The notes beneath the pieces are model-generated. The model was not told where the DNA came from. It was given only the letters and a program-made list of their open reading frames with translations, and ran no database searches. Shown here piece after piece: positions 1 through 64,000 of a stretch of DNA of 64,000 bases; position 1 is the stretch's first letter; each line of letters opens with the position of its first letter. The translations under genes were made by a program, and so were the position numbers. Origin of the DNA: Deltaproteobacteria bacterium (lineage in GTDB: Bacteria > Desulfobacterota > Binatia > UBA9968); the NCBI GenBank assembly GCA_016874755.1, contig VGTH01000003.1, positions 124,001 to 188,000 of the forward strand. Reading direction: 5' to 3'.

Positions 1-78
1 TACGGGGGCGAAGTTGCCGTGGTTCCGTTCGTGCAGGGTTTTTCGACCAGCGCTATTATCGAAAGGATAAGAGGTTAA
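1..78 (+). CDS. rfaE2: C-terminal end of D-glycero-beta-D-manno-heptose 1-phosphate adenylyltransferase (partial)
   Basis: The frame open from base 1 ends in TAA at 76-78 and encodes 25 residues. They include VPFVQGFSTSAIIERI, which matches the conserved tail of RfaE2/HldE-C nucleotidyltransferases (typically ending GFSTSAIIE). The enzyme makes ADP-heptose for LPS core. Only the last codons are in the window, so the call rests on this tail. It fits the separate heptose kinase gene at 4043-5026. The stop lies 6 bases before rpmB. Confidence 0.7.
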   Translation, partial: YGGEVAVVPFVQGFSTSAIIERIRG

Positions 79-84
79 AGAACA

Positions 85-276
85 ATGGCGAGGATATGCA
101 CTATTTGCGGCAAGGGCCGGTCGGTGGGTCACAACGTTAGCCATGCCAATAACAAAACCAAGCGCGTCTGGCAGCCCAATTTGAAAAGGGTCAAAGCGAA
201 ATTTGGGCTCACCGTGCGCCGTGCCCTGGTGTGCACCGACTGCATTCATTCGGGGCGAGTCCAAAAGGTCGCGTGA
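85..276 (+). CDS. rpmB: 50S ribosomal protein L28
   Basis: A 63-residue protein beginning [20 protein letters not shown], the normal start and length of L28. Two Cys pairs (CTIC at 5-8 and CTDC near residue 50) form the zinc-ribbon type of L28. ATG is preceded by a purine-rich AGAGGTTAAAG. It follows the rfaE2 tail by 6 bases on the same strand and converges on rel. No clear hairpin terminator is visible in the 55-base convergent gap. Confidence 0.97.
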
Positions 277-331
277 AGATGGATAGGCGGCCCAACGTTT
301 TCCTCCTCCATCGTCTAGTGTCTTGGTTTGT

Positions 332-2542
332 TCAGTGCAGCTCTTCCTTGGCCCCTTCGCTTTCAACCTTCCCGCCGGTGCGGCCACGTCCGCGCACCGC
401 TTTGTAGACACCCTTCACTTTGGAGACATTCCTGAGCACTTCTTTTAAGTGCTCAGAGTTTTTGATCATCACTTCGAAAGTATTGAGCGCTTTCTGGCCG
501 GAAAAAGTATGAATCTGCGCCCGCGCGATGTTGGCGTCGGCGCTGGTGATCGCCGCGCTAATGGCGGCGAGCAAGCCCGGCTGATCGATGCAGGTGACCT
601 CGATCTTGACCGGCCTCGGCTGCTGATTCTCCTCTTCCCAACTCACCTCGATCTTGCGATGGGGATCGCTCTCTAACACCGTCGGGCAGCCGATCGTATG
701 GACTGTGACACCGCGCCCGCGAGTGATAAACCCGACGATGTTTTCGCCTGGCAGCGGATGGCAACATAACGCGAAACGGACCAGCACGTCCTCGACACCC
801 TTGACGCGAATGCCCAGACTGCGGCGTTGCTTTGACACTAGTCGAAACAAATTCTGCAGCGCCCCGTCGGCTTTTTTGCTGCCGACTTCCAACTTATCCG
901 GCGGCACCAGCTTGGCAAGCAGGCTGCGAGTCGTGATGCGACCGTAGCCGAGGGCCGAGAGCAGCGATTCCTCGTCGCTCAGGCCCAACTCTCGGGTCAG
1001 CCAATCGATCTTTCCTTGGCTCTTTAGCGTGGAAAAGTCGAGCTGATAATGATGCAGGTCGTGATCGAGAATCTCCCGGCCCAGCACCAAGCTGCGCTCG
1101 CGCTGCTGGGTCTTTAACCAGGCGCGGATTTTTGACTTGGCACGCGGCGTCTTGATCCACTTGAGCCAGTCGCGGCTCGGGGTTTGCTGCGGTGTCGTGA
1201 TGATTTCAACCGTATCGCCGCTACGCAAAAGATACTTGAGCGAGACCAGCTGCCCATTCACCCGCGCGCCCGAGCAATGATGGCCAACTTCGGAGTGAAT
1301 GCGGTAGGCAAAATCAACCACGGTGGAGCCTTTCGGGAAATTGAGCAGATCACCGTTGGGCGTAAACACGTACATCTGCGTGGCAAACAAGTCTTCCTTG
1401 AGGCTGTGCAAGAACTCCTGGGGATCCTGCAGGTTTTCCTGCCATTCGAGTAGTTGGCGCAGCCAGGAGTAGCGCCGAATATCGCTGACCGGAAACTCGT
1501 CGCCTTCCTTGTAGCGCCAGTGGGCGGCGATGCCTTCCTCCGCCACTCGGTGCATTTCATGGGTGCGAATTTGAATTTCGATGCGCTCACCGTAGGGACC
1601 GATCAAGGTGGTGTGCAGCGACTGATACATGTTGGGTTTAGGCAGTGCGATATAGTCCTTGAAGCGCCCCGGCACCGGGCGCCATTGGCCATGCACGACG
1701 CCAAGGGCTTCGTAGCACTCGCGCGGCGTGTCGACCAGAATGCGAAAGGCAACCAGGTCGTAGATTTGATCGTATAGGAGATTCTGGCTCTCCATCTTCT
1801 GGTAGATACTAAAAAAATGTTTAGGCCGCCCGGATATTTCGGCGTCGATGCCTTCGGCTTCCAGCTTGCGGCGCATCACCGAAATCACTTCTTCGATGTA
1901 TTTGTCTCGATCGGTTTTCTTTTTGGCAACATTGCGCTTCAACTGGTAGTAAATTTCCGGATGTAAATACTTGAGAGCCAGATCTTCGAGCTCGGTTTTG
2001 ATCCAGGCGATGCCCAAGCGGTGCGACAGCGGCGCATAGATATCCAGCGTTTCTTGCGCGGTGAGAATCTGCTTCTCCGGCGGCATGTGATCGAGCGTGC
2101 GCATGTTGTGCACCCGGTCGGCCAGCTTGATCAAGATCACCCGCACATCTTTGCCCATGGCCAGCAGCATCTTGCGAAAGTTCTCAGCCTGCTTTTCCTC
2201 CCGGCTGATAAAATTAGTGCGGCTCAATTTAGTAACGCCGTCCACTAAAGCCGCGATCTCTTTGCCGAACTCGCGCCTGAGCTCATTGAGAGTCGTGAGC
2301 GTATCTTCGACCGTGTCGTGCAATAACCCGCTGGCGACGCTCGGCACATCGAGTTTCAAATCGGCAATAATATCGGCCACGGCCATCGGGTGAATCAGGT
2401 AGGGTTCGCCGGAAAGGCGCTTTTGCCCCTGATGGACGCGCGCCGAAAATTCATAGGCTTTGCGCAAAAGCTCGGCATCGGCGCTCGGATAGTAGCCTTG
2501 CACCTTTTCGATCAAATCGGCGACTTTGACGTCACGGCTCAT
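332..2542 (-). CDS. rel: bifunctional (p)ppGpp synthetase/hydrolase
   Basis: This 736-residue Rel/SpoT protein makes and degrades (p)ppGpp. The N-terminal hydrolase domain carries HDTVEDT (H75, D76) and DRVHNM near 142. The synthetase domain has RFKD at 293-296 and MYQSLHTT just after. The basic RFKD form, rather than the acidic ExDD of monofunctional RelA, is typical of bifunctional enzymes. A TGS domain follows around 390-450 (VFTPNGDLLNFPKGSTVVDF), and an ACT domain ends the protein. The hydrolase motif is intact. ATG overlaps the gmk stop as ATGA, so gmk and rel are probably translationally coupled. The rpoZ gene that often sits between them is absent. Confidence 0.95.
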   Translation of the reverse strand: MSRDVKVADLIEKVQGYYPSADAELLRKAYEFSARVHQGQKRLSGEPYLIHPMAVADIIADLKLDVPSVASGLLHDTVEDTLTTLNELRREFGKEIAALVDGVTKLSRTNFISREEKQAENFRKMLLAMGKDVRVILIKLADRVHNMRTLDHMPPEKQILTAQETLDIYAPLSHRLGIAWIKTELEDLALKYLHPEIYYQLKRNVAKKKTDRDKYIEEVISVMRRKLEAEGIDAEISGRPKHFFSIYQKMESQNLLYDQIYDLVAFRILVDTPRECYEALGVVHGQWRPVPGRFKDYIALPKPNMYQSLHTTLIGPYGERIEIQIRTHEMHRVAEEGIAAHWRYKEGDEFPVSDIRRYSWLRQLLEWQENLQDPQEFLHSLKEDLFATQMYVFTPNGDLLNFPKGSTVVDFAYRIHSEVGHHCSGARVNGQLVSLKYLLRSGDTVEIITTPQQTPSRDWLKWIKTPRAKSKIRAWLKTQQRERSLVLGREILDHDLHHYQLDFSTLKSQGKIDWLTRELGLSDEESLLSALGYGRITTRSLLAKLVPPDKLEVGSKKADGALQNLFRLVSKQRRSLGIRVKGVEDVLVRFALCCHPLPGENIVGFITRGRGVTVHTIGCPTVLESDPHRKIEVSWEEENQQPRPVKIEVTCIDQPGLLAAISAAITSADANIARAQIHTFSGQKALNTFEVMIKNSEHLKEVLRNVSKVKGVYKAVRGRGRTGGKVESEGAKEELH

Positions 2543-3192
2543 GGCTGATCCGGTTGTTTCTTGCCGTGTAGAGGTTCAATGCGCCACTCGGTGACTCGTG
2601 CCGTGCGCGCGCGCTCGGCTTCGACGATGCCTTTGAGAACCTCCACCGCGGCTTTCACTTCATGGTTCACGACATAATAATCATACTGATTTATCCGGTG
2701 GATTTCACCCTTCGCGTTGGCCAGTCGGCGGCGGATCACCTGCTTGTCGTCGGTGCCGCGCAATGACAGCCGCTTCTCCAGCTCGCCCATGGACGGCGGC
2801 AAGAGAAATATCGAAACCGCGCACGGGTAGACGACTTTGATGCTTTCCGCGCCCTGCACGTCGATATCGAGCAATATGTCACGCCCGGCCTGGATATTCT
2901 TATCCAACGGTTTTCGCGGCGTGCCGTAGAGAAAGTCATGCACCTTGGCCCACTCGGCGAATTCGCCGCGCGCGCGCATGGCGTCAAATTGTCGTTCGCT
3001 AATAAAGCGGTAGTCGCGCCCATTATGTTCGCCGGCGCGTTTGGCGCGTGTGGTGCAGGAAACCGACAGTCGAATTTCCGGATAAATTTCGCGCAGCTGG
3101 TTGTACAGCGTGGTCTTACCGGCGCCCGAGGGCGCAGACAGTATGAAAATGATGCCTTGGCGTTTGGCCGCCGCCGGGGTTTTGGCTCTCAT
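2539..3192 (-). CDS. gmk: guanylate kinase
   Basis: A 217-residue protein that phosphorylates GMP to GDP with ATP. The P-loop SAPSGAGKTTL lies at 19-29. The GMP-binding region includes SVSCTTRAKRAGEHNGRDY, the usual guanylate kinase pattern. ATG overlaps the yicC stop by 4 bases and its own stop overlaps rel by 4 bases. The yicC-gmk-rel order is common in Proteobacteria. It supplies guanine nucleotides, the same pool that Rel uses. Confidence 0.97.
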   Translation of the reverse strand: MRAKTPAAAKRQGIIFILSAPSGAGKTTLYNQLREIYPEIRLSVSCTTRAKRAGEHNGRDYRFISERQFDAMRARGEFAEWAKVHDFLYGTPRKPLDKNIQAGRDILLDIDVQGAESIKVVYPCAVSIFLLPPSMGELEKRLSLRGTDDKQVIRRRLANAKGEIHRINQYDYYVVNHEVKAAVEVLKGIVEAERARTARVTEWRIEPLHGKKQPDQP

Positions 3193-4046
3193 TCGATGTT
3201 TTGCGTCTGCTCGCGAATTTTTTCGACCCGTTCTTTGCCTTCGAGCACGAGCTGCACCACCGGCAGCTGCGGCACTTTGGAGCTGATGGTGTTCAATTCC
3301 CGATTGACTTCCTGGAGCATAAAATCGATTTTCTTTCCCACCGGTTCGGTCTCGCGCAGCACTTGGCCCAGATTGGTGACGTGACTTCGCAGGCGGACCA
3401 GCTCTTCATTGATATCGCCTTTTAATACCACACTGGCCACTTCCAGGTTCTCGCCTCTGCCGCCGTTGTCACCCGCGCGGCCGGCCGGGCCCTTTTGCTG
3501 GCGCACCCCGAGCTCGGCGGCGCGTTCTTCCAATGCGCTAGTGATGCGCGTCATTTGGTTCACCTGGCTTTGCATATCGGCCTTGAGCTGGCGCCCTTCG
3601 CGCTCGCGCGACTGCTCAAGTTTCTTGAGCGCCGCAATCAAAGCGTTGAAGAGCGCCTTGCGCTCGCGGCCAATGTCGACTTCTACTTCGCGCACATGGA
3701 AGAGATCGGGCACGCTCGGCAGCAGCGCAACGCTCACCTCTCCCGCAAGTTTATGTTTTTTCTTCGCCTGTTTGATCGATGCCAGGTACTGGCCGAGAAG
3801 CGCCTCGTCCATCTCCAGCTTGTGCGCCTGCGCCTTGCCGGGCAAACGATTGACGAACAGGTCGATGCGCCCGCGGGAAATTTTCTCACGGATGGTTTTG
3901 CGGATTTCTTCCTCCAGCGCCATGTATTCGCGCGGCACACGCAGCTGCAGATCGAGGTGGCGGTGATTCAAGCTGCGCACCTGCACGGAAACTTTGGTTG
4001 CGCCGCTCTGCTGCGACGCTTCGCCATAGCCAGTCATGCTCTTCAT
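3189..4046 (-). CDS. yicC: YicC family endoribonuclease
   Basis: A 285-residue protein that starts MKSMTGYGEA, the hallmark of the YicC family. It has the conserved C-terminal helical region (RLRSHVTNLGQVLRE, GKKIDFMLQEVNRELNTI). E. coli YicC is an endoribonuclease; that role is transferred by family. The gene shares 4-base overlaps with hldA upstream and gmk downstream. A glycine- and arginine-rich stretch (GPAGRAGDNGGRGEN) sits in the middle and looks like a lineage-specific loop. Confidence 0.95.
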   Translation of the reverse strand: MKSMTGYGEASQQSGATKVSVQVRSLNHRHLDLQLRVPREYMALEEEIRKTIREKISRGRIDLFVNRLPGKAQAHKLEMDEALLGQYLASIKQAKKKHKLAGEVSVALLPSVPDLFHVREVEVDIGRERKALFNALIAALKKLEQSREREGRQLKADMQSQVNQMTRITSALEERAAELGVRQQKGPAGRAGDNGGRGENLEVASVVLKGDINEELVRLRSHVTNLGQVLRETEPVGKKIDFMLQEVNRELNTISSKVPQLPVVQLVLEGKERVEKIREQTQNIE

Positions 4047-5026
4047 ACGCGGTCCTTAAGAATTTTTCCCAATCGCTGCGCCGACACCGCCACAGTCCCC
4101 ACCTCGTCACCGACCAAACCGGCGGCCATATTCGACAACACCGCGGCATCTTCAAAGCCGGCGCCGCAAGCAAGAGCCAGCGCGCAGGCCGCCACCACGG
4201 TGTCACCCGCGCCGGTAACGTCGAACATGTCCTTTGGCTCGGTGCGAAAGTGCTGCACCGCGCCCCGGGCGCGAAAAAGACTCGACCCGTCAGGGCCGCG
4301 CGTCACCAGCACCGTCTGGGCGCGCCATAGCCGCACCAGCCGGGCGCCCGCGGCCAGCAGGGTTTTTTCATCGCGGATTTTGATCCCGGACGCGTCGCTC
4401 GCCTCGTCCTTGTTCGGCGTGAGCAGCGTCGCGCCGCGGTAACGCGCGTAGTTCTCTTTTTTGGGGTCGACGATAAGCGGCAGTTTTTTTCTCTGGCTCA
4501 AACCGGCTACCAACTGCAGCAGTTGGTCGTTGACAATCCCTTTGCCGTAGTCCGATATCACGATGCCATCGAAACGTTCCGCGCTTTTCGCCACATACCT
4601 ACACACACGGCTAAGGCTGCCCGCGTGCCCGCTATGGACCGACTCTCGGTCAAGCCGGACGATCTGCTGATGGCGCGGCCGGGCGATCACGCGAGTCTTC
4701 TGGATCGTCTGGTGCTGGCGGTCAACCACGACGCCGGCCGTCGAAGCGCCGATACGCCGTAATTCTTGCAGCATCCGCTTGCCCGCGCCATCGACCCCCA
4801 CAACGCCGCAGGCGGTCACCTGGCCGCCGAGGGAACGAATGTTATGGATCACGTTGGCCGCGCCGCCGAGACGGATGCTCTCATCGGTCACGCGCAGCAC
4901 CGGCACCGGCGCTTCCGGTGAAATGCGCTCCACGTCGCCCCAAATAAAGCGATCGATCATCAGATCGCCGACCACTAACAAATGTACAGCGGGAAACTTT
5001 TTCAGCAGATCTAACAGCGGCGGCAT
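4043..5026 (-). CDS. hldA: D-glycero-beta-D-manno-heptose-7-phosphate kinase
   Basis: A PfkB-family kinase that phosphorylates heptose 7-phosphate to the 1,7-bisphosphate, a step toward ADP-heptose. Visible motifs are VVGDLMIDRFIWGDVERISP near the N-terminus, the glycine-rich RLGGAANV, and DVTGAGDT at about 269-276, which holds the catalytic Asp. The protein is kinase only (327 aa). The adenylyltransferase half is separate; its tail is at the left edge. I chose ATG at 5026. A TTG eight codons upstream (5050) overlaps the previous stop, but no ribosome-binding site precedes it. Confidence 0.93.
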   Translation of the reverse strand: MPPLLDLLKKFPAVHLLVVGDLMIDRFIWGDVERISPEAPVPVLRVTDESIRLGGAANVIHNIRSLGGQVTACGVVGVDGAGKRMLQELRRIGASTAGVVVDRQHQTIQKTRVIARPRHQQIVRLDRESVHSGHAGSLSRVCRYVAKSAERFDGIVISDYGKGIVNDQLLQLVAGLSQRKKLPLIVDPKKENYARYRGATLLTPNKDEASDASGIKIRDEKTLLAAGARLVRLWRAQTVLVTRGPDGSSLFRARGAVQHFRTEPKDMFDVTGAGDTVVAACALALACGAGFEDAAVLSNMAAGLVGDEVGTVAVSAQRLGKILKDRV

Positions 5027-5046
5027 CGAAGAATTCTCAAAATATT

Positions 5047-6120
5047 TCAAGATTGGGCCAATAGCTCGTAGTAAAAGGCTTCATTGGTGCGCGCCATCTG
5101 GTCGAGGGAAAACCGCTGTTCCACCCGCGCCGCGCCGCGCCGCCCCATCCCAGCGGCCCTCTCGGGGGCTTGGAGCAACTGCAAAATCGCGTCGGCCAGC
5201 GCCGCCGCATCACCCGGCTCGACGAGTAGACCGGTCTCGCCATCGAGCACCGACTCGGCGAGGCCGCCGACTTTGCTCGCGACTACCGGTTTACCGGCTG
5301 CCATCGCTTCGAGCGCCGCCACGCCCAGGCCCTCGAAAAGTGACGGCATGACGAAGATATCGAGCTCGGCTAGAAATGCCGCCGGGTCCGAGACAAAACC
5401 GCAAAACTGCACCCGATCGGCGACCCCCAAACGGCGCGCCAACTCTTGCAACTCTGCCGAGAGTGGCCCCGCACCCGCAATGCGATACTCGATGGGCAAA
5501 CCCTGCTCGCGCAGTTGCGCTGCCGCCTCAATCAAGTAGCGCAGCCCTTTGCGTTCCTCCAGCACCGCCACGGTGCCGACGATTGCGCCCACCGGTGTTG
5601 ACCCAAGGCGCGGCCGGCGAAACCGCGCCGGCTCGATGCCGCTATAAACGACACGAATCTTGCGCTCCTCGACACCTGCGTCGCGGAGCAGATCGGCGAT
5701 CTTTTGTGAGATAGCAACCACACCGTCCGCGCCCCGATTGTAAAGCCAGCGCGCCCGCGCGCTGCTTTTCTCGGGATAGTCCATGCGCCGCGTGACGACA
5801 AACTTGGCGCGCCGGCTACCGGCGGCAAACCAGGCGGCGAGGGCGTGCGCCCGTTTGGTGTGGAGATGAACGATATCGAAGTTCTCTCGCTGGATCAGCC
5901 GACGTATCGCCCAGGCAGGCCGGACTGCAAGATCATTGCGCGCAATCATGGGAATAAGGGATACGTTCGAGTCTTGGGCTCGCGGCCAGAGCTGCCCTTG
6001 CGGATGGGCCAGCAGATATTGCCGATGTCCCTGCTTGGCGAGATACGTTAGCAATCCGAGGACCTGCGCCTCACCGCCACCCCAATTTCTCTCCGGATCG
6101 ATGTGTAGAATCTTCAACAA
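5047..6120 (-). CDS. glycosyltransferase family 4 protein
   Basis: A GT-B fold transferase of about 357 residues. The N-terminal domain opens with LKILHIDPERNWGGGEAQV, the acceptor-side glycine-rich loop. The C-terminal domain has FVMPSLFEGLGVAALEAMAAG, which contains the E-x7-E motif of retaining family 4 enzymes. There is no ATG near the start. TTG at 6120 is preceded by GGTGAG at good spacing; a TTG at 6144 would overlap the previous gene. The donor and acceptor are unknown. Its place next to hldA suggests LPS core or O-antigen assembly at the inner face of the inner membrane. Confidence 0.88.
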   Translation of the reverse strand: MLKILHIDPERNWGGGEAQVLGLLTYLAKQGHRQYLLAHPQGQLWPRAQDSNVSLIPMIARNDLAVRPAWAIRRLIQRENFDIVHLHTKRAHALAAWFAAGSRRAKFVVTRRMDYPEKSSARARWLYNRGADGVVAISQKIADLLRDAGVEERKIRVVYSGIEPARFRRPRLGSTPVGAIVGTVAVLEERKGLRYLIEAAAQLREQGLPIEYRIAGAGPLSAELQELARRLGVADRVQFCGFVSDPAAFLAELDIFVMPSLFEGLGVAALEAMAAGKPVVASKVGGLAESVLDGETGLLVEPGDAAALADAILQLLQAPERAAGMGRRGAARVEQRFSLDQMARTNEAFYYELLAQS

Positions 6121-6127
6121 GCGGCGC

Positions 6128-6934
6128 TCACCGCTTGCGCTCAACTTCGTCGTTCTCCTCTAGCTCAATTTCCCAAAGCTTAGCATACTTGAGAAAAACG
6201 TAAACGGCAGCCGCGACGGCCACGTAGAAGCCGGCAAAGCCCTCCATGAACCCGCGCTTGATGATGTAGCTGCGAAAAAACCGCACCGCTGGCCGCAGTA
6301 GTGCATCGCTTAAGCGAAAGGGCTGCCGCTCACGACGGAGCTCCCCCGACGAGATCGTCGTAAAGCGATTGATGCGCTGCATATGATCGTCGATATTGCG
6401 GTAAGAGAAATGATGTAGCGGATGTCTTAAGCGCCGTACCGGCCCGTCGACGATGATTTTTTCATGTGGATCTGAGCCGCCCCAGGTAGCTTGATCGCGG
6501 TGAAACAGACGAATATCATAGTCGGGGTACCAGCCGCCGCGGCGCCACCAACGCTTTAAGTAGTACACCAAGCGCGGCAGCTCGTATCCGGCATATCGTC
6601 CGCTGTCAGCGGTGAGCGCTCGCTGAATTTCCTCGCGCAACTCATCGGTCACTCGTTCGTCCGAGTCCACTAGGATCACCCAGTCCTTCGTTGCTTGAGA
6701 ATGGGCAAAGGCTTTCTGGTCGCGGTAACCCGCCCAGGGGCGCTGAATCACGCGGTCCGTGTATTGCCGAGAAATCTCGACTGTTCGATCCGTGCTAAAA
6801 GAATCGACAACCACGATCTCGTCGCACCAACCGAGGCTCGCCAAACAATCGCCTATGTTATTCTGTTCATTGAAGCAGACAACGATAGCAGAGATCGTCG
6901 GCCGCGCGCGCGCGATAGTTGGGTTATCCGCCAT
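6128..6934 (-). CDS. glycosyltransferase family 2 protein, WaaE/KdtX-like
   Basis: A 268-residue GT-A enzyme. The N-terminus has ISAIVVCFNEQNNIGDCLAS, followed by EIVVVDSFSTD and LVDSDERV, the nucleotide- and metal-binding DxD-like sites. WWRRGGWYPDYDIRLFHR and the C-terminal hydrophobic segment around 230-250 resemble the WaaE/KdtX subfamily, which adds beta-1,4-glucose to heptose I of the core. That acceptor is inferred from family. It starts at ATG 6934 in a 73-base divergent spacer facing the plus-strand methyltransferase, so its promoter should lie there or within it. Confidence 0.85.
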   Translation of the reverse strand: MADNPTIARARPTISAIVVCFNEQNNIGDCLASLGWCDEIVVVDSFSTDRTVEISRQYTDRVIQRPWAGYRDQKAFAHSQATKDWVILVDSDERVTDELREEIQRALTADSGRYAGYELPRLVYYLKRWWRRGGWYPDYDIRLFHRDQATWGGSDPHEKIIVDGPVRRLRHPLHHFSYRNIDDHMQRINRFTTISSGELRRERQPFRLSDALLRPAVRFFRSYIIKRGFMEGFAGFYVAVAAAVYVFLKYAKLWEIELEENDEVERKR

Positions 6935-7007
6935 AAACGGTCGGTGCTAGCAAGGCAGCCGCGCTGGCTTCAACTTTTCGACTCGAAATGCTATACCCAC
7001 AGCCAAC

Positions 7008-7763
7008 GTGAACAAGCAGTTGAAAGAATTGCAGGACGTATATGACGCTCCGGGCATGTTAACCTACGGCGAAGTCGATTGCCTGTATCGCCTCGGCCAA
7101 ATCAACCACTGCCAAGGGGTGATCGTCGAGATCGGCAGCTGGAAAGGCAAATCGACCATCGCCCTGGCGCGCGGCGCCGCCAAAGTTCACAATGAAAAAA
7201 TCTACGCCATCGATCCCCACGCGGTACAGCCGGAAGAAGGATACTTCGAAGACACCCGTGCCGATTTTCTCGCCAACATCAAAAAGGCCGGCGTCGAAGA
7301 TCGCGTCGTGCCGATGATCATGACGTCGGAAGAAGCGGCGCGCGGTTGGAACCAGCCGATTCGCCTGCTGTGGATCGACGGCGATCACCGCTACGAACCA
7401 ACCAAACTCGACTTTACGCTCTGGGTGCCGCACCTGGTCGAGGGCGGCATTCTCGCAATGCACGATACGATCAGAAAGAAGGGGCCCAAGCGCGTGCTTT
7501 GGGAAAACGTTTTTCGATCGGGCCGTTTTCAAGAGATCGCGATCGTCGATAACATCACAGCCGTGCGCAAGGTGCGGCGCGCCTCACTCATCGGCCGATT
7601 GCGCAACTATCTCACGCTGGCTTTCCGCGCCATCTATATCGCCGCGCGCAAAAGCAGCCTGCCCTACTCCAAACCGGCCGGCCGATGGCTGCTGCGAAAG
7701 CTCACCACTCAAGCCTGGATGCCGCTCTTGGTTTTGGCTTTCTCGTCGAGCATCGCACGGTAA
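7008..7763 (+). CDS. class I SAM-dependent methyltransferase
   Basis: A 251-residue protein with a methyltransferase core. IVEIGSWKGKSTIALA is motif I, YAIDPH follows as motif II, and LLWIDGDHRYEPTKLD resembles the Methyltransf_24/CmcI-type O-methyltransferases. GGILAMHDT completes the core. A basic C-terminal tail of about 70 residues has no assigned role. GTG 7008 is the upstream start; ATG 7056 is possible, and neither has a strong ribosome-binding site. It is the only plus-strand gene in a 57-kb minus-strand array, and its last 55 bases overlap the end of the convergent transferase gene. A glycan methylation role is inferred from neighbours. Confidence 0.8.
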   Translation: MNKQLKELQDVYDAPGMLTYGEVDCLYRLGQINHCQGVIVEIGSWKGKSTIALARGAAKVHNEKIYAIDPHAVQPEEGYFEDTRADFLANIKKAGVEDRVVPMIMTSEEAARGWNQPIRLLWIDGDHRYEPTKLDFTLWVPHLVEGGILAMHDTIRKKGPKRVLWENVFRSGRFQEIAIVDNITAVRKVRRASLIGRLRNYLTLAFRAIYIAARKSSLPYSKPAGRWLLRKLTTQAWMPLLVLAFSSSIAR

Positions 7764-8632
7764 TGATAGTAGCGCCCCTTGGCGCGATATTTTTTGCGGA
7801 CGTTGCCGAAAATAGAATACCAGCCAAACCTGCAAATCGAGCGCAGGATATTCGGTACAATTGAAAAATAGGAGCTGTTCTTGTAGGCGAGCCGACTCCG
7901 GCCTTGCGCTTCATGGCGCCGGCGAAATTCTTCTTCGCACAGCCGCGCGGGATCGAGCTCATTGTAAACCGCGGCCTTAGGCTCCCAGCCGATCCGCTTG
8001 CCCGCTTGCAGCACACGTTTGGCGAATTCGACGTCTTCAGAGATGCCGTGCCCGCCCGGCCCTAAACGTTCGTCGAAGAGCCCGGTGGCGTCGAATACTT
8101 CGCGCCGCACTGCCATGTTACCGCCGGTCAAAGTCTTGAGGTCAGCGCCGGCGGGCGCCCCATAGTTGACAAAATCCATGGTCCGATAGCGATACAGCGC
8201 GGCGAGCAGATCCGTTTTCTGCTGATCTTCCGGGCGCATTAAAATGGCGCCTTGCATGACGTCGTGCGGCTTATGCTTGAAAAAGCTGTCGATCGCCGCC
8301 AGCCACTCCGGCAGCACTTCCACATCGTCGTCCATAAGAGCGATTAGGTTACCCGCCGTTAGCGGGATGGTTTTGTTCTGTGCGCGGCACTTGCCAGCGA
8401 TGGGCTCCGGTACTTGCCAGCAGCGCACGCCGTCGCGCCCATCGTACTCCTCGGTCAACGCCTTCACGGATGCGGCCACGACCTCGTTGGTCGCGTTATT
8501 GGCAATGACGATGTCGTGGCGGATTTGCGCGCGTCCGTGCACCCTGCATAGCGAGTCCAAGAGCCGGCGAATCTTTTCGACTCGGCCCGAGCTGGCGATG
8601 ATGATGCTGATCGAATTCTCCATGGTGGTCAT
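7709..8632 (-). CDS. glycosyltransferase family 2 protein
   Basis: A 307-residue GT-A transferase. SIIIASSGRVEKIRRLLDSL opens the nucleotide-binding fold and LIALMDDDVEVLPEW is the DxD site. LTGGNMAVRREVFDATGLFD and GISEDVEFAKRVLQAG are the acceptor-side motifs with the catalytic acidic residue (ED). It belongs to the same subfamily as the transferase at 11899-12819, which shares the GTN/GGN..VF...G.FD and SEDxE blocks. ATG overlaps the cupin stop by 4 bases. Its 3' end overlaps the opposite-strand methyltransferase by 55 bases. Sugar specificity is unknown. Confidence 0.85.
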   Translation of the reverse strand: MTTMENSISIIIASSGRVEKIRRLLDSLCRVHGRAQIRHDIVIANNATNEVVAASVKALTEEYDGRDGVRCWQVPEPIAGKCRAQNKTIPLTAGNLIALMDDDVEVLPEWLAAIDSFFKHKPHDVMQGAILMRPEDQQKTDLLAALYRYRTMDFVNYGAPAGADLKTLTGGNMAVRREVFDATGLFDERLGPGGHGISEDVEFAKRVLQAGKRIGWEPKAAVYNELDPARLCEEEFRRRHEAQGRSRLAYKNSSYFSIVPNILRSICRFGWYSIFGNVRKKYRAKGRYYHYRAMLDEKAKTKSGIQA

Positions 8633-9036
8633 AGCCCCGGAAAATCGAAGGCGTAGGTGTCCGGATCGCTGGGATCGAAATCCTCGCTCGCGACCACGAT
8701 CAAATAAAAAGGGATATCGCCGTCGCAGGTGATCGCGTGGGCAATCTGCGGCGCGATGGTCACGGTGATCATGTTGTTTTCTCCCATGGCGATGATTTTT
8801 TCTTCGCCGGTGCGAATATCGCGCAAGTAAAGCTTGGCATTGCCGCTGACGACGCTAAACCACTCGGTTTTGCGCGTGTGATAGTGTTTGCCCTTGGTTT
8901 TGCCAGGATTGCCGACCGTACAGAATAATTGCGCCAGGCGCGTGCCGTCGGCCAGACTTCCCGAGCGTAAGATCTCGGTCAGCCACCCACGCTCGTCCTT
9001 TTTCACTTCCAAATTTTCGATGCGTAGGCCTTCCAT
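8629..9036 (-). CDS. cupin-domain protein matching the C-terminal half of CapF
   Basis: A 135-residue single cupin. GKHYHTRKTEWF supplies H51, H53 and E58, and H100 follows in IAPQIAHAITC, giving a plausible metal site. This pattern matches the C-terminal cupin of CapF/WbjC, which epimerises the 4-keto sugar before its SDR domain reduces it in UDP-N-acetyl-L-fucosamine synthesis. Here the cupin is a separate gene, 3 bases after the RmlD/CapF-N-like reductase. With CapE at 9942-10982 it makes a split CapE-CapF set. A FdtA/WxcM-type isomerase is an alternative, but the motif fits CapF better. Confidence 0.75.
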   Translation of the reverse strand: MEGLRIENLEVKKDERGWLTEILRSGSLADGTRLAQLFCTVGNPGKTKGKHYHTRKTEWFSVVSGNAKLYLRDIRTGEEKIIAMGENNMITVTIAPQIAHAITCDGDIPFYLIVVASEDFDPSDPDTYAFDFPGL

Positions 9037-9039
9037 ATG

Positions 9040-9945
9040 CTATGCCATCACCCTCTCTCGTGGGAACTCCTGCCAGTCCCTCTTCACACGGACCAACCCT
9101 TCTCGCACCGTCGGCAACCGAATCCCCAATCGATCCGCGACTTTTCGTCCAATCAACGAAGTATCCTGCGGCCGGCGCGCCAAGCCATCGATCTGGCGAA
9201 ACGGCCCGGCTTGAATCCCCTTGCCGTCAAGCCCGAAGATTTCTGCGACGAGCCGCGTAAACTCGTACCGGCTCGCTTTGTCCGCCGAGCCGACATGGAT
9301 CACGCCCGTCGCTTGTCCTTCCATAAGTAGCAGGATGATCTCACTCAAATCGCCAGTGTAGAGCGGCGTGGAATATTGATCGACGAATCGCGTCATCGCC
9401 TTGCCGCTGCGCAGCGCCGCCACCATGCCCTCCATCATCCCGACGACCGGCGGCAGCTTGAGACCGAAGATTGTCGTGCGCACAATCAAAACGCGGGAAC
9501 AATTTTCCGCCGCCCATTGTTCACCGAGCAATTTGCTCGCGCCATACTGGTTGACAGGGTCTGGCGTGGACTGTTCATCGAAACCGCCGCCACCGCCGTT
9601 AAAAACATAATCCGTCGAGACATAAATGTAATGCGCGCCCATTTCCTCGGCGATCTTTGCGGTCAGCGCGGTGCCGCCGCTGTTGATCGTTCTCGCCTTT
9701 TCCGGCTGGCGCTCGCACTCGTCTACATCGGTCAAGGCTGCGGTGTGAATCACCACGTCCGGCTGGATTGCCTGAAAGAGCCGGCGGACCGCCAACTCAT
9801 CGGTGACATCGAGCGCAACCAAAGAACCGCCCGGCAAGATCACCGGATGGGTATGATAAGTGCCCCAAACTTCATGCCTTGCCGCTGCCTGCTGCATCAG
9901 ACAATGGCCGAGCATGCCGCTGCCGCCGGTAATCAAAATCTTCAC
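9040..9945 (-). CDS. NAD(P)-dependent nucleotide-sugar reductase (RmlD/CapF-N-like)
   Basis: A 301-residue extended SDR. MKILITGGSGMLGHCL is the dinucleotide site, YVSTDYVFNG and NQYGASKLLGE carry the catalytic Ser/Thr and YxxxK. The overall pattern is RmlD-like (dTDP-4-dehydrorhamnose reductase). Next to CapE and a CapF-type cupin it more likely reduces a UDP-6-deoxy-4-keto-HexNAc, as the N-terminal domain of CapF does. GTG start overlaps the CapE stop as GTGA. No rmlA, rmlB or rmlC is present, which argues against rhamnose. Confidence 0.8.
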   Translation of the reverse strand: MKILITGGSGMLGHCLMQQAAARHEVWGTYHTHPVILPGGSLVALDVTDELAVRRLFQAIQPDVVIHTAALTDVDECERQPEKARTINSGGTALTAKIAEEMGAHYIYVSTDYVFNGGGGGFDEQSTPDPVNQYGASKLLGEQWAAENCSRVLIVRTTIFGLKLPPVVGMMEGMVAALRSGKAMTRFVDQYSTPLYTGDLSEIILLLMEGQATGVIHVGSADKASRYEFTRLVAEIFGLDGKGIQAGPFRQIDGLARRPQDTSLIGRKVADRLGIRLPTVREGLVRVKRDWQEFPRERVMA

Positions 9946-10982
9946 GCAGCGATCCAGCCGGTGCGCGCCAAGATCGTGCGAATCTCGTCTTTACTTAAAC
10001 GGCGCGCCATGTCGGAGCTGTACTCGGCAAACTTGACGGCATCTGCCCGGTGATAAGATGATGTGGTTGCTTCGAGATCGATCTGCGGCAAGATGACGTA
10101 GCTGGTTTCGTCTTCGATGGTGCGCACCGCTTCGACCTCCGAAACCAGCACTTCGTGGATCTTTTCACCGGGACGGATGCCTACCACTTCGACGGGAATC
10201 TTTTTCTTAGCAGTCAACGCCTCAATCATCACCTCGGCCACGTCGGTCACCAACGCCGCGGGTATTTTGAGCACAAAGGTCTCGCCGCCCTTGCCGTGGG
10301 TTGCGGCGTAGAACACGAGCTCGATCGCTTCGGCCAGCGTCAGCACAAAGCGCGTCATCCTGGAGTCGGTGATGGTGACCGGCCCGCCGGCTTCGATCTG
10401 CCGTTTGAAAAGCGGGATCACCGAGCCGCGCGAACCGACAACGTTGCCGTAGCGGACGCAGGTGAAGATTGTCCGCTTGCCGCTGTTGTGGAAATTGGCC
10501 GCGGTAAAGAGCTTTTCCTGAATCGACTTGGTCATGCCCATGGCGTTGACCGGCTTGACCGCCTTATCGGTGCTGACGGCGACGACTTTTTCGAGGTTTT
10601 CTTCCAACGCGGCTTGAATGACATTTTGTGCGCCGATCACGTTGGTCTGCACCGCTTCCCAGACGTGATACTCACAGGACGGAACTTGCTTCAAAGCCGC
10701 GGCGTGAAAAACGATGTCGATGCCGCGCACCGCTTCGCGCACGCTGTTGTAGTTGCGCACATCGCCGATCACGAAATTGAGCGCATCCTTGCGCGGATAC
10801 TGATGGCCCATGCCGTATTCTTCGCTCATCCGCACTTGCTTATCTTCGTCGCGGCTAAAGATGCGAATTTCGCTGGGACCTTCTTCGAGCAACCGGTCGG
10901 CGATCTGATGACCGAACGAACCGGTGCCGCCGGTCACCAGGACGCGCTTTGCGGAAAAAAGTTTTGGTTTATTCTGTGCCAC
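9942..10982 (-). CDS. capE: UDP-N-acetylglucosamine 4,6-dehydratase, CapE/FlaA1 family
   Basis: A 346-residue SDR. VLVTGGTGSFGHQIADRLL at 14-32 binds NAD(P). VSTDKAVKPVNAMGMTKS has Met where ordinary SDRs have the catalytic Tyr, a feature of CapE/FlaA1-type inverting dehydratases. The reaction is loss of water from UDP-GlcNAc with inversion at C5, the first step to UDP-L-FucNAc and relatives. GTG start follows AAAGGC at good spacing. The reductase and cupin genes follow with a 4-base overlap and a 3-base gap. No WecB/CapG-type C2 epimerase is seen, so the final sugar could stay at the 6-deoxy-talose stage. Confidence 0.85.
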   Translation of the reverse strand: MAQNKPKLFSAKRVLVTGGTGSFGHQIADRLLEEGPSEIRIFSRDEDKQVRMSEEYGMGHQYPRKDALNFVIGDVRNYNSVREAVRGIDIVFHAAALKQVPSCEYHVWEAVQTNVIGAQNVIQAALEENLEKVVAVSTDKAVKPVNAMGMTKSIQEKLFTAANFHNSGKRTIFTCVRYGNVVGSRGSVIPLFKRQIEAGGPVTITDSRMTRFVLTLAEAIELVFYAATHGKGGETFVLKIPAALVTDVAEVMIEALTAKKKIPVEVVGIRPGEKIHEVLVSEVEAVRTIEDETSYVILPQIDLEATTSSYHRADAVKFAEYSSDMARRLSKDEIRTILARTGWIAA

Positions 10983-10992
10983 TTTTGCCTTT

Positions 10993-11886
10993 TTAAGCCC
11001 AACGCATCTGGTAAAGCCGATATTTCAAAGCCAGCGGCCGTAGCGCAACCGCGCTGCGCAGCGCTTGTCGAGCCTGCTCTTTTTGCCCCGCCTGCCATCG
11101 GCCTTTAGCCAGCCGGTAATAGCGATAGGCCAGCCGCGCCGCCACTCGGCGCGCGCCTAAAAGCTGCTCCGCTTTTGGATTATCGGCGAGCAGCTTCTCA
11201 ATCACCCGAATATTTTCCAGCAGACGCAGCTCCTGATTGCCGCTAATATTGCCGCCGTGCTTGCGGTAATAGAAGACCACTTCATCGAGATATGCAACCG
11301 GATAGCGGTTCATGAGGCGAAAAGCGAGATCTAAATCCATGGAAATTCGCAAGCTTTCGTCATGTCCGCCGACGGCTTGATAGCAAGACTTCGAGATCAA
11401 CGCGGCTTGCAAGCGTACGATACTTTTGTCGAAGATGTCCTCGAGTTGCACGCCGCGCGCCGCCAGCCGGCGCGATTTTTCCGTTGGGATGATGGTTTCG
11501 CGATTGTGCTCTGCGCCGCCCAAATAGCTGCCGTTGGCGAACACCATGCCGCAATCGGGATGCTGCTGCGCGTAGCCGTAGAGTATTTCCAGATGGTTGG
11601 GGGCGCAGAGATCGTCTGAATCTTGAATCGCAATCCACGGCGCCCGCGCGTTCTTGACGCCCAAGTTGCGAGCCGCCGAGGGTCCGCGATTGGCTTGATG
11701 AAAATAGCAAATCCGGCCTTGGAACTCTTCCAGCACCTGCGTTGTGTTGTCCGTGGAACCATCGTCGACCACGATGGTTTCGAGATCTTGGAAACGTTGA
11801 TTTAAAACGCTGCGGATCGTTTTCGGCAAAAAGTTTGCGCGGTTGTAAGTTGCGATCACCACCGAGACTTTAGGCGCTCCGCTCAT
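10993..11886 (-). CDS. glycosyltransferase family 2 protein
   Basis: A 297-residue GT-A transferase. KVSVVIATYNRANFLPKTI and IVVDDGSTDNT form the nucleotide site, WIAIQDSDDLCAPNHL is the DxD region, and SMDLDLAFRLMNRYP provides the likely catalytic acidic residue. The last 60 residues are basic and helical and resemble a membrane-associating tail. ATG start; the stop is 10 bases before capE. It probably acts on the undecaprenyl-linked glycan in the cytoplasm. Donor and acceptor are unknown. Confidence 0.85.
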   Translation of the reverse strand: MSGAPKVSVVIATYNRANFLPKTIRSVLNQRFQDLETIVVDDGSTDNTTQVLEEFQGRICYFHQANRGPSAARNLGVKNARAPWIAIQDSDDLCAPNHLEILYGYAQQHPDCGMVFANGSYLGGAEHNRETIIPTEKSRRLAARGVQLEDIFDKSIVRLQAALISKSCYQAVGGHDESLRISMDLDLAFRLMNRYPVAYLDEVVFYYRKHGGNISGNQELRLLENIRVIEKLLADNPKAEQLLGARRVAARLAYRYYRLAKGRWQAGQKEQARQALRSAVALRPLALKYRLYQMRWA

Positions 11887-11898
11887 GCTCGCCGGCAG

Positions 11899-12819
11899 CT
11901 AGACTTCGCTGTGTCTATCGTGGCTTCTCACACCGCGGATTTTGCCCATCAGATAGCCGCAGCATTTGGCGATGCGTCCTTCGGTCTTGTAAGCCTTCTG
12001 GGTTTTGCCGAGCAGCCGATAAAGCCCGTAGCGCGCGCAATTGGCGAACAAATTGGGCAGCACCCGAAAGGCGATGGAGTCATGGCGATATATGCTGCGG
12101 CTCAGGCCCTTGCGGTACTCGACCATGCGATTGTACGCGCGGCCATAACGATTCGGATTCAACTCATGGTAGACGACAGCGTGAGGCGTGTAACCGATTT
12201 TGAAACCAGCTTTGCGAATGCGCATAGAATATTCCGTGTCTTCACTAAACCCAGCCGCTCCCGGCCCCAACCGTGTGTCGAAGAAGCCAACGTTTTCAAA
12301 AACCCCGCGCTTAAAAGACATGTTGGTCCCAGTTAAACCGCGCAGCGGATGAATCTCATGCCCGTAGTCGATGTGGGGGATGTTATACTCAGCCAAACGA
12401 GACATCTCCGCACTATTTCCCGCCGCATCTCGCCCAGGAAGAATCTTTCCCTGCAAAGCATCGAACACAGTTGTGCGATGGGCCTCCAGGTGTTTTGCTA
12501 GGCAATCTGGCGCGGCGACCACATCGTCGTCAAGAATCATGATCACGGCACCATGAGCTTCGCGCAAGCCCAAGTTAAGCGCGTGCGCTTTGCCCTTCCG
12601 CCTCTCTTCCAAATAACGCAATGCCAAATGCCGCTTGCCCGCGCGCCATTGTTCAATCGTACTCGCAGTGCCGTCGGTGGAGCCATTGTCCAGGACCAAA
12701 ATTTCGATCTCCTCAAAGTTCATTCGCTCACCCGACACCAAACTCTCTAATAATCGCACGAGGCTGGCGCGGCGGTTGTACGATGGGATGAGAATACTGA
12801 GGCGTACGGTCACAGACAT
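11899..12819 (-). CDS. glycosyltransferase family 2 protein
   Basis: A 306-residue GT-A transferase. LSILIPSYNRRASLVRLLE, LVLDNGSTDGT and VIMILDDDVVAAPDCL give the nucleotide and metal sites. LTGTNMSFKRGVFENVGFFD and FSEDTEYSMRIRKAG match the transferase at 7709-8632, so the two are divergent paralogues that may add related sugars. The C-terminal 80 residues are basic and aromatic. ATG 12819 lies 33 bases after the FkbM-type gene. Confidence 0.85.
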   Translation of the reverse strand: MSVTVRLSILIPSYNRRASLVRLLESLVSGERMNFEEIEILVLDNGSTDGTASTIEQWRAGKRHLALRYLEERRKGKAHALNLGLREAHGAVIMILDDDVVAAPDCLAKHLEAHRTTVFDALQGKILPGRDAAGNSAEMSRLAEYNIPHIDYGHEIHPLRGLTGTNMSFKRGVFENVGFFDTRLGPGAAGFSEDTEYSMRIRKAGFKIGYTPHAVVYHELNPNRYGRAYNRMVEYRKGLSRSIYRHDSIAFRVLPNLFANCARYGLYRLLGKTQKAYKTEGRIAKCCGYLMGKIRGVRSHDRHSEV

Positions 12820-12852
12820 TCGCGGAATCGAACGGGTCGGAAGTTCACGCTC

Positions 12853-13701
12853 CTAGGAGCGTCGAGCAAATATGCCGTTGTACACCTGGAATCCTCGCCG
12901 CCCGGGAGGCTTATGGAGGCCCGATTCGTTGACAAACTCGAAACCGCACTCGGCAAATTGGTCGATCAGGCTATGATCCGTGGTAACCGCCTTTCGATCC
13001 AGCTCGACGAGCACAGATTTTAGACGCCTGTCTGCCATCGTTCTGCGCGCTCCGTTGACAATTTTGCCCTCGAGACCATCGACATCAATCTTTAGATGGT
13101 CTGGAAACGGCGGATGAAACGTCGCAATGAAATCATCCACGGAAAAACCCAAAGTTGCCTGCGACGATAAAGATTCGGCCGCGCTGTTTTGCGGTGCAAT
13201 CACCGCACCGAAACTATTTAGCGCGGAGCCGATTTTGCTACTCGTCATGTAGAGACAATCTAGCTTGGTGCTGTCGGTGAACGCAAAGCAGTAGGCGGAA
13301 AGTTTGGAGCTCAACCCATTCAATTCCACGTTCCGGCAAAGCAGATGATAGTTGCTGGCCGACGGTTCAAAAGCCAAGACGCGGTGTCCTTTGACCGCCG
13401 CGTAAACAGAATACGTACCGACGTTGGCGCCGATATCCCAGAGTATCTCGCCTTCTTGGAAGCCCTCTATCCATCGCAAGGTATCCGGCTCCTTGGTGTG
13501 CAGTGTTCGCGCCCGGTAGACCGGTATTTTACCCGGACAGAGAAACTTGATCGGACCAAAAGGAGTTGGCTGGACGATAATCGGTGCCAGGTCTTCGGCC
13601 AAGTGAGCCGTCATCATCGTAGCACGCTTGGGTCCTATGATCTTACTAGCCGTTTTGACCAGCGACGTAACCACGTCGAGGGTTTTTTGCTTGGGTCGCA
13701 T
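12853..13701 (-). CDS. FkbM family methyltransferase
   Basis: A 282-residue SAM-dependent methyltransferase. ILWDIGANVGTYSVYAA is motif I, VLAFEPSASNYHLL is motif II, and HLKIDVDGLEGKIVNGARR is the FkbM signature. FkbM proteins methylate hydroxyl groups on sugars and polyketides; here a sugar of the surface glycan is likely. I chose ATG 13701 with GGTAAGG upstream. TTG 13755 and GTG 13743 would add up to 18 residues. About 145 bases separate it from the aminotransferase stop-to-start, the longest gap in this block, with nothing else visible in it. Confidence 0.85.
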   Translation of the reverse strand: MRPKQKTLDVVTSLVKTASKIIGPKRATMMTAHLAEDLAPIIVQPTPFGPIKFLCPGKIPVYRARTLHTKEPDTLRWIEGFQEGEILWDIGANVGTYSVYAAVKGHRVLAFEPSASNYHLLCRNVELNGLSSKLSAYCFAFTDSTKLDCLYMTSSKIGSALNSFGAVIAPQNSAAESLSSQATLGFSVDDFIATFHPPFPDHLKIDVDGLEGKIVNGARRTMADRRLKSVLVELDRKAVTTDHSLIDQFAECGFEFVNESGLHKPPGRRGFQVYNGIFARRS

Positions 13702-13847
13702 ATGGCTAAAAGCCTTACCGCTATACGTGAGTAGTAACGGCACTCGGTTGATCAAACCGACTGCACATCTGGTTTGAGCATTGAACCTTAAAGACGCCCT
13801 AACAAGGCTCCTGCATGCATCGCGGTTGTCCTGCTTGACCCACGAAA

Positions 13848-15005
13848 CTAGCGCGTGAAAAAATCAGCGATCGACTGAACAACGGCTCGCTGCATCGCTT
13901 CGGTCAATTCCGGATAAATCGGCAGCGCGATAGTCTGTTGAGCCGCTGCTTCACTCTCAGGAAAATCGCCCGGCTTGTGACCCAAATCTCGAAAACACTC
14001 CTGCAGGTGAAGCGGCACGGGATAGTAGATCTCACAGCCGATATTTGCCCTTTTGAGGTGGTCGATCAGCCCATCGCGCCTTCGCGTGCCGACGCGAATG
14101 ACAAATTGATTGTAGATGTGCCTCCCCCCTGCGGCTTCGTGCGGTAAGGCCACCGGCGCACCGCTACTCCCCGCGCCATTGTCCGTTGTCAGTTTTGCCG
14201 CGGTAAAGAGTTGTCTATAGGTTGCGGCATTGCGCTGCCGCGCCGCGGTCCAGCCGTCGAGATATTTCAACTTCACCCGCAAAACCGCCGCTTGAATAGC
14301 ATCGAGCCGAAAGTTGCCACCGATGTATTTGTGATAATATTTGGCCTTCGATCCGTGCCCTCGCAACATCGCGACTCGCTCGGCGAGCTCGGCATCGTTG
14401 GTCGTCACCATCCCGCCATCGCCGAACGCGCCGAGGTTCTTCGACGGAAAGAAGCTAAAGCAACCCAGATCACTGATCGAACCGGCACGTTTGCCGTTGT
14501 CCTCGGAACCGATCGCTTGCGCCGCATCTTCAATGACGCGGAGCCGATATCGACGTGCAAGGTCTACGATGAGGTCCATCTCCGCCATTTGTCCGTAAAG
14601 ATGCACCGGCATAATCGCTCGAGTCCGCCTGGTAATCGCCGACTCAATTTTCGTCGCATCGATATTATAAGTCAGTGGATCGATGTCGACGAAAACCGGC
14701 GTCGCGCCGACTCTGGAAATACAACCGACCGTAGCAAAAAACGTGTAGGGGGTCGTGACAACTTCATCACCGCTGCCGATGCCCAAGCTCATAAGTGCAA
14801 CCAACAAAGCATCCGTGCCAGAGGAGACCCCGATGCCAAATCGACAAGCAGAGTAGGCTGCAATCTCCCGTTCGAGCTGCTCCACTTCAGGGCCAAGAAT
14901 AAACTGCTGCGACTGCACGACCTTATCAATTGCAGCCCGAATCTCCGCTTCGATGGCACCGTATTGGGTGCGCAAATCTAGCAGCGGTACGGGTGTAGGA
15001 CTCAC
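13848..15005 (-). CDS. DegT/DnrJ/EryC1/StrS family sugar aminotransferase
   Basis: A 385-residue PLP enzyme. [16 protein letters not shown] carries the Schiff-base Lys (K189), [10 protein letters not shown] holds the cofactor-binding Asp (D160), and [13 protein letters not shown] the phosphate-binding loop. These enzymes transaminate keto-sugar nucleotides at C3 or C4. Candidate substrates here are the 4-keto sugar made by CapE, or a 3-keto UDP-GlcNAc if the Gfo/Idh protein in the lpx operon is GnnA-like. GTG start. The stop of the downstream methyltransferase-side neighbour is 21 bases away. Confidence 0.88.
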
Positions 15006-15026
15006 GAATCTAGCGTTGGTGCGGAA

Positions 15027-15650
15027 TCACTTTTGCGCCACGACGATAATTCCCGGCGCGAAATCAATATTTAACAACCGCAGCACGCCCCGATAGCGCC
15101 ATGAGCGCCAGCGTTTTTTCCAATCCATCCGGCATACTCGATAGCCGTAAAAGCGCGTAAATCCCGCGGTTGCCAACCAACCAGCCAGATGACGGATTCT
15201 AAATGGCGTGACATGGCTTGAGTCTGACCGAAACGACATCGGATGATAAACGTTCGGAGTTGAAACGAAAATTTGCCCACCGGAATTGAGCAGGTCATAG
15301 GCGTGCCTAAAGAATTCCAAGGCCATGCCGGGCGGCATCTGTTCGACTACTTCAAAGCAGCCGATCGCATCGAACCTTTCGGTAATTTCATCTAATGAGT
15401 AGTAATCATGGTGATTGGATCGGTCGACATCCATGCTTTTGTAGACGAAACCCGCAGCCGCTGTTTCCCGCAAGTATTTTTCCAGCGAGCCATTATTGGC
15501 TCCGATATCCAGAACACTCATCCCCGGCCGTAAAAACTTCGCCAGCGGCTCGCGATAGTCCGCAATGATGGGGATTTTGAGGATGGGTTTGTCGATTTGA
15601 TCTTCGACCAGATTTTTCGCCCGATTGATTAAAGTCCAGTCGACATCCAC
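15027..15650 (-). CDS. class I SAM-dependent methyltransferase
   Basis: A 207-residue protein of Methyltransf_11/23 type. MSVLDIGANNGSLEKYL is motif I, DAIGCFEVVEQMPPG is the post-I/II region, and LLNSGGQIFVSTPNVYHP is the usual motif III. GTG start is preceded by AAGAGGA. It sits between the GT-B-like gene and the aminotransferase and probably modifies a glycan intermediate. A decarboxylating or demethylating variant cannot be excluded. Confidence 0.8.
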   Translation of the reverse strand: MDVDWTLINRAKNLVEDQIDKPILKIPIIADYREPLAKFLRPGMSVLDIGANNGSLEKYLRETAAAGFVYKSMDVDRSNHHDYYSLDEITERFDAIGCFEVVEQMPPGMALEFFRHAYDLLNSGGQIFVSTPNVYHPMSFRSDSSHVTPFRIRHLAGWLATAGFTRFYGYRVCRMDWKKRWRSWRYRGVLRLLNIDFAPGIIVVAQK

Positions 15651-15688
15651 GGCCGGTCATCCTCTTGCAGGTCTTACGGCGCCGAAGC

Positions 15689-17113
15689 TCAGGCACTCGC
15701 CGCTAGCGAAACCTCAGGGTCCTTGATCGCAGCCGTCGCAACATTGACATCGAGCGCTCGCAACACTGCGCGCGCAGCGCGCTGGCCCGAGCTGCCGTCA
15801 AGTCGGAAACATAGTTCGGTGCGCAAGCGCGTCCTCCCTGCACGATCGATCGAGGGATCGTCGAGATAGGCATCGACGACTTGTCTAAGCTCTTCCGGCG
15901 AATACACCAAACGCAGACCCTGGGTATCGACAAGTTTTTTGTAGTGGCTGTTGAGAAAAATATCGTCGAAATAGCGGTTTTCCGCTCCTCGATCTCGGCC
16001 AAAAGCGATGGATATTACCGGCTTATCCAAAACCGCCGCATCGATGGCCATAGTCGATGCTATATTGACAATCACGTCGGAATGAAAAATGGTCGACGCT
16101 AGGTTAACCATGTCGGCCCACGAGGGATCCCAGCCATCGTGCAGCTTGGACAAACGGCCCGGTTCCTGAATCGTCAACCAAGGACGATTGGTAAAGTGTC
16201 GGTAATACTCCTCGCGCAGTCGTTGAGTTGTGATCGGATGCAAGCGCAATATCAGTTGGCACGACGACCCCAAATTACCGCCCTGCAAAGTTTGATAGAC
16301 GGTCTCAACAATGTCGGGCTCATTGGGAATAAACCCCTCGGTGGATGCGGCGTAGGTGATCAATTTCCGGTCGGGGCTAAGCTCGTGAGCGTGAAAAAAC
16401 TCCGCGCGAGGCAAAAAACTCTTGTTGTCGGTGTAGAGATCAAATTGCGGCACACCGACCACTTCTACCTTTTCGCGCGGAAAAAAGTGCAACTCGGCAG
16501 CTTCGTCGACCATGGTTTCATTCCACACCGCCATCGAATCTGGCACAACTGACAAGGGTCCTTTACAGATAAAATTGTCCCAGCTCTCGACCAAACAGAG
16601 GACCTTGACACCGCGCAGCCTGGCTTCTTTGACCATATGCATGTTGGTGCCAAAGACTCTCGTAAAAACCGCAAGGTCCGGTTTATACTTTTGGTAAAGC
16701 GGTGCCAACGCGGCTTGACTGCGATAGAGAGCCATTTCCCAGCGATTAATGCGCTGTTCATTGGCACGGAGCGTCCGCGCGAGCCTTCCTGCGGTATCGC
16801 GCCACGCCAATCCCCACTTGCCGCGCTGTGCCAACCTTCGTACCCGTATGGCTTGCGTAAGGCCTCGATTTACCCAAACGTAGTCTTTGAGGTTCTTTAA
16901 CCGCTTCTCAACAAAACCAACTTTTGTCCGCGGCCATTTTTCCACACAAACGTTAGGCGCTTCGAATTCCTTGCGAAACTCAGGCTCATCGCCGATCGGC
17001 GAGATGATCACGGTGCGCAGATTAGGATTCGCCGTCAGCGTCTTGAGAAAATCGGTGCGCAAGAGATTTCGGTTAGAAATCCCTTGCCGTAGAAATAAAA
17101 AAACTGTTTTCAC
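15689..17113 (-). CDS. GT-B-like surface glycan protein, CDP-glycerol glycerophosphotransferase-like
   Basis: A protein of about 474 residues whose two-domain pattern resembles the CDP-glycerol/polysialyltransferase-like GT-B group. The C-terminal half has LILRLHPITT, SDVIVNIASTMAIDAAVLD and KPVISIAFG, typical of the donor domain. VKVLCLVESWDNF lies in the middle. It is not a confident match to any named enzyme. It follows neuA by a short gap, so a transferase using the CMP-activated sugar is a reasonable inference. GTG 17113 is chosen; TTG 17119 would add two residues. Confidence 0.65.
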   Translation of the reverse strand: MKTVFLFLRQGISNRNLLRTDFLKTLTANPNLRTVIISPIGDEPEFRKEFEAPNVCVEKWPRTKVGFVEKRLKNLKDYVWVNRGLTQAIRVRRLAQRGKWGLAWRDTAGRLARTLRANEQRINRWEMALYRSQAALAPLYQKYKPDLAVFTRVFGTNMHMVKEARLRGVKVLCLVESWDNFICKGPLSVVPDSMAVWNETMVDEAAELHFFPREKVEVVGVPQFDLYTDNKSFLPRAEFFHAHELSPDRKLITYAASTEGFIPNEPDIVETVYQTLQGGNLGSSCQLILRLHPITTQRLREEYYRHFTNRPWLTIQEPGRLSKLHDGWDPSWADMVNLASTIFHSDVIVNIASTMAIDAAVLDKPVISIAFGRDRGAENRYFDDIFLNSHYKKLVDTQGLRLVYSPEELRQVVDAYLDDPSIDRAGRTRLRTELCFRLDGSSGQRAARAVLRALDVNVATAAIKDPEVSLAASA

Positions 17114-17125
17114 AGGCAACTTTTT

Positions 17126-17848
17126 CTAACGGGCTGCGCTTTGGCGTGCGATCAATGTCTCGGCCAGCAAGAAATCAATTTCGTTGTTGATGTCGACTGA
17201 TTCATATTCGTCATTTACTAACGGAATGATCTCGGTCCCCGTCGTCGAACGGAGCTGCCAGACGTTGCTAGCGCGAAACACGTCCATCGACGCGTTTTGA
17301 ATGTAAACGGTCGGCAGCAGCTGATACGACAAGGTATGCGCCTCCGGCAGCTTCTGCTCCACTGGGATCAGCGAGCGAATTCGGCTCTGGCTCTGGTTCA
17401 TCACCCACATTTTGTGCGGGTGCTCGGAGCAAAGCCGCACCGTGCGTACGCAGTGTGCCATTGGGTCTTCGCGCAACAGCTCGATAGCTTTGTCGATGGT
17501 AGCGCTCGTTCGAAATGGTGACGTCGGCCGCAACAGGCAGACGAAATCCGGCTCGTATTTTTCGTGATCTCTAAACCAGCCCAGCGCATGCTCCATCGCC
17601 TGCAGTTCGGTTGAATGGCCTTGAGCTATCTCGGCAGGCCGGCGAAACGGCACCTCCGCTCCCGCCCCAAGCGCAACATTGGCAATCGCATCGCTATCGG
17701 TAGATACCACGACCCGCTCGATGTAGCGGGAGCGCTTCGCCCCCTCGATGGAGTATGCCAAGAGTGGCTTGCCGGCCAGCGGCCGGATGTTTTTGTTCGG
17801 CACCCGCTGCGAGCCGCCGCGGGCGATGATGATCGCCAATACTTTCAT
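17126..17848 (-). CDS. CMP-nonulosonate cytidylyltransferase (NeuA family)
   Basis: A 240-residue nucleotidyltransferase. MKVLAIIIARGGSQRVPNKN is the CTP-binding signature of CMP-NeuAc/CMP-legionaminate synthetases. VVVSTDSDAIANVA and FVCLLRPTSPFRT follow as expected. The family activates nonulosonic acids with CTP. With the NeuB-type synthase at 23465-24523 it defines an acidic-sugar pathway. It is distinct from KdsB by its tail and spacing. ATG start, 9 bases after the transketolase stop. Confidence 0.85.
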   Translation of the reverse strand: MKVLAIIIARGGSQRVPNKNIRPLAGKPLLAYSIEGAKRSRYIERVVVSTDSDAIANVALGAGAEVPFRRPAEIAQGHSTELQAMEHALGWFRDHEKYEPDFVCLLRPTSPFRTSATIDKAIELLREDPMAHCVRTVRLCSEHPHKMWVMNQSQSRIRSLIPVEQKLPEAHTLSYQLLPTVYIQNASMDVFRASNVWQLRSTTGTEIIPLVNDEYESVDINNEIDFLLAETLIARQSAAR

Positions 17849-17857
17849 CAGAAACGG

Positions 17858-19828
17858 TCAGTCCGTCAATGCCGCGATGCTTCGCGCCAAGCTCGCGCCA
17901 TCCAGGCCATGATGGCGCAGCGCTTCTTGGGGCGTGCCGCACGCCAAAAGCCCCTCGACGGCGAATTTTTTATAGTTTCGTCCGGCAAGGAGTCCGGTCT
18001 CGTACAGCTCGTTGATCAGATAATCCCCAAGGCCGCCGATGGGCGCATGATCTTCGATCACGCAAATATTCCGACAGGGCGACAATTCTTGTTTCAACCA
18101 AACGCGGTCACAACGATTGAGCCACGGCATGTTGATGACTTTGATGCGCAGCCCCTGCTGCCGCAGAATCTCTTCCGCGCACAGCGCCTCGTGCAACATC
18201 ACCGGTCCGTAGGCGAGGATGGCTGCATCCGAGCCAATAGTCAATGCAACCCCGCGCCCGACAGCGAATTCGTATTCAGAGGGCAACTCAATCATCCGCG
18301 GCGACGGGCCGATAATCAGCCGCAGCATGTAAACGCCGGTGCCACCCTCGAGGCAATATTTCAGCGCAAGTCGCGCTTCCTTGGCGTTGCACGGCTGAAT
18401 GATCGTGCAGTTGGGCAGCGCGGCAAACAATGAAATATCCCGAACGGATTGATGGGACGACCCCGGCCCGGCTGGGATCAGACCGGCATAGTGGCAGACA
18501 TAAATTATCTTGGTTTGCTCGCAGGCATTGTTGTAAATCTGCTCGTTCGCCCGCGCCCCCATGAAGCTCGCAAAAGTATTCACTACGGGCAGCAGTCCCT
18601 GGGAAGCGAGCCCGCCTGCCATGGAGACCATGTCTTGCTCCGCGATACCATTTTCGATGAATCGCTTGGAAAACTTCTGCTCGAAGGCGCGCAGACGGCA
18701 GTCGGCGGTTAAGTCGCCCCCCAGCACGACGATATCCTTGCGGGTCTCTGCGAACTCAACCAAGGCTTGACCGTAGGCATCGGCGACGTACTCGCGCGAC
18801 ACACTGGCGGAGCTGCGCTCGGGATCGGGGAGATCTTCGAGTGCGATGGAACCCAAGTGCAATTCTTCAAAGCGCTCACAGATGCGCGTAAGTATTTCGG
18901 CAAACCCCGCTTGAAAAGACTCGTCATCGGGGGCTCCAGCGTGCCATCGATAGAGACCGCGATTGGCGGCCAGCGCTACGGGATGTTCCATGAAAGAAAC
19001 GCCGCGTCCTTTGATCGTGTCCGCAATCAGAATCTTCGGCTTGTCATTGATCGCTGCGAATTCGGCGAAGCGCGCTTCGAGCTGGGCAAAATCATGGCCG
19101 TCGCAGCGCGCCACATGCCAGCCGAAGGCGCGGAACTTGGCAGCCATATCTCCCAGATCGATAATTTCGGCGACCGGCTTATCCGATTGCAGCTTATTGT
19201 GATCGACGATCACGGTCAGGTTGGCGATCTTTTGATGCGCCGTAGTTTGCAGCGCTTCATAGATCTGCCCTTCCTGCAGCTCGCCATCCCCCGTCATGAC
19301 AAACACTCGGCCACCGCGCTTTTGCAGCGCTTTGGCTTTCGCCATGCCTTTGCCTTTGGAGATACCCATGCCGAGCGAGCCAGAGTTGGCTTCCATACCC
19401 GGCGTGCGCACATCGGGGTGGCCATAGGTGCCGCCAAAACGGCGCAGGTTGATGAATTTCTCCTGCGGCAAAAGGCCCAGCGAAAACATCACCGCGTAGA
19501 GACCGGGAACGTCATGACCTTTCGACGAGAAATAAATGTCTCGATCGGGGTGTTGAATGCCGAGCTTGGCAATATTCAATTCGCGATAATAGAGATCGGT
19601 AACTATGTCCAGCGAGCTAAAGCTCGAGCCCAAATGGCCCGACCCGGCGCGCTTCACGGTGGCGAGCGTATTGGCGCGGCACATGTCGGCAATAATCCCG
19701 AGCTTATCGTGCTGCGGCAGCGCCGCGGCGTGAACCCGGGCAAACTCAGCCGCCGGTATCAGTTGAATCTTAATCAATCGCTTTGCCGTTGATGGACAAT
19801 TATCGAGGTGCAGAGACAAGCGGCTCAA
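17858..19828 (-). CDS. transketolase-like thiamine diphosphate enzyme
   Basis: A 656-residue single-chain transketolase. The N-terminal half holds AGSGHLGSSFSSLD and the thiamine diphosphate motif from TGDGELQEG to VDHNK. The C-terminal half has RFIENGIAEQDMVSMAGGLA with the catalytic Glu, and AGPGSSHQSVRD. It transfers two-carbon ketol units between sugars. In a glycan cassette it may build or trim the aldose that NeuB condenses, rather than serve the pentose phosphate pathway; that is inference. The TTG start overlaps the TylF-type stop by 4 bases. An in-frame TTG at 19777 is an alternative start. Confidence 0.85.
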   Translation of the reverse strand: MSRLSLHLDNCPSTAKRLIKIQLIPAAEFARVHAAALPQHDKLGIIADMCRANTLATVKRAGSGHLGSSFSSLDIVTDLYYRELNIAKLGIQHPDRDIYFSSKGHDVPGLYAVMFSLGLLPQEKFINLRRFGGTYGHPDVRTPGMEANSGSLGMGISKGKGMAKAKALQKRGGRVFVMTGDGELQEGQIYEALQTTAHQKIANLTVIVDHNKLQSDKPVAEIIDLGDMAAKFRAFGWHVARCDGHDFAQLEARFAEFAAINDKPKILIADTIKGRGVSFMEHPVALAANRGLYRWHAGAPDDESFQAGFAEILTRICERFEELHLGSIALEDLPDPERSSASVSREYVADAYGQALVEFAETRKDIVVLGGDLTADCRLRAFEQKFSKRFIENGIAEQDMVSMAGGLASQGLLPVVNTFASFMGARANEQIYNNACEQTKIIYVCHYAGLIPAGPGSSHQSVRDISLFAALPNCTIIQPCNAKEARLALKYCLEGGTGVYMLRLIIGPSPRMIELPSEYEFAVGRGVALTIGSDAAILAYGPVMLHEALCAEEILRQQGLRIKVINMPWLNRCDRVWLKQELSPCRNICVIEDHAPIGGLGDYLINELYETGLLAGRNYKKFAVEGLLACGTPQEALRHHGLDGASLARSIAALTD

Positions 19829-20637
19829 CCCACGCGAATCAGTAGGCTTTGCCCGGTCTCCAAATGAAACTTGAGGTAGTTCGTGCGACTCGCGACAAAT
19901 TCATCGACCGCCTGCTTACTCCCCTCACAAGTGGTAAAACCGTAATCGTCCGCCACCATCACACCGCCGACCAGCAACCGTTCTGAGAAAAACTCCAGGC
20001 AGGCGCGGGTCGGCGCATAGATGTCGACGTCCACATGAACGAAGCAAAACTTTTCCTGCGCGAGCTCGGCGCAGCGATCTTCAAAACGCCCCTTCTGCAC
20101 CATCACGTTGGGGAATACCGACAGGTATCTTTTCACTTCTTCGAAGGATGTATCGCCGAACTTTCCCGGCCAGTGGCTGTCGTCCTGCTTGGCGATGTCG
20201 TCGGGATGCCCCTCAAAAGTGTCGATCGAATGGATTCTTAAGGGTCGACCAAACAACTGCTGCGCCGTGGCGGCGATGAAGTAGCTGCCGCCGCCGCGAT
20301 AGACGCCGATTTCTGCAATGCTGACGTCGGCGTTAGCCAGATGGCGGACATTGCACAGCGCTTGATACAAGACATAGAGGCGATCGTAGTACAGAAGCGA
20401 TCGCCTATCGGCGATCACCCTGTCGGCGAGTTCTTTGAATCCGCCGATTTCTTGGATGCGACTTTTTTCCCAGTAGCCCGCGCCGTAGGTTTGCGGGCAG
20501 TAGTGAAAATCGTCGCGGTAGCGATAGACCGCCAACCCTAGCTTGGGGCCAAGTTTTTTGAAAAGCGGCTTGGCGCGCAGTTTTCTGCGCTCTCTGCGCC
20601 GTTGTTTATTCTGATACTTTTCGGTCAATTCACTCAT
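19825..20637 (-). CDS. TylF/MycF family methyltransferase
   Basis: A 270-residue SAM-dependent O-methyltransferase. SIAEIGVYRGGGSYFIAATA is motif I, RIHSIDTFEGHPDD matches the TylF/MycF loop, and FCFVHVDVDIYAPTRACLEF carries the metal-binding Asp residues. GGVMVADDYG follows. MycF and TylF methylate deoxysugar hydroxyls in macrolides; homologues in glycan loci methylate surface sugars. A lysine- and arginine-rich N-terminus (about 40 residues) precedes the fold. ATG start, 6 bases after the aldehyde dehydrogenase stop region and coupled to the transketolase. Confidence 0.87.
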   Translation of the reverse strand: MSELTEKYQNKQRRRERRKLRAKPLFKKLGPKLGLAVYRYRDDFHYCPQTYGAGYWEKSRIQEIGGFKELADRVIADRRSLLYYDRLYVLYQALCNVRHLANADVSIAEIGVYRGGGSYFIAATAQQLFGRPLRIHSIDTFEGHPDDIAKQDDSHWPGKFGDTSFEEVKRYLSVFPNVMVQKGRFEDRCAELAQEKFCFVHVDVDIYAPTRACLEFFSERLLVGGVMVADDYGFTTCEGSKQAVDEFVASRTNYLKFHLETGQSLLIRVG

Positions 20638-20642
20638 GAAAA

Positions 20643-22109
20643 CTACAGGCCGCCAGGATTGACGTTCATATAAACATCTTTGAGCGTAGAATACACATCC
20701 AACGCCTCGGTGCCGGGCTCGCGTGAGCCGTTCCCCGACTGTTTCACACCGCCGAAGGGCATATGGGCCTCGCTGCCATAGGTTCCGGCATTGACGACCG
20801 CCACACCGGCCAGCACTTTCTGCGTAAACTCGACGGCACGGTCAAGGTTGCGCGTGTGGATACACGCCGTCAAGCCGTACGGCGAATCGTTGGCGAGCGC
20901 CAACGCGGAGGCAAAATCTTTGACGCGGTACAGACAAGCGATCGGTCCGAACAATTCACGCGTCGACAGCTCATCTTCAGCCGTGACGGCTTCGAGCAGC
21001 GTCGGCGCCACATAAAAACCTTTCTTGTGCGACGCATCCACGAGCCGTTCGCCGCCAATCAGGACTCTGGCACCGCGCCGCTGGGCGTCGGCGACGGCGC
21101 ACAGCATATTTTTCAACTGCTTCTCGTTGATCACCGGACCCAAGTCGTCTTCGTCGGCGGTGCCAACCTTGAGCTGCCGCGTTCGCTCGATCAGCAAATC
21201 ACGAAATTTTTCATAGATGGACCGGAAAATGATGATGCGGCTGGCCGCCGCGCAGCGCTGCCCCGAGTTGCTGAAAGCTGAAAGCAGCACCCATTTTGCG
21301 GCATTGTCCAAGTCGGCGTCATCGCAGACCACTAGAGGATTCTTACCGCCGAGCTCGAGGGACACTTTGGTCAAGCGTTCGCCGGTCACCGCGCCGATTC
21401 TTTTCCCCACCGTCGTTGACCCGGTGAAGCTGATCACATCGATATCCGGATGCGCCGCCAGGGGCGCACCGGCCTCCTCGCCGTAGCCGTGAATCACGTT
21501 TAGCACTCCATCGGCAAGCCCAGCGGAGCCCGCGATCCGAGCGAATAGCCACGCCGTCATCGGCGTATCTTCAGCCGCCTTTAGGACCGCGGCATTGCCG
21601 CAAATCAAAGCCGGAAACACTTTCCAAGCGACGTTGGCGATCGGCGTATTTGCCGCAACGATCAATCCGGCGACCCCCAACGGTTGGCGCACTGTCAGCG
21701 CGTAGCGATTAGGCGTGCCGCTGGTGGTCGTGCGGCCATACAGTCTCTGGCCCTCGCCCGCGTAAAATAAACCTAACTCGATCGCGCCATCGGTTTCCCC
21801 TAGCGCCGCAGCCTTGGACTTGCCGGTCTCCAGGGCGACTATCGCGGCGATCTCTTCGCGCTGCTGGCGCATCGCCAGCGCGACCGCGTGCAGCAGCATG
21901 CCGCGGCGCACAGCGGGCATGGCCGCCCATTGGGGCTGCGCCCGCCGCGCCGCCACCACCGCCAACTCAACGTCCGTGGCGCGCGAACGGGCCACCTGGC
22001 ACAGTCGCTCGCCGGTCGCTGGATTGAGCTTGTCGAACCACTTATCGGCTACCGCAGGGCGATCCGTCCCACCGATGAGGTTGGGAATGCGAGTTGGCGT
22101 CGAGCTCAC
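20643..22109 (-). CDS. NAD(P)-dependent aldehyde dehydrogenase
   Basis: A 488-residue ALDH superfamily enzyme. SLELGGKNPLVV holds the general-base Glu (E252) and SNSGQRCAAASR the nucleophile Cys (C286). DVISFTGSTTVGKRI is the cofactor loop and PFGGVKQSGNGSREPG the C-terminal signature. It oxidises an aldehyde to an acid. The substrate is unknown; its place among NeuB, NeuA and transketolase suggests a sugar aldehyde. GTG 22109 is 4 bases after the SDR stop. TTG 22145 would add 12 residues overlapping the SDR gene and has no better ribosome-binding site. Confidence 0.9.
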   Translation of the reverse strand: MSSTPTRIPNLIGGTDRPAVADKWFDKLNPATGERLCQVARSRATDVELAVVAARRAQPQWAAMPAVRRGMLLHAVALAMRQQREEIAAIVALETGKSKAAALGETDGAIELGLFYAGEGQRLYGRTTTSGTPNRYALTVRQPLGVAGLIVAANTPIANVAWKVFPALICGNAAVLKAAEDTPMTAWLFARIAGSAGLADGVLNVIHGYGEEAGAPLAAHPDIDVISFTGSTTVGKRIGAVTGERLTKVSLELGGKNPLVVCDDADLDNAAKWVLLSAFSNSGQRCAAASRIIIFRSIYEKFRDLLIERTRQLKVGTADEDDLGPVINEKQLKNMLCAVADAQRRGARVLIGGERLVDASHKKGFYVAPTLLEAVTAEDELSTRELFGPIACLYRVKDFASALALANDSPYGLTACIHTRNLDRAVEFTQKVLAGVAVVNAGTYGSEAHMPFGGVKQSGNGSREPGTEALDVYSTLKDVYMNVNPGGL

Positions 22110-22113
22110 GGCT

Positions 22114-22938
22114 TCACCACGCGGTCCAGCCGCCGTCAATGACAAGGTTAGAGCCGGTCATGTAGGCTGAAGCTTCGGAGAGCAAAAACACGATGGCGCC
22201 GTTGTACTCGTCGGCTCGCGCCATCCGGCCCATCGGCACGCGCTGGCAATAGCCCTCAAGAAATTTCTCGTCCTGATGATTGAAAACACCGCCGAGGGTT
22301 AACATGTTCACTCGCACTTTCTGCGCCGCCCAATAGGTTGCGAGGTAGCGCGTGAGATTGACCAAACCCGACTTCGACGCGGAATAGGCTACCGGCTTGA
22401 AAAACGGCGCGCCGCTCCTCCGGCGATATTGGTAGATTCTTTGATCGGGCGACACCACGCCGTAGATCGAGCCGATGTTGATGATCGAGCCGCCGGCGGA
22501 CTGGGCCATCTGTCCGCCGATTACCTGGCAGCAGAGAAAGACTCCTTTTAAATTGACGTCGAGCACCTGGTCCCAGGATGCTTCGGGGTATTCCTCGAAA
22601 GGACCGTTCTCCGCTGCGGGCGCGTTGGGCGGCGAATCCAGCGCCGCCGCGTTGATCAAACCAAAGGGCACGCCCCATTTCGCGTTCACCTGGGATAAGC
22701 CATCCTCGAGCGACCTGCGCGACGCAACATCAACCGCCACAGTCATGAGCTGGTCGAGGGAGGCCTCGCCACAGAGCCGCGCCGCAATGTCGGCGGCCGG
22801 TGCCTGATCGAAGATCGCCACCCGCGCACCGCGCCCGATCAGCGCGGCGCAAAACTGCTGCCCTAGCTGGCCTAAACCTCCGGTTACAATGACCGTCTTA
22901 TGCTGCACATCGAAAACATCCTCAGCCAAAGATGCCAT
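22114..22938 (-). CDS. SDR family oxidoreductase
   Basis: A 274-residue classical SDR. TVIVTGGLGQLGQQF binds NAD(P), GLINAAAL is the NAG-like motif, IINIGSIYG supplies Ser and PVAYSASKSGLVNL the YxxxK pair. NLVIDGGWTAW ends the protein as usual. Its closest described context is PtmA-type SDRs of legionaminic acid loci, which also sit beside NeuB and NeuA homologues; that link is by context. A 45-residue helical insert between the catalytic residues is slightly long. It is 6 bases after the phosphatase gene start region in the same operon. Confidence 0.87.
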   Translation of the reverse strand: MASLAEDVFDVQHKTVIVTGGLGQLGQQFCAALIGRGARVAIFDQAPAADIAARLCGEASLDQLMTVAVDVASRRSLEDGLSQVNAKWGVPFGLINAAALDSPPNAPAAENGPFEEYPEASWDQVLDVNLKGVFLCCQVIGGQMAQSAGGSIINIGSIYGVVSPDQRIYQYRRRSGAPFFKPVAYSASKSGLVNLTRYLATYWAAQKVRVNMLTLGGVFNHQDEKFLEGYCQRVPMGRMARADEYNGAIVFLLSEASAYMTGSNLVIDGGWTAW

Positions 22939-22944
22939 TGTCGA

Positions 22945-23457
22945 CTAACTCGATGACGCCGAAAACACCCGTTCGAACAGATCGCAAACTTCGCGCACGG
23001 CGCCCTGGCCGCCGTGAGCTTCTGTGCGATACAGCCCCAGCTCAACAACGTCAGGGTGCGCATCCTGCACGACGACTGGAAAACCAACGTTTTGCAGGCA
23101 TGTCCGGTCATTCAAGTCGTTGCCGACGAAGGCCACTTGCTGCAGCGACAGGCCGCGCTCTTGGGCGGCCCGTTCAAGCTCAGCGCGCTTGTCGGCGCAG
23201 CCCTGCACACAAGGAATGCCCAACTTCTTGCTTCTGACGCCGACGATGGGATTGACTTCCGTCGAGATGATCATGGTCGCAATGCCGAGCCGTTTGAGCT
23301 TTTCCAAGCCGATGCCATCGCCGCGGTAGCAACAGACCGCCTCCGCGCCATCGGCGAAAACATAAACCTTATTGTCGGTGAACACTCCGTCGAAGTCGAA
23401 GGCGATCAAACGGATCGCGCGGATGCGTTCTTGTAGGCTCGGGCTGGGCGATTTCAA
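22945..23457 (-). CDS. KdsC-like HAD phosphatase
   Basis: A 170-residue C0-type HAD phosphatase. RLIAFDFDGVFTDN holds the nucleophile and acid/base Asp pair (D21, D23), MIISTEVNP is motif II and VAFVGNDLNDRTC is motif IV. KdsC removes phosphate from Kdo-8-P, and close relatives dephosphorylate KDN-9-P and NeuAc-9-P. Next to a NeuB-type synthase it probably acts on a nonulosonate phosphate. The start is TTG 23457, 7 bases after the NeuB stop with AGAGGA upstream; the length then matches the family. An ATG at 23568 would overlap NeuB by 104 bases and is unlikely. Confidence 0.87.
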   Translation of the reverse strand: MKSPSPSLQERIRAIRLIAFDFDGVFTDNKVYVFADGAEAVCCYRGDGIGLEKLKRLGIATMIISTEVNPIVGVRSKKLGIPCVQGCADKRAELERAAQERGLSLQQVAFVGNDLNDRTCLQNVGFPVVVQDAHPDVVELGLYRTEAHGGQGAVREVCDLFERVFSASSS

Positions 23458-23464
23458 GTGTCCT

Positions 23465-24523
23465 CTAGGCGTCGCGCAGATCGTCGAGGAGGATATTTTC
23501 GTCCGCTTCGAGACTGCGCCGCGTGTGCCGCCCCAGGACCCGATCGATTTGGTTGGGCGGCAAGCCATCGTTGGGCGATTTCAGGGCGATGTCTTCCAGA
23601 GTGATTTTGTGGCCGGCAGGTAAATTTCGCGCCGCAACAATTTTTTTGGCCATTTTCACCAGCGGCCTTTCTTCCGACGGATAGGTGCGCTTAACCCCGT
23701 CACCCATCGCCACCGCAGCCCGCTGTAGATCGCGCACCAGTCGGCGCATGCCGCCGGGTTCCAAGGAAAACGCATGATCGGCGCCCTTCCAAGCGCGATT
23801 CAACGTGAAATGTTTCTCGATCACCCGCGCGCCCAACGTGTAGGCGACCATCGCCAACGCGATGCCGTTTTGGTGATCCGAAAGCCCCACGACAATGTCT
23901 GGAAACCGTTCACGAAAGGTCGTGATTACCTTCAGATTCATCTGCTCGGGATCCACCGGGTAGCTGGCCGTGCATTGCAGCAAGCAGAGATTCTGATTCA
24001 GCGCCATGATCGTATCGTAGGCGCGTTGCACGTCATCCAGGGTTCCGCCACCGGTGCTGACAATCATCGGTTTGCCAATGCGCGCGACATGCTTTAACAG
24101 TGACAAATTTCTCAGATCGCCGGAGGCGATCTTATAAGCCGGCATCTCCAGCTCGGCGAGAAAGTCTGCGCTGCGAAAATCGAAAGCGGTGGCAAACATC
24201 GTAATGCCCAACTCGCGGGCGTAGCGTTTGAGCTCGACGTATTCGTTACGGCCAAACTCCAAAGCTTCGCGATGGGCGCCGTAGGTCGGACCGAAACTAT
24301 TCTCATTCTCGTAGGGCGACTCGTACATGGTGCGCGTATAGAGCGTGCGATTGTCGCGCTTTTGCAGCTTGACGGCGTTGACGCCGCATTCCTTCGCGGC
24401 GCGAAAGAACTCTTTGGCTTTGCCAAGATCGCCCTGATGGTTGTGGCCGATTTCGGCAATCACATAGCAGTCAGCTCCGTCGCGCGCGACCATATCGTTA
24501 TCAATGTTCAAAAAAGCACTCAC
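23465..24523 (-). CDS. N-acetylneuraminate synthase family protein (NeuB-like)
   Basis: A 352-residue PEP-condensing synthase. YVIAEIGHNHQGDLGKAKEF at 20-39 is the NeuB signature, with AVKLQKRDN, YKIASGDL and VVGLSDHQ following. The C-terminal 60 residues (ARNLPAGHKITLEDIALKSP) form the SAF antifreeze-like domain, which completes the active site in NeuB dimers. It condenses PEP with an aldose or aldose phosphate into a 3-deoxy-2-ulosonic acid. Whether the product is KDN, NeuAc, legionaminate or something new cannot be read from the sequence. GTG start follows GGAG at ideal spacing. Confidence 0.9.
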   Translation of the reverse strand: MSAFLNIDNDMVARDGADCYVIAEIGHNHQGDLGKAKEFFRAAKECGVNAVKLQKRDNRTLYTRTMYESPYENENSFGPTYGAHREALEFGRNEYVELKRYARELGITMFATAFDFRSADFLAELEMPAYKIASGDLRNLSLLKHVARIGKPMIVSTGGGTLDDVQRAYDTIMALNQNLCLLQCTASYPVDPEQMNLKVITTFRERFPDIVVGLSDHQNGIALAMVAYTLGARVIEKHFTLNRAWKGADHAFSLEPGGMRRLVRDLQRAAVAMGDGVKRTYPSEERPLVKMAKKIVAARNLPAGHKITLEDIALKSPNDGLPPNQIDRVLGRHTRRSLEADENILLDDLRDA

Positions 24524-24605
24524 GAATCACTCCGGGTTAAAGGCGTCGAGACTTTTCGGTAAGCATTACCTAGCACCGAAACGTTGCGGCTGCCAACATC
24601 CTCAC

Positions 24606-26147
24606 TCAACCTTGCAGAGCTACTTTGAAAAGCAGCATGCGATCGTTCCGCACGCCAACGAATTCCTTTTCCAAAATAAGCCCCAGTTGCGCCGGCGCTG
24701 CGGCTATTTTCGGATACGTCTTCTGCCAAGTCTTGGCTTCCGCTGCCAAATAGTCCGGCTTTTTTGTTTTCAGATAATCGGGAAACATCGACTCATTCAC
24801 CCCGCTCAGAAGCAATGCTTGGGCTCCGGCATAGAAAGTCACTCGGTCGTCAAAAACCGCGACTTTGACTGCTTCGGCCCCGCCCCGCTGTTTGAGATAA
24901 CGTCCGGCTTCCCGCACGAAGCCTTTTTCGCGTGAGATCGGTGCCAGAGTCTTAGGCAACGTGGCCGCCAGAAAAGTCGCCACCGTCAGGCCAACCGCGA
25001 TCCTGGCGCGCGACTCGTTCACATTTGCTTTAAGCCAGTCCCACAGCCAAACAAGGCCCAGCGCAGACCAGCCGAGACAGATCGGCACGACTTGCACGGA
25101 ATAGCGGCGACGCACAAGAATGATAGCCAGACCAAAAACAAAAAACAGTACGTAGGTTAAGAGCAACAAATCTCGACGCTGCCAAAATTGATTGCGCCAC
25201 AGAAGGGTTAGTCCGATCAGCATAAAAGGCACAAATGGAAAATGCATCGCTTCGAACCAGGTGCCGATCGCCGGAAAAAAGTCCCACAGCACCTTCTTGG
25301 CGAACAACAGAGGATGATTTTTGACGAAACCCAGGAAATCACTCGCCTCCTCCGGCGACTGGGCCTCCCGCTCGCCGCCTTCGAGGAGCCCGGATTCACT
25401 CAAGCTCACTGCCAACGTCACTCCAGCCTTGCGGCTCAGCGCGCCCCATTGCCCCGTCTCTATACTCAAATAGACAATGTAGGGCAAAGCGAAAACAACG
25501 AACCCGCCGATCATCGCCAGCGAGCTGCCAGTCGCCCAACGAAGATCGATCTCCCGGCTCAGAAACACACGGATCGCCAAAAACAGCGGCATCACCACCA
25601 ACAAGCCGATCGCTTCCGGGCGCACCAGGTACGCAAACCCCGCAACTAGCCCGCCGAGAAAAAATCCCAAGGCGCGGCGCGATCGATAGCCACGCTGAAA
25701 CAGGAGCAACGCCACAACCACCAGAAGAAAATACGGGCTCTCACTTCTAACGTGTGCAGAGTAGCGCGCCAAGAATGGACTCAGCGCCGCCAAATACACC
25801 GCCACGAGCGCGATGCGTTCGTCGTCGAAGACCTCTTGCACCAAAAGATACAAGGGCCAGAGCAGAACAACGCCACAGAGGATCGAAAAGAGTTGGCCGC
25901 TCAGCTCCCAATTTGCGGTTAAAGGATAAACCAATGCAAGGAGTATGGGATAGCCTGGAGAATAGTAGGAGCCCAGCCCAGCCCACCAGCGGCCAGCATA
26001 GAAGGCTTGGGCCGCTTCGATATAGTGCACGCCGTCCGAGCTGATACAGTAATATTGCCACAGCAAGTAAAACCGAACCGCCGCACAAAGCAGCAATGCC
26101 CCTATGAGCATTTGCCGTGCAGACGATCTATCGTGGGTCCCAGCCAT
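24606..26147 (-). CDS. membrane glycosyltransferase, ArnT/PMT (GT39-like) family
   Basis: A 513-residue multi-pass membrane protein. About ten hydrophobic segments span residues 12-390, followed by a soluble tail of about 110 residues. The first periplasmic loop, SSDGVHYIEAAQAFYAGRWW, has the acidic residue typical of polyprenol-phosphate-sugar transferases. RYSAHVRSESPYFLLVVV continues the family pattern. Such enzymes move a sugar from a lipid-phosphate carrier to a periplasmic acceptor such as lipid A or core. The sugar is unknown. ATG start; 82 bases separate it from neuB. Confidence 0.82.
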   Translation of the reverse strand: MAGTHDRSSARQMLIGALLLCAAVRFYLLWQYYCISSDGVHYIEAAQAFYAGRWWAGLGSYYSPGYPILLALVYPLTANWELSGQLFSILCGVVLLWPLYLLVQEVFDDERIALVAVYLAALSPFLARYSAHVRSESPYFLLVVVALLLFQRGYRSRRALGFFLGGLVAGFAYLVRPEAIGLLVVMPLFLAIRVFLSREIDLRWATGSSLAMIGGFVVFALPYIVYLSIETGQWGALSRKAGVTLAVSLSESGLLEGGEREAQSPEEASDFLGFVKNHPLLFAKKVLWDFFPAIGTWFEAMHFPFVPFMLIGLTLLWRNQFWQRRDLLLLTYVLFFVFGLAIILVRRRYSVQVVPICLGWSALGLVWLWDWLKANVNESRARIAVGLTVATFLAATLPKTLAPISREKGFVREAGRYLKQRGGAEAVKVAVFDDRVTFYAGAQALLLSGVNESMFPDYLKTKKPDYLAAEAKTWQKTYPKIAAAPAQLGLILEKEFVGVRNDRMLLFKVALQG

Positions 26148-26182
26148 CTAACTAATCTAGGACAACAGCGGCAGCAGCGCCG

Positions 26183-27031
26183 TCAAATCGCGACCTTTTG
26201 CAAATCCAAGGCGCGGCTAGCTTGCTCGATTTGGCGCGCCCAGAGTTTTCGTTGCTGCGCATCGCTGCTGATGCTTCCCAGATAGGATCTTAGAAAGCGC
26301 ATGCGCTGGCTCCTGCTAAGGTATTTGCCCAGCGTTCGATTGATCTGCACGAGATTTTTGATGCGCCGGCGGCGGTTCAATGCGCTGAAACGGCGCACGC
26401 CCTCGAGATCGAGAACAAAAAAACCGAACGCCCCGCCCGGGCCTTGCGGCACCGCAAGGATGTTAAAGTCCTTGAGATCATTGTGGTAGATATTTTTTTC
26501 ATGCAGCCGGGCAAACAGTTGGCTGAGACCCCTGAGAAAGTCACGCCGTCGGTGCACTCCTGCGGCGCCACCGAGAGCCGCAAGGTCCTCCAGCCAGATA
26601 CGATTCACAATCTTGCTGCCGGCGACTTCTTCAGTGAGGTAGAAACTCCGGCTTAAGAACCGGCCTTGGCGATGTTCGATAGCAGCGATCGGGCGTGCCG
26701 TGGCCACACCCGTATCGGCTAGGATGACGGCACCTCGGAGCGACCGGATCGCCCCCGAAGCGAAAAAAATCGAAACCAGCCTATGGCGCCAGGAGAAAGC
26801 GTCATAGCGTTTGATGTAAACCCGCACTTGCCGGTCGGCCGCTCCCAGCAACACACAACCCACCTTGATCTTCGATTGGTCCTTGATGATTTCACAGTCT
26901 GGCAGTTCTAGCAGCCGATCGGGGTCGGAGATCAGGTCGATGAACGCTTCGCTGGCAAAACTGGGGTCGACCCAAATCGCCGAGCGGCCGCGCCGACGAA
27001 AGACAAAATCAGCAAATCGCTGCGCCGCCAC
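26183..27031 (-). CDS. lipopolysaccharide kinase, InaA/WaaP-like (1 of 3)
   Basis: A 282-residue small protein kinase-like enzyme. YHNDLKDFNILAV is the catalytic loop (H-x-D-L-x3-N), and the metal-binding site reads FFVLDLEGV, where DFD or DFG is usual. YIKRYDAFSWRHR is a likely ATP-binding Lys region. WaaP and KdkA phosphorylate heptose or Kdo of the core. The GTG start directly abuts the previous TGA (TGAGTG). Its divergent metal motif leaves some doubt about activity. It is one of three such kinases in 6 kb. Confidence 0.8.
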   Translation of the reverse strand: MAAQRFADFVFRRRGRSAIWVDPSFASEAFIDLISDPDRLLELPDCEIIKDQSKIKVGCVLLGAADRQVRVYIKRYDAFSWRHRLVSIFFASGAIRSLRGAVILADTGVATARPIAAIEHRQGRFLSRSFYLTEEVAGSKIVNRIWLEDLAALGGAAGVHRRRDFLRGLSQLFARLHEKNIYHNDLKDFNILAVPQGPGGAFGFFVLDLEGVRRFSALNRRRRIKNLVQINRTLGKYLSRSQRMRFLRSYLGSISSDAQQRKLWARQIEQASRALDLQKVAI

Positions 27032-28165
27032 TCAGTGGACCGCCACCTCTTTGAGCAACGCGTCGACCTTAACGAAATGTTTGGGCCAACTGTACTCTTC
27101 AGCTAATTGCCGGGCTTCTCGGCGCAGCGAGGCATCGCTGCCGCTGCTCAGCAAATCTGTCAGCGCCTTGGCGAGCTCGTCGCTGTCTTCGCTACGCGCA
27201 ACTGCGCCCTTTTTTAAGCGGCCGGCAAGAATCTCCGCGGCGCCTGCGGTCGCGCTAACCAGCACTGGCATGCCGCTAGCCAGGGCTTCCAGCACCACGT
27301 TGCCAAACGCTTCTTGCAAAGACGGCAGCGCCACCAGATCGGCGGCAGCGTAATAGTTTTCCACGTCGTCGCGCCGTCCGGCAAACACGATTCTCCCGGG
27401 CGCAACCCTTTCCGCCCACGATTTGTAATGGCCGAGCCGGGCATCGTCGCCGACAACCAACAAAAAGACTTCCTTCATTGGCTGTGCATCCCAGAGCGTG
27501 AGCAAACGATCGAGCCCTTTGCGTTGAAAACCGTTGCCGACAAAGAGCACAAGCGGCGCGTCCAGGGGAATCTGATTCCGCCGTCGCACCGATGGTCCGA
27601 TCGCGTCCCGCTTGGCGGGGTGGAAACGCTCGGTGTCAACACCGTTGTAGATCACGGCGATACGCTCGTCGGCAATGGCATAGTGATCCATCAAATCGCG
27701 CTTGACCTCAGCCGAGACTGCGAGAATTTTTTTGTAGCTGTCCGAGCAAAATTCGCGCTCTTCAATCGCCAACAAGCTGCGGTGATACGGGCTCAACTGT
27801 TGCCACAATCGCCGGCGCACGCCGCCGCTCAGCGCCATCCGCTGCAAGAAACCGCGGTGCGAGCCACCGCCGCAGCGCAAGACATCCTGGCGCAGCATGC
27901 GCCCGAAGCTAACCACCACGTCGCACTTGAAGCGGGCAATTTCCTTCGGCCCTTGGACGGCCAGACTTACCAGCCGCGCGGTTCGCCCCAAGGGCAGCAC
28001 CGGTAGCTGATGACTTTGCACTCCAGCCGGTGCTGCCACATCGAACTCACAGCAAAAAAGGTGAACTTCATGGCCCAGATCCCTGAGCCCTTCAGCGGTT
28101 CGATAAAGATCTTTTTCAGTGCCGCCTCTGAGATCAAGCCGTTTGTGTGCGAGCGCAATCCTCAT
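27032..28165 (-). CDS. glycosyltransferase family 4 protein, WaaG-like
   Basis: A 377-residue GT-B enzyme. MRIALAHKRLDLRGGTEKDL opens the acceptor domain. VIYNGVDTERFHP links the domains, LVLFVGNGFQRKGLDRLL starts the donor domain, and ALPSLQEAFGNVVLEALASG gives the E-x7-E motif. The pattern resembles WaaG, the core glucosyltransferase I, which adds the first hexose to heptose II; the acceptor is inferred. Flanked by two core kinases, as waaG is by waaP in enterobacteria. ATG start. Confidence 0.85.
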   Translation of the reverse strand: MRIALAHKRLDLRGGTEKDLYRTAEGLRDLGHEVHLFCCEFDVAAPAGVQSHQLPVLPLGRTARLVSLAVQGPKEIARFKCDVVVSFGRMLRQDVLRCGGGSHRGFLQRMALSGGVRRRLWQQLSPYHRSLLAIEEREFCSDSYKKILAVSAEVKRDLMDHYAIADERIAVIYNGVDTERFHPAKRDAIGPSVRRRNQIPLDAPLVLFVGNGFQRKGLDRLLTLWDAQPMKEVFLLVVGDDARLGHYKSWAERVAPGRIVFAGRRDDVENYYAAADLVALPSLQEAFGNVVLEALASGMPVLVSATAGAAEILAGRLKKGAVARSEDSDELAKALTDLLSSGSDASLRREARQLAEEYSWPKHFVKVDALLKEVAVH

Positions 28166-28193
28166 CCGTAGTCAACAAACTCGCGCCTCTCGA

Positions 28194-29087
28194 CTATTCA
28201 CCGGATAGACGGCGGCGATTGAAACGATCGAGGGCTTGGTCGAGCGCGAGCACCTCGCGGCCGAGCAAGCCGGCAAGTTTTTCGGTGCGCAGTCCGCCCC
28301 GCAACGGTCGGACGGCCTTCTGCTTCATGCTCGCCGTCGTCACCGGCGTAACGCGGCTGACATCGCCGCCCAGCGACTGCACCAACGCCCGGGTAAAATC
28401 GGTGCGCGGCAGTAGATCTTTGCCGACCACGTTGACGATGCCGCTGGCGCGCTTGCCGGCCAGCTCGATGCTGCATTCGGCGAGATAGTCAGCGAGAGTC
28501 GGATTGCCGATTTGATCGAAGGGAATCGTCAGCTCCTGACCCGTCTGCACCCGCTCATAAACCTGCATGGCGAAGTTTTTTTTCTTGGACAGCGGGTCCC
28601 AACCGTAAACCACCGTGGTGCGCAAAATCAGCACATCCGGCAAGATCTCGCGCAAGACAGTCTCTGCATCGAGCTTGCTTTTGCCGTAAACGCTCAGCGG
28701 TGAGGTTGGCGCCTGCTCATCGTAGGGCCCGTTCTGGCCATCGAAAACATACTCGGTCGAGTAAAAAACCAACTTTACGCCGAGGCGGGCGGCTTCCTGC
28801 GCCACCCGCCGCGGCCCCTCGACATTTTGTCTATAGGTTTCTTCAGGGTGCTCTTCGCAATAGTCGACGTGGGTCAGTGCCGCGCAAAGATAGATCGTGT
28901 CCGGCACGCACTCGCCAAAAAAGCGCTGCACCTGGGTGGCGTCGCTAATATCGAGCGGTTCTAAACCTGCGCGCGGTTGAGTGACGTGGGTGCCGACGAC
29001 CGGGCGGTTCGCGGCCTTCAGACGGCGCATCAACTCCTGGCCGACGAGCCCGGAGGCACCGATGACTAACTGCGTATTTTCAGGCAC
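28194..29087 (-). CDS. NAD(P)-dependent sugar-nucleotide reductase, RmlD-like
   Basis: A 297-residue extended SDR. LVIGASGLVGQELMRRL is the dinucleotide site, FYSTEYVFDGQNGPYDEQ and SVYGKSKLDAETV the catalytic block with YxxxK. It is a distant paralogue of the reductase at 9040-9945. No rmlA, B or C is nearby, so the product is unknown. GTG start overlaps the upstream kinase stop by 8 bases, and a 28-base gap separates it from the WaaG-like gene. Confidence 0.82.
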   Translation of the reverse strand: MPENTQLVIGASGLVGQELMRRLKAANRPVVGTHVTQPRAGLEPLDISDATQVQRFFGECVPDTIYLCAALTHVDYCEEHPEETYRQNVEGPRRVAQEAARLGVKLVFYSTEYVFDGQNGPYDEQAPTSPLSVYGKSKLDAETVLREILPDVLILRTTVVYGWDPLSKKKNFAMQVYERVQTGQELTIPFDQIGNPTLADYLAECSIELAGKRASGIVNVVGKDLLPRTDFTRALVQSLGGDVSRVTPVTTASMKQKAVRPLRGGLRTEKLAGLLGREVLALDQALDRFNRRRLSGE

Positions 29088-29952
29088 GCTTCACTTCCTG
29101 GTCCAGGGAATTTTTCCACCGCATCAAGCTGCGAAAACTCTCGTCCATCACCCGATCGCATTCCCAACGCCGTTGGCGAGTCTTCTCTTCCAACCAACGC
29201 GCCAAAGCGGCGCCCTGCTTCGACGACAACTCGGTGTCGAGATAGGCGCGCAAAAATCGCATCCGGTCCTGCAACGAGATTCCCGGCAGCGGCATGCGAT
29301 TCAACTGCACGAGGTTTCGTTTCCATTGCGACTGCGGCAGCGATTGCGGATAACGCCGCGTGCGGTCATTGTCCATGAAATAGAATTGCCAGCGCCGATC
29401 CTCCGCCGGACCGATGAATACATTGGTCGCCACTAAGTCGCCGTGGACAAAGCCAAGATCGTGAAACCGCCGGATTTCCCTTGCCAGCTGCTCGAGCCCC
29501 GTCCATTTGTCCGCCCGGCTCACGGTAGGCTTCGAGCGGCGAAGGTTTTGTTGCAGTGTCTGTATCAGCGACACTCCAGCTACTGGCACGGTCACCAGGA
29601 AGGCGCACTCGAGCAGGCGTCGGGTTCGTCTCTCCCCCGCCGCTATCGCCAGGGGAACGTTAAAGCCCGCCGCTGCCAACTCCACGCCCACCCGCTGGGC
29701 GCGGCGCGCCTTCGACAGACGAAAGCGATCCTTCAACATTCCGCCGGTGGTGCTAGGGTAAAATGTTTTCAGATAAAAGCTCTGTGCCGCTCCGCCGGTT
29801 TCCAGCAACTCTGTTTGCGGGTGCTTCGCGGCTGTTTGTTGCGCGATTCGCTCTCGCACCGCATCCCACAGCGGTCCGCTCCAATATTCTGAGCAAACCC
29901 ACAGAGTCCAAGGACCGTCGCGCAGCGTGCTGTAACTATTGCCAATGACCAT
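29080..29952 (-). CDS. lipopolysaccharide kinase, InaA/KdkA-like (2 of 3)
   Basis: A 290-residue kinase-like protein. SFYLKTFYPSTT carries the likely ATP Lys, GFVHGDLVATNVFI is the catalytic loop, and FYFMDNDRTR the metal-binding site (DND). KRNLVQLNRMPLPG and RMRFLRAYLD are typical of WaaP/KdkA enzymes that phosphorylate core heptose or Kdo. ATG 29952 overlaps the heptosyltransferase end by 17 bases; no strong ribosome-binding site is seen, so coupling is likely. Substrate is unknown. Confidence 0.82.
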   Translation of the reverse strand: MVIGNSYSTLRDGPWTLWVCSEYWSGPLWDAVRERIAQQTAAKHPQTELLETGGAAQSFYLKTFYPSTTGGMLKDRFRLSKARRAQRVGVELAAAGFNVPLAIAAGERRTRRLLECAFLVTVPVAGVSLIQTLQQNLRRSKPTVSRADKWTGLEQLAREIRRFHDLGFVHGDLVATNVFIGPAEDRRWQFYFMDNDRTRRYPQSLPQSQWKRNLVQLNRMPLPGISLQDRMRFLRAYLDTELSSKQGAALARWLEEKTRQRRWECDRVMDESFRSLMRWKNSLDQEVKRA

Positions 29953-30991
29953 GGGCAGCTTTTTGCCCCACCGACCGGCGCAACACAGCGGCCACTTTGT
30001 TTACGATCGCGTCGCTGCTTATCGAGCGCATGCATATTTTGCCGATGGTGCAATTTTTTCGATAGCACGGCGCGCAATCGGCCTTGCCTTGAATCACCAA
30101 CTCGCCAAAGCCGTAGGGCCCGGTGCGCTTTGGATCGGTGGCGCCCCACAACGAAATCACCGGCGTGCCAACCGCCGCCGCCAGATGCATCAGCCCCGTA
30201 TCCGGACCGATACAGACAGAAGCGTGTTGAATGACGCCCACCGCTTCGCGCAATGAAGTTTGGCCGACCAGATTCACAACCCTACCCTCGGCGGCGCGGA
30301 CAACTTGTTCGGCGACCGCCGCTTCACTGCCGCCGCCGAGCAAAACCACCGATAGCCCATGGTGCCGCAGCAACGCGTTGGCGCAGCCGGCGATCTGTTC
30401 AGCAAACCAATCTTTGCTCGGCCAGCGCGAACCGACGAACAACGCCGCGAAGGTGGTGTCGACACCGCTCAGGTGGCGGCGCACAGCGAGCTTGTCTTGC
30501 GGCGTCAATTCGATCTGCCACTCAATCGGCCGCGGCGCGATGCCTAGCCATTCGGCAAACTTCATGTAGTGATCGATCTTGGCCACCGAGTCGCCCACCG
30601 CGTCGATGTGATAGTTGTTAAAAAAGCCGTTGCCCTCCTTGGCGTCCGAGGGATGAAAACCCAAGCGGCACGGCGCTCCCGAAGCACGGCTCACCACGCC
30701 GCTTTTGAAATGACGCTGGAGGTCCAGCACGAGATCGAAACGGCGGGCGTGAATCTGTCGAAGAAACGGCCAGAGGGCCGCGATCGGACGGTGGCGATCA
30801 TAGATGATCACCTCATCGATGGCGGCAAAATTCTCCAAGAGCGGAAAACAGGCGGGCTCCACGGACCAGGCAAGAAAGGCGCGCGGGAAACGACGCCGGA
30901 CGAGCTGCGCCAGCGGCAAGGCGCGCGTGATGTCGCCCAAAGAGCCATGCAAAACGAAAAGAATCTTTTTCGGCTCAACCGGCAGCGCCAT
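29936..30991 (-). CDS. glycosyltransferase family 9 (heptosyltransferase)
   Basis: A 351-residue GT-B heptosyltransferase. KKILFVLHGSLGDITRALPL is the N-terminal signature with the catalytic Asp, FAALFVGSRWPSKDWF lies in the linker, and CIGPDTGLMHLAAAVGTPVI is the ADP-heptose site. A Cys-rich tail segment (CAPCYRKNC) resembles the C..C pattern of WaaC/WaaF/WaaQ relatives. It transfers heptose to the Kdo-lipid A core. Whether it is heptosyltransferase I or III cannot be told. Overlaps of 17 bases join it to kinases on both sides. Confidence 0.88.
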   Translation of the reverse strand: MALPVEPKKILFVLHGSLGDITRALPLAQLVRRRFPRAFLAWSVEPACFPLLENFAAIDEVIIYDRHRPIAALWPFLRQIHARRFDLVLDLQRHFKSGVVSRASGAPCRLGFHPSDAKEGNGFFNNYHIDAVGDSVAKIDHYMKFAEWLGIAPRPIEWQIELTPQDKLAVRRHLSGVDTTFAALFVGSRWPSKDWFAEQIAGCANALLRHHGLSVVLLGGGSEAAVAEQVVRAAEGRVVNLVGQTSLREAVGVIQHASVCIGPDTGLMHLAAAVGTPVISLWGATDPKRTGPYGFGELVIQGKADCAPCYRKNCTIGKICMRSISSDAIVNKVAAVLRRSVGQKAAHGHWQ

Positions 30992-31745
30992 GGTAGCAGC
31001 TAACGAACTTGTTCCAGTCCTGCTCCGACAGATAACGGCGCGCGCTATCCAACTTGCGCACTGAGCGTTGCAAACGCGCCAAATTGCCGGCGGCGATTTT
31101 TTGCGGCACCGGGCCGAGAAACAGCACGGCTTTATCGAAATCGATGATATACGCCTTGAGCCCCTCGGCTTCGCGCCGGATCAAGATATTTTTAAGATTG
31201 AGATCGCCGTGGCAGACGCCTTGACGGTGCAGCGCGTGCAAACTCAACGCGACGGCTTGCAGCACTTTGTCCAGCCCTTCAGCGCGCGCAAAGCCATTTT
31301 GCAGAGCGGCCCAGAGGTCTGCCGCCCCTTCGATCTCGCGGGTGGCAAGCCAGCCGCGATAAAAGGGCCCGGCCAACTTCTCGATGCCGGCGCCGCAGGG
31401 CTCCACCGTCGGCAGCCCGCGGCGGCGCAGCTCGACGGTGATTGCCAACTCGCGGAAAGGCCGGGGCGGCCAGGTAAAAAAACAGCCGCCGGTGATAAAC
31501 CCTAACGCGCCGCCGTGCAGATAGCGGCGCACGAGGGCGTTGCCGCCGTCCGGTAGTTTGATGGCGCGCAGCGGCGCGCGCCCGTGATAAAGGGCCGCGC
31601 CATCGCTTGGCGAAGAAACGGCTGCCGGATCATCGGCATAAAACACTTCCGCCAAGCCCGCGCGCACAAGCCATCGTTGCCGCCCTCGCTCGATCTTTGC
31701 AAAACCCTCGGGAACATTGCCCCAACGCCAACCGTCGGCGGTCAT
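30975..31745 (-). CDS. lipopolysaccharide kinase, WaaP/InaA-like (3 of 3)
   Basis: A 256-residue kinase. GVCHGDLNLKNILI is the catalytic loop (HGDLNLKN) and AYIIDFDKAV the metal-binding DFD, both canonical. ALVRRYLHGG gives a plausible ATP-binding Arg/Lys region. This is the best match of the three to WaaP/KdkA core kinases. It lies between two family 9 heptosyltransferases, so heptose or Kdo phosphorylation is the likely job. ATG start, 5 bases after the waaF-like stop. Confidence 0.85.
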   Translation of the reverse strand: MTADGWRWGNVPEGFAKIERGRQRWLVRAGLAEVFYADDPAAVSSPSDGAALYHGRAPLRAIKLPDGGNALVRRYLHGGALGFITGGCFFTWPPRPFRELAITVELRRRGLPTVEPCGAGIEKLAGPFYRGWLATREIEGAADLWAALQNGFARAEGLDKVLQAVALSLHALHRQGVCHGDLNLKNILIRREAEGLKAYIIDFDKAVLFLGPVPQKIAAGNLARLQRSVRKLDSARRYLSEQDWNKFVSCYHGAAG

Positions 31746-31750
31746 GTGCT

Positions 31751-32851
31751 TTAGACGGACAGAAACTCTGGTGTGAACGGTTGCGCCGGCGCCGCGCCTT
31801 CGCGCGCCTGCCGGTCCATTAACTTTCGCACCGCGGCAAGCACAAGGGCGGGTTCAATCAACCGCACGCAATCGGCGCTGCCCAGCGGACAACGCCGCCC
31901 GCCGTGGGCACTGCACGGGCGACAGTGGAGTCTCTTTTCAACCACGATGGCGTTGGAAGAGTACGGATAAAAGCCCAGGTCCGGCGTCGTCGCGCAAAAG
32001 ATCGCCACTGTGGGAATATTTCGAGCGACGGCAATGTGCATCGGGCCGCTATCGTTGGTTATGAACAATTTACAAAAGCTTATCGCCGCCGGCAGCTCAG
32101 TGAGTGAAAATACGCCGGCGCTGTTGATCAGCTTTGCCTGGCAAAGCGCGGCTATATGCGTTGCCGTTTCGCGGTCTTCGGGCCCGCCAAAAATAATCGC
32201 CTGGCAGTGGTATTCCCGGCAGGCTTGCTCGACCACCTGGGCAAAGCCTGCGGCTGACCAGCGCTTCATCGGCCACACCGAACCCGGGTTGATGCCAATG
32301 GCCGGCAAGCTCGAATCGTAACCAAGCCCGGCCAATTTCGCTGCGACTTTTTCCCGCAGGTTTTCGCCGACTGGCAGATGCAGTGCTTGGCGGCAATCTT
32401 CGGGTTTGATTCCGAGGGGCGTTAAAACGGCAAGATTGCGCACGACGTCATGCTGCGCTGGGTCGCGCTGCGCGCGGGCGTGAAACAAGAACCAGCCCGC
32501 GCTTTGCGCGAAACCAACGCGATGGGGAATCTGCGCCAACCACAAGAGCAGCGCGGTGCGCAGCGACTTGTGCGGCGTCATGGCCAAGCTGAAGGATTTT
32601 TCTTTGAGCTGCTGCGCCTGACGGCGCAGACCGGATAAGCCGCGGTCGGCGCGCCGCTTATCATCGACGATCAGCTCATCAATGGCGGGATGGTTTTGCA
32701 GAATATCGTAGCCGGCAGGGTTGCATAGCACGGCCAGATGGGCCGCCGGAAAGCGCCGCTTGATTTCAGCGATCAGCGGCAAGGTGAGCACCGTATCGCC
32801 CAGAAAACTGGTTTGCACCAGCAAGACCCTTTGCCAAAGGGCATCGGCCAT
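31751..32851 (-). CDS. waaF: lipopolysaccharide heptosyltransferase II-like
   Basis: A 366-residue family 9 enzyme. RVLLVQTSFLGDTVLTLPLI is the N-terminal motif with the catalytic Asp, IGINPGSVWPMKRW the central loop, and LFITNDSGPMHIAVA the ADP-heptose binding loop. The KRLHCRPCSAHGGRRCPLG segment has the Cys-rich pattern seen in many WaaF proteins. It adds the second heptose to the core. The start ATG is two bases downstream of the small Trm112-like gene stop, so the genes are coupled. Confidence 0.88.
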   Translation of the reverse strand: MADALWQRVLLVQTSFLGDTVLTLPLIAEIKRRFPAAHLAVLCNPAGYDILQNHPAIDELIVDDKRRADRGLSGLRRQAQQLKEKSFSLAMTPHKSLRTALLLWLAQIPHRVGFAQSAGWFLFHARAQRDPAQHDVVRNLAVLTPLGIKPEDCRQALHLPVGENLREKVAAKLAGLGYDSSLPAIGINPGSVWPMKRWSAAGFAQVVEQACREYHCQAIIFGGPEDRETATHIAALCQAKLINSAGVFSLTELPAAISFCKLFITNDSGPMHIAVARNIPTVAIFCATTPDLGFYPYSSNAIVVEKRLHCRPCSAHGGRRCPLGSADCVRLIEPALVLAAVRKLMDRQAREGAAPAQPFTPEFLSV

Positions 32852-32853
32852 CG

Positions 32854-33021
32854 CTACAGCGCCAGCGCTTCGTCGATCAACATCACCGGAATGTCATCTT
32901 TGATCGGGTAGACTAGTTTGCAAGCCTTGCAGGTCAAGCCGTCGTTCTTATCGTTGAGTTGAATATCTCCCTTGCACTTGGGGCAGGCTAAGATATCCAA
33001 CAGATCTTTTTGAATCGCCAT
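32854..33021 (-). CDS. Trm112/YcaR-like small zinc protein
   Basis: A 55-residue protein, MAIQKDLLDILACPKCKGDI with a second pair CKAC, ending VPVMLIDEA. This is the UPF0434/Trm112 pattern: two Cys pairs bind zinc and the tail is conserved. Bacterial YcaR sits next to lpxK and kdsB in E. coli, and here it lies in an LPS operon too. Its function in bacteria is unclear; eukaryotic Trm112 activates methyltransferases. The start is the ATG preceded by GAGGAGAGGG; an upstream frame extension lacks support. Confidence 0.9.
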   Translation of the reverse strand: MAIQKDLLDILACPKCKGDIQLNDKNDGLTCKACKLVYPIKDDIPVMLIDEALAL

Positions 33022-33055
33022 TGACACCCTCTCCTCACGAAACATTAATCGTTGC

Positions 33056-33916
33056 TCAAGCTTGAAATGGCACCGCCGCATCGCGGCCGCGCCGGTAGGC
33101 GCGCTGGCTCTGCACCGGATCGCGATTGACAAACGGCCGATGAAACATCGGGTGATGCATGCTGCGCACTTCATGCTCTAGAAAGAACACCGCTTCGCCG
33201 CTATCGAGATCGACGATGTTTTTGAAGCGAAACTGATGGTTGCGCACGTCCTCAGAGATCAAACCGCGCTGCTGTAATAAGCCGTAGGGGCTGGAAAAAT
33301 TGGCGACATAAATGGCGATGTGGTGACCATCGTAGGCCGGCAGATCTTCGCTGGTTTCGCGAAAGAGCACGGACTGATGCCGGCCGATCCTGACGCGGCC
33401 GAGGGCCGCACCGTTCTGCCGTTCCACCGCCCCCGGCGCGCCGAACACTTTGTCGTAAAAATTGACGATGGCAGCGGCACAACCCCGCCGCACCAAAAAC
33501 TCCACCGCCGGCATGCCCAGCGCCATGTCGCCGAATTCGCGCCCAGCTTGGTAGCAGCGAAAACGATTGCCCCAGGGGCAAGTCACGGCGACAAAGCCGT
33601 CCTGCGCTGACCAAGCAAACTTGGTTCCGGCTAAGCCTTTTTCCACCGCCGCCAGGTTGGCTTTGAGCAGATCCAGATTGGGCATCACCAGCACCATATG
33701 GCCAGGCACCACTTGGGCAGCGCGCGTCGGCAAATGGAACTGCTGCTCGCCGACGTTGACCCACATATTGTTCAAGCCCACGGTCAGATACGGATCGCGC
33801 GTCAACCCGAGACCCACCACATAGAACAGCGTCGCCAGCGCCTGATCGGGCACTTGCACATTGACATGTTCGAGCGCGACGATGTTGCCGACATCTTCCT
33901 CTGAATAGGCTGCCAT
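33056..33916 (-). CDS. VOC superfamily protein with two modules
   Basis: A 286-residue protein of the vicinal oxygen chelate fold. IVALEHVNVQVPDQALATLF starts the first module, and PAVEFLVRRGCAAAIVNFYD starts the second. DGHHIAIYVANFSSPYG and EAVFFLEHEVRSMHHP give candidate metal-binding His and Glu. It could be a glyoxalase- or dioxygenase-like enzyme; I cannot assign a substrate. ATG 33916 has a near-perfect AGGAGG at ideal spacing. It lies between an epimerase and the Trm112-like gene, where a metabolic enzyme is unexpected. Confidence 0.8.
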   Translation of the reverse strand: MAAYSEEDVGNIVALEHVNVQVPDQALATLFYVVGLGLTRDPYLTVGLNNMWVNVGEQQFHLPTRAAQVVPGHMVLVMPNLDLLKANLAAVEKGLAGTKFAWSAQDGFVAVTCPWGNRFRCYQAGREFGDMALGMPAVEFLVRRGCAAAIVNFYDKVFGAPGAVERQNGAALGRVRIGRHQSVLFRETSEDLPAYDGHHIAIYVANFSSPYGLLQQRGLISEDVRNHQFRFKNIVDLDSGEAVFFLEHEVRSMHHPMFHRPFVNRDPVQSQRAYRRGRDAAVPFQA

Positions 33917-33948
33917 GGCGAACCTCCTAAGAGTATTCTCGCGGACGT

Positions 33949-34893
33949 TTACTCGTAGCCTAAAGTTTGAACCCACTCCCACTGTCGCGTCAAGCCTTCG
34001 TGCAGATCGACCTTGGGCGCGTAACCGAGCTTGCGGCGCGCCGCCTCGATGCTCGCGCTGGTGTGGCGCACATCGCCGCGCTGGCGATCGTGACGCTTGA
34101 GATTGGCCTTGCGGCCGGCAATCGATTCGGCCAACGCGATCGCCTTCAACAGGCTGGTCTCGCTGCCCCCGCCCAAATTGAAAACCTCACCGACGCCGGG
34201 ATAGAGCGCTGCGCCGATAACGCCATCGAGGATATCCAAACAGAAAGTGAAATCGCGCGTCTGCTCACCATCGTCAAACAAAGGAATCTCTTCGCCGCGC
34301 AATAGACCGCGCAGAAATATGTGAAAGAACATATCCGAGCGCTGGCGCGGCCCATAAACCGTAAAAAACCGCAGCGCCACCGTCGGCACGCCATAGGCCT
34401 TAGAATAGAGATGGCAAAGGTGCTCGGCCGCAAGCTTGGTGACACCATAGGGCGAAACCGGCCGGGTCTGGCCGTCCTCGCGCATGGGCAAATCCTTGGT
34501 ATCGCCGTACACCGAGGAGGTCGACGCGTATACGAACTTGCGCAGCTTGGCGTCCTTGGCCGCTTCCAATAGGAGCTGCGTGGCTTGAATATTGTTTTCG
34601 GTGTAACGGCCAAACTCGCTACCCCAACTCGAGCGCACCCCGGGCTGGCCAGCGAGGTGAAACAAGTAATCGACGCCCCGCAGCGCCTGCTTCAAATCTG
34701 CTGTGAGGAGATCCTGCTCGTGGAAAACGAACTGTGGCCGCTCGCGCAAAGAGGCCAGATTCGCTTCTTTGTAGCGCCGTGGATAGTTGTCGAGAAACTT
34801 GTCGTAGCCGACCACTTGGTGACCCAGCTCAATGAGCTTCTCAGCCAAATGGGAGCCGACAAAGCCCGCAGCACCGGTGATGAGAGACTTCAC
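33949..34893 (-). CDS. NAD-dependent sugar-nucleotide epimerase/dehydratase
   Basis: A 314-residue extended SDR. SLITGAAGFVGSHLAEKLI binds NAD, FVYASTSSVYGDT and RPVSPYGVTKLAAEHLC carry Ser and YxxxK, and RFFTVYGPRQRSDM follows. The pattern fits UDP-glucose or UDP-glucuronate 4-epimerases and relatives. Sugar specificity is not readable. I chose GTG 34893, with GGGG at good spacing; TTG 34899 would add two residues. It lies directly downstream of lpxK. Confidence 0.87.
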   Translation of the reverse strand: MKSLITGAAGFVGSHLAEKLIELGHQVVGYDKFLDNYPRRYKEANLASLRERPQFVFHEQDLLTADLKQALRGVDYLFHLAGQPGVRSSWGSEFGRYTENNIQATQLLLEAAKDAKLRKFVYASTSSVYGDTKDLPMREDGQTRPVSPYGVTKLAAEHLCHLYSKAYGVPTVALRFFTVYGPRQRSDMFFHIFLRGLLRGEEIPLFDDGEQTRDFTFCLDILDGVIGAALYPGVGEVFNLGGGSETSLLKAIALAESIAGRKANLKRHDRQRGDVRHTSASIEAARRKLGYAPKVDLHEGLTRQWEWVQTLGYE

Positions 34894-34932
34894 GTGCAAC
34901 CCCGTTGCGACGATCGAGTAGCTGGCGCGAGT

Positions 34933-36030
34933 TTACGCTGCTTTGCTGCCGCGCGGCAATGCCGGCAAGCGTCCGACCACCGAATCGATCAGCCTGTCCC
35001 CCTCTTCGATCTGCATCACCACCCGCAGAGCCATCAGCTTGCCCCGCGGAAACGGATATTTGGCGAGTTTCACCAGGTCTTTCTCGGTGGTCACGATGAG
35101 ATCGACCTGGCGCGCCGCGCGATTGATATCCTGCCAGTCGCGCGAGGAGTAATCGTGGTGATCTTCATATTCGATCGTATCCGAGATTTCGCCGCCGGCA
35201 TCATGGAGCGTGCGAAAGAAACTATCGGGATGAGCGATACCGACCACGGCGAGAATTTTGCTGTTGAATAGATGACTCAAGGGGTACTCCACCCAGCGGT
35301 TCGATTCGATGGCACCCAGCGCGATGGCGTGAATGGAACCGTAAAACGGTTCCGCATTTTTGACCTTGTGCAGGGTGGCGCCCCAGCGTGCATCACCGCC
35401 GGTGACGACCACAAAATCGGCGCGGCGCGCGGCGCGCGCCGGCTCGCGAAATGGGCCTGCGGGCAAGAGCACTCCCGAAACATCACTACCCAACAATACA
35501 ATATCTAAATCGCGCTTGAGCTGGCGGTGTTGAAAGCCATCGTCGAGAATGTACAGATCAACTTCTCGCTCCGTGGCCAAGTGCTGCGCGGCCGCATAGC
35601 GGTCCGGCGCCACCGCCACCGTTTGGCCGTAAAGCCGAGCCATCATGAACGGCTCGTCGCCGGCGGCGGCAACCTCTTTGGCGTCGTCGGAATAAAGACT
35701 GCCACTGACCAGCGGCGCAACCACAACCACGCCCTCGTGTTTGCGTTTGTAGCCACGGCTTAAGATGGCAACTCTGAAGCCCCGCTGCTGCAACGCCTGG
35801 GCGAGCCAGATACTGCTGGGGGTTTTCCCGGTGCCACCGACGGTGAGATTGCCAATGCTGATGACCGGTCGGTCGAGGCTCTTGGGTTTAAACAACTTCA
35901 GTGCATAGCAGCCGTTGCGCATCGCGACCCCTAGGCGGTAGAGATACGAGCAAGGCAAAAGCACCAGCCAAAGGAGCTTGCCGCGAATCCCCTTGCGCTC
36001 CCAAACCTCGGGCAGCCAGTCCGCTGTCAT
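34933..36030 (-). CDS. lpxK: tetraacyldisaccharide 4'-kinase
   Basis: A 365-residue kinase that phosphorylates the 4' position of the lipid A disaccharide. VISIGNLTVGGTGKTPSSI is the LpxK P-loop, ILSRGYKRKHEG follows, and YILDDGFQHRQLKRD is the DDGFQH signature. LIVTTEKDLVKLAKYP is the C-terminal motif. The N-terminus has one membrane-associating hydrophobic stretch (LLWLVLLPCSYLYRL). ATG 36030 follows GGTGAA; ATG 36057 would add nine residues. Next step after LpxB, and beside waaA. Confidence 0.95.
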   Translation of the reverse strand: MTADWLPEVWERKGIRGKLLWLVLLPCSYLYRLGVAMRNGCYALKLFKPKSLDRPVISIGNLTVGGTGKTPSSIWLAQALQQRGFRVAILSRGYKRKHEGVVVVAPLVSGSLYSDDAKEVAAAGDEPFMMARLYGQTVAVAPDRYAAAQHLATEREVDLYILDDGFQHRQLKRDLDIVLLGSDVSGVLLPAGPFREPARAARRADFVVVTGGDARWGATLHKVKNAEPFYGSIHAIALGAIESNRWVEYPLSHLFNSKILAVVGIAHPDSFFRTLHDAGGEISDTIEYEDHHDYSSRDWQDINRAARQVDLIVTTEKDLVKLAKYPFPRGKLMALRVVMQIEEGDRLIDSVVGRLPALPRGSKAA

Positions 36031-36073
36031 CGGATTTTCACCAACATATCGGCCCATCCCGCGTCATAGGCAT

Positions 36074-37348
36074 CTATTGCAAGTAACGCTGCGCCAGCGC
36101 CATGCTTGCCGGCAGCACACCGCGGTCATCGGCGGCAAGCTCGGCGGCCCGCGCCCCGACTTCACGGCGCTTTGCCGGATCGGCCAACAAGTCAGCCAGC
36201 GCTTGGCGCAGTTCCACTCCGTTTTCCACTTGAATGCCAGCGCCGCGCCGCTTCATTTCTGCGGCAAGCTCACGAAAGTTATTTATGTGCGGACCGAATA
36301 GCACGGGTTTGCCGAAGCGCGCCGGCTCGAGCAGATTGTGGCCGCCGACGTCGACCAAACTGCCGCCGACAAAGGCGACGTCACCCATGGCGTAGAAGTC
36401 TGGCAAATCGCCAATGGTGTCGAGCAGCATGATCTCTTTGTCGAAGTGATTCTTCCCGTTGACGGTGCTTTTCTTGTCAAAAGACAAACCGGTCTGACGC
36501 ACGAGATCTTCGACCTCGGCAAAGCGTTGCGGATGGCGCGGTGCCAGCACCAGACGGATCTGCGGAAAGTTCTGCTTGAGTAATTTGAAAACGTCCAGCA
36601 GCAAAGCCTCTTCACCGCGATGCGAGCTGCCAACCACCAGGTAAAGCGCGCCTGACTCTTCAGCGTCTTTATTCTGAGCCGGTTGTGCCGGTACGGCGTG
36701 CTTCAGATTGCCTGAAAGAAAAACTCGGCTTTCCAACGCCCCTAAAGCGATGACGCGCTCAGCATCGTCGCGGCTCTGCATGCCAAAGGCGGTGACGTAA
36801 CCGAGCACTTGCGAAAAAAAACTGCGCAGCTTCGCGTAGCGGCGAAAGCTCCGCGCCGACATGCGGCCGCTCAAGATAACGATGGGGATGCCGCGACGGC
36901 TCGCCGCTCGTAGCAGATTCGGCCAGATCTCCGTTTCGAGGAGGATCAAGAGAGCCGGCTGAAATTTTTCCATGGCTCGGCGCACGATCCAGGCGTGGTC
37001 GAGCGGCAAGAACACGCAGCTGTCGGCAGCGCTCGCCTTTTGCGCCATCTGCTGGCCGGGTTCGGTAAACGTCGAAAACAGGATCGGCCGCTCTGGATGA
37101 CTGCGTTTAAGCTCACGGGTCAAGGGCACCGCCGATAACACTTCGCCCACCGACGCAGCATGGACCCAGATCGGTCGCCCGGGCTGTACGGCGCGCAGCG
37201 CCTGCGCTGGGTAAAGCCCAAGCCGCTGCGCGAATCCAGCGCGATAGCGCCGCCCCGCCAGCACAAGCAGCGGCGCGAGCAGCAACCCGAGCCCGAGCGC
37301 TGCCGTGGTACCGAGCTGATAGAGAGCGAAGAGCGCACGCTGCCGCAT
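36074..37348 (-). CDS. waaA: 3-deoxy-D-manno-octulosonic acid transferase
   Basis: A 424-residue GT-B enzyme anchored by one N-terminal membrane segment (about 12-30). RPIWVHAASVGEVLSAVPL and PILFSTFTEPG belong to the acceptor domain; LVVGSSHRGEEALLL and FVGGSLVDVGGHNLLEPA to the donor domain. It adds Kdo from CMP-Kdo to lipid IVA. The number of Kdo residues added cannot be told. The start is ATG 37348, 4 bases after the msbA stop; an upstream TTG is unlikely. Confidence 0.95.
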   Translation of the reverse strand: MRQRALFALYQLGTTAALGLGLLLAPLLVLAGRRYRAGFAQRLGLYPAQALRAVQPGRPIWVHAASVGEVLSAVPLTRELKRSHPERPILFSTFTEPGQQMAQKASAADSCVFLPLDHAWIVRRAMEKFQPALLILLETEIWPNLLRAASRRGIPIVILSGRMSARSFRRYAKLRSFFSQVLGYVTAFGMQSRDDAERVIALGALESRVFLSGNLKHAVPAQPAQNKDAEESGALYLVVGSSHRGEEALLLDVFKLLKQNFPQIRLVLAPRHPQRFAEVEDLVRQTGLSFDKKSTVNGKNHFDKEIMLLDTIGDLPDFYAMGDVAFVGGSLVDVGGHNLLEPARFGKPVLFGPHINNFRELAAEMKRRGAGIQVENGVELRQALADLLADPAKRREVGARAAELAADDRGVLPASMALAQRYLQ

Positions 37349-37352
37349 ATTT

Positions 37353-39107
37353 TCAGTGTATGGTCTCCACCGTCGTGGCCGACTCCTCTTCAAGAAGTTG
37401 CATGGAATAGAGCCGGCTATACTCGCTCTTGCGCGCCATCAAGTCGTCGTGGCTGCCTTCCTCGACAACGCGGCCGTCGACGATCACCACGATGCGGTCG
37501 GCTTTGCGAATCGTCGATAAGCGGTGCGCAATCACAAGTGTCGTGCGCGTCGTTATCAAGGTCTCCAGGGCATCTTGCACGACCCTTTCGCTCTCGACGT
37601 CCAGCGACGACGTCGCTTCGTCCAGGATCAAGATCGGCGCATCCTTGAGCAGCGCTCGGGCAATCGCAATACGTTGGCGCTGGCCGCCGGAAAGCTGCAT
37701 GCCCATTTCGCCGATTTGGGAATCATAACCGTTGGCCAGCCCTTCAATGAATTCATGCGCATGAGCGGTTTTCGCCGCCCGGATCACATCCGCCATCGGC
37801 CGCGCCGGGTCGCCATAGGCAATGTTGTTGCGCACCGTGTCGTTGAACAAAAACGTGTGCTGCGACACGATGCCGATCTGCGCCCGCAGCGATCTCAAGG
37901 TCAAGTCGCGGACGTCGACACCGTCGATGGTAATCTTGCCGGCCGTCACGTCGTAGAAACGCGGAATCAGGTCAGCCAGCGTGCTCTTGCCCACGCCGCT
38001 CATGCCCACCAGGGCAACCATTTCCCCCGCCCGCACGGTCAAATTGATGTTGTTCAAAACCCGCTTCTCGCCGTAGCTAAAGTCGACGTTGTGAAAGACA
38101 ATGGCGTCGCGAAACGGTTGCGCCGGCCGGGCGTCTTCCTTCTCTGTGACCTCCGTGCGCTGATCGAGAATTTCAAAAACCCGCTCAGCACCGGCAATCC
38201 CCTGCTGTACTAGCGTGTAAGTCTTGGTCAAGCTCTTGAACGGTTGATACATCAGAAACATCGCCGCCATGAATGCCATGAATTCGCCCTGGCTGCGCCC
38301 GCCGGCAATGACGCTCCAACCACCGTACCAGACCACCGAGCCGATGCCGAAGGAGGCCAACAACTCCATCGATGGCGCCACCGACGATTTGATGCGGCTG
38401 GCGCGCAGCGACTGTTTGAATAAGCGATAGTTCTCGTCGGTGAAGCGTTTGTTCTCGTACTCTTCCATACCGAAGGCTTTAACGATGCGATTGCCTTGGA
38501 TGGTCTCCTGCAAAACCGAAGTCAGCGTGCCGCTGGAGATCTGCCCGCGTTTGGTAAAGCGCTTGATTTTCTTGCTCAGTCGAATCACTGGCAGCACCGA
38601 TAACGGAAAAACCACAAATGCAATCGACGCCAGCACCCAGTCCTTCAGAAACGCCACCGTCACCAGCACAATCAACGAAGTCGAGTCTTTTAAGAAGGAG
38701 GCGATCGCATCGGTGAGCGCCGAGCGTAGCAAACCGACGTCGTTGTTGACCCGCGAGATCAACGTGCCGGTGGGGTGACGGTAAAAGAACGCCACCGAAA
38801 GGGTTTGCAGGTGGGCGTTGAGGGCGTTGCGGACATCGTTGATGATGCGCAACCCAACGTAGTCGCTCAGGTAGTGCTGACCGAAGTTCAGCACGCCGCG
38901 CACAGCAAAGACACCGACCACGAGCAAGGGCAAATAGGAAAGCGTGGATGCGTCTCTCTTGCCGAACACATCGTCCATCACATGCTGCACGAGAAAGGGA
39001 ATCGCGCCGTCGGTGGCGCCATAGGCAAGCATGCAGATCATGGCGAGAACAAAGTACGGCCAGATGTAGGGTTTGAGGAAAGGTAGCAGCCGAAAATAAG
39101 TGCGCAC
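37353..39107 (-). CDS. msbA: lipid A export ATP-binding/permease protein
   Basis: A 584-residue half ABC transporter with an N-terminal membrane domain of six predicted helices (about 15-310) and a C-terminal ATPase. Walker A is [17 protein letters not shown], the signature MQLSGGQRQRIAIARALL, and Walker B ILILDEATSSLD. It flips core-lipid A across the inner membrane. It sits between lpxB and waaA, the usual deltaproteobacterial place. GTG start is preceded by AGAAAG. Confidence 0.94.
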   Translation of the reverse strand: MRTYFRLLPFLKPYIWPYFVLAMICMLAYGATDGAIPFLVQHVMDDVFGKRDASTLSYLPLLVVGVFAVRGVLNFGQHYLSDYVGLRIINDVRNALNAHLQTLSVAFFYRHPTGTLISRVNNDVGLLRSALTDAIASFLKDSTSLIVLVTVAFLKDWVLASIAFVVFPLSVLPVIRLSKKIKRFTKRGQISSGTLTSVLQETIQGNRIVKAFGMEEYENKRFTDENYRLFKQSLRASRIKSSVAPSMELLASFGIGSVVWYGGWSVIAGGRSQGEFMAFMAAMFLMYQPFKSLTKTYTLVQQGIAGAERVFEILDQRTEVTEKEDARPAQPFRDAIVFHNVDFSYGEKRVLNNINLTVRAGEMVALVGMSGVGKSTLADLIPRFYDVTAGKITIDGVDVRDLTLRSLRAQIGIVSQHTFLFNDTVRNNIAYGDPARPMADVIRAAKTAHAHEFIEGLANGYDSQIGEMGMQLSGGQRQRIAIARALLKDAPILILDEATSSLDVESERVVQDALETLITTRTTLVIAHRLSTIRKADRIVVIVDGRVVEEGSHDDLMARKSEYSRLYSMQLLEEESATTVETIH

Positions 39108-39130
39108 AGTGTTTCTTTCTGTTTTGGATC

Positions 39131-40270
39131 TTAGGCCATCATCGCCACGGCGATGTCTGCCACTCGCTCCGAAGCGCCCGGCGCACCGAGTCTTTCCCGC
39201 AGCTTTTTCAAGCGCTCGATGATCGAAGCGCGTTTTGCGTCATCGTTTAAGATGGCTTGGCTTTCGGCGACGATGCGCGCGGGCGTCAGCTCACCCTGAA
39301 TCAGCTCGGGGGCCAATTTTTCACCGGCAATTAGATTGACCATGCCGATGGCCTCGACCCGCACTAACAAACGGGCGAGCCAATAGGTCAGCCAAGACAT
39401 GCGGTAGACAATGATCATCGGTTTCAACAGTAAGCCGGTTTCCAGCGTCGCGGTACCGGAAGCCACCCAAACCAAATCCGCCGCCCCTATCGCATCGTAG
39501 CGATCTTCGCTGACGATCCTGATCTTCGGCTCTTGGAAGTCTGACAGTTCGCCTAATTCCTCTTGGCCAATAGTGCTGGCACGCACGCAGAGAATCTGAA
39601 CATCGGCCGCGCGATGAAGCTGCCGCGCCGCGGTCAGCATGGCGGGCAGATGGTTGGCCACTTCTTTGCGCCGGCTTCCGGGCAGCAATGCAATTATAAA
39701 TTTCCCCGCTTCTAATCCGAGCTTGGCGCGCAGCTGCTCTTTATCTTTAGGCACGCCAATCGTGTCGAGCAATGGATGACCGACGAAAGTCACCTTCACG
39801 CCATGGCGCTCGTAGAACGGCACTTCAAATGGAAAAATCACCGCCATGCGATCGACCCAACGGGCGATCTGGCGCACCCGGCCGCGGCGCCAGGCCCAGA
39901 TCTGCGGGCTGACATAATATAGGACCGGCACGCGCAGCTCTTTAGCCAATTTGGCCAGCCGCAGATTGATCTCCGGAAAATCGATCAAGACCAATAGATT
40001 CGGCCGGCGCTCGCGCAGCGAACGGCGCAGGAGCTGATAGGCGCCCCACAGGCGCCTGAGATTGCCGAACAACTCAGTAAGTCCCATGCCGGCGATCTCG
40101 GAAACATCGAACAAGCTTTCAAACCGCGTGCGCCGCAGTTGCTCTCCCGCTACACCAAAAATTCTCAGCGAGGGGTCGCGCCGCAGCAACGCTTGCACGA
40201 GATGGGCGCCGTGAATATCGCCGGAAGCCTCGCCGACCACCAGCATGACTTGTTTACCGCCTGCGCTCAT
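39131..40270 (-). CDS. lpxB: lipid-A-disaccharide synthase
   Basis: A 379-residue GT-B transferase that joins UDP-2,3-diacylglucosamine and lipid X. VMLVVGEASGDIHGAHLV is the LpxB signature, followed by PNLLVLIDFPEINLRLAK and YYVSPQIWAWRRGRV. FIIALLPGSRRKEVANHLPA is the donor-domain loop. Its start shares one base with the Gfo/Idh stop (TGATG), so the two are translationally coupled. Confidence 0.96.
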   Translation of the reverse strand: MSAGGKQVMLVVGEASGDIHGAHLVQALLRRDPSLRIFGVAGEQLRRTRFESLFDVSEIAGMGLTELFGNLRRLWGAYQLLRRSLRERRPNLLVLIDFPEINLRLAKLAKELRVPVLYYVSPQIWAWRRGRVRQIARWVDRMAVIFPFEVPFYERHGVKVTFVGHPLLDTIGVPKDKEQLRAKLGLEAGKFIIALLPGSRRKEVANHLPAMLTAARQLHRAADVQILCVRASTIGQEELGELSDFQEPKIRIVSEDRYDAIGAADLVWVASGTATLETGLLLKPMIIVYRMSWLTYWLARLLVRVEAIGMVNLIAGEKLAPELIQGELTPARIVAESQAILNDDAKRASIIERLKKLRERLGAPGASERVADIAVAMMA

Positions 40271-41211
40271 CAGGCAATCGCGCCGGGTTGGAGCTGCGCG
40301 CTGATCATCGACGCAATCTCCAGGGCGAGCAGGCCTTCGCTACCGCTGACCAACGGCGTGGCGCGACTCTCGACGCAGTCAAGAAATGAATCGATCTCGT
40401 CGGCGAGGGCGTCGCCTTCTTTGATTTCGATGGTTTCGTATTTGATATCGAGCCAGGTGGCGCCCGGCGCAGGTTTGTGAAAGATCTGCGCCCGGCGCTG
40501 GTCGTAATCGATGGAGATGTAAGCGTCTGGCTGAAAAAAGCGCACCTTGCGCTCGCGCTTGAGTGAGACGCGGCTCGCGGTCACGTTGGCGATGCAGCCG
40601 TTTGCAAAGGTAATGCGCGCGTTGGCGATATCGGGCTTCTCGGTCAAGACCGGCACGCCGACCGATTCGACGCGCTTGACCGGCGAGCGCACCAAGCTCG
40701 CAATCACATCGATATCGTGAATCATCAAGTCCAAGACTACGTCGACGTCAGTGCCGCGCTCGATAAACGGCGCCAAGCGGTGGCACTCAACGAACTTGGG
40801 GTCGTGAATGACGCCTTCCAAACGCCGAATCGCCGGGTTAAAGCGCTCCAAGTGTCCTACCTGGAGAATGCTATTGTGCTGGCGTGCAACCTCCACCAGT
40901 TCCTGGCCCTGGGAGAAATCCATCGCCAGTGGCTTCTCCACCAGCGCATCGATGCCTTGCGCCAGTATCTTCTTGGCAACTTCGTGATGGTAGCGCGTCG
41001 GCACCGCGATGCTGGCGCAGCGCACCTTGCCGAACAGCTCCCGGTAGTCGCGCAACGCCGTAGTGCCTAATTGCGCGGCAATTTCACTGGCCCGCGCGCC
41101 ATCGACGTCGACCACCGCGACCAGCTCCGCCTTGGGCGACGCCGCGTACTTCTCGGCGTGATATTTGCCGAGATAACCGACGCCAATCACCGCCACCGGA
41201 ATCTTCGCCAT
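40270..41211 (-). CDS. Gfo/Idh/MocA family oxidoreductase in the lpx operon
   Basis: A 313-residue NAD(P)-dependent oxidoreductase. PVAVIGVGYLGKYHAEKYA binds the cofactor, ALVEKPLAMDFSQGQEL has the EKP motif, and DLMIHDIDVIASLV carries the catalytic-site His. A homologue sits between lpxI and lpxB in many deltaproteobacteria. In Acidithiobacillus and Leptospira, the Gfo/Idh enzyme GnnA oxidises C3 of UDP-GlcNAc so that GnnB can transaminate it, giving amide-linked lipid A. No GnnB lies next door here; the DegT enzyme at 13848-15005 is a candidate. A GnnA role is inference. Confidence 0.88.
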   Translation of the reverse strand: MAKIPVAVIGVGYLGKYHAEKYAASPKAELVAVVDVDGARASEIAAQLGTTALRDYRELFGKVRCASIAVPTRYHHEVAKKILAQGIDALVEKPLAMDFSQGQELVEVARQHNSILQVGHLERFNPAIRRLEGVIHDPKFVECHRLAPFIERGTDVDVVLDLMIHDIDVIASLVRSPVKRVESVGVPVLTEKPDIANARITFANGCIANVTASRVSLKRERKVRFFQPDAYISIDYDQRRAQIFHKPAPGATWLDIKYETIEIKEGDALADEIDSFLDCVESRATPLVSGSEGLLALEIASMISAQLQPGAIA

Positions 41212-41220
41212 AATAAAGCG

Positions 41221-42045
41221 CTAGCTGCTCACCGCGACAACGACAATGCCGGCGCGCTGCGCTTCCGCCAGCAATGCTTCTTTTTCGAGCAAGATGGTCT
41301 TTTCAGCTTCCACGGCCAAGACGCTGGCGCCGGCCTGGGCCATGCTCTTGATCGTCTCCACTCCCACCGCGGGCACATCAAAGCGCAAATCCTGATGCGG
41401 CTTACTGACTTTGACGACGACACAGCCACCCTTGGCGAGTGAGCCGCCGCGCAGAATCGCCGCGTCCGTTCCTTCAATCGCCTCGACAGCCACGATAACG
41501 CGATCCTTCACCACCACGGTTTGGCCGATCCCAAGACGGCCAATCTCCTTCGCCGCGGCGAAACCGATCTCGATATCGTGCCGTTGCGCCGTAGTCGGCT
41601 CGTGACTCGTTAAGGCGCCAACCTTGGGCATAATGTCCGCCAGGCAAAACGTCGATTCGATAACTTGGATGCCATCGCGCTCCAGTTCACCGGCGATGCC
41701 GCGCAGCAGAGCGTCATCCTCACGGCTTTTCATGCGCGCCAAAAAACTTACACCGCGCAGGTCCGGACGGAAATTGCCAAACAGCTTGACCTTGCGGATG
41801 CCGCCCGCCATGACGGCCTGCCTGACGCCGGCTTGCTGAAACGTGCGGATGATCTTGCCCAGCTGGCCGACGTAGATCCAGGTAATGGCATCGGCGACGG
41901 TTGCAATTTCTTCGGCGGTTTCACCACGATGCGCGACAGCCACGACTCGGTAGCCTTGGCGCTTGGCTTCCTGGGCAAAGATCAGCGGGAATTTGCCGTT
42001 GCCGGCAATCAGGCCGACACTCTTTGCGTTGGCAGAAACAGCCAC
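41221..42045 (-). CDS. lpxI: UDP-2,3-diacylglucosamine pyrophosphatase LpxI
   Basis: A 274-residue LpxI (DUF1009) protein. VGLIAGNGKFPLIFAQEAKR is its N-terminal signature. RVIVAVEAIEGTDAAILRGG and DLRFDVPAVGVETI belong to the C-terminal domain, where LpxI has its essential Asp. It hydrolyses UDP-2,3-diacyl-GlcN to lipid X and replaces LpxH, which is not in the window. GTG start; it lies between lpxA and the Gfo/Idh gene. Confidence 0.95.
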   Translation of the reverse strand: MAVSANAKSVGLIAGNGKFPLIFAQEAKRQGYRVVAVAHRGETAEEIATVADAITWIYVGQLGKIIRTFQQAGVRQAVMAGGIRKVKLFGNFRPDLRGVSFLARMKSREDDALLRGIAGELERDGIQVIESTFCLADIMPKVGALTSHEPTTAQRHDIEIGFAAAKEIGRLGIGQTVVVKDRVIVAVEAIEGTDAAILRGGSLAKGGCVVVKVSKPHQDLRFDVPAVGVETIKSMAQAGASVLAVEAEKTILLEKEALLAEAQRAGIVVVAVSS

Positions 42046-42071
42046 GAGTATTGCAGTATCGAATGATGAGC

Positions 42072-42860
42072 CTAGCGACAGATGCCGCGCTTGGACTGGG
42101 CGATGAAATCGATAAAGCGTAAAACTTCCGAGCTCTGCGGCAATTCGCTGCGGACTTTCGCCAAAGCGTCTTTGGTCAAGAGCTTGGATTGAAACATAAT
42201 GCGATAGGCTTTGCGCACCTGGTCGATTTGCTCCTTGCTAAAACCGCGCCGCCGCATGCCTTCGAGATTTAGCCCATGGAGTTTCGCCCGGTCGCCGGTG
42301 GCGTTGCAGAAAGGCGGCACATCCTTGGAGACCATCGAGCCGGCGCCGAGAATGGCGCCGGTGCCGACGTGAACGAACTGATGAATGCCGGCCAAGCCTC
42401 CGACGATGCAGGAATCTTCCAACACCACATGGCCGCCCAGGGTTGCGCCGTTGGCGACGATGTTGCGATTGCCGACAATGCAATCGTGGGCGATGTGGCA
42501 GTACATCATTAAGAGATTCTGATCGCCCACCCGCGTCACCATGCCGCCGCCGCTGGTGCCAGGGTTGAGCGACACGTACTCGCGAATGATGTTTCCATTG
42601 CCGATGATCAGCTCGCTCGGCTCGCCTCTGAACTTCAGGTCCTGCGGCTTTGAGCCGACGCTGGCAAATTGAAAGATCTCGTTGCCCTCGCCCAGCGTGG
42701 TGCGGCCTTCGACCACCGCATGCGCGCGAATCTTGCAGCCTTTGCCGACGCGCACACCCGCGCCGATGATCGCATAGGCGCCGACCTCAACCCCTTCCGC
42801 CAGCTCGGCCTGTGGATCGACGATCGCGGTTGGGTGTATGAGGCACGCGGTGGCGCTCAT
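42072..42860 (-). CDS. lpxA: acyl-ACP--UDP-N-acetylglucosamine O-acyltransferase
   Basis: A 262-residue left-handed beta-helix acyltransferase with hexapeptide repeats from about residue 5 to 190. LLMMYCHIAHDCIVGN carries the catalytic His. GLNLEGMRRRGFSKEQI opens the C-terminal helical domain. It performs the first step of lipid A synthesis. ATG overlaps the fabZ stop by 4 bases. If the Gfo/Idh enzyme is GnnA-like, this LpxA would need to accept a 3-amino sugar. Confidence 0.96.
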   Translation of the reverse strand: MSATACLIHPTAIVDPQAELAEGVEVGAYAIIGAGVRVGKGCKIRAHAVVEGRTTLGEGNEIFQFASVGSKPQDLKFRGEPSELIIGNGNIIREYVSLNPGTSGGGMVTRVGDQNLLMMYCHIAHDCIVGNRNIVANGATLGGHVVLEDSCIVGGLAGIHQFVHVGTGAILGAGSMVSKDVPPFCNATGDRAKLHGLNLEGMRRRGFSKEQIDQVRKAYRIMFQSKLLTKDALAKVRSELPQSSEVLRFIDFIAQSKRGICR

Positions 42861-43297
42861 GGGTCCAGGTCAACTTCCATCGCAGAGATTTCGGCTTGCG
42901 CGGCGATCTTGCCGTCCACCGAAGCAACCCCTTGCATTTTCCAGTAGGAACCGCGCCGCTTCGACGACGTCAGTTCTAAACGCAATTGATCGCCGGGCTC
43001 CACCGGCCGCTTGAATTTGACGTTGTCGAGGCCGGTGAGAACGAACACTTTTTTCTCATCGTTGCCGCCACGCGCGACGTGGGCCAAGATCGCGCCCACC
43101 TGAGCCAGCGCCTCGCAAATCAACACCCCGGGCATCACCGGATGATGGGGAAAATGGCCTTGAAAAAAACTCTCGTTCATCGAGACATTTTTGATACCAA
43201 CGATCTTCTCTTCGCCCTGGATCTCGACGATGCGGTCGACCAGGAGAAACGGATAGCGATGGGGTAAATGTTTGACGATCTCGTTTATGTCCATCAT
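42857..43297 (-). CDS. fabZ: 3-hydroxyacyl-ACP dehydratase FabZ
   Basis: A 146-residue hot-dog fold dehydratase. HLPHRYPFLLVDRI opens the protein, and FFQGHFPHHPVMPGVLICEA carries the catalytic His and Glu. It dehydrates 3-hydroxyacyl-ACP in fatty acid synthesis and draws on the same pool that LpxA and LpxD use. Two ATG codons stand in tandem at the start. It lies 6 bases after lpxD and overlaps lpxA by 4 bases. Confidence 0.97.
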   Translation of the reverse strand: MMDINEIVKHLPHRYPFLLVDRIVEIQGEEKIVGIKNVSMNESFFQGHFPHHPVMPGVLICEALAQVGAILAHVARGGNDEKKVFVLTGLDNVKFKRPVEPGDQLRLELTSSKRRGSYWKMQGVASVDGKIAAQAEISAMEVDLDP

Positions 43298-43303
43298 CGC
43301 CGG

Positions 43304-44368
43304 CTATTCCTTTGCGCTGCGTTGCGCGAGCTCCGCTACTTTTTTGTCCAGACTGCGCACCAGGCTCCAGAGTTTGGGCAACTGCGGCAACAACGCCATC
43401 ACCTTAAGCCACTCGCGATGCGGCGCCGCCGGCAAACCGCTGGAAAGCACCACGCCGGCGGGCACCGATTGGGCAACGCCCGATTGCGGTCCAATCGTCG
43501 CGCCATCACCGATCTGAATATGATTGACCACGCCGACTTGGCCGGCGAGCGTCACGTCTTTGCCGACTTTGCTACTGCCAGCGATGCCGGCTTGCGCGGC
43601 GATCACCGAGTTTTCGCCGATGGTGACGTTGTGCGCAATCTGCACCAGGTTGTCGATCTTGCTGCCGCGGCCGATGACGGTTTTACCCAGCGTCGCCCGA
43701 TCAATCGTCGTGTTGGCGCCGATTTCAACATCATCGTGAATTTCCACGATGCCGACCTGGGGAATTTTCACTCGGCCGGCGCCGCGCCCGGCGTAGCCAA
43801 AGCCATCGCTGCCGACAACCACGCCGGCGTGCAGCACCACTCGATTGCCGACAACGCAGTCATGCCGCACCACTACGTTGGGGTGCAGCACCGAGTCGTC
43901 GCCCACTTTGCTCTTCTCTCCTAAGAAAACCCCGGGATAGAGCACAGCGCGGGCGCCGATCTGCGCGCCGGCACTGACGCAGACATGCGGAAAAATCGTT
44001 ACCTCGGCACCCACCGTGGCATCGGGGCTGATCACCGCCAGCGGGCTTACGGACCGATCGAAACGCTCGGCCGGCGTCAATAGCTGCAGGATCTTGGCGA
44101 AGGCAACGTAGGGGTCGGCAACTTCAAGAAAAGCTACATTCGCGCCGCTCGAGGCGGCCAGCGACGCGACGCCGCGGCCGACAATGACCGCGCTGGCGCG
44201 GCTTTGGCTTAAAAAAGTATGATATCTCGGGTTGGCGAGAAAAGTTATCGACCCGGGGCCAGCTTCTTCAATGGGTGCAACCGCCGCAATCGCCACCCCA
44301 CCATCGCCGACCACCGCCCCCCCCACATGGCGCGCCAGCTCGTCGAGCGATTTTCCCAAGCCGCTCAC
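43304..44368 (-). CDS. lpxD: UDP-3-O-(3-hydroxyacyl)glucosamine N-acyltransferase
   Basis: A 354-residue acyltransferase with an N-terminal uridine-binding domain (to about 100) and a left-handed beta-helix of hexapeptide repeats. [19 protein letters not shown] and [20 protein letters not shown] contain the conserved LpxD catalytic-site residues. It adds the N-linked acyl chain to lipid A precursors. GTG overlaps the skp stop as GTGA. Confidence 0.96.
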
Positions 44369-44871
44369 TTCACTCTGCTATTGAAAACTTCGATTACCCG
44401 GTTGGTGATGTCAATGCCCTGGTCGCTGTAAAGGATTTGCGAGCGTTCGAGAATCAGCGTGAACTTGTCGGCTTTGCCGACTTCGGCAACGACCTTTTCC
44501 AAGTCCTTAAGAATATCGTTGGTCATCTCACGATCTCGTTTCTGCAGCAATTGCTGGGTGTCATTTACCGAGCGCTGGTAGTTAACGAAGCGTCTTTCGA
44601 GATCCGCTTCCATGTTGCGCCGCTCCTCTTCTTTCATGAGCGGTCCCTTCTTGTCGAGATCGTTCTTGAGCCGTTCTATTTCGTTCTTGTCGCGCAGCGC
44701 GTCGGCCTCTGCCTTTTTGATTTCTGCTTGAAAACGATCTCGCGCTCGTTTACCCGCCGCCGATTCCTGCAGCACTCTCTGCACGTCGAGAAAACCTATC
44801 TTGACTCGATCCTGCGCCCAGACAGACGCCGGCATCAGGGCCAGCATAAAAACAACCAGCCAATATTTCAC
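44365..44871 (-). CDS. skp: OmpH/Skp family periplasmic chaperone
   Basis: A 168-residue secreted protein. A signal peptide of about 19 residues ([19 protein letters not shown] then QD) is followed by [15 protein letters not shown], the OmpH start. The middle (about 40-110) is highly charged coiled coil, as expected of the Skp tentacles. Skp holds unfolded outer membrane proteins for BamA. GTG 44871 has GGAGG five bases upstream; a TTG upstream is less likely. Confidence 0.92.
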
Positions 44872-44917
44872 TGCATCCTCCAATATCTAACTTTGCTAGA
44901 GCTTGCTAAACGACGTG

Positions 44918-47380
44918 CTATTGCGATCCGACAGAGAAACCCAAGACGGATGTGTCGTCGCCGGGCTTCTTGCCAATCGGGAAACCCAACTCGACGCGGA
45001 GAGGACCGAAGGGGGACATCCAGCGACCGCCAAAGCCCACGGAGCGGCGAAAATCACCAATGCTAAATCCTTTGTCAAAGGAGTTACCCATGTCGAAGAA
45101 AGCCACACCGCGCAGACCGTACTGTTCCATCACCGGGAACAGCACCTCGGCGCTCAGCACGGCTGACTTGTTGCCACCGATAACGTCGCCTTTTTTGACT
45201 GTGTCATCCGCGGCGAGACAGCCGGTTGCCGGTCTTTCATAGGAGGGTTTGTTTAAGTCCGCCGGGACGCAAGAATCCTTGGCCCTGGGTCCAATGCTGC
45301 GGTCGGTGAAACCTCGCACTGAATTGATACCCCCAACAAAGTAACGCTCAAATAGGGGCAAATCATCGCCGCCCCCATTGGCCCGAGTAATACCCAACCC
45401 GTAGCCTAAGCTGCCACCTAAGGACAGAACATAGTTGCCGCCCCAATCAGGGTTTTTCATAAGCGGATAGTACCAACGGCCGCTCAGGTCCGCCTTGAGG
45501 AATCGATTGTCTCCCCCCAAGCCAGCAAACTTGGTGGAAAATGCCGACTTGAGACCCTGTGTCGGCTTGAAGAAGTGATCGCGGCTATCGTAGCTAATCT
45601 CGGGTGTCATGCTGCTGGTAAGCGACTTGCCTGCTTCGTCGCGAATCGCCTGCGACGCGCCGGCTTTCACACCGCTGATATTCTCTCTGGTAAAGTCATA
45701 GGTAATGCCACCGCGCGCATAATCCCAAAGGCTCGGCGTGTGTGCGACCGCCAATTCATCGGAGCCAACCGCCGTCTTTTGCTTAGGGTCGCGAATGAAC
45801 GGAATATATAAATCCCTAAACGGATAGCTCGTACTCACGCCAAAGCCCAACTTATGCTCATCGAAGTCATTAAACTCCCGTTTGGTGTTGAAGGCGTCGA
45901 AACCTAGAGACATTCTCGAATTGTTGAAGTAGGGTTCGTTGAAGCGCAGCACATAATCTTGCCGCTTCGAACCCAAACTAAAGTTGCCGGTGACCCCTTG
46001 CCCGCGACCGAACAAGTTTTTCTCGGAAATATTGGCGTTAAAGACAAACCCATCGCCACTGCTATAACCGCCACCGACCGTAAACGTGCCGGTGGGGGCT
46101 TCTTTCACGTCGACCAACAGATCGACCGTGTCCGGTTGGTCGGTCTTCTTGGTTGTCAGCTGCACGTCTTCAAAATAGCCGGTGCGCTGTAGCGCGTTTT
46201 TGCTTTGGGTGACTTTGGTGCCTGAATAAAGCTCCTGCTCGGAGGCCTGCAACTCGCGGCGCACGACGTTGTCGCGCGTCTTGTTGTTGCCGGCGACCAA
46301 AACCCGGTTGAAGTAAACCGGCGACCCTTTGGTGATTGCTAAAGTAACGTCCACGTTGCGATCGCGCGGATTTACTTTGGTGATCGGATCGACCTGCACA
46401 AAGGCGTAGCCGCGGTTAGAATAAAGCTCCGATAAAGACGCGACGTCTGCGCGCAAGCGGCTACCGCGAAAGATCTGGCCTGAGGTGATTTTGACTTGCT
46501 TGAGCAGGACCTTGCCGTCTTGAATCAAATCGCCGCCGATCTCCACTTTGCCGACCCGATACTGTTGGCCTTCTTCGACCCGGATCACAACCTCCAAGCC
46601 GTCGCGCCCGCGCAGGATCACCGGTTCATCGATCTTGTGGTCGATGTAACCGTTATCGAAGTAATGATTTTGCAAAATCGCAATATCGTTGGTGAGCATA
46701 TCGCGATCGAGCACGCCGCGGTTCGTGATGAATGAAAACAACCATTCTTCTTTGGTTGCGATCAGCGACTTGAGATCGCTGTCGGAGAAAGCCTTATTGC
46801 CCTCGAAAGAGACCCGTTTGATCAGTAGCCGCGAGCCTTCATTAACATCTAGCACCACCGAGGCCTGGTTGTTGGACTCCACCGACACCGCGTAATCAAT
46901 AATCGCGTTGACGTAGCCTTGCTCGCCGTAGAGCTTGCGAACTTTCTCAACGCCTTCGGCTACCTTGGCACGATCGAGCACGGTGCGCGCGCTGACGCCC
47001 AATGCGGTTTCAATTTTCTCGCGAGTCACTTGGGAATGACCTTGGATGCGCACCTCGCGAATATAGGGCTTCTCTTTCACCTGGTAGGTCAGCACATTGT
47101 CGGGCGATATCTCTGCGCGCACATCGTCAAAGAAACCCATGCGGAAGATCGCCTTGACGTCCTGCTCGACCAGCGTCGGCTCGTGCGCGTCACCCGGACG
47201 GGATTTGACGTGTAGCCGTATGCCGTCTTCTTCGACTCTGATGTTGCCAGCGATCTTGACGTCTTTGAGCTTGCCGCGTGATTGGGCAAAGATCAGCGCA
47301 GCCGATCCCTGGACAAGAATGAGCGCAGCGATTAAGAGTAACCGGACGCGCTTTGACCGAGAGCTTAATGGTGGTTTCAT
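44918..47380 (-). CDS. bamA: outer membrane protein assembly factor BamA
   Basis: An 820-residue Omp85 protein. A signal peptide (about 1-33, ending SAALIFAQS) is followed by five POTRA-like repeats to about residue 400 and a 16-strand barrel. FVGGINSVRGFTDRSIGPR contains the conserved RGF motif of the L6 loop. The C-terminus ends LGFSVGSQ rather than the usual final aromatic. It folds and inserts outer membrane proteins. ATG start; a 97-base spacer with a possible promoter precedes it. Confidence 0.95.
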   Translation of the reverse strand: MKPPLSSRSKRVRLLLIAALILVQGSAALIFAQSRGKLKDVKIAGNIRVEEDGIRLHVKSRPGDAHEPTLVEQDVKAIFRMGFFDDVRAEISPDNVLTYQVKEKPYIREVRIQGHSQVTREKIETALGVSARTVLDRAKVAEGVEKVRKLYGEQGYVNAIIDYAVSVESNNQASVVLDVNEGSRLLIKRVSFEGNKAFSDSDLKSLIATKEEWLFSFITNRGVLDRDMLTNDIAILQNHYFDNGYIDHKIDEPVILRGRDGLEVVIRVEEGQQYRVGKVEIGGDLIQDGKVLLKQVKITSGQIFRGSRLRADVASLSELYSNRGYAFVQVDPITKVNPRDRNVDVTLAITKGSPVYFNRVLVAGNNKTRDNVVRRELQASEQELYSGTKVTQSKNALQRTGYFEDVQLTTKKTDQPDTVDLLVDVKEAPTGTFTVGGGYSSGDGFVFNANISEKNLFGRGQGVTGNFSLGSKRQDYVLRFNEPYFNNSRMSLGFDAFNTKREFNDFDEHKLGFGVSTSYPFRDLYIPFIRDPKQKTAVGSDELAVAHTPSLWDYARGGITYDFTRENISGVKAGASQAIRDEAGKSLTSSMTPEISYDSRDHFFKPTQGLKSAFSTKFAGLGGDNRFLKADLSGRWYYPLMKNPDWGGNYVLSLGGSLGYGLGITRANGGGDDLPLFERYFVGGINSVRGFTDRSIGPRAKDSCVPADLNKPSYERPATGCLAADDTVKKGDVIGGNKSAVLSAEVLFPVMEQYGLRGVAFFDMGNSFDKGFSIGDFRRSVGFGGRWMSPFGPLRVELGFPIGKKPGDDTSVLGFSVGSQ

Positions 47381-47425
47381 TGAGGCTCTGTGACAGTGAC
47401 GCTTAGAAGATCGAAAATTTCTGTT

Positions 47426-47454
47426 TTTGTAACAAATTCGAACACTTTTGTAAA
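47426..47454 (-). promoter_or_regulatory. candidate sigma-70 promoter for bamA-skp-lpxD
   Basis: On the minus strand, TTTACA (47454-47449) and TACAAA (47431-47426) are separated by 17 bases, upstream of bamA. The spacer between lolD and bamA is AT-rich against its surroundings. The -10 box is poor, so this is only a candidate. Confidence 0.35.
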
Positions 47455-47477
47455 GCAGAATGGACTCAATTTGGTGC

Positions 47478-48155
47478 TTAAATGGGGCTCAGGCGGCCAT
47501 CGCACAACTGTTCCTGGCGGCCGATTTTATAGGCGAATTCGCGATTGTGCGTGGCAATGACGAGTGACACACCATTTTTCTCGTTCAAATGAAACAACAG
47601 ATCCTGCACCTCTTCGCCAATCCGCAGATCCAACGAGCCAGTCGGCTCATCCGCCAGAATCAGTTTGGGCTGCAACACCACGGCCCGCGCCACCGCCACC
47701 CGCTGCTGCTCGCCGCCCGACAACTTGCCAGGTCGATGGCTCATCCGGTTCTTCAAACCGACCAACTCCAATAGTTTTTCCGCTTCCTCGCGCGCTCGTT
47801 CTGGCCCCATGCCCTCGATCAAAGCCGGGAACATGACGTTTTCCAATGCCGAGAAATCCGGCAGCAGATAATGGAACTGAAAAACAAAGCCGATTTCCCG
47901 ATTGCGGAACTTTGCCAGCGTATTTTCGTCTTCCAGCGGCACCTTATTGCCGTTAAAGAGTATCTCGCCCTTGGTCGGTTTATCGAGGGTGCCAAGAATG
48001 TGCAGCAGCGTGCTTTTGCCAACACCGGATTCACCGACGATCGCCAGCCGCTCGCCCGCTGCCAATTCGAGGTCGAGCCCCTGCAAAATATGAATCTCTG
48101 CGCCGCCTTCGTTGAACGACTTGTGCAGATCGCGCACCGAAAGCAGGCTACTCAT
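47478..48155 (-). CDS. lolD: lipoprotein-releasing system ATP-binding protein LolD
   Basis: A 225-residue ABC ATPase. [20 protein letters not shown] is Walker [16 protein letters not shown] the signature and [12 protein letters not shown] Walker B. It powers release of outer membrane lipoproteins from the inner membrane. ATG 48155 overlaps the lolCE stop by 8 bases; a longer upstream extension in this frame is not supported. It works with the membrane subunit just upstream. Confidence 0.94.
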
Positions 48156-49395
48156 AGCGGAGAATTTCGACCGGATCGAGTTTGGCCGCCTGGCGCGACG
48201 GATAGATGCTCGCCAACAGGCACACTCCCAGAGAAGCGAGCGTGACGATCGCAAGGTTGCTGCCGTACATGCGCACCGGCACGGTCGAAATCAGGAACAC
48301 GTCCTTGGGTAACTGAAATTCATACTGGGCGATGAGCAAACAAACCAGAATACCGAGAATGAGGCCGAGAAACGTTCCCACCGCACCGATCACACAGCCC
48401 TTCAAAAGGAAAATCTTGCGAATGCTGGCCCGCGTCGCCCCCATGGAAAGCAGAATCGCAACGTCCTTGCGCTTTTCCATTACGACCATGACCAAGGTCG
48501 AAATAATGTTAAAGGCGCCGATCAAGACCATCAGCAACAGGACGAGAAAGTAAACGGTCTTTTCTAGCTCCAGAGCAGTAAACAAGTTCGGCCACAACCG
48601 GCCCCAATCCTCGGCGAGATAGGGAAAGCCCAACCGTTTTTGCAAATCGTCGGCGACCGCTTTAGCGCGATTGACGTTATTGACGCGGACTTCGATATTG
48701 GTCACCGCACCGTCGAGATCGAAAAACTTCTGCGCCTCAGCCAAGCCCATAAACACCATCGTGGAATCGATCTCGCTCATGCCGGTTTTCATCATGCTAA
48801 TCACGACAAAACGGCGCACTTTGGGAATCACGCCGATCGCGGTCGGACTGCCTAAAGGCGAAACCACTTGAACCGGATCGCCGACACCGACACCAAGCTG
48901 ATTGGCCAATCGTTGACCGATAATGATGCCCGGCAGCAGCACGCGTCGGTCTGCCACTTGCAATGGGTATTGATGGCTCAGCCCGGCCAGCGTCCCTTGC
49001 TGCAAGTAGCGCTGCAAATCGATCACCTGGTTGACCCGCACCGGATCGACACCGCGCACCACCACTCCCGAAACCCGCGACCCGGAGGTCAACATGACTT
49101 GCCCGTAAATGGTCGGCGAGGCCGCGACCACGCCAGGCTGTTTGGCAATTTCCGCCAACAGTTTTTCCTGCTCGCGCAACGGCTCGCCGGCTTTCACTAA
49201 AGCGATGTGCGCGTTGATGCCAAGCAGGCGGTCGCGCAGGGTTTCTTCGAAGCCGGTCATCACTGCCATGACGACGTTAAGCGTCATGACGGCGAGCATC
49301 ACACCCAGAATCGAAATGACGGTAATGAGCGAGATGAACGTTTCCCGGCGCCGCGCGCGCAGGTAACGCATGCCTATGAAGAGCTCGTAATTCAC
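48148..49395 (-). CDS. lipoprotein-releasing system transmembrane protein LolC/LolE
   Basis: A 415-residue membrane protein with one N-terminal helix (about 25-45), a large periplasmic MacB-like domain, and three helices near the C-terminus. MRYLRARRRETFISLITVIS is the family N-terminus; the coupling helix region is VMEKRKDVAILLSMGATRAS. Only one LolC/E gene is present, so the transporter is probably LolD2 with a homodimer. GTG start. Confidence 0.92.
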   Translation of the reverse strand: MNYELFIGMRYLRARRRETFISLITVISILGVMLAVMTLNVVMAVMTGFEETLRDRLLGINAHIALVKAGEPLREQEKLLAEIAKQPGVVAASPTIYGQVMLTSGSRVSGVVVRGVDPVRVNQVIDLQRYLQQGTLAGLSHQYPLQVADRRVLLPGIIIGQRLANQLGVGVGDPVQVVSPLGSPTAIGVIPKVRRFVVISMMKTGMSEIDSTMVFMGLAEAQKFFDLDGAVTNIEVRVNNVNRAKAVADDLQKRLGFPYLAEDWGRLWPNLFTALELEKTVYFLVLLLMVLIGAFNIISTLVMVVMEKRKDVAILLSMGATRASIRKIFLLKGCVIGAVGTFLGLILGILVCLLIAQYEFQLPKDVFLISTVPVRMYGSNLAIVTLASLGVCLLASIYPSRQAAKLDPVEILRYE

Positions 49396-49406
49396 GCAAA
49401 TGCATT

Positions 49407-49495
49407 TTCACCACGAAGGACACGCAGCACACGAAGTTGGGAATTTGAATATTCCCTCATCATACGTTCGTGATCTTTGTGTCCTTCGTGGTGAA
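49407..49495. repeat. palindromic repeat, CACGAAG family, copy 1
   Basis: Arms of 17 bases, TTCACCACGAAGGACAC at 49407-49423 and its exact reverse complement at 49479-49495, flank a 55-base loop. A second, imperfect copy lies at 59093-59186. Placed in the 119-base spacer between lysS and the LolC/E gene. The RNA could fold into a strong hairpin in either direction. Confidence 0.85.
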
Positions 49496-49514
49496 TCATT
49501 CTTGACGTTTAAGG

Positions 49515-51017
49515 CTATCGCTGCGGCCGCAGCAACGGAAACAGTATCACATCGCGAATCGACGGCGAGTCGGTAAAAAACATCACCAACCGATCGATGC
49601 CAATGCCCTCGCCGGCCGCCGGCGGCATGCCGTATTCGAGGGCTCGGACATAGTCGTCGTCGATCGGGTTGGCCTCATCGTCGCCTTTGGCGCGCGCCTC
49701 CATCTGTTCGAGAAACCGCTCGTGCTGATCGGCGGGATCGTTCAACTCGGAAAAAGCGTTGGCCAGCTCGCGGCCGCCGATGTAGAGCTCGAAACGATCG
49801 ACCAGCGTTGGATCCGTATCGTTCTTGCGCGCCAGCGGCGAAACTTCCAAGGGATATCCGGTCATGAAAGTTGGCTGAATCAGCTTGGCTTCGGCCATTT
49901 CCTCGAAAACAGCCACCAACAGCTTGCCGTAGGGCACATCGAGATCGATCTTTAAATTTTTGCTTATCGCAAAGCGCTTGAGGCTATCGAGGTCGGCGAG
50001 ATCGGCCGGGCTCGCGCCGCCGTATTCCATGACGGCCTGACGAATGGTCAGTCGCCGCCAAGGCCGCGTCAGATTGATCGTCGCGCCGCCATAGGAAACT
50101 TCGGGCGATCCAACAACTTCCTGCGCCAACGTTACGAATAACTCTTCGGTCAGCTCGATCAAATCCTCAAAAGTGGCGTAGGCCTGGTAGAATTCAACCA
50201 TGGTAAATTCCGGATTGTGCCGCACCGAGATGCCCTCGTTGCGAAAATTTCGGTTGAGCTCAAAGACTCGCTCGAAGCCGCCGACCAGGAGCCGCTTCAA
50301 GAACAACTCAGGCGCCACCCGCATGTAGAGCTCCATGTCGAGCGCATTGTGATGGGTAATAAACGGCCGCGCCGCGGCGCCACCCGGGATGGCTTGCATC
50401 ATCGGTGTTTCGACTTCGAGAAAGTCACGCTCTTCGAAAAATCGCCGCAGTCGGCGCACAATCTTCGAGCGTTTTTCGAAGGCATCGCGCACTTCGGGAT
50501 TGACCATCAGGTCGACGTAGCGTTGGCGGTAGCGTGCTTCGACGTCGGCCAAGCCATGCCACTTCTCCGGCAGTGGCCGCAGGCATTTGGTGAGCAAACG
50601 TAGAGAGGCGGCTTCCAGCGTCAGTTCACGCGTGCGCGTGCGAAACAAATGACCGGTCAACCCGACGATATCGCCGACGTCCAAGGTGCGAAACAAATTG
50701 TAGCCCGCTTCGCCGAGTTGATTCTGCTGCACATAAATCTGCAACCGGCCGCGCCGATCCTGTATGTGAAAAAACGATGCCTTGCCCATGCGCCGGATCG
50801 CCATGATGCGCCCGGCAATGCGCAGATCGCGCGGCGCTTCGGCTAGTGCTGCGTCATCGCGCTCGGCATATTTCAAATGGATCTCAGAAATTGTCTGCGA
50901 CGGCTTGAAATCGTTGGGATAAACCGGCCCGCCTGCTTCCTTGAGCTTGGCCAACTTTTGCCGCCGCACTTCGACCTGTTCGCTATCTTCGCTGGGCTTA
51001 TTTTCGCTGTCGGACAT
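49515..51017 (-). CDS. lysS: lysine--tRNA ligase, class II
   Basis: A 500-residue class II synthetase. The N-terminal OB-fold (about 65-170) includes RIAGRIMAIRRMGKASFFHI. FLEVETPMMQAIPGGAAARP is motif 1, FRNEGISVRHNPEFTMVEFY motif 2, and GEGIGIDRLVMFFTD motif 3. It charges tRNA-Lys. ATG 51017 gives the usual start; a TTG upstream is unlikely. lysS before lolCE is a conserved deltaproteobacterial order. Confidence 0.96.
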   Translation of the reverse strand: MSDSENKPSEDSEQVEVRRQKLAKLKEAGGPVYPNDFKPSQTISEIHLKYAERDDAALAEAPRDLRIAGRIMAIRRMGKASFFHIQDRRGRLQIYVQQNQLGEAGYNLFRTLDVGDIVGLTGHLFRTRTRELTLEAASLRLLTKCLRPLPEKWHGLADVEARYRQRYVDLMVNPEVRDAFEKRSKIVRRLRRFFEERDFLEVETPMMQAIPGGAAARPFITHHNALDMELYMRVAPELFLKRLLVGGFERVFELNRNFRNEGISVRHNPEFTMVEFYQAYATFEDLIELTEELFVTLAQEVVGSPEVSYGGATINLTRPWRRLTIRQAVMEYGGASPADLADLDSLKRFAISKNLKIDLDVPYGKLLVAVFEEMAEAKLIQPTFMTGYPLEVSPLARKNDTDPTLVDRFELYIGGRELANAFSELNDPADQHERFLEQMEARAKGDDEANPIDDDYVRALEYGMPPAAGEGIGIDRLVMFFTDSPSIRDVILFPLLRPQR

Positions 51018-51106
51018 AAGATTAGAGAGACCTGTCAATTGTTCACGATCAGGGAAGGTTCCGGTCCCGACCTAAAACCTTTGGACGTTCAACCTGAACG
51101 GTTTGT

Positions 51107-51970
51107 TTAAAGACCGAGATTTTTGTGGATGGCCACAACCGAATGGGATTTGTTGAGTGAATAGAGATGGATTCCCGGGACGCCGAACTTGATGAGCCCT
51201 TCGCACTGCTTGGTCGCGTAATCGATACCGACCTGCACCGCCGCGTCATCGTCATTCTCCACTTTGGCGATCAGCTTTTCCAAGGCCGCGGGAATCGCCG
51301 AACCGCACAGGCTGGTAAAACGGCGCACCTGGGGTGCCGAGAGCACTGGCAATATGCCCGGGATGATCGGCACCTTGACTCCAAGTTTACGCAGATCGTC
51401 TACGAAGCGGTAGAAAAAATCGTTGTCGAAAAACAACTGCGTGATAATCGCCGAGGCACCGGCGTCGCACTTGGCCTTGAGAAAGTTGAGATCCGATTCG
51501 CGGCTGACAGCCCGCGGATGCACTTCCGGGAAACCCGCCACCGCGACACAGAGGCCGCCCATCGATAACGCCTCGCGCACCAGCTCAGCAGCGTAGTGAA
51601 ACCCGTCCGGGTGCGGCTGCCAATCCGTCGTCCCCGCCGGCGGATCGCCGCCCAATGCCAAAACGTTTTCGATACCCTTTTCTTTGAGGCTTCGTAGCAC
51701 GCCGCGGGCATCGTCCTTCGACTGGCCGACGACGGTCAAATGACACATGACATCCATTTGACACTGCCCGTGAATGCGGTCGACTAGGTAGACGGTTTTT
51801 TCGCGCGTGCTTCCGCCAGCTCCGTACGTTACAGAACAGAAGGACGGATTGAGCCTCTTTATAACACCGATTTCGCTAAAGAGGTTTTCTTCGCCTTTGT
51901 CTGTCTTTGGAGGAAAGAATTCAACCGAGAGGGTTAGCCCAGGTTGGGCGTAGAGGTCGGCTAATTTCAC
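51107..51970 (-). CDS. metF: methylenetetrahydrofolate reductase
   Basis: A 287-residue FAD-dependent TIM barrel. LTLSVEFFPPKTDKGEENL holds the catalytic Glu. FCSVTYGAGGSTREKT, LGGDPPAG and SAIITQLFFDNDFFYRFVDD are MetF motifs. It reduces 5,10-methylene-THF to 5-methyl-THF for methionine and SAM, the donor for the many methyltransferases here. GTG follows AAGGA. It precedes lysS by 89 bases. Confidence 0.95.
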   Translation of the reverse strand: MKLADLYAQPGLTLSVEFFPPKTDKGEENLFSEIGVIKRLNPSFCSVTYGAGGSTREKTVYLVDRIHGQCQMDVMCHLTVVGQSKDDARGVLRSLKEKGIENVLALGGDPPAGTTDWQPHPDGFHYAAELVREALSMGGLCVAVAGFPEVHPRAVSRESDLNFLKAKCDAGASAIITQLFFDNDFFYRFVDDLRKLGVKVPIIPGILPVLSAPQVRRFTSLCGSAIPAALEKLIAKVENDDDAAVQVGIDYATKQCEGLIKFGVPGIHLYSLNKSHSVVAIHKNLGL

Positions 51971-52037
51971 TCAAGCAATCCTTAACGACAACCCGGCGTA
52001 CCACAACTAATAGCACAGGGTTATCCATATAACAATA

Positions 52038-52067
52038 AATATAGCGGCGCTCGACAACAAATGCCAA
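52038..52067 (-). promoter_or_regulatory. candidate sigma-70 promoter for metF
   Basis: On the minus strand TTGGCA (52067-52062) and TATATT (52043-52038) are 18 bases apart, just after the globin stop. Each has one mismatch to consensus. The predicted leader of metF is about 60 bases. The same spacing and -10 recur upstream of the Rrf2 gene. Confidence 0.55.
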
Positions 52068-52502
52068 CTAGGAGCGGTGGCTCTGGGCGCTGTTACGCGC
52101 CGCAATGGGGTCACAACCGGAACCGCTCTGTGCGGTAATCAGGCTCCTGAGCCGGTCCGTATGGCTAAGCCAGGCTTGGACGATCGGTGTCGGCACCTGA
52201 AACTCTTCCAGGGTCTCTTTCAAGATTTGCCGGCGGCGCGCGAAGTGGCCGCCCATGATGGGATGTTTCGCGTGGGCTCGGTCGAGCGGTCTGCCTTGAT
52301 ACTCGATCTCCGCGCCCAAAAATTGCGCCGCATGCTGATACTCCATTTCTTTGATCCTCTGGCGATCAGCCTTTGCAAAAAAGAAACCGATCATGCGGTC
52401 GGCAAATACACGGTCGATAAAGACGTCAACAATCTGGCGCAGCTTGGCTTCACCGCCGAGCTGACAGAATAGGCTCTCTTGTGGCGCGGGTGATTCTTCC
52501 AT
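52068..52502 (-). CDS. group 1 truncated hemoglobin
   Basis: A 144-residue globin of the 2-on-2 type. LFCQLGGEAKLRQIVDVFID is the A/B-helix signature with the glycine motif, FFAKADRQRIKEMEYQHAAQ leads to the E-helix, and AHAKHPIMGGHFARRR holds the likely proximal His. Function is oxygen or NO chemistry. A 25-residue C-terminal tail is low-complexity. ATG start, 9 bases after the DUF59 gene. Confidence 0.88.
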   Translation of the reverse strand: MEESPAPQESLFCQLGGEAKLRQIVDVFIDRVFADRMIGFFFAKADRQRIKEMEYQHAAQFLGAEIEYQGRPLDRAHAKHPIMGGHFARRRQILKETLEEFQVPTPIVQAWLSHTDRLRSLITAQSGSGCDPIAARNSAQSHRS

Positions 52503-52511
52503 GATCTTGAA

Positions 52512-52865
52512 TTACATCATGCCGAGCTGCAGCCGCGCCGCCTCGGACATCTTACTCTGATCCCAGGGCGGCTCCCAAACCAGATCGATCTTCACCTCGG
52601 TCACGCCGGGAATGGCTTTGACTTTGCCCTCGATCTCCGCCGGCATCGATTGCACGGCTGGACAATGGGGCGAAGTCAGCGTCATGCGAATATCGACAAC
52701 ACCCGTCTCGTTGACGTGCACTTCGTAGATCAAACCCAGCTCATAGATGTTTACCGGAATTTCCGGATCGAAACAGGTGCGCAGCGCGTCATAGACCTGC
52801 GCTTCAATGACGGTTTCGTTAAGGCTTTCCATTTTCGTCGCTGCCTTTTTACCCCAGCCAAACAT
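52512..52865 (-). CDS. MIP18/DUF59 family iron-sulfur assembly protein
   Basis: A 117-residue DUF59 protein. VYDALRTCFDPEIPVNIYEL and LTSPHCPAVQSMP are the two conserved blocks, the latter with the reactive Cys. VWEPPWDQSKMSEAARLQLG ends it. The family helps insert Fe-S clusters into targets. It is a tandem paralogue of the SufT-like gene just upstream, whose C-terminal half matches it closely. ATG start. Confidence 0.92.
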   Translation of the reverse strand: MFGWGKKAATKMESLNETVIEAQVYDALRTCFDPEIPVNIYELGLIYEVHVNETGVVDIRMTLTSPHCPAVQSMPAEIEGKVKAIPGVTEVKIDLVWEPPWDQSKMSEAARLQLGMM

Positions 52866-52871
52866 GAACGA

Positions 52872-53420
52872 TCACTCGATACCCAGTTGCGACTTCGCCG
52901 CGCCGGACATTCGACTCTGGCTCCAGGGCGGCTCCCAGACTAGCTCGACATTGGCCTGTTCAATCGCGGGAATCGACAATAACTTACGGCGAATATCGTC
53001 GCGCAGAAATTGCCCCATACCGCAGCCTTGGGCTGTTAAAGTAAACCGCACCGTCGCGTTGTAGCGCCCGGCCGAAGCCAGCGCCACCGCGCAATCGTAA
53101 ATGAGCCCGAGGTCGACGATGTTCACGGGAATTTCCGGGTCGAAGCAGGTTTTCAGCTTTTCCCAAACGCGCCGCTCTGCTTCTTCGAGCGAGCGCACGA
53201 CGCTTTCCTCGCCCTGCGTTTCCGGCGTAAAACCCAAAGCATCGGCGTCACGACCGTCGATACGCGCCATGTGACCATGGTCGGTCATCACTGTGTAGGC
53301 GCCGCCAAGAGTCTGCGTAACCCAAACCGAGCTGCCGCCGCGCAGCGTCAACGGCTCGCCGCTTGGCACCATAACGGCGTCGCAATCACGGCTCAAAACT
53401 ATCGCTTTGTCACTGGTCAT
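52872..53420 (-). CDS. sufT: SufT-like Fe-S assembly factor
   Basis: A 182-residue protein: an N-terminal domain of about 80 residues (SDKAIVLSRDCDAVMVPSG) then a DUF59 domain with KTCFDPEIPVNIVDLGLIYD and LTAQGCGMGQFL. This two-part layout is that of SufT, needed for Fe-S maturation under demand. The start ATG 53420 follows AAAGGAGG; an upstream extension is unsupported. It lies between sufU and a DUF59 paralogue. Confidence 0.9.
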   Translation of the reverse strand: MTSDKAIVLSRDCDAVMVPSGEPLTLRGGSSVWVTQTLGGAYTVMTDHGHMARIDGRDADALGFTPETQGEESVVRSLEEAERRVWEKLKTCFDPEIPVNIVDLGLIYDCAVALASAGRYNATVRFTLTAQGCGMGQFLRDDIRRKLLSIPAIEQANVELVWEPPWSQSRMSGAAKSQLGIE

Positions 53421-53440
53421 CGATTTCGCAGCCTCCTTTC

Positions 53441-53893
53441 TTAGGACTCGGTGGACGCAACTTCGCTTCTGCCCTTCAATGCGGAATGCACCGTGTGCCA
53501 GGCCAAACTGGCGCACTTCACCCGCGCCGGGAACTTGCAGACACCCGAAAGAATCGCCAGCTTGCCCACATTGGCAGATGCGTCGTCATCCCCTTCCCCA
53601 GTGAGCATCCTGTGCACGTTCTCAAAGAGAATTTCAGCCTGCGCCTCGGTCTTGCCTTTGAGCTCCGCGGTCATCAACGACGCCGACGCTTTTGAAATGG
53701 CGCAACCCGAGCCCTGGAAACTGATGTCTTTGATGACGCCGTTTTCAAGATCGACGTAAACCGTGACGTGATCGCCGCATAAGGGATTGTAGCCTTCCGC
53801 TTTATGATCGGCATGCTCGATCACGCGAAAATTGCGCGGGCTTTTATTGTGGTCAAGAATGACTTCTTGATACAGGTCGTCCAAATCTGACAT
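53441..53893 (-). CDS. sufU: SufU-like Fe-S scaffold/zinc sulfurtransferase
   Basis: A 150-residue SufU/IscU-fold protein. NPLCGDHVTVYVDL, GSGCAISKASASLM and VKCASLAWHTV give the three Cys and the conserved Asp (CGD). The insertion between the second and third Cys and no IscU LPPVK motif favour SufU, which takes persulfide from SufS. Its start shares one base with the sufS stop (TAATG). Confidence 0.93.
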   Translation of the reverse strand: MSDLDDLYQEVILDHNKSPRNFRVIEHADHKAEGYNPLCGDHVTVYVDLENGVIKDISFQGSGCAISKASASLMTAELKGKTEAQAEILFENVHRMLTGEGDDDASANVGKLAILSGVCKFPARVKCASLAWHTVHSALKGRSEVASTES

Positions 53894-55146
53894 TAGCCGA
53901 ATACCTTTAATACTCGCTTGACCGCGCGCGCGAGTACATCGATTTCCTCTTTGGTGTTGTAAAACGCAAACGAAGCCCGGGTCGTTGCCGGCACGCCGAA
54001 GCGCTGCATAACCGGCATGGCGCAGTGATGGCCGGCGCGCACCGCCACCCCTTCTTGATCGAGAATCGTGCCCACATCATGGGCATGAATATGGTCGAAG
54101 ACAAACGACAGCACCCCCGCCTTTTCTTTGGCCGTGCCGATGATCTTGAGCCCTGGGATTTCCAACAACGTTTCGGTCGCGTACTCGAGCAATTCATGCT
54201 CGTGCGCCATCACTTGCGGCCAGTCCAAGCCGTTTAGATAGTCGATCGCGACACCCAAGGCGATGCCGCCGGCGATGTGCGGCGTGCCGGCTTCGAACTT
54301 GTAGGGCAAAACGTTGTAGTGGGTTTTTTCGAAAGTCACCAGGCTGATCATATCGCCGCCGCCCTGCCACGGCGGCATCTTTTCCAGCAGCTCAGCGCGG
54401 CCATACAAGATGCCGACTCCGGTGGGCCCGAACATCTTGTGGCCGGAAAAAGCGTAAAAGTCACAACCCAGATCCTGCACGTCGATTTTTAAATGCGGCA
54501 CCGCCTGGGCGCCATCGAGCATAACTGGCACGCCGCGATCGTGCGCCGCCGCGATCACTTCTTTGACGGGAACAACCGTGCCAAGCGCGTTGGAAACATG
54601 GGTGATCGAGACAAACCTGGTGCGGTTGTTGAGCAGCCGGCGAAACTCCTCGACCACCAACTCGCCATCGTGGCTGATCGGAATCACCCGCAAACGCGCC
54701 CCCACCTGTTCGCAGAGCATCTGCCAGGGCACGATGTTGGAGTGGTGCTCCATCGCCGAGACGATGATTTCGTCGCCGGCCTTGAGAAACCCCCGGCCGT
54801 AACTCTGTGCCACCAGATTGATCGCCTCGGTGGTGCCGCGGACGTAGATGATCTCTTTGTCGCTGCGCGCGTTGACAAACGCTCGCACCTTGCCGCGCGC
54901 CTTCTCATAGGCCGCGGTGGCTTGCTCGCTCAAGGAGTGCACGCCGCGGTGGATGTTGGAATTCTCTTTTGCGTAGTAGTGTTCGATCGCGGCGATGACG
55001 CTTTGCGGCTTTTGGCTGGTGGCGCCGTTGTCGAGGTAGACCAGCGCTTTGCCGTGCACCGACTGCGCGAGAATGGGAAATTCCCGACGAATCGCCGCGA
55101 CATCAAAAGCGCGCACTTGCGAAGGGATTTCCGTGGCGGCTTTCAT
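53893..55146 (-). CDS. sufS: cysteine desulfurase SufS
   Basis: A 417-residue PLP enzyme. FYAFSGHKMFGPTGVGILYG holds the PLP Lys. VAVRAGHHCAMPVMQRFG has the catalytic Cys in the SufS (group II) context. EHHSNIVPWQMLCEQ is the cofactor-binding region. It supplies sulfur from cysteine to SufU and the SUF scaffold. ATG start, 9 bases after sufD. Confidence 0.96.
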   Translation of the reverse strand: MKAATEIPSQVRAFDVAAIRREFPILAQSVHGKALVYLDNGATSQKPQSVIAAIEHYYAKENSNIHRGVHSLSEQATAAYEKARGKVRAFVNARSDKEIIYVRGTTEAINLVAQSYGRGFLKAGDEIIVSAMEHHSNIVPWQMLCEQVGARLRVIPISHDGELVVEEFRRLLNNRTRFVSITHVSNALGTVVPVKEVIAAAHDRGVPVMLDGAQAVPHLKIDVQDLGCDFYAFSGHKMFGPTGVGILYGRAELLEKMPPWQGGGDMISLVTFEKTHYNVLPYKFEAGTPHIAGGIALGVAIDYLNGLDWPQVMAHEHELLEYATETLLEIPGLKIIGTAKEKAGVLSFVFDHIHAHDVGTILDQEGVAVRAGHHCAMPVMQRFGVPATTRASFAFYNTKEEIDVLARAVKRVLKVFG

Positions 55147-55155
55147 AGGATTTGT

Positions 55156-56463
55156 CTAGTTCCGGCCAAAACGCTGCAACAGGTATTCATCGAGCCGCTC
55201 CCGCATCGACGCAATCCTGATCCGGCTGACAACGTCGCTGGCGAAGGCGTAGCTCAAAAGACTGCGCGCGTCGTCGCTGCCGATACCGCGCGAGCGCAGG
55301 TAAAACAAAGCATCGCGATCGAGTTGACCGATGGTCGAGCCGTGGCTGCATTTAACATCGTCGGCATAGATTTCCAGCTGCGGCTTGGTGTTAACCACGC
55401 CGTTTTCCGACAGCAGCAGGTTCTTATTGGTCTGGCGCGCGTCGGTTTTTTGCGCATCCCTACGAACCACGATCTTGCCGTTAAAAACCGCATGGGCGGC
55501 GCCGCTGAGAATACCCTTGTACAATTCCCGGCTACTGGTATGCGGCTGGGCGTGGTCGATCTCCGTATGATTGTCGACATGCTGCTGACCATCGAGCAGG
55601 TAAAGCCCATTGAGCGTGCACTCGGCACCCTCACCGTTGAGCGCGACGTGAACGTCGTTGCGCACCAGCGCGCCGCCGAGGGTCACGGTGTGGGCCGTCA
55701 AGCGTCCATTGCGCGCGACTTCAACGGCCAACTGGTTCACGTGAAAACCGTTGGCTCCCTCGCGCTCGACGCAGTAGTGATCGACGATTGCGTCCGCTTC
55801 CACCAACATATCTGTCACACTATTGGTGAAATACTTACCGTCGCCCAGACTACAGTAGTTCTCGACAATCGGCGCTTCGCTACCCGCTTCACAAACGACC
55901 AGATTACGCGGATGACTGGCCAGCGGCGTGGCGCCATCTGTGGCAACGAACATCAGCTCAATTGGCTGCCCCAGTCGACAACCGCGGCCGACGCGAATCA
56001 CCGCGCCATCGTTGACAAAAGCGGTGTTGAGCGCCAACAAAGAATTCTGCTCCCCTGGCCAAGAGCTAACTCGCTCGCGCAACACCGCGTCGCCGCGCAG
56101 AACCACTGCCGCCAAGCTCTCGATGCGTACTTCAGAATTGGTCACCGAACTCAGCTCCGGTGCATAACAACCATCAACAAAAACGATGCGTGCGTGAACC
56201 GCGGCGACAAACGAGTGCGCTAAGACCGTGTCCAGTGAAACCGATGCCGGGCCGCGGGCAACCTGAAAATCCCCCGCGGCAATCCGGTCGAGGCTCGTGT
56301 ACTTCCAATCCTCGTCATGGGTCGTCGGAAACCCGCGCTCACGAAAATTCGCCAGCGCGGCCTCGCGAATCGGCAGCAGCCATTCCGGGCCGCGCGCGCT
56401 GCCGTTGGCATACTGTTGCTTGAACAGGGCGGTATAGCGGTCGATGCTCGGCTGGGATTGCAT
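55156..56463 (-). CDS. sufD: Fe-S cluster assembly protein SufD
   Basis: A 435-residue beta-helix protein. CSHGSTIGQLDRDALFYLRS is the SufB/D core; ARSLLSYAFASDVVSRI and MRERLDEYLLQRF end it as SufD does. The N-terminal FRERGFPTTHDEDWKYTSL is also SufD-specific. It forms the scaffold with SufB and SufC. The start is ATG 56463. SufB is not in the window. Confidence 0.93.
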   Translation of the reverse strand: MQSQPSIDRYTALFKQQYANGSARGPEWLLPIREAALANFRERGFPTTHDEDWKYTSLDRIAAGDFQVARGPASVSLDTVLAHSFVAAVHARIVFVDGCYAPELSSVTNSEVRIESLAAVVLRGDAVLRERVSSWPGEQNSLLALNTAFVNDGAVIRVGRGCRLGQPIELMFVATDGATPLASHPRNLVVCEAGSEAPIVENYCSLGDGKYFTNSVTDMLVEADAIVDHYCVEREGANGFHVNQLAVEVARNGRLTAHTVTLGGALVRNDVHVALNGEGAECTLNGLYLLDGQQHVDNHTEIDHAQPHTSSRELYKGILSGAAHAVFNGKIVVRRDAQKTDARQTNKNLLLSENGVVNTKPQLEIYADDVKCSHGSTIGQLDRDALFYLRSRGIGSDDARSLLSYAFASDVVSRIRIASMRERLDEYLLQRFGRN

Positions 56464-56477
56464 GACAAAAACAGAAA

Positions 56478-57239
<762 letters not shown>

Positions 57240-57260
57240 CTGTGATTCTTGGTGATTCGT

Positions 57261-57320
57261 GCTCGTGGCTCGTGCTCACGCGGGTCAGTCTGAATATAAA
57301 CACGAGCACGAACCACGAGC
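57261..57320. repeat. inverted repeat, GCTCGTGG family
   Basis: GCTCGTGGCTCGTGCTC at 57261-57277 and GAGCACGAACCACGAGC at 57304-57320 pair with one mismatch around a 26-base loop. It fills most of the spacer between the Rrf2 gene and sufC. Confidence 0.8.
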
Positions 57321-57330
57321 AGCGATACTA

Positions 57331-57783
57331 TTAACTTGCCTTCTGCAACGGCGCCTTGACTAGCCGGCCGCGCAGCCCCTGACGATCGGCGATGTCTGAG
57401 ATCGACACGCCGGCTAGGTATTTGACCAGCACCCCCTGCGCCTCTTCCCAGACCGACTTCTGCGAACAAACCGCGCAGTAGGAACAAAAGCTCGCGCCCT
57501 GCTCTAAACATTCCATCAGCGCCAGCGGTCGTTCGACTGCTTCGTAAATGTCTTTGATGCTGACGTCGGCAGCCGGCTTGGCCAGCGCAAAGCCGCCCTT
57601 GGAACCGATGTGCGATTGCACCAGCCCGCCGGCCACCAAGTCTTTCATGATTTTCGATAAGTAAAATGACGGAATGTCTTGGCTTTTCTCGATATCGGAG
57701 CGGCTGACGATGCGCCCGGCCGGTTGCCCAGCTAGAAATGCCAACGCGCGCACAGCGTAGTCGACGCGCCGTCCGACATTCAT
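57331..57783 (-). CDS. Rrf2 family transcriptional regulator
   Basis: A 150-residue winged helix protein. MNVGRRVDYAVRALAFLAGQ opens the DNA-binding domain, and SFYLSKIMKDLVAGGLVQSH is the recognition region. CLEQGASFCSYCAVC holds four Cys that could bind a [2Fe-2S] cluster as in IscR and SufR. It probably senses Fe-S status and controls the sufCDSU-sufT operon that follows it. ATG 57783 matches the family start. GTG 57822 would add 13 residues and leave a leader of only about 10 bases. Confidence 0.9.
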   Translation of the reverse strand: MNVGRRVDYAVRALAFLAGQPAGRIVSRSDIEKSQDIPSFYLSKIMKDLVAGGLVQSHIGSKGGFALAKPAADVSIKDIYEAVERPLALMECLEQGASFCSYCAVCSQKSVWEEAQGVLVKYLAGVSISDIADRQGLRGRLVKAPLQKAS

Positions 57784-57838
57784 CAGCGAGCTGCGCTCAG
57801 CTTTGCGCTTTACCCTTGCCACAAATTCACCGTAATTA

Positions 57839-57868
57839 AATATAGACTCCTTAGGTCTTTTATGTCAA
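57839..57868 (-). promoter_or_regulatory. sigma-70 promoter of the Rrf2-suf operon with internal dyad
   Basis: On the minus strand TTGACA (57868-57863, exact consensus) and TATATT (57844-57839) are 18 bases apart. Between them AGAC-N7-GTCT (57844-57858) forms a dyad that could be the Rrf2 operator, so the regulator would block its own promoter. The transcript would start near 57832. The promoter is well supported; the operator is inference. Confidence 0.7.
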
Positions 57869-57918
57869 GAAAGCTTACCGCAGATTCCGGACTGAAAGTC
57901 TGGTGATAAACTCGTAAG

Positions 57919-58003
57919 AATGCTTCGACTGGCTCAGCATGAACGGATTCTTCTTAGCGATTTCACCCTCTGATCCGTTTGCCCTGAGTCCAGTCGAAGG
58001 GCT
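57919..58003. repeat. palindromic repeat, TTCGAC-GGCTCAG family, copy 1
   Basis: CTTCGACTGGCTCAG at 57923-57937 pairs with CTGAGTCCAGTCGAAG at 57984-57999, with one extra base. Inner arms GAACGGA and TCCGTTT also pair. Copies lie at 62626-62727 and 63662-63762. The 280 bases between the Rrf2 start and the LLM gene end hold this element and the promoter only. Confidence 0.85.
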
Positions 58004-58063
58004 CCGCAGGTTTTTTCAAGCCAGCCTAATTGCCTAATGATCGCACCCCGTCGCCTATCCGAA

Positions 58064-58939
58064 TCATCCGAGCCGATCTGCAACTTCCGCCAACAAATCC
58101 ATCTGTTGCAAGTCTTCGGCACAGGGGCGTAAAACAAACTCGTCAACGCCCATGTCAGCCTGGCGCTTGATCGACTCTTCGAGCGCCGCGCGGGTCGTCG
58201 GCAATGTGCTCAAGCGTGTCGCCGCCAATTGCGGATTGTATCCATAGTTGGCTTGGATATACGCCCCCGCCTGCTCCGACGCTTTGGGACCGAGGGCAAA
58301 ATAGCTCGCGCCAACCCAACGCGGCTTGCCGCTGCGTTTTTCTTGCTGCCACAATTGATTGAGGCGCTGCCACAATTTCGCCATCGCTTCGGGCTCACCG
58401 CCGCCCGGCGCCATGTAACCGTCGCCCCATTTGGCGATGCGCTCGGCGATCGCCGGCACGTAACCGCCGATCAGCAACTCAGGTCCACCGGGGCGTGGAG
58501 ACTTGGGAGCGATCACACCGGTTTCCGCCGACAACTTTTCCCCAGCCCAAAGTCGGCGCAGAGTCGCATACTGCTCCGCCGAGCGCCGGCCGCGCCGATG
58601 GAAATCATTGCCGGTGGCGAGATAGTCGTTCTCGCGCACGCCGATGCCAACGCCCAAACAAAGCCGTCCGTTCGATAGCACGTCGATGGTCGCCGCCTGG
58701 CGCGCCAGTAACGTGGTCTCCCGCGTCGGTCCAATGACCACGCTGGTCATCAAACCGATGCGCTTGGTCGCGCCCGCCGCAACCGCAAGCACCGCGAGCG
58801 GCTCCAACGCCGCCGAAACCACTCGATCGGTGACAACAATGCTTGAGAACGGCCCGCGCTCCGCACGCGTCGCCCATTCAATGATAACTTCTGCCGATAT
58901 GTCTGCGATCCGGCTCGGCAAGCCGATGGCAATTTTCAT
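58064..58939 (-). CDS. LLM class F420-dependent oxidoreductase
   Basis: A 291-residue luciferase-like TIM barrel. MKIAIGLPSRIADISAEVII starts it, TSVVIGPTRETTLLARQAAT and RLCLGVGIGVRENDYLATGN are the flavin-binding blocks, and GGPELLIGGYVPAIAERIAK follows. The absence of FMN-specific features and the length favour the F420-using group. Substrate is unknown. It starts at ATG 58939; a 512-base spacer with several palindromes separates it from the divergent acyl-CoA dehydrogenase. Confidence 0.87.
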   Translation of the reverse strand: MKIAIGLPSRIADISAEVIIEWATRAERGPFSSIVVTDRVVSAALEPLAVLAVAAGATKRIGLMTSVVIGPTRETTLLARQAATIDVLSNGRLCLGVGIGVRENDYLATGNDFHRRGRRSAEQYATLRRLWAGEKLSAETGVIAPKSPRPGGPELLIGGYVPAIAERIAKWGDGYMAPGGGEPEAMAKLWQRLNQLWQQEKRSGKPRWVGASYFALGPKASEQAGAYIQANYGYNPQLAATRLSTLPTTRAALEESIKRQADMGVDEFVLRPCAEDLQQMDLLAEVADRLG

Positions 58940-58993
58940 GTGCTGACCTCACGCGCAAATCTTGCAGACAACCTAACCGCACCGAATCCTAGC

Positions 58994-59069
58994 GTCAAAC
59001 GTCAACGTTTGGTTTGACTCCAAGAGAGCAAATCTACTAGTGTAGCGGCTCACTAATAAGCGCGCTTAT
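58994..59069. promoter_or_regulatory. two palindromes upstream of the LLM oxidoreductase
   Basis: CAAACGTCAACGTTTG (58996-59011) is a 16-base dyad (7-base arms, 2-base centre), with a further GTCAAAC/GTTTGAC pair (58994-59000 and 59012-59018). ATAAGCGCGCTTAT (59056-59069) is a perfect 14-base palindrome. Both look like regulator binding sites for the divergent LLM and acyl-CoA dehydrogenase genes, but no regulator is adjacent. Confidence 0.4.
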
Positions 59070-59092
59070 CGCTGTGACACGCTCGCATGTTT

Positions 59093-59186
59093 TTCACCAC
59101 GAAGATCACGAAGGGACAGCAAGTTCGGAAAAGAATTTATTGTTTTCTTCGCTTGCCTTCGTGTGCTTCGTGCCCTTCATGGTGAA
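59093..59186. repeat. palindromic repeat, CACGAAG family, copy 2
   Basis: TTCACCACGAAGATCACGAA opens the left arm and its imperfect complement ends TTCATGGTGAA at 59186. CACGAAG recurs within both arms. It matches copy 1 at 49407-49495 in sequence and layout. Confidence 0.8.
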
Positions 59187-59205
59187 ATCCCCTATCGGGA
59201 TCCGA

Positions 59206-59324
59206 AGTGGAACTCTGGAGAAGCGAAGGCATCGGCGCAAATCGTTCGGTTTGATTTGCCGATGCTTGGCATCTCTTCGACCTTTCCACTGCGATTCGCG
59301 GAGCAGGGCGACCGCCGGTCGCCC
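59206..59324. repeat. long imperfect inverted repeat and adjacent hairpin
   Basis: AGTGGAA...GCATCGGCGCAAATC (from 59206) pairs imperfectly with GATTTGCCGATGC...TTCCACT (to 59290), arms of nearly 40 bases. A second hairpin GGGCGACC / GGTCGCCC follows at 59306-59324. No protein is visible in this part of the 512-base spacer (58940-59451). Confidence 0.65.
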
Positions 59325-59451
59325 CTACGAGGCGGCGTCGAAGCGGATATCTGTTGCCTTCGCTCCGGAAGAGTTTCACTTCGATCGCGCCGCAGCGATG
59401 AATAATTCGGGCTAGTTATGGAGCACTGAAATTTTTCTCAGAGGTATTTCC

Positions 59452-60618
59452 ATGGACTTCAATCTCCCTGAAGAGCTGCAAATCCTGCGCGACACGGTGC
59501 GCAAATTCGTCGACAAGGATTTGATCCCTTTAGAACGCACCTACCGGCACGACAGCGAAGGGCCGATGCCGGAGCACTTGCTCAAACCACTCCAAGAAAC
59601 CGCCAGGAGCATGGGCTTGTGGATGCTCGACGTGCCGGCGGAATACGGCGGCGCCGGTCTCGGGCTCTTGCCGCGCTGCGTTATCCACGAGGAAATTGCC
59701 CGCGCGGCATCCCTGCCCTTTCGCGGCCTGGAGCTATTCGGCCCCGAAGTGCGGCCGGTGTTGTTTCACTGCAACGCAGAACAGAAGAAACGCTTTTTAG
59801 AACCGGTCTTAAGAGGCGAAATTCGTTTTTGTTTTGCCCAGACCGAACCCGACTCCGGCAGCGACCCAGCGGCGATGCGCACCCGCGCGATCCTGGACGG
59901 CGATCATTTCATTATCAACGGCACCAAGCGCTTTATCACCGCGGCCGGCCGCTCCGACTACGTCCAGCTCATGGCGGTCACCGACTTGGAGAAGCGCGCC
60001 CGCGGCGGCATCACCTGCTTCGCGGTCGATTTAAAAACACCCGGCGTGACGCTCGAACGGCAATGGCCGGCGATGATGGGCGAAGCGCCCTGGCAGCTTT
60101 TGTTTGAAGACGTGCGCGTGCCGGCCGCCAACGTCATCGGCCAAGTGGGCGGCGGTTTCTCTCTCGCGCAGAAATGGATCGGCGAAGGGCGCATCCGCGG
60201 CCACGGCGCGCGCCCGGTGGGCATCGCTTCGCGCGCGTTGGATATGATGATCGAATATTCCAAAGTGCGCACCACCTTCGGCCAGCCGCTGGCCAATCGT
60301 CAGGTGATTCAGTTCATGATCGCCGACTCGGCGATGGAGATTCATGCGGTGCGCAATATGGTTTATGAATGCGCCTGGCGCGTCGACCGCGGCGAAGACG
60401 TGCGCGATCTTTCCTACATGGTCAAAATTATGGCGACGGAAATGGCCAGCCGCGTGGTCGATCGCTCCATTCAAGTCCACGGCGGCTTGGGGCTAATGAA
60501 AGAGCTGCCGCTCGAATGGTGGTACCGGCAGATCCGCAGCACGCGCATCACCGAAGGCGCCAACGAGGTGCTGCGCTGGCGGCTCGGGCAGAACATCATA
60601 AAAAATCACAAGTCCTGA
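59452..60618 (+). CDS. acyl-CoA dehydrogenase family protein
   Basis: A 388-residue FAD enzyme. FNLPEELQILRDTVRKFVDK opens it, FCFAQTEPDSGSDPAAM is the FAD/substrate loop and TRITEGANEVLRWRL the C-terminal motif with the likely catalytic Glu. FNLPEE with a short helical N-terminus is typical of soil acyl-CoA dehydrogenases of unassigned chain length. ATG has AGAGGT at good spacing. It stands alone; no CoA ligase or hydratase is adjacent. Confidence 0.92.
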   Translation: MDFNLPEELQILRDTVRKFVDKDLIPLERTYRHDSEGPMPEHLLKPLQETARSMGLWMLDVPAEYGGAGLGLLPRCVIHEEIARAASLPFRGLELFGPEVRPVLFHCNAEQKKRFLEPVLRGEIRFCFAQTEPDSGSDPAAMRTRAILDGDHFIINGTKRFITAAGRSDYVQLMAVTDLEKRARGGITCFAVDLKTPGVTLERQWPAMMGEAPWQLLFEDVRVPAANVIGQVGGGFSLAQKWIGEGRIRGHGARPVGIASRALDMMIEYSKVRTTFGQPLANRQVIQFMIADSAMEIHAVRNMVYECAWRVDRGEDVRDLSYMVKIMATEMASRVVDRSIQVHGGLGLMKELPLEWWYRQIRSTRITEGANEVLRWRLGQNIIKNHKS

Positions 60619-60667
60619 GCCAATTTCGCCAAAGCTGCTGCGCAGAGCTCTAAAATGTGTTACGGTA

Positions 60668-60673
60668 TATAAT
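60668..60673 (+). promoter_or_regulatory. candidate -10 box for the small lipoprotein gene
   Basis: TATAAT, an exact -10 consensus, lies 20 bases before the lipoprotein ATG. No good -35 is seen at 17 bases upstream, so the strength is uncertain. Confidence 0.4.
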
Positions 60674-60693
60674 GTCTTTAGCAGAGGTCTGCT

Positions 60694-60981
60694 ATGAAAA
60701 AAAGTATCTTGGCGCTGGCGTGTCTCCTGCTCGTGAGTGGTTGTGCATCGACTCATTCTCCCTATGACCTGTACACCTGGTGCATGAACCTGGGCAGCAC
60801 CCGGCTCTCGTCCATCGGACCCAAAGCGCAGAACTATCGAAACTGCGCCGACGAGCTCAAAGAAGATTTAGACGACCCCACACCGCGGGTTCTTTACCTG
60901 CCCAAAGATATTATTATGGCGCCCGTTCTGTTCGCGCGCTCCCTGTGGGTGGGCACTGGCAACGTGCGACCGCCGTTCTGA
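60694..60981 (+). CDS. small lipoprotein of unknown function
   Basis: A 95-residue protein. The signal KKSILALACLLLVSGC ends in a good lipobox (LVSGC, Cys 17). The mature part has two further Cys (CMNLGS, NCADEL), which could form a disulfide, and ends VGTGNVRPPF. I recognise no domain. AGAGGT precedes ATG, and an exact -10 box lies upstream. Outer or inner membrane anchoring is likely; residue +2 is Ala, compatible with outer membrane sorting. Confidence 0.75.
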   Translation: MKKSILALACLLLVSGCASTHSPYDLYTWCMNLGSTRLSSIGPKAQNYRNCADELKEDLDDPTPRVLYLPKDIIMAPVLFARSLWVGTGNVRPPF

Positions 60982-61079
60982 GATTGAGCCTCACGGCTCG
61001 ACTTGGTTCCAACCGTTCCAACGGTTCACGCCGTTCAAACCCGTAAGATCAGAATAGGGACCCGGTCTTGACCTGTCCC

Positions 61080-61191
61080 CTACTTGCGCTCCAGTTCTTT
61101 CAACGCCTCACGCAGATAGCTCGTGTCGACATATTGGCTCGCCTCCGGTAGTTACACAGAGCGCAAAAGCAACGAACAGCAAAAGCATCAT
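61080..61191 (-). pseudogene. collapsed ABC transporter substrate-binding protein gene
   Basis: The minus strand has a ribosome-binding site (GGAGGCTCC) and tandem ATG codons (61191-61186) encoding MMLLLFVAFALCV, a signal-peptide start. It then runs, out of frame, into codons reading LPEASQYVDTSYLREALKEL followed by ERK and a stop (61148-61080). That tail is typical of NMT1/ThiY-like substrate-binding proteins. The whole central part, several hundred residues, is gone. The rest of the 598-base stretch 60982-61579 holds repeats and no other gene. Confidence 0.7.
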
Positions 61192-61204
61192 GGAGCCTCC
61201 GATT

Positions 61205-61240
61205 CCCCTCTTTAGCAAAGAGGGGTAGGGGAGATTTTTT
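61205..61240 (+). terminator. hairpin followed by T-run (terminator-like repeat)
   Basis: CCCCTCTTT (61205-61213), a 3-base loop and AAAGAGGGG (61217-61225) make a perfect 9-base stem, and TTTTTT follows at 61235-61240 after a short GA-rich stretch. It could act as a rho-independent terminator on the plus strand; its sequence also looks like a dispersed repeat. Confidence 0.5.
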
Positions 61241-61323
61241 CTGGCTTCGGCAACTTTACTCTCAACAGACAAAACCTCCTCGCCCAGCCCGCGAATCCGC
61301 CTTGATCCCCTTTTCCAAGAAAC

Positions 61324-61442
61324 CGTATCGCAACGGTTAAATCGCCCGTTTTGTCATCCTGAGCGCAAGCGAAGGATCTGCTTTTTCGCGTAGTTGCATT
61401 CAGCAGATTCTTCGCCTTCGGCTCAGAATGACAATTGCGATA
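61324..61442. repeat. palindromic repeat, GTCATCCTGAGC family
   Basis: TTGTCATCCTGAGCGCAAGC (from 61351) pairs with GCTCAGAATGACAA (to about 61435) around an inner CGAAGGATCTG / CAGATTCTTCG pair. Outer arms GTATCGCAA (61324-61332) and TTGCGATAC (61434-61442) are perfect, so the element is nested. Confidence 0.75.
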
Positions 61443-61579
61443 CAGTCTCCAAAGGGGGAGAAGGTTTGCGCTCGATTATTACAGCAAATCTTGTCACACG
61501 AGCAAGAAGTTTTTCGCCAACTTGTAATATTGGCAGACCTCGATTAGCTTCGGTGGCAAACCAGGAGGCCCCATCGCAT

Positions 61580-62602
61580 ATGGCAATCAAGCGTTATAAC
61601 GCCGGCATTCAACGCGCCAAAGGATTGATGGAAATCGCCGCGGCACTTTATGACTCATCGCTCTCTCATGAAACCCGGCGCGCCGCCGAAGGCGTGCTGC
61701 AAACCGATTCGCGCGTTGGTCGCGTCGTGCGCCTTTCACTCGGCGTGAGGGATACTTCGCCCAAAGACGATGTGCCGATTTCGTTCGCCACCGGCAGCTT
61801 CAAAGAAATCATCGCCGTCGCGCGCGGCGAATACTCGATGGCCTGGGTCAACCCTTCCGTGTTGTTAACCATGGCCTATCGCGGCACCGGGCCGTACAAG
61901 AAAAAACTGCCGCTGCGTGCCATCGCGGTTTTTCCCTCTTTCGATGTCATGGGTTTTGCCGTGCGCGACTCCAGCGGCATTGAATCATTAGAACAGATCA
62001 AGAAAGAGCGCCGCCCGCTGCGCGTCTCCAGCGGCTTCGTGCCGCGCAACGATCTCGAAGCCAGCGCGACCATGTTCACCGTCGCCGCCGTGCTGCGCGC
62101 CGCCGGCTTCACGCTTCAGGACATCGTCAAATGGGGCGGCAAGATTCACTCGACGCCGCGCCCCAGCGACCCGGCTAGAAGGGCCGCCATCGTCGACGGC
62201 AGCATCGATGCGATCTTCGACGAAGGCATCAAGAGCTGGGGCCAGACCGCCATCGATAACGGCTTTCGCTACCTACCCATCGAGGGAAAAATTCTCAAAC
62301 AGATGACCGCGCTCGGCTATCGAACCAGCAAAATGTCGAACTGCGGCTTCAGGCGCATGAAAAGTGACGTGCCGACCGTCGATTTCAGTGGCTGGCCGAT
62401 GATCGTCCACGCCGACATGCCCAACGACGTCCCCTACGCTCTGTGCGAAGCGATCGAGCAGCGCAGGAGTGTGATCCCCACCGACAACTTCAAAGCTTTA
62501 AGCCTGAAACAGCTCTGCAGCGGCGACGGTGAAGCGCCGTTCGACGTGCCGCTCCATCCCGGCGCAAGAAAGTTCTATCGCGAGCGCGGCTATCTAGAAT
62601 AA
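61580..62602 (+). CDS. TAXI family TRAP transporter solute-binding-like protein without signal peptide
   Basis: A 340-residue protein of the TAXI type II periplasmic-binding fold. VPISFATGSFKEIIAVARGE, YSMAWVNPSVLLTMAYRG, GFAVRDSSGIESLEQIKKER and AIVDGSIDAIFDEGIKSWG follow the family pattern. TAXI proteins normally bind C4-dicarboxylates or related acids for TRAP permeases. Here the start MAIKRYNAGIQRAKG has no signal peptide, and no TRAP membrane gene is near. It may be a cytoplasmic sensor or enzyme-like derivative. ATG 61580 follows GGAGG; an upstream frame extension runs through repeat DNA. Confidence 0.75.
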   Translation: MAIKRYNAGIQRAKGLMEIAAALYDSSLSHETRRAAEGVLQTDSRVGRVVRLSLGVRDTSPKDDVPISFATGSFKEIIAVARGEYSMAWVNPSVLLTMAYRGTGPYKKKLPLRAIAVFPSFDVMGFAVRDSSGIESLEQIKKERRPLRVSSGFVPRNDLEASATMFTVAAVLRAAGFTLQDIVKWGGKIHSTPRPSDPARRAAIVDGSIDAIFDEGIKSWGQTAIDNGFRYLPIEGKILKQMTALGYRTSKMSNCGFRRMKSDVPTVDFSGWPMIVHADMPNDVPYALCEAIEQRRSVIPTDNFKALSLKQLCSGDGEAPFDVPLHPGARKFYRERGYLE

Positions 62603-62625
62603 GCTTCTGCTGAAAACCAAGAATG

Positions 62626-62727
62626 CTTCGACGGGCTCAGCATGAACGGGCTTTCTTGTGGCCAATTCCAACTCTGATTCCGTTCGTCCCTTCGGCAGGC
62701 TCAGGGCAGGCTCTGAGCCTGTCGAAG
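62626..62727. repeat. palindromic repeat, TTCGAC-GGCTCAG family, copy 2
   Basis: CTTCGACGGGCTCAG at 62626-62640 pairs with CTGAGCCTGTCGAAG at 62713-62727 with one mismatch. A nested GGCAGGCTCAGGGCAGGC stretch sits inside the right half. Placed between two plus-strand genes. Confidence 0.85.
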
Positions 62728-62775
62728 GACTCCGAATAGGTTTTTAGCAGCATCGATATTTGGAGGGAACACTTT

Positions 62776-63621
62776 ATGGCCAACAAAACCATCGCCATGC
62801 TCCATCCCGGCAACATGGGCGCCACCATTGGCGCCGCCGCGGCCACCAGCGGCGCGCGCGTGCTATGGTGTTCCGCAGGACGCAGCGCGGCATCGCGTCA
62901 GCGCGCCGAGCAAGCAGGGTTGCACGAAGCCAAAACGGTCCGTGATGCCGTCGGCCAGAGCGATATTGTGCTGTCGGTTTGCCCGCCCGAAGCCGCGCTC
63001 AGCGTCGCCCAGCAACTCGCCCAGGAAAATTTCCAGGGCATCTACGTCGACGCCAACGCCGTATCGCGCGCCACCGCCGAACAGATCGGCGCCGTCGTGA
63101 CCAAGGCCGGCGCCCGCTTCGTCGATGGCGGCATCATCGGCTCGCCGGTGAAAAAGGCTGGCACGACGCGCCTGTACTTATCCGGCGCCGGCGCCAAGGA
63201 CATCGCTGCATTGTTTTCCCAGAGCATGCTCGACGCCCGGGCGATCAGCGAGGTTCCCGGCGAAGCCTCGGCTTTGAAAGTTGCCTACGCGGCGTGGACC
63301 AAAGGCACCGACGCCTTGATCTTGGCGATCCGCGCCTATGCGCAGTACGAGGGCGTCGACCAAGCGCTCTTGGAAGAATGGAAAATTTCCCAGCCGTCGC
63401 TCGAGCAAAAAACCGTCCGCGCCGCGGCCACCGCTGCGCCAAAAATGTGGCGCTACACGGGCGAGATGGAAGAAATTTCAGCCGCCTTCAAAGTAGCCGG
63501 CCTGCCGGGTGGATTTCACGAGGGCGCCGCGCGCCTGTGCGAGCGGCTGGCTGGCTTCAAAGACATGACCGATCCGCCGCTGCCGGTGGATCGGGTCATT
63601 GCGGAATTATTGCGGCGCTAG
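62776..63621 (+). CDS. NAD(P)-dependent dehydrogenase, 6PGDH-like with DUF1932 domain
   Basis: A 281-residue protein. TIAMLHPGNMGATIGAAAAT binds the cofactor, VLSVCPPEAALSVAQQLA and FVDGGIIGSPVKKAGTT follow the beta-hydroxyacid dehydrogenase pattern, and the C-terminal domain (from about 185, KGTDALILAIRAYAQYEGV) is DUF1932. Substrate is unknown; relatives occur in catabolic clusters. GGAGGG precedes ATG. It is not obviously in an operon. Confidence 0.85.
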   Translation: MANKTIAMLHPGNMGATIGAAAATSGARVLWCSAGRSAASRQRAEQAGLHEAKTVRDAVGQSDIVLSVCPPEAALSVAQQLAQENFQGIYVDANAVSRATAEQIGAVVTKAGARFVDGGIIGSPVKKAGTTRLYLSGAGAKDIAALFSQSMLDARAISEVPGEASALKVAYAAWTKGTDALILAIRAYAQYEGVDQALLEEWKISQPSLEQKTVRAAATAAPKMWRYTGEMEEISAAFKVAGLPGGFHEGAARLCERLAGFKDMTDPPLPVDRVIAELLRR

Positions 63622-63661
63622 AATATTTATCGAACCTATGGCTCAAAACACTTTCGGAGCC

Positions 63662-63762
63662 CTTCGACAAAGCTCAGAGCCTGCCCCGAGCCTGGCGAAG
63701 GAGCGAACGGACCGGAGGTTGAAATCGTCGGAAAGAATCCGTTCATGCTGAGCTTGTCGCAG
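63662..63762. repeat. palindromic repeat, TTCGAC-GGCTCAG family, copy 3
   Basis: CTTCGACAAAGCTCAG at 63662-63677 pairs with CTGAGCTTGTCGCAG at 63748-63762 with small mismatches. GAACGG / CCGTTC inner arms are also present. The 255-base spacer 63622-63876 holds this element and no gene. Confidence 0.8.
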
Positions 63763-63876
63763 CATTCCTACGATTTTTTCAGCCGCCTGCGCAGGGACAG
63801 CCGCTACCCGACAGCTAATCTCTATCTCGGTTTCTTTTCTTTCGTCGCACCGCTTGCTACAAATCTATCACTACTG

Positions 63877-64000
63877 ATGCATCCGAATTCCCTTCTCAAA
63901 ACTCAACGCTCAGCGCTTTTGACTCTCGGTATTTTCCTCCTGTGCTTCGGCTGCGCCCAAACCGGTGTGCGGCTAGTGGGTCACACAATCGAGACTAAGT
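63877..64000 (+). CDS. N-terminus of a probable secreted or lipoprotein (partial)
   Basis: An open frame from ATG 63877 to the window edge encodes MHPNSLLKTQRSALLTLGIF followed by LLCFGCAQTG. It is a signal-peptide-like hydrophobic run ending FGC, a weak lipobox. No ribosome-binding site is clear. The mature protein is outside the window, so no function is offered. Confidence 0.45.
   Translation, partial: MHPNSLLKTQRSALLTLGIFLLCFGCAQTGVRLVGHTIETK

Follow-up and report, generated by a model that had tools for sequence, protein, structure and literature searches.

A conserved NeuB-type cassette with a divergent transketolase and an aldehyde dehydrogenase, possibly for an undescribed CMP-activated acidic sugar

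A seven-gene cassette joining a NeuB-type synthase to a transketolase and an aldehyde dehydrogenase (ALDH) was found within an LPS-core locus of the window (the whole stretch of 64,000 nucleotides that was analysed). The transketolase and the ALDH are very likely integral to a ulosonate pathway. Judged from the encoded proteins, the product is probably an acidic sugar new to description, and perhaps it carries two acid groups. The genes may form an operon that makes a CMP-activated ulosonic acid within the sialic-acid superfamily, with a side-chain tailoring branch that uses the transketolase. What was directly observed is which genes make up the set, how they are conserved, the special nature of the transketolase and the alternation of the ALDH with a class III aminotransferase, and no account of this gene set was found in open-licence papers.

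Seven minus-strand ORFs were packed tightly at 17126-24523, and the assignment of all seven was backed by Pfam/NCBIfam models, in agreement with the families, order and strand given by an earlier sequence-only reading. The cassette and its neighbours were as follows:

23465-24523, minus strand: NeuB-type ulosonate synthase, 'long' type, C-terminal SAF domain (PF03102, 268.4 bits, gathering cut-off 22.1; PF08666, 47 bits)
22945-23568, minus strand: KdsC-like HAD sugar-acid phosphatase (KdsC-type HAD models, 99-107 bits, below cut-offs; PF08282, 26 bits)
22114-22938, minus strand: PtmA-like SDR (PF13561, 139 bits; motifs GSIYG, YSASK)
20643-22145, minus strand: aldehyde dehydrogenase (PF00171, 503 bits; motifs ELGGK, GQRC)
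19825-20637, minus strand: TylF-type O-methyltransferase (PF05711, 57 bits)
17858-19828, minus strand: transketolase paralogue (N/pyr/C domains PF00456/PF02779/PF02780)
17126-17848, minus strand: NeuA/PseF-type CMP-sugar synthetase (CTP_transf_3, PF02348, 91 bits)
15689-17119, minus strand: glycosyltransferase, nearest the BFO_1060 family (NF046086, 68 bits, cut-off 200)
13848-15005: DegT aminotransferase, same locus, downstream of the cassette (PseC model, 252 against 424)
9942-10982: PseB/FnlA-like dehydratase, same locus, downstream of the cassette (349 bits, cut-off 408)

With the longest ORFs, the spacings from NeuB to NeuA were -104, +6, -32, +5, -4 and +9. Internal starts of KdsC (TTG, codon 37) and ALDH (GTG, codon 12) remove the -104 and -32 overlaps; the true KdsC start is probably the TTG at 23457, and the ALDH may start with the GTG at 22109. 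Once these starts are used, the spacing is consistent with the limit of 22 bases on overlaps and gaps described previously. The KdsC-like phosphatase carries the motif DFDGVFTDN. The BFO_1060-like glycosyltransferase, 6 bases from NeuA, was regarded as belonging to the cassette unit and is the probable transferase of the CMP-sugar.

The single proteins fell below the cut-offs of the specific models. NeuB scored 294.8 bits on the N-acetylneuraminate synthase model TIGR03569 (NeuB_NnaB; cut-off 399.65) and 248 bits on PseI TIGR03586 (340.25). The phosphatase was just short on TIGR01670 (99.3 against 106.95) and reached 81.5 bits on the KDN-9-P phosphatase model NF058599 (180). Moreover, the SDR was a looser relative of PtmA (NF050062, 109.9 against 350), the transketolase scored 158.5 bits on the bacterial transketolase model TIGR00232 (682), and the NeuA-type protein 138.4 bits on PseF TIGR03584 (205.7). 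As the sequence-only reading had noted for the legionaminate aminotransferase and dehydratase genes, no LegB, LegC, LegH, LegG or PseB-type gene was found within 17126-24523 in the ORF list or the Pfam/NCBIfam scans. Downstream, the PseB-like and PseC-like matches were both under cut-off, the DegT protein at 13848 being below the PseC and LegC-family models alike, and no PseH or PseG match was found among the scanned window genes.

The neighbourhoods of 80 related transketolase loci were counted within a radius of 8 kb, and 46 of them were flanked on either side by 5.5 kb or more. NeuB was present at 36/46 of these well-flanked loci (44/80 overall), a CMP-transferase at 37/46 (53/80), the SDR at 28/46 (39/80) and an ALDH of at least 38% identity at 29/46 (44/80). 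A NeuB at least 50% identical to the cassette NeuB lay near 38 of the 80 transketolases. KdsC was detected near only 20/46, and a protein like the BFO_1060-type glycosyltransferase near 19/80 with the identity threshold set loosely at 20%. Judged by record titles and gene maps, the module occurs in Desulfobacterota, Chloroflexota, Ignavibacteria/Bacteroidota, Gemmatimonadota, Methylomirabilota, Planctomycetota, Actinobacteria and methanogenic archaea; since the same gene set appears again across phyla, the cassette is no chance cluster. Across a sample of 297 genomes of the window's phylum that included its own, the transketolase was present in 5 (E<=1e-130), the SDR in 14 (E<=1e-45) and the ALDH in 4 (E<=1e-150), and the SDR lay within about 2.3 kb of the transketolase in all five transketolase-bearing genomes. 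The proposal that transketolase and ALDH go beyond a plain nonulosonate pathway was therefore upheld, as both are conserved partners of the cassette NeuB. Of the seven cassette families, NeuB, CMP-transferase, SDR and ALDH recurred near the transketolase; TylF did not, with 2/46 loci (4/80 overall) and an 86% homologue in the same place in a same-family relative (L006). The TylF methyltransferase is a lineage-specific addition, and O-methylation as a core step was not borne out.

In the transketolase, the thiamine and proton-relay residues H26, H66, H100, E160, E411 and H473 (TktA numbering) were kept in the window enzyme and in 78/78 aligned relatives. H261 was misaligned; nonetheless, the WH-G motif was present in 79/79 cassette enzymes. 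The alignment showed changes at the phosphate-binding positions R358, S385, H461 and R520 and at the donor position D469. As for the motifs, PAGPG and DC replacing NS each occurred in 79/79 cassette enzymes and 0/12 ordinary short-type ones, while ATR-AYG and R-x-SRP/TRP each occurred in 0/79 cassette enzymes and 12/12 ordinary ones. The motifs for Arg358, Ser385, Arg520 and Asp469 were present in all 12 ordinary enzymes; the change at His461 is alignment-dependent, the cassette enzymes having a His one residue earlier. In sequence, the cassette transketolase differs from the housekeeping enzyme, which was full-length in 8/12 genomes including the window's own (G000) and split in 2/12. In another lineage (G153, G190), a different, split transketolase occupies the same cassette position; equivalents of His26 and His261 are seemingly missing from it, and it may therefore do different chemistry. 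A plain KDN or NeuAc-type sugar, with transketolase and ALDH merely feeding or cleaning up metabolism, is very improbable: NeuB, KdsC and NeuA are sufficient for KDN, but the linkage is conserved in distant phyla, the transketolase is a dedicated subfamily with a changed active site, and the same genome has a separate housekeeping transketolase (G000:C11). The conservation of transketolase and ALDH with NeuB means that the cassette is more than a plain KDN/NeuAc set with bystanders.

The altered phosphate-binding positions suggest that the substrate of the transketolase is unphosphorylated, and its step would then probably come after the phosphatase. This weakens the earlier suggestion that the transketolase prepares an unusual aldose. 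In that alternative, which we consider unlikely, the SDR and transketolase would build an unphosphorylated or acidic aldose by two-carbon transfer, NeuB would condense it with PEP, and the ALDH would act elsewhere. Making aldoses from ketoses is established transketolase chemistry, and the cassette NeuB falls short of the cut-off in either NulO synthase model. Furthermore, the accessible text of PMC4481668 assigns PtmA, the SDR's named relative, to the GDP-GlcNAc part of the legionaminate pathway, ahead of NeuB, so the SDR could act upstream of NeuB. However, KdsC beside NeuB suggests a phosphorylated aldose, at odds with the altered transketolase positions, and the ALDH/aminotransferase alternation is left unexplained.

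It is improbable that the transketolase extends or branches the sugar, adding a two-carbon ketol to an SDR-made aldehyde or ketone to give a C11 or hydroxyacetyl-branched ulosonic acid before ALDH oxidation. The substrate channel of the cassette enzyme is remodelled and branched sugars are made by YerE-type thiamine enzymes, both of which fit; ordinary transketolases, however, require aldehyde acceptors, and the alternation is explained less well.

A class III aminotransferase was found near 4/46 transketolases (5/80 overall). One or the other of ALDH and aminotransferase was present at 33/46 loci and both together at none (0/46, 0/80). A second carboxylate, raised in the sequence-only reading, is thus the favoured form of the product, since the aminotransferase alternates as partner of the same SDR/transketolase module, and a sugar-acid dehydratase-like protein of the MR/MLE type and a reductase join the cluster in 5/80 loci; the latter genes fit an acid product. 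Tailoring after the phosphatase, in which SDR, transketolase and ALDH form a side-chain branch on a CMP-activated ulosonic acid, is our tentative preference, although we hold it to be somewhat short of probable. In this pathway, of which we infer each chemical step, the step order, the chain length and the stereochemistry, NeuB would condense an aldose phosphate with PEP, and KdsC would take off the terminal phosphate. The SDR would then oxidise the penultimate hydroxyl, at C8 if the sugar has nine carbons, to a terminal ketol, HOCH2-CO-, and the phosphate-independent transketolase would remove C8-C9 as a ketol unit, leaving an aldehyde at C7. Oxidation of this aldehyde to a carboxylate by the ALDH would yield a dicarboxylic sugar of the 3-deoxy-heptulosaric type; in the sister version, the class III aminotransferase would give a terminal amine instead. 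O-methylation by TylF is possible in this lineage. NeuA would form the CMP-sugar, and the adjoining glycosyltransferase would attach the sugar to the LPS core.

Elsewhere, related SDRs in ulosonate clusters without a cassette-type transketolase were mostly partnered by a Gfo/Idh oxidoreductase or the aminotransferase, which would agree with an SDR making a ketone that the partner consumes. When the transketolase locus showed no SDR, one was found elsewhere in the genome in 15/15 cases in one check and 14/17 in another. Ten such remote sites all had a CMP-transferase alongside, and nine also had NeuB and KdsC (L111 was cut by a contig end); three further sites read NeuB-KdsC-SDR. Several observations count against the tailoring mechanism. 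Four loci (L024, L043, L058 and L084) had NeuB, SDR, CMP-transferase and transketolase with no ALDH of at least 38% identity nearby, and their genomes had none at E<=1e-100; L051, with a short NeuB, had neither ALDH nor aminotransferase in its neighbourhood. Ten Chloroflexi loci had NeuB-ALDH-NeuA-transketolase without adjoining SDR and KdsC; in 5/10 examined, SDR and KdsC belonged to a second cluster, which had a short NeuB and a NeuA of its own. The low count of KdsC given above points the same way, as do the placing of PtmA ahead of NeuB, the alignment-dependence of His461 and the seeming loss of His26 and His261 in the split transketolase.

Alternatively, SDR, transketolase, ALDH, dehydratase/reductase and TylF might make a separate polyhydroxy-acid acyl substituent for the ulosonic acid, as may occur on Shewanella and Treponema denticola flagellins; this is quite unlikely. 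In T. denticola, the flagellin is modified with a 2-methoxy-trihydroxyhexanoyl group. The reductase beside the MR/MLE protein belonged to the ApbA (ketopantoate-reductase) family in four loci and was a different one in the fifth (L027), which would suit such a route. In addition, according to the available text of PMC3765264, the Shewanella sfmABCDE genes join a NeuB-like protein, a thiamine enzyme, a PtmA-like SDR, a methyltransferase and an ATP-grasp protein, and the flagellin has a methylated moiety of 236-264 Da on its nonulosonate. Against this, no acyl ligase, ATP-grasp or N-acyltransferase was found by Pfam among the main window ORFs at 7709-8632 and 9040-40270, the cassette has no amino-group gene, and the thiamine enzyme of Shewanella resembles IlvB and is no transketolase.

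Many bacterial surface glycans carry ulosonic acids as caps, and the known pathways mostly vary the sugar ahead of NeuB. The conserved module appears to vary it after NeuB, via a transketolase without canonical phosphate recognition. In the broadest, and doubtful, form of the tailoring reading, the repurposed transketolase would be a sugar editor that trims two carbons from a finished sialic-acid-type sugar, the aldehyde being capped as an acid by ALDH or as an amine by the aminotransferase. It would define a widespread, undescribed class of ulosonate pathway whose products are 3-deoxy-heptulosaric and amino-heptulosonic acids in CMP-activated form, and would be the first route with a genetic basis to sugars of the heptulosaric (Dha-like) class. 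If true, C2 excision would be added to sugar biosynthesis chemistry, a genetic handle on heptulosaric acids would be gained, and a natural phosphate-independent transketolase would be available for biocatalysis.

Among known systems, heptulosaric (Dha-like) acids would be of the same class as the proposed product, and to our knowledge no biosynthetic genes are known for them. The accessible text of a 2024 paper (PMC11288761) describes their activated form in plants as still to be identified. The legionaminic acid pathway of Campylobacter and Plesiomonas (PtmA, PtmF, PtmE, LegB/C/H/G/I/F) has the NeuB-type synthase, CMP-transferase and PtmA-like SDR in common with the cassette, which lacks the GDP-sugar, dehydratase/aminotransferase and acetyltransferase steps and has the extra transketolase and ALDH. 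Like the animal/KDN-type 9-phosphate route, the cassette has NeuB beside a KdsC-type phosphatase and a CMP-transferase; it differs in having no kinase or epimerase, in its extra SDR, ALDH and transketolase, and in a phosphatase under the KDN-9-P cut-off. The S. oneidensis sfmABCDE set shares the NeuB-like protein, a thiamine enzyme, the PtmA-like SDR and the methyltransferase, whereas, as far as the available text of PMC3765264 goes, its thiamine enzyme is IlvB-type, an ATP-grasp protein is present, ALDH and CMP-transferase are absent among the five genes, and flagellin rather than LPS is modified. Compared with canonical transketolases (E. coli TktA and human TKT), the cassette enzyme has the same domain order and the same thiamine and proton-relay residues, and the cassette members differ at R358, S385, H461, R520 and D469.

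The sequence-only reading had described a tight run of seven minus-strand genes, possibly for an unusual CMP-activated acidic sugar, and the genes, their order and their close spacing were borne out by ORF, Pfam and NCBIfam analysis. The order was NeuB, KdsC-like phosphatase, SDR, aldehyde dehydrogenase (ALDH), TylF-type methyltransferase, transketolase (TKT) and NeuA. The two ends of the cassette and the gene next to it in the window were as follows:
24523-23465, minus strand, NeuB, the first gene of the cassette
17848-17126, minus strand, NeuA, the last gene of the cassette
15689-17119, glycosyltransferase nearest the BFO_1060 family, 6 bases after NeuA
The cassette lies within an LPS locus, with LpxB, an MsbA-like ABC transporter, WaaA, LpxK, two GT9 heptosyltransferases, three WaaP/Kdo-kinase-like proteins and further glycosyltransferases upstream. 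These three kinase-like proteins are separate genes of one LPS-core locus (window 26183-27031, 29080-29952 and 30975-31745). A Pfam family was assigned to every cassette enzyme, that of the phosphatase being HAD. However, each fell under the cut-off of all the NCBIfam models shown (for the SDR and the ALDH, the best 25 listed), and none was listed for the TylF protein; thus, the product is not given by the family names alone. Human NANS presumably shares some motifs with the window NeuB. In addition, contig C8 of the same genome (L106:9828-12092) carries a second ulosonate locus with a NeuB fragment, an intact SDR of 41% identity and a fusion of a KdsC-type phosphatase with a SIS domain; by eye, the truncated NeuB adjoins an apparent carbamoyltransferase fragment.

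The conservation of the set was investigated using the TKT. Among 117 relatives including the own genome, matches were obtained in 25: the own genome, three close relatives (G009, G010 and G024; 69-79%) and 21 with ordinary enzymes (32-36%). ALDH adjoined the TKT in all three close relatives, with NeuA and a glycosyltransferase added in L005 and TylF in L006. When the species-genome collection was scanned, 169 relatives of the TKT were obtained, and the best 80 were fetched and mapped. Among these, NeuB-(KdsC)-SDR-ALDH-NeuA-TKT was found in Desulfobacterota, Chloroflexota, Methylomirabilota, Gemmatimonadota, Planctomycetota, Omnitrophota (where the contig cuts NeuB), gammaproteobacteria and methanogenic archaea. 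Two of the fetched loci, L023 and L025, duplicate contigs of the close-relative set (G009:C51 and G024:C9, respectively) and are therefore not independent of it. Many of the 80 loci are short contigs; in 46, the TKT is flanked by 5.5 kb or more on either side. For these 46 loci (all 80 in brackets), the genes lying no further than 8 kb from the TKT were as follows, the loci having been picked by TKT similarity, the counts varying with the identity cut-offs and related species not being independent:
Long NeuB, 31/46 (38/80)
Short NeuB, 5/46 (6/80)
CMP-transferase, 37/46 (53/80)
SDR, 28/46 (39/80)
KdsC, 20/46 (25/80)
ALDH, 29/46 (44/80)
Class III aminotransferase, 4/46 (5/80)
ALDH together with aminotransferase, 0/46 (0/80)
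TylF, 2/46 (4/80)
No marker gene, 8/46 (24/80)
TKT and ALDH were thus kept with NeuB across phyla, but TylF was not, and it was dropped as a core step because it occurs in only 4 of the 80 loci.

Other genes were also seen beside the cassettes. An acyl carrier protein and a serine palmitoyltransferase (NF047599, 632 bits against a cut-off of 500) lie directly upstream of the NeuB cassette in L052 (3669-5104). The same two gene clusters occur in L035, L041, L057 and L064, giving homologues in 5 of the 80 loci, with the L052 pair alone scanned. These are possibly sphingolipid genes beside sialic-acid-type genes, and a bacterial ganglioside-like lipid is conceivable. Downstream of the cassette, a 285-aa protein (L041:15250-16104 and relatives) was found in 6 of the 80 loci, and its L041 copy had no NCBIfam match at E≤1e-8.

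The markers missing near the TKT were often elsewhere. In 15 of 15 genomes, comprising ten Chloroflexi with NeuB-ALDH-NeuA-TKT and five Ignavibacteria with the TKT alone, the SDR was located outside the fetched stretch. Ten of these SDR places were fetched. The five from Ignavibacteria showed SpsF-aminotransferase-SDR, followed by KdsC and a short NeuB in four, the fifth (L111) being cut by the contig end; the five from Chloroflexi held SDR, NeuA, KdsC and a short NeuB together. The solitary Ignavibacteria TKTs were considered as unrelated housekeeping genes, and this was rejected, since all five genomes also have a canonical TKT and the SpsF-aminotransferase-SDR cluster. The SDR was also found in 14 of 17 further TKT genomes (misses: G132, G437 and G440), and its place was fetched for three of the 14 (G134, G135 and G136). 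Of the eight loci without markers, L091 (G134) has NeuB-KdsC-SDR-ALDH-ApbA-NeuA-dehydratase 7.7 kb off on the contig and strand of the TKT; the other seven are the five Ignavibacteria plus L045 and L076, which have an SDR elsewhere in the genome. In G135 and G136, NeuB-KdsC-SDR reach near a contig end, and the TKTs (L102 and L083) sit close to the beginning of a different contig, a pattern suggestive of fragmented assemblies. Among 297 genomes from the phylum of the window, the TKT was found in 5, the SDR in 14 and the ALDH in 4. The SDR was within about 2.3 kb of the TKT in all five TKT genomes, two of which (G199 and G405) have a more distant ALDH (43-44%) at the same place. The fourth ALDH genome, G277, is represented by a 3.3-kb contig with NeuB-SDR-ALDH ending inside the ALDH.

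The cassette TKT was not the ordinary transketolase of the genome, which has a separate copy of 433 bits. A PF00456 search of 12 genomes revealed a full canonical TKT in eight, including that of the window (433-503 bits), and a split-type TKT in two (about 195 bits); two archaea had no other TKT. In a tree of 94 sequences, all 79 cassette-type TKTs formed a group of their own on a long stem of 1.04 substitutions per site, separate from the two split TKTs, the 12 ordinary short-type TKTs and E. coli TktA; the support at that node was only 0.59. As judged from sequence, the cassette TKT is a paralogue. Residues were analyzed in 78 TKTs of the 80 loci, L028 and L088 being left out because their TKT was lost in gene calling. 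Of the thiamine and proton-relay residues, H26, H66, H100, E160, E411 and H473 were kept in the alignment with TktA, and H261 by motif count. Compared with the 12 ordinary short-type TKTs from relatives in a MAFFT alignment, R358 was deleted, S385 was changed to Asp, R520 to Ile and H461 to Tyr (preceded immediately by a His), and D469 was altered as GEDG became PAGPG. PAGPG and DC in place of NS were each present in 79/79 cassette TKTs against 0/12 ordinary ones, and R-I-PSP in 78/79 (exception L064) against 0/12. Conversely, ATR-AYG and R-x-SRP/TRP were each found in 0/79 against 12/12, and GEDG in 1/79 (besides PAGPG) against 12/12. The altered positions are those established as phosphate- and donor-hydroxyl-binding in the E. 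coli enzyme, and for this reason the substrates of the cassette TKT are probably unphosphorylated.

A second transketolase subfamily was found at the same place in two genomes of one genus, G153 and G190, in the order SpsF, split TKT N, split TKT C, aminotransferase, SDR and short NeuB:
L121:3389-5151, split transketolase with unusual active-site residues, between SpsF cytidylyltransferase and aminotransferase
L122:4166-5928, the same arrangement
This split TKT belongs to a different subfamily (36% and 28%). In the alignment, the equivalents of Asp469, Arg520 and His461 are likewise absent from it, and those of His26 and His261 apparently so; given the missing histidines, a variant reaction is conceivable. 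The presence of two TKT types at one position argues that the chemistry is needed there.

A related SDR without the cassette TKT occurred in 9 of the 297 genomes, with NeuB within about 6.4 kb in all nine. Its partners, identified from a small set of tblastn queries, were a Gfo/Idh-type oxidoreductase in G374, G262 and G336 (and for the second SDR of G198), an aminotransferase in G219 and G422 (44% and 33%), the split TKT with aminotransferase in G153 and G190, and ALDH in G277; with these queries no partner was recognised in G429. We read this as an SDR that makes a ketone, which the partner then reduces to an epimer, aminates or cleaves.

The simplest chain that we infer to give each gene a use would run NeuB, KdsC, SDR, TKT and then ALDH or aminotransferase. 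Dephosphorylation by KdsC would free a terminal CH2OH, and the SDR would oxidise the position beside it, giving a ketol of the exact type cleaved by transketolases. Cleavage would leave an aldehyde as a possible common substrate of the ALDH and the aminotransferase, the latter being related to glutamate-1-semialdehyde aminomutase. Starting from KDN, the product would be a C7 heptulosaric acid. An enolase-superfamily protein and a reductase were found in the cluster in 5 of the 80 loci and in 0 of 23 further loci searched; the window has no dehydratase copy:
L023:11951-14040, dehydratase-like gene and reductase
L031:16441-18601, the same pair
L027:11962-14046, the same pair
L130:10438-13216 (L091), the same pair
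L102, the same pair
The L023 protein was nearest galactonate, gluconate and mannonate dehydratases but under all cut-offs (best 170 against 311), and the other four were 52-59% identical to it. The reductase was of the 2-dehydropantoate 2-reductase family in four loci and another reductase in L027. Since sugar-acid dehydratases act beside a carboxylate bearing an alpha-hydroxyl, the dehydratase-like gene would fit retention and further processing of the ALDH product.

The chain is weakened by L024, L043, L051, L058 and L084, five loci in which both ALDH and aminotransferase are missing, and by the patchy occurrence of KdsC. Alternatively, the SDR and TKT might act before NeuB, preparing an unusual aldose. 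In PMC4481668, PtmA/PtmF are such an SDR/oxidoreductase pair, placed at an early step of the legionaminate pathway, which favours this order and speaks against the chain with a late TKT. To C2 excision from an ulosonic acid by the TKT we give a tentative chance, well short of even, and the cassette was filed as ulosonate biosynthesis in a new form.

In the open-licence PMC literature, searches that joined transketolase to nonulosonate or sialic-acid terms found no account of this gene set, and a search on NeuB specificity yielded nothing. The mention of transketolase in PMC12342839 is unrelated, the excerpt of PMC7526173 is without one, and those of PMC7371886, PMC5109656 and PMC3438082 do not mention it. 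The nearest precedent found was the Shewanella sfm operon (PMC3765264).
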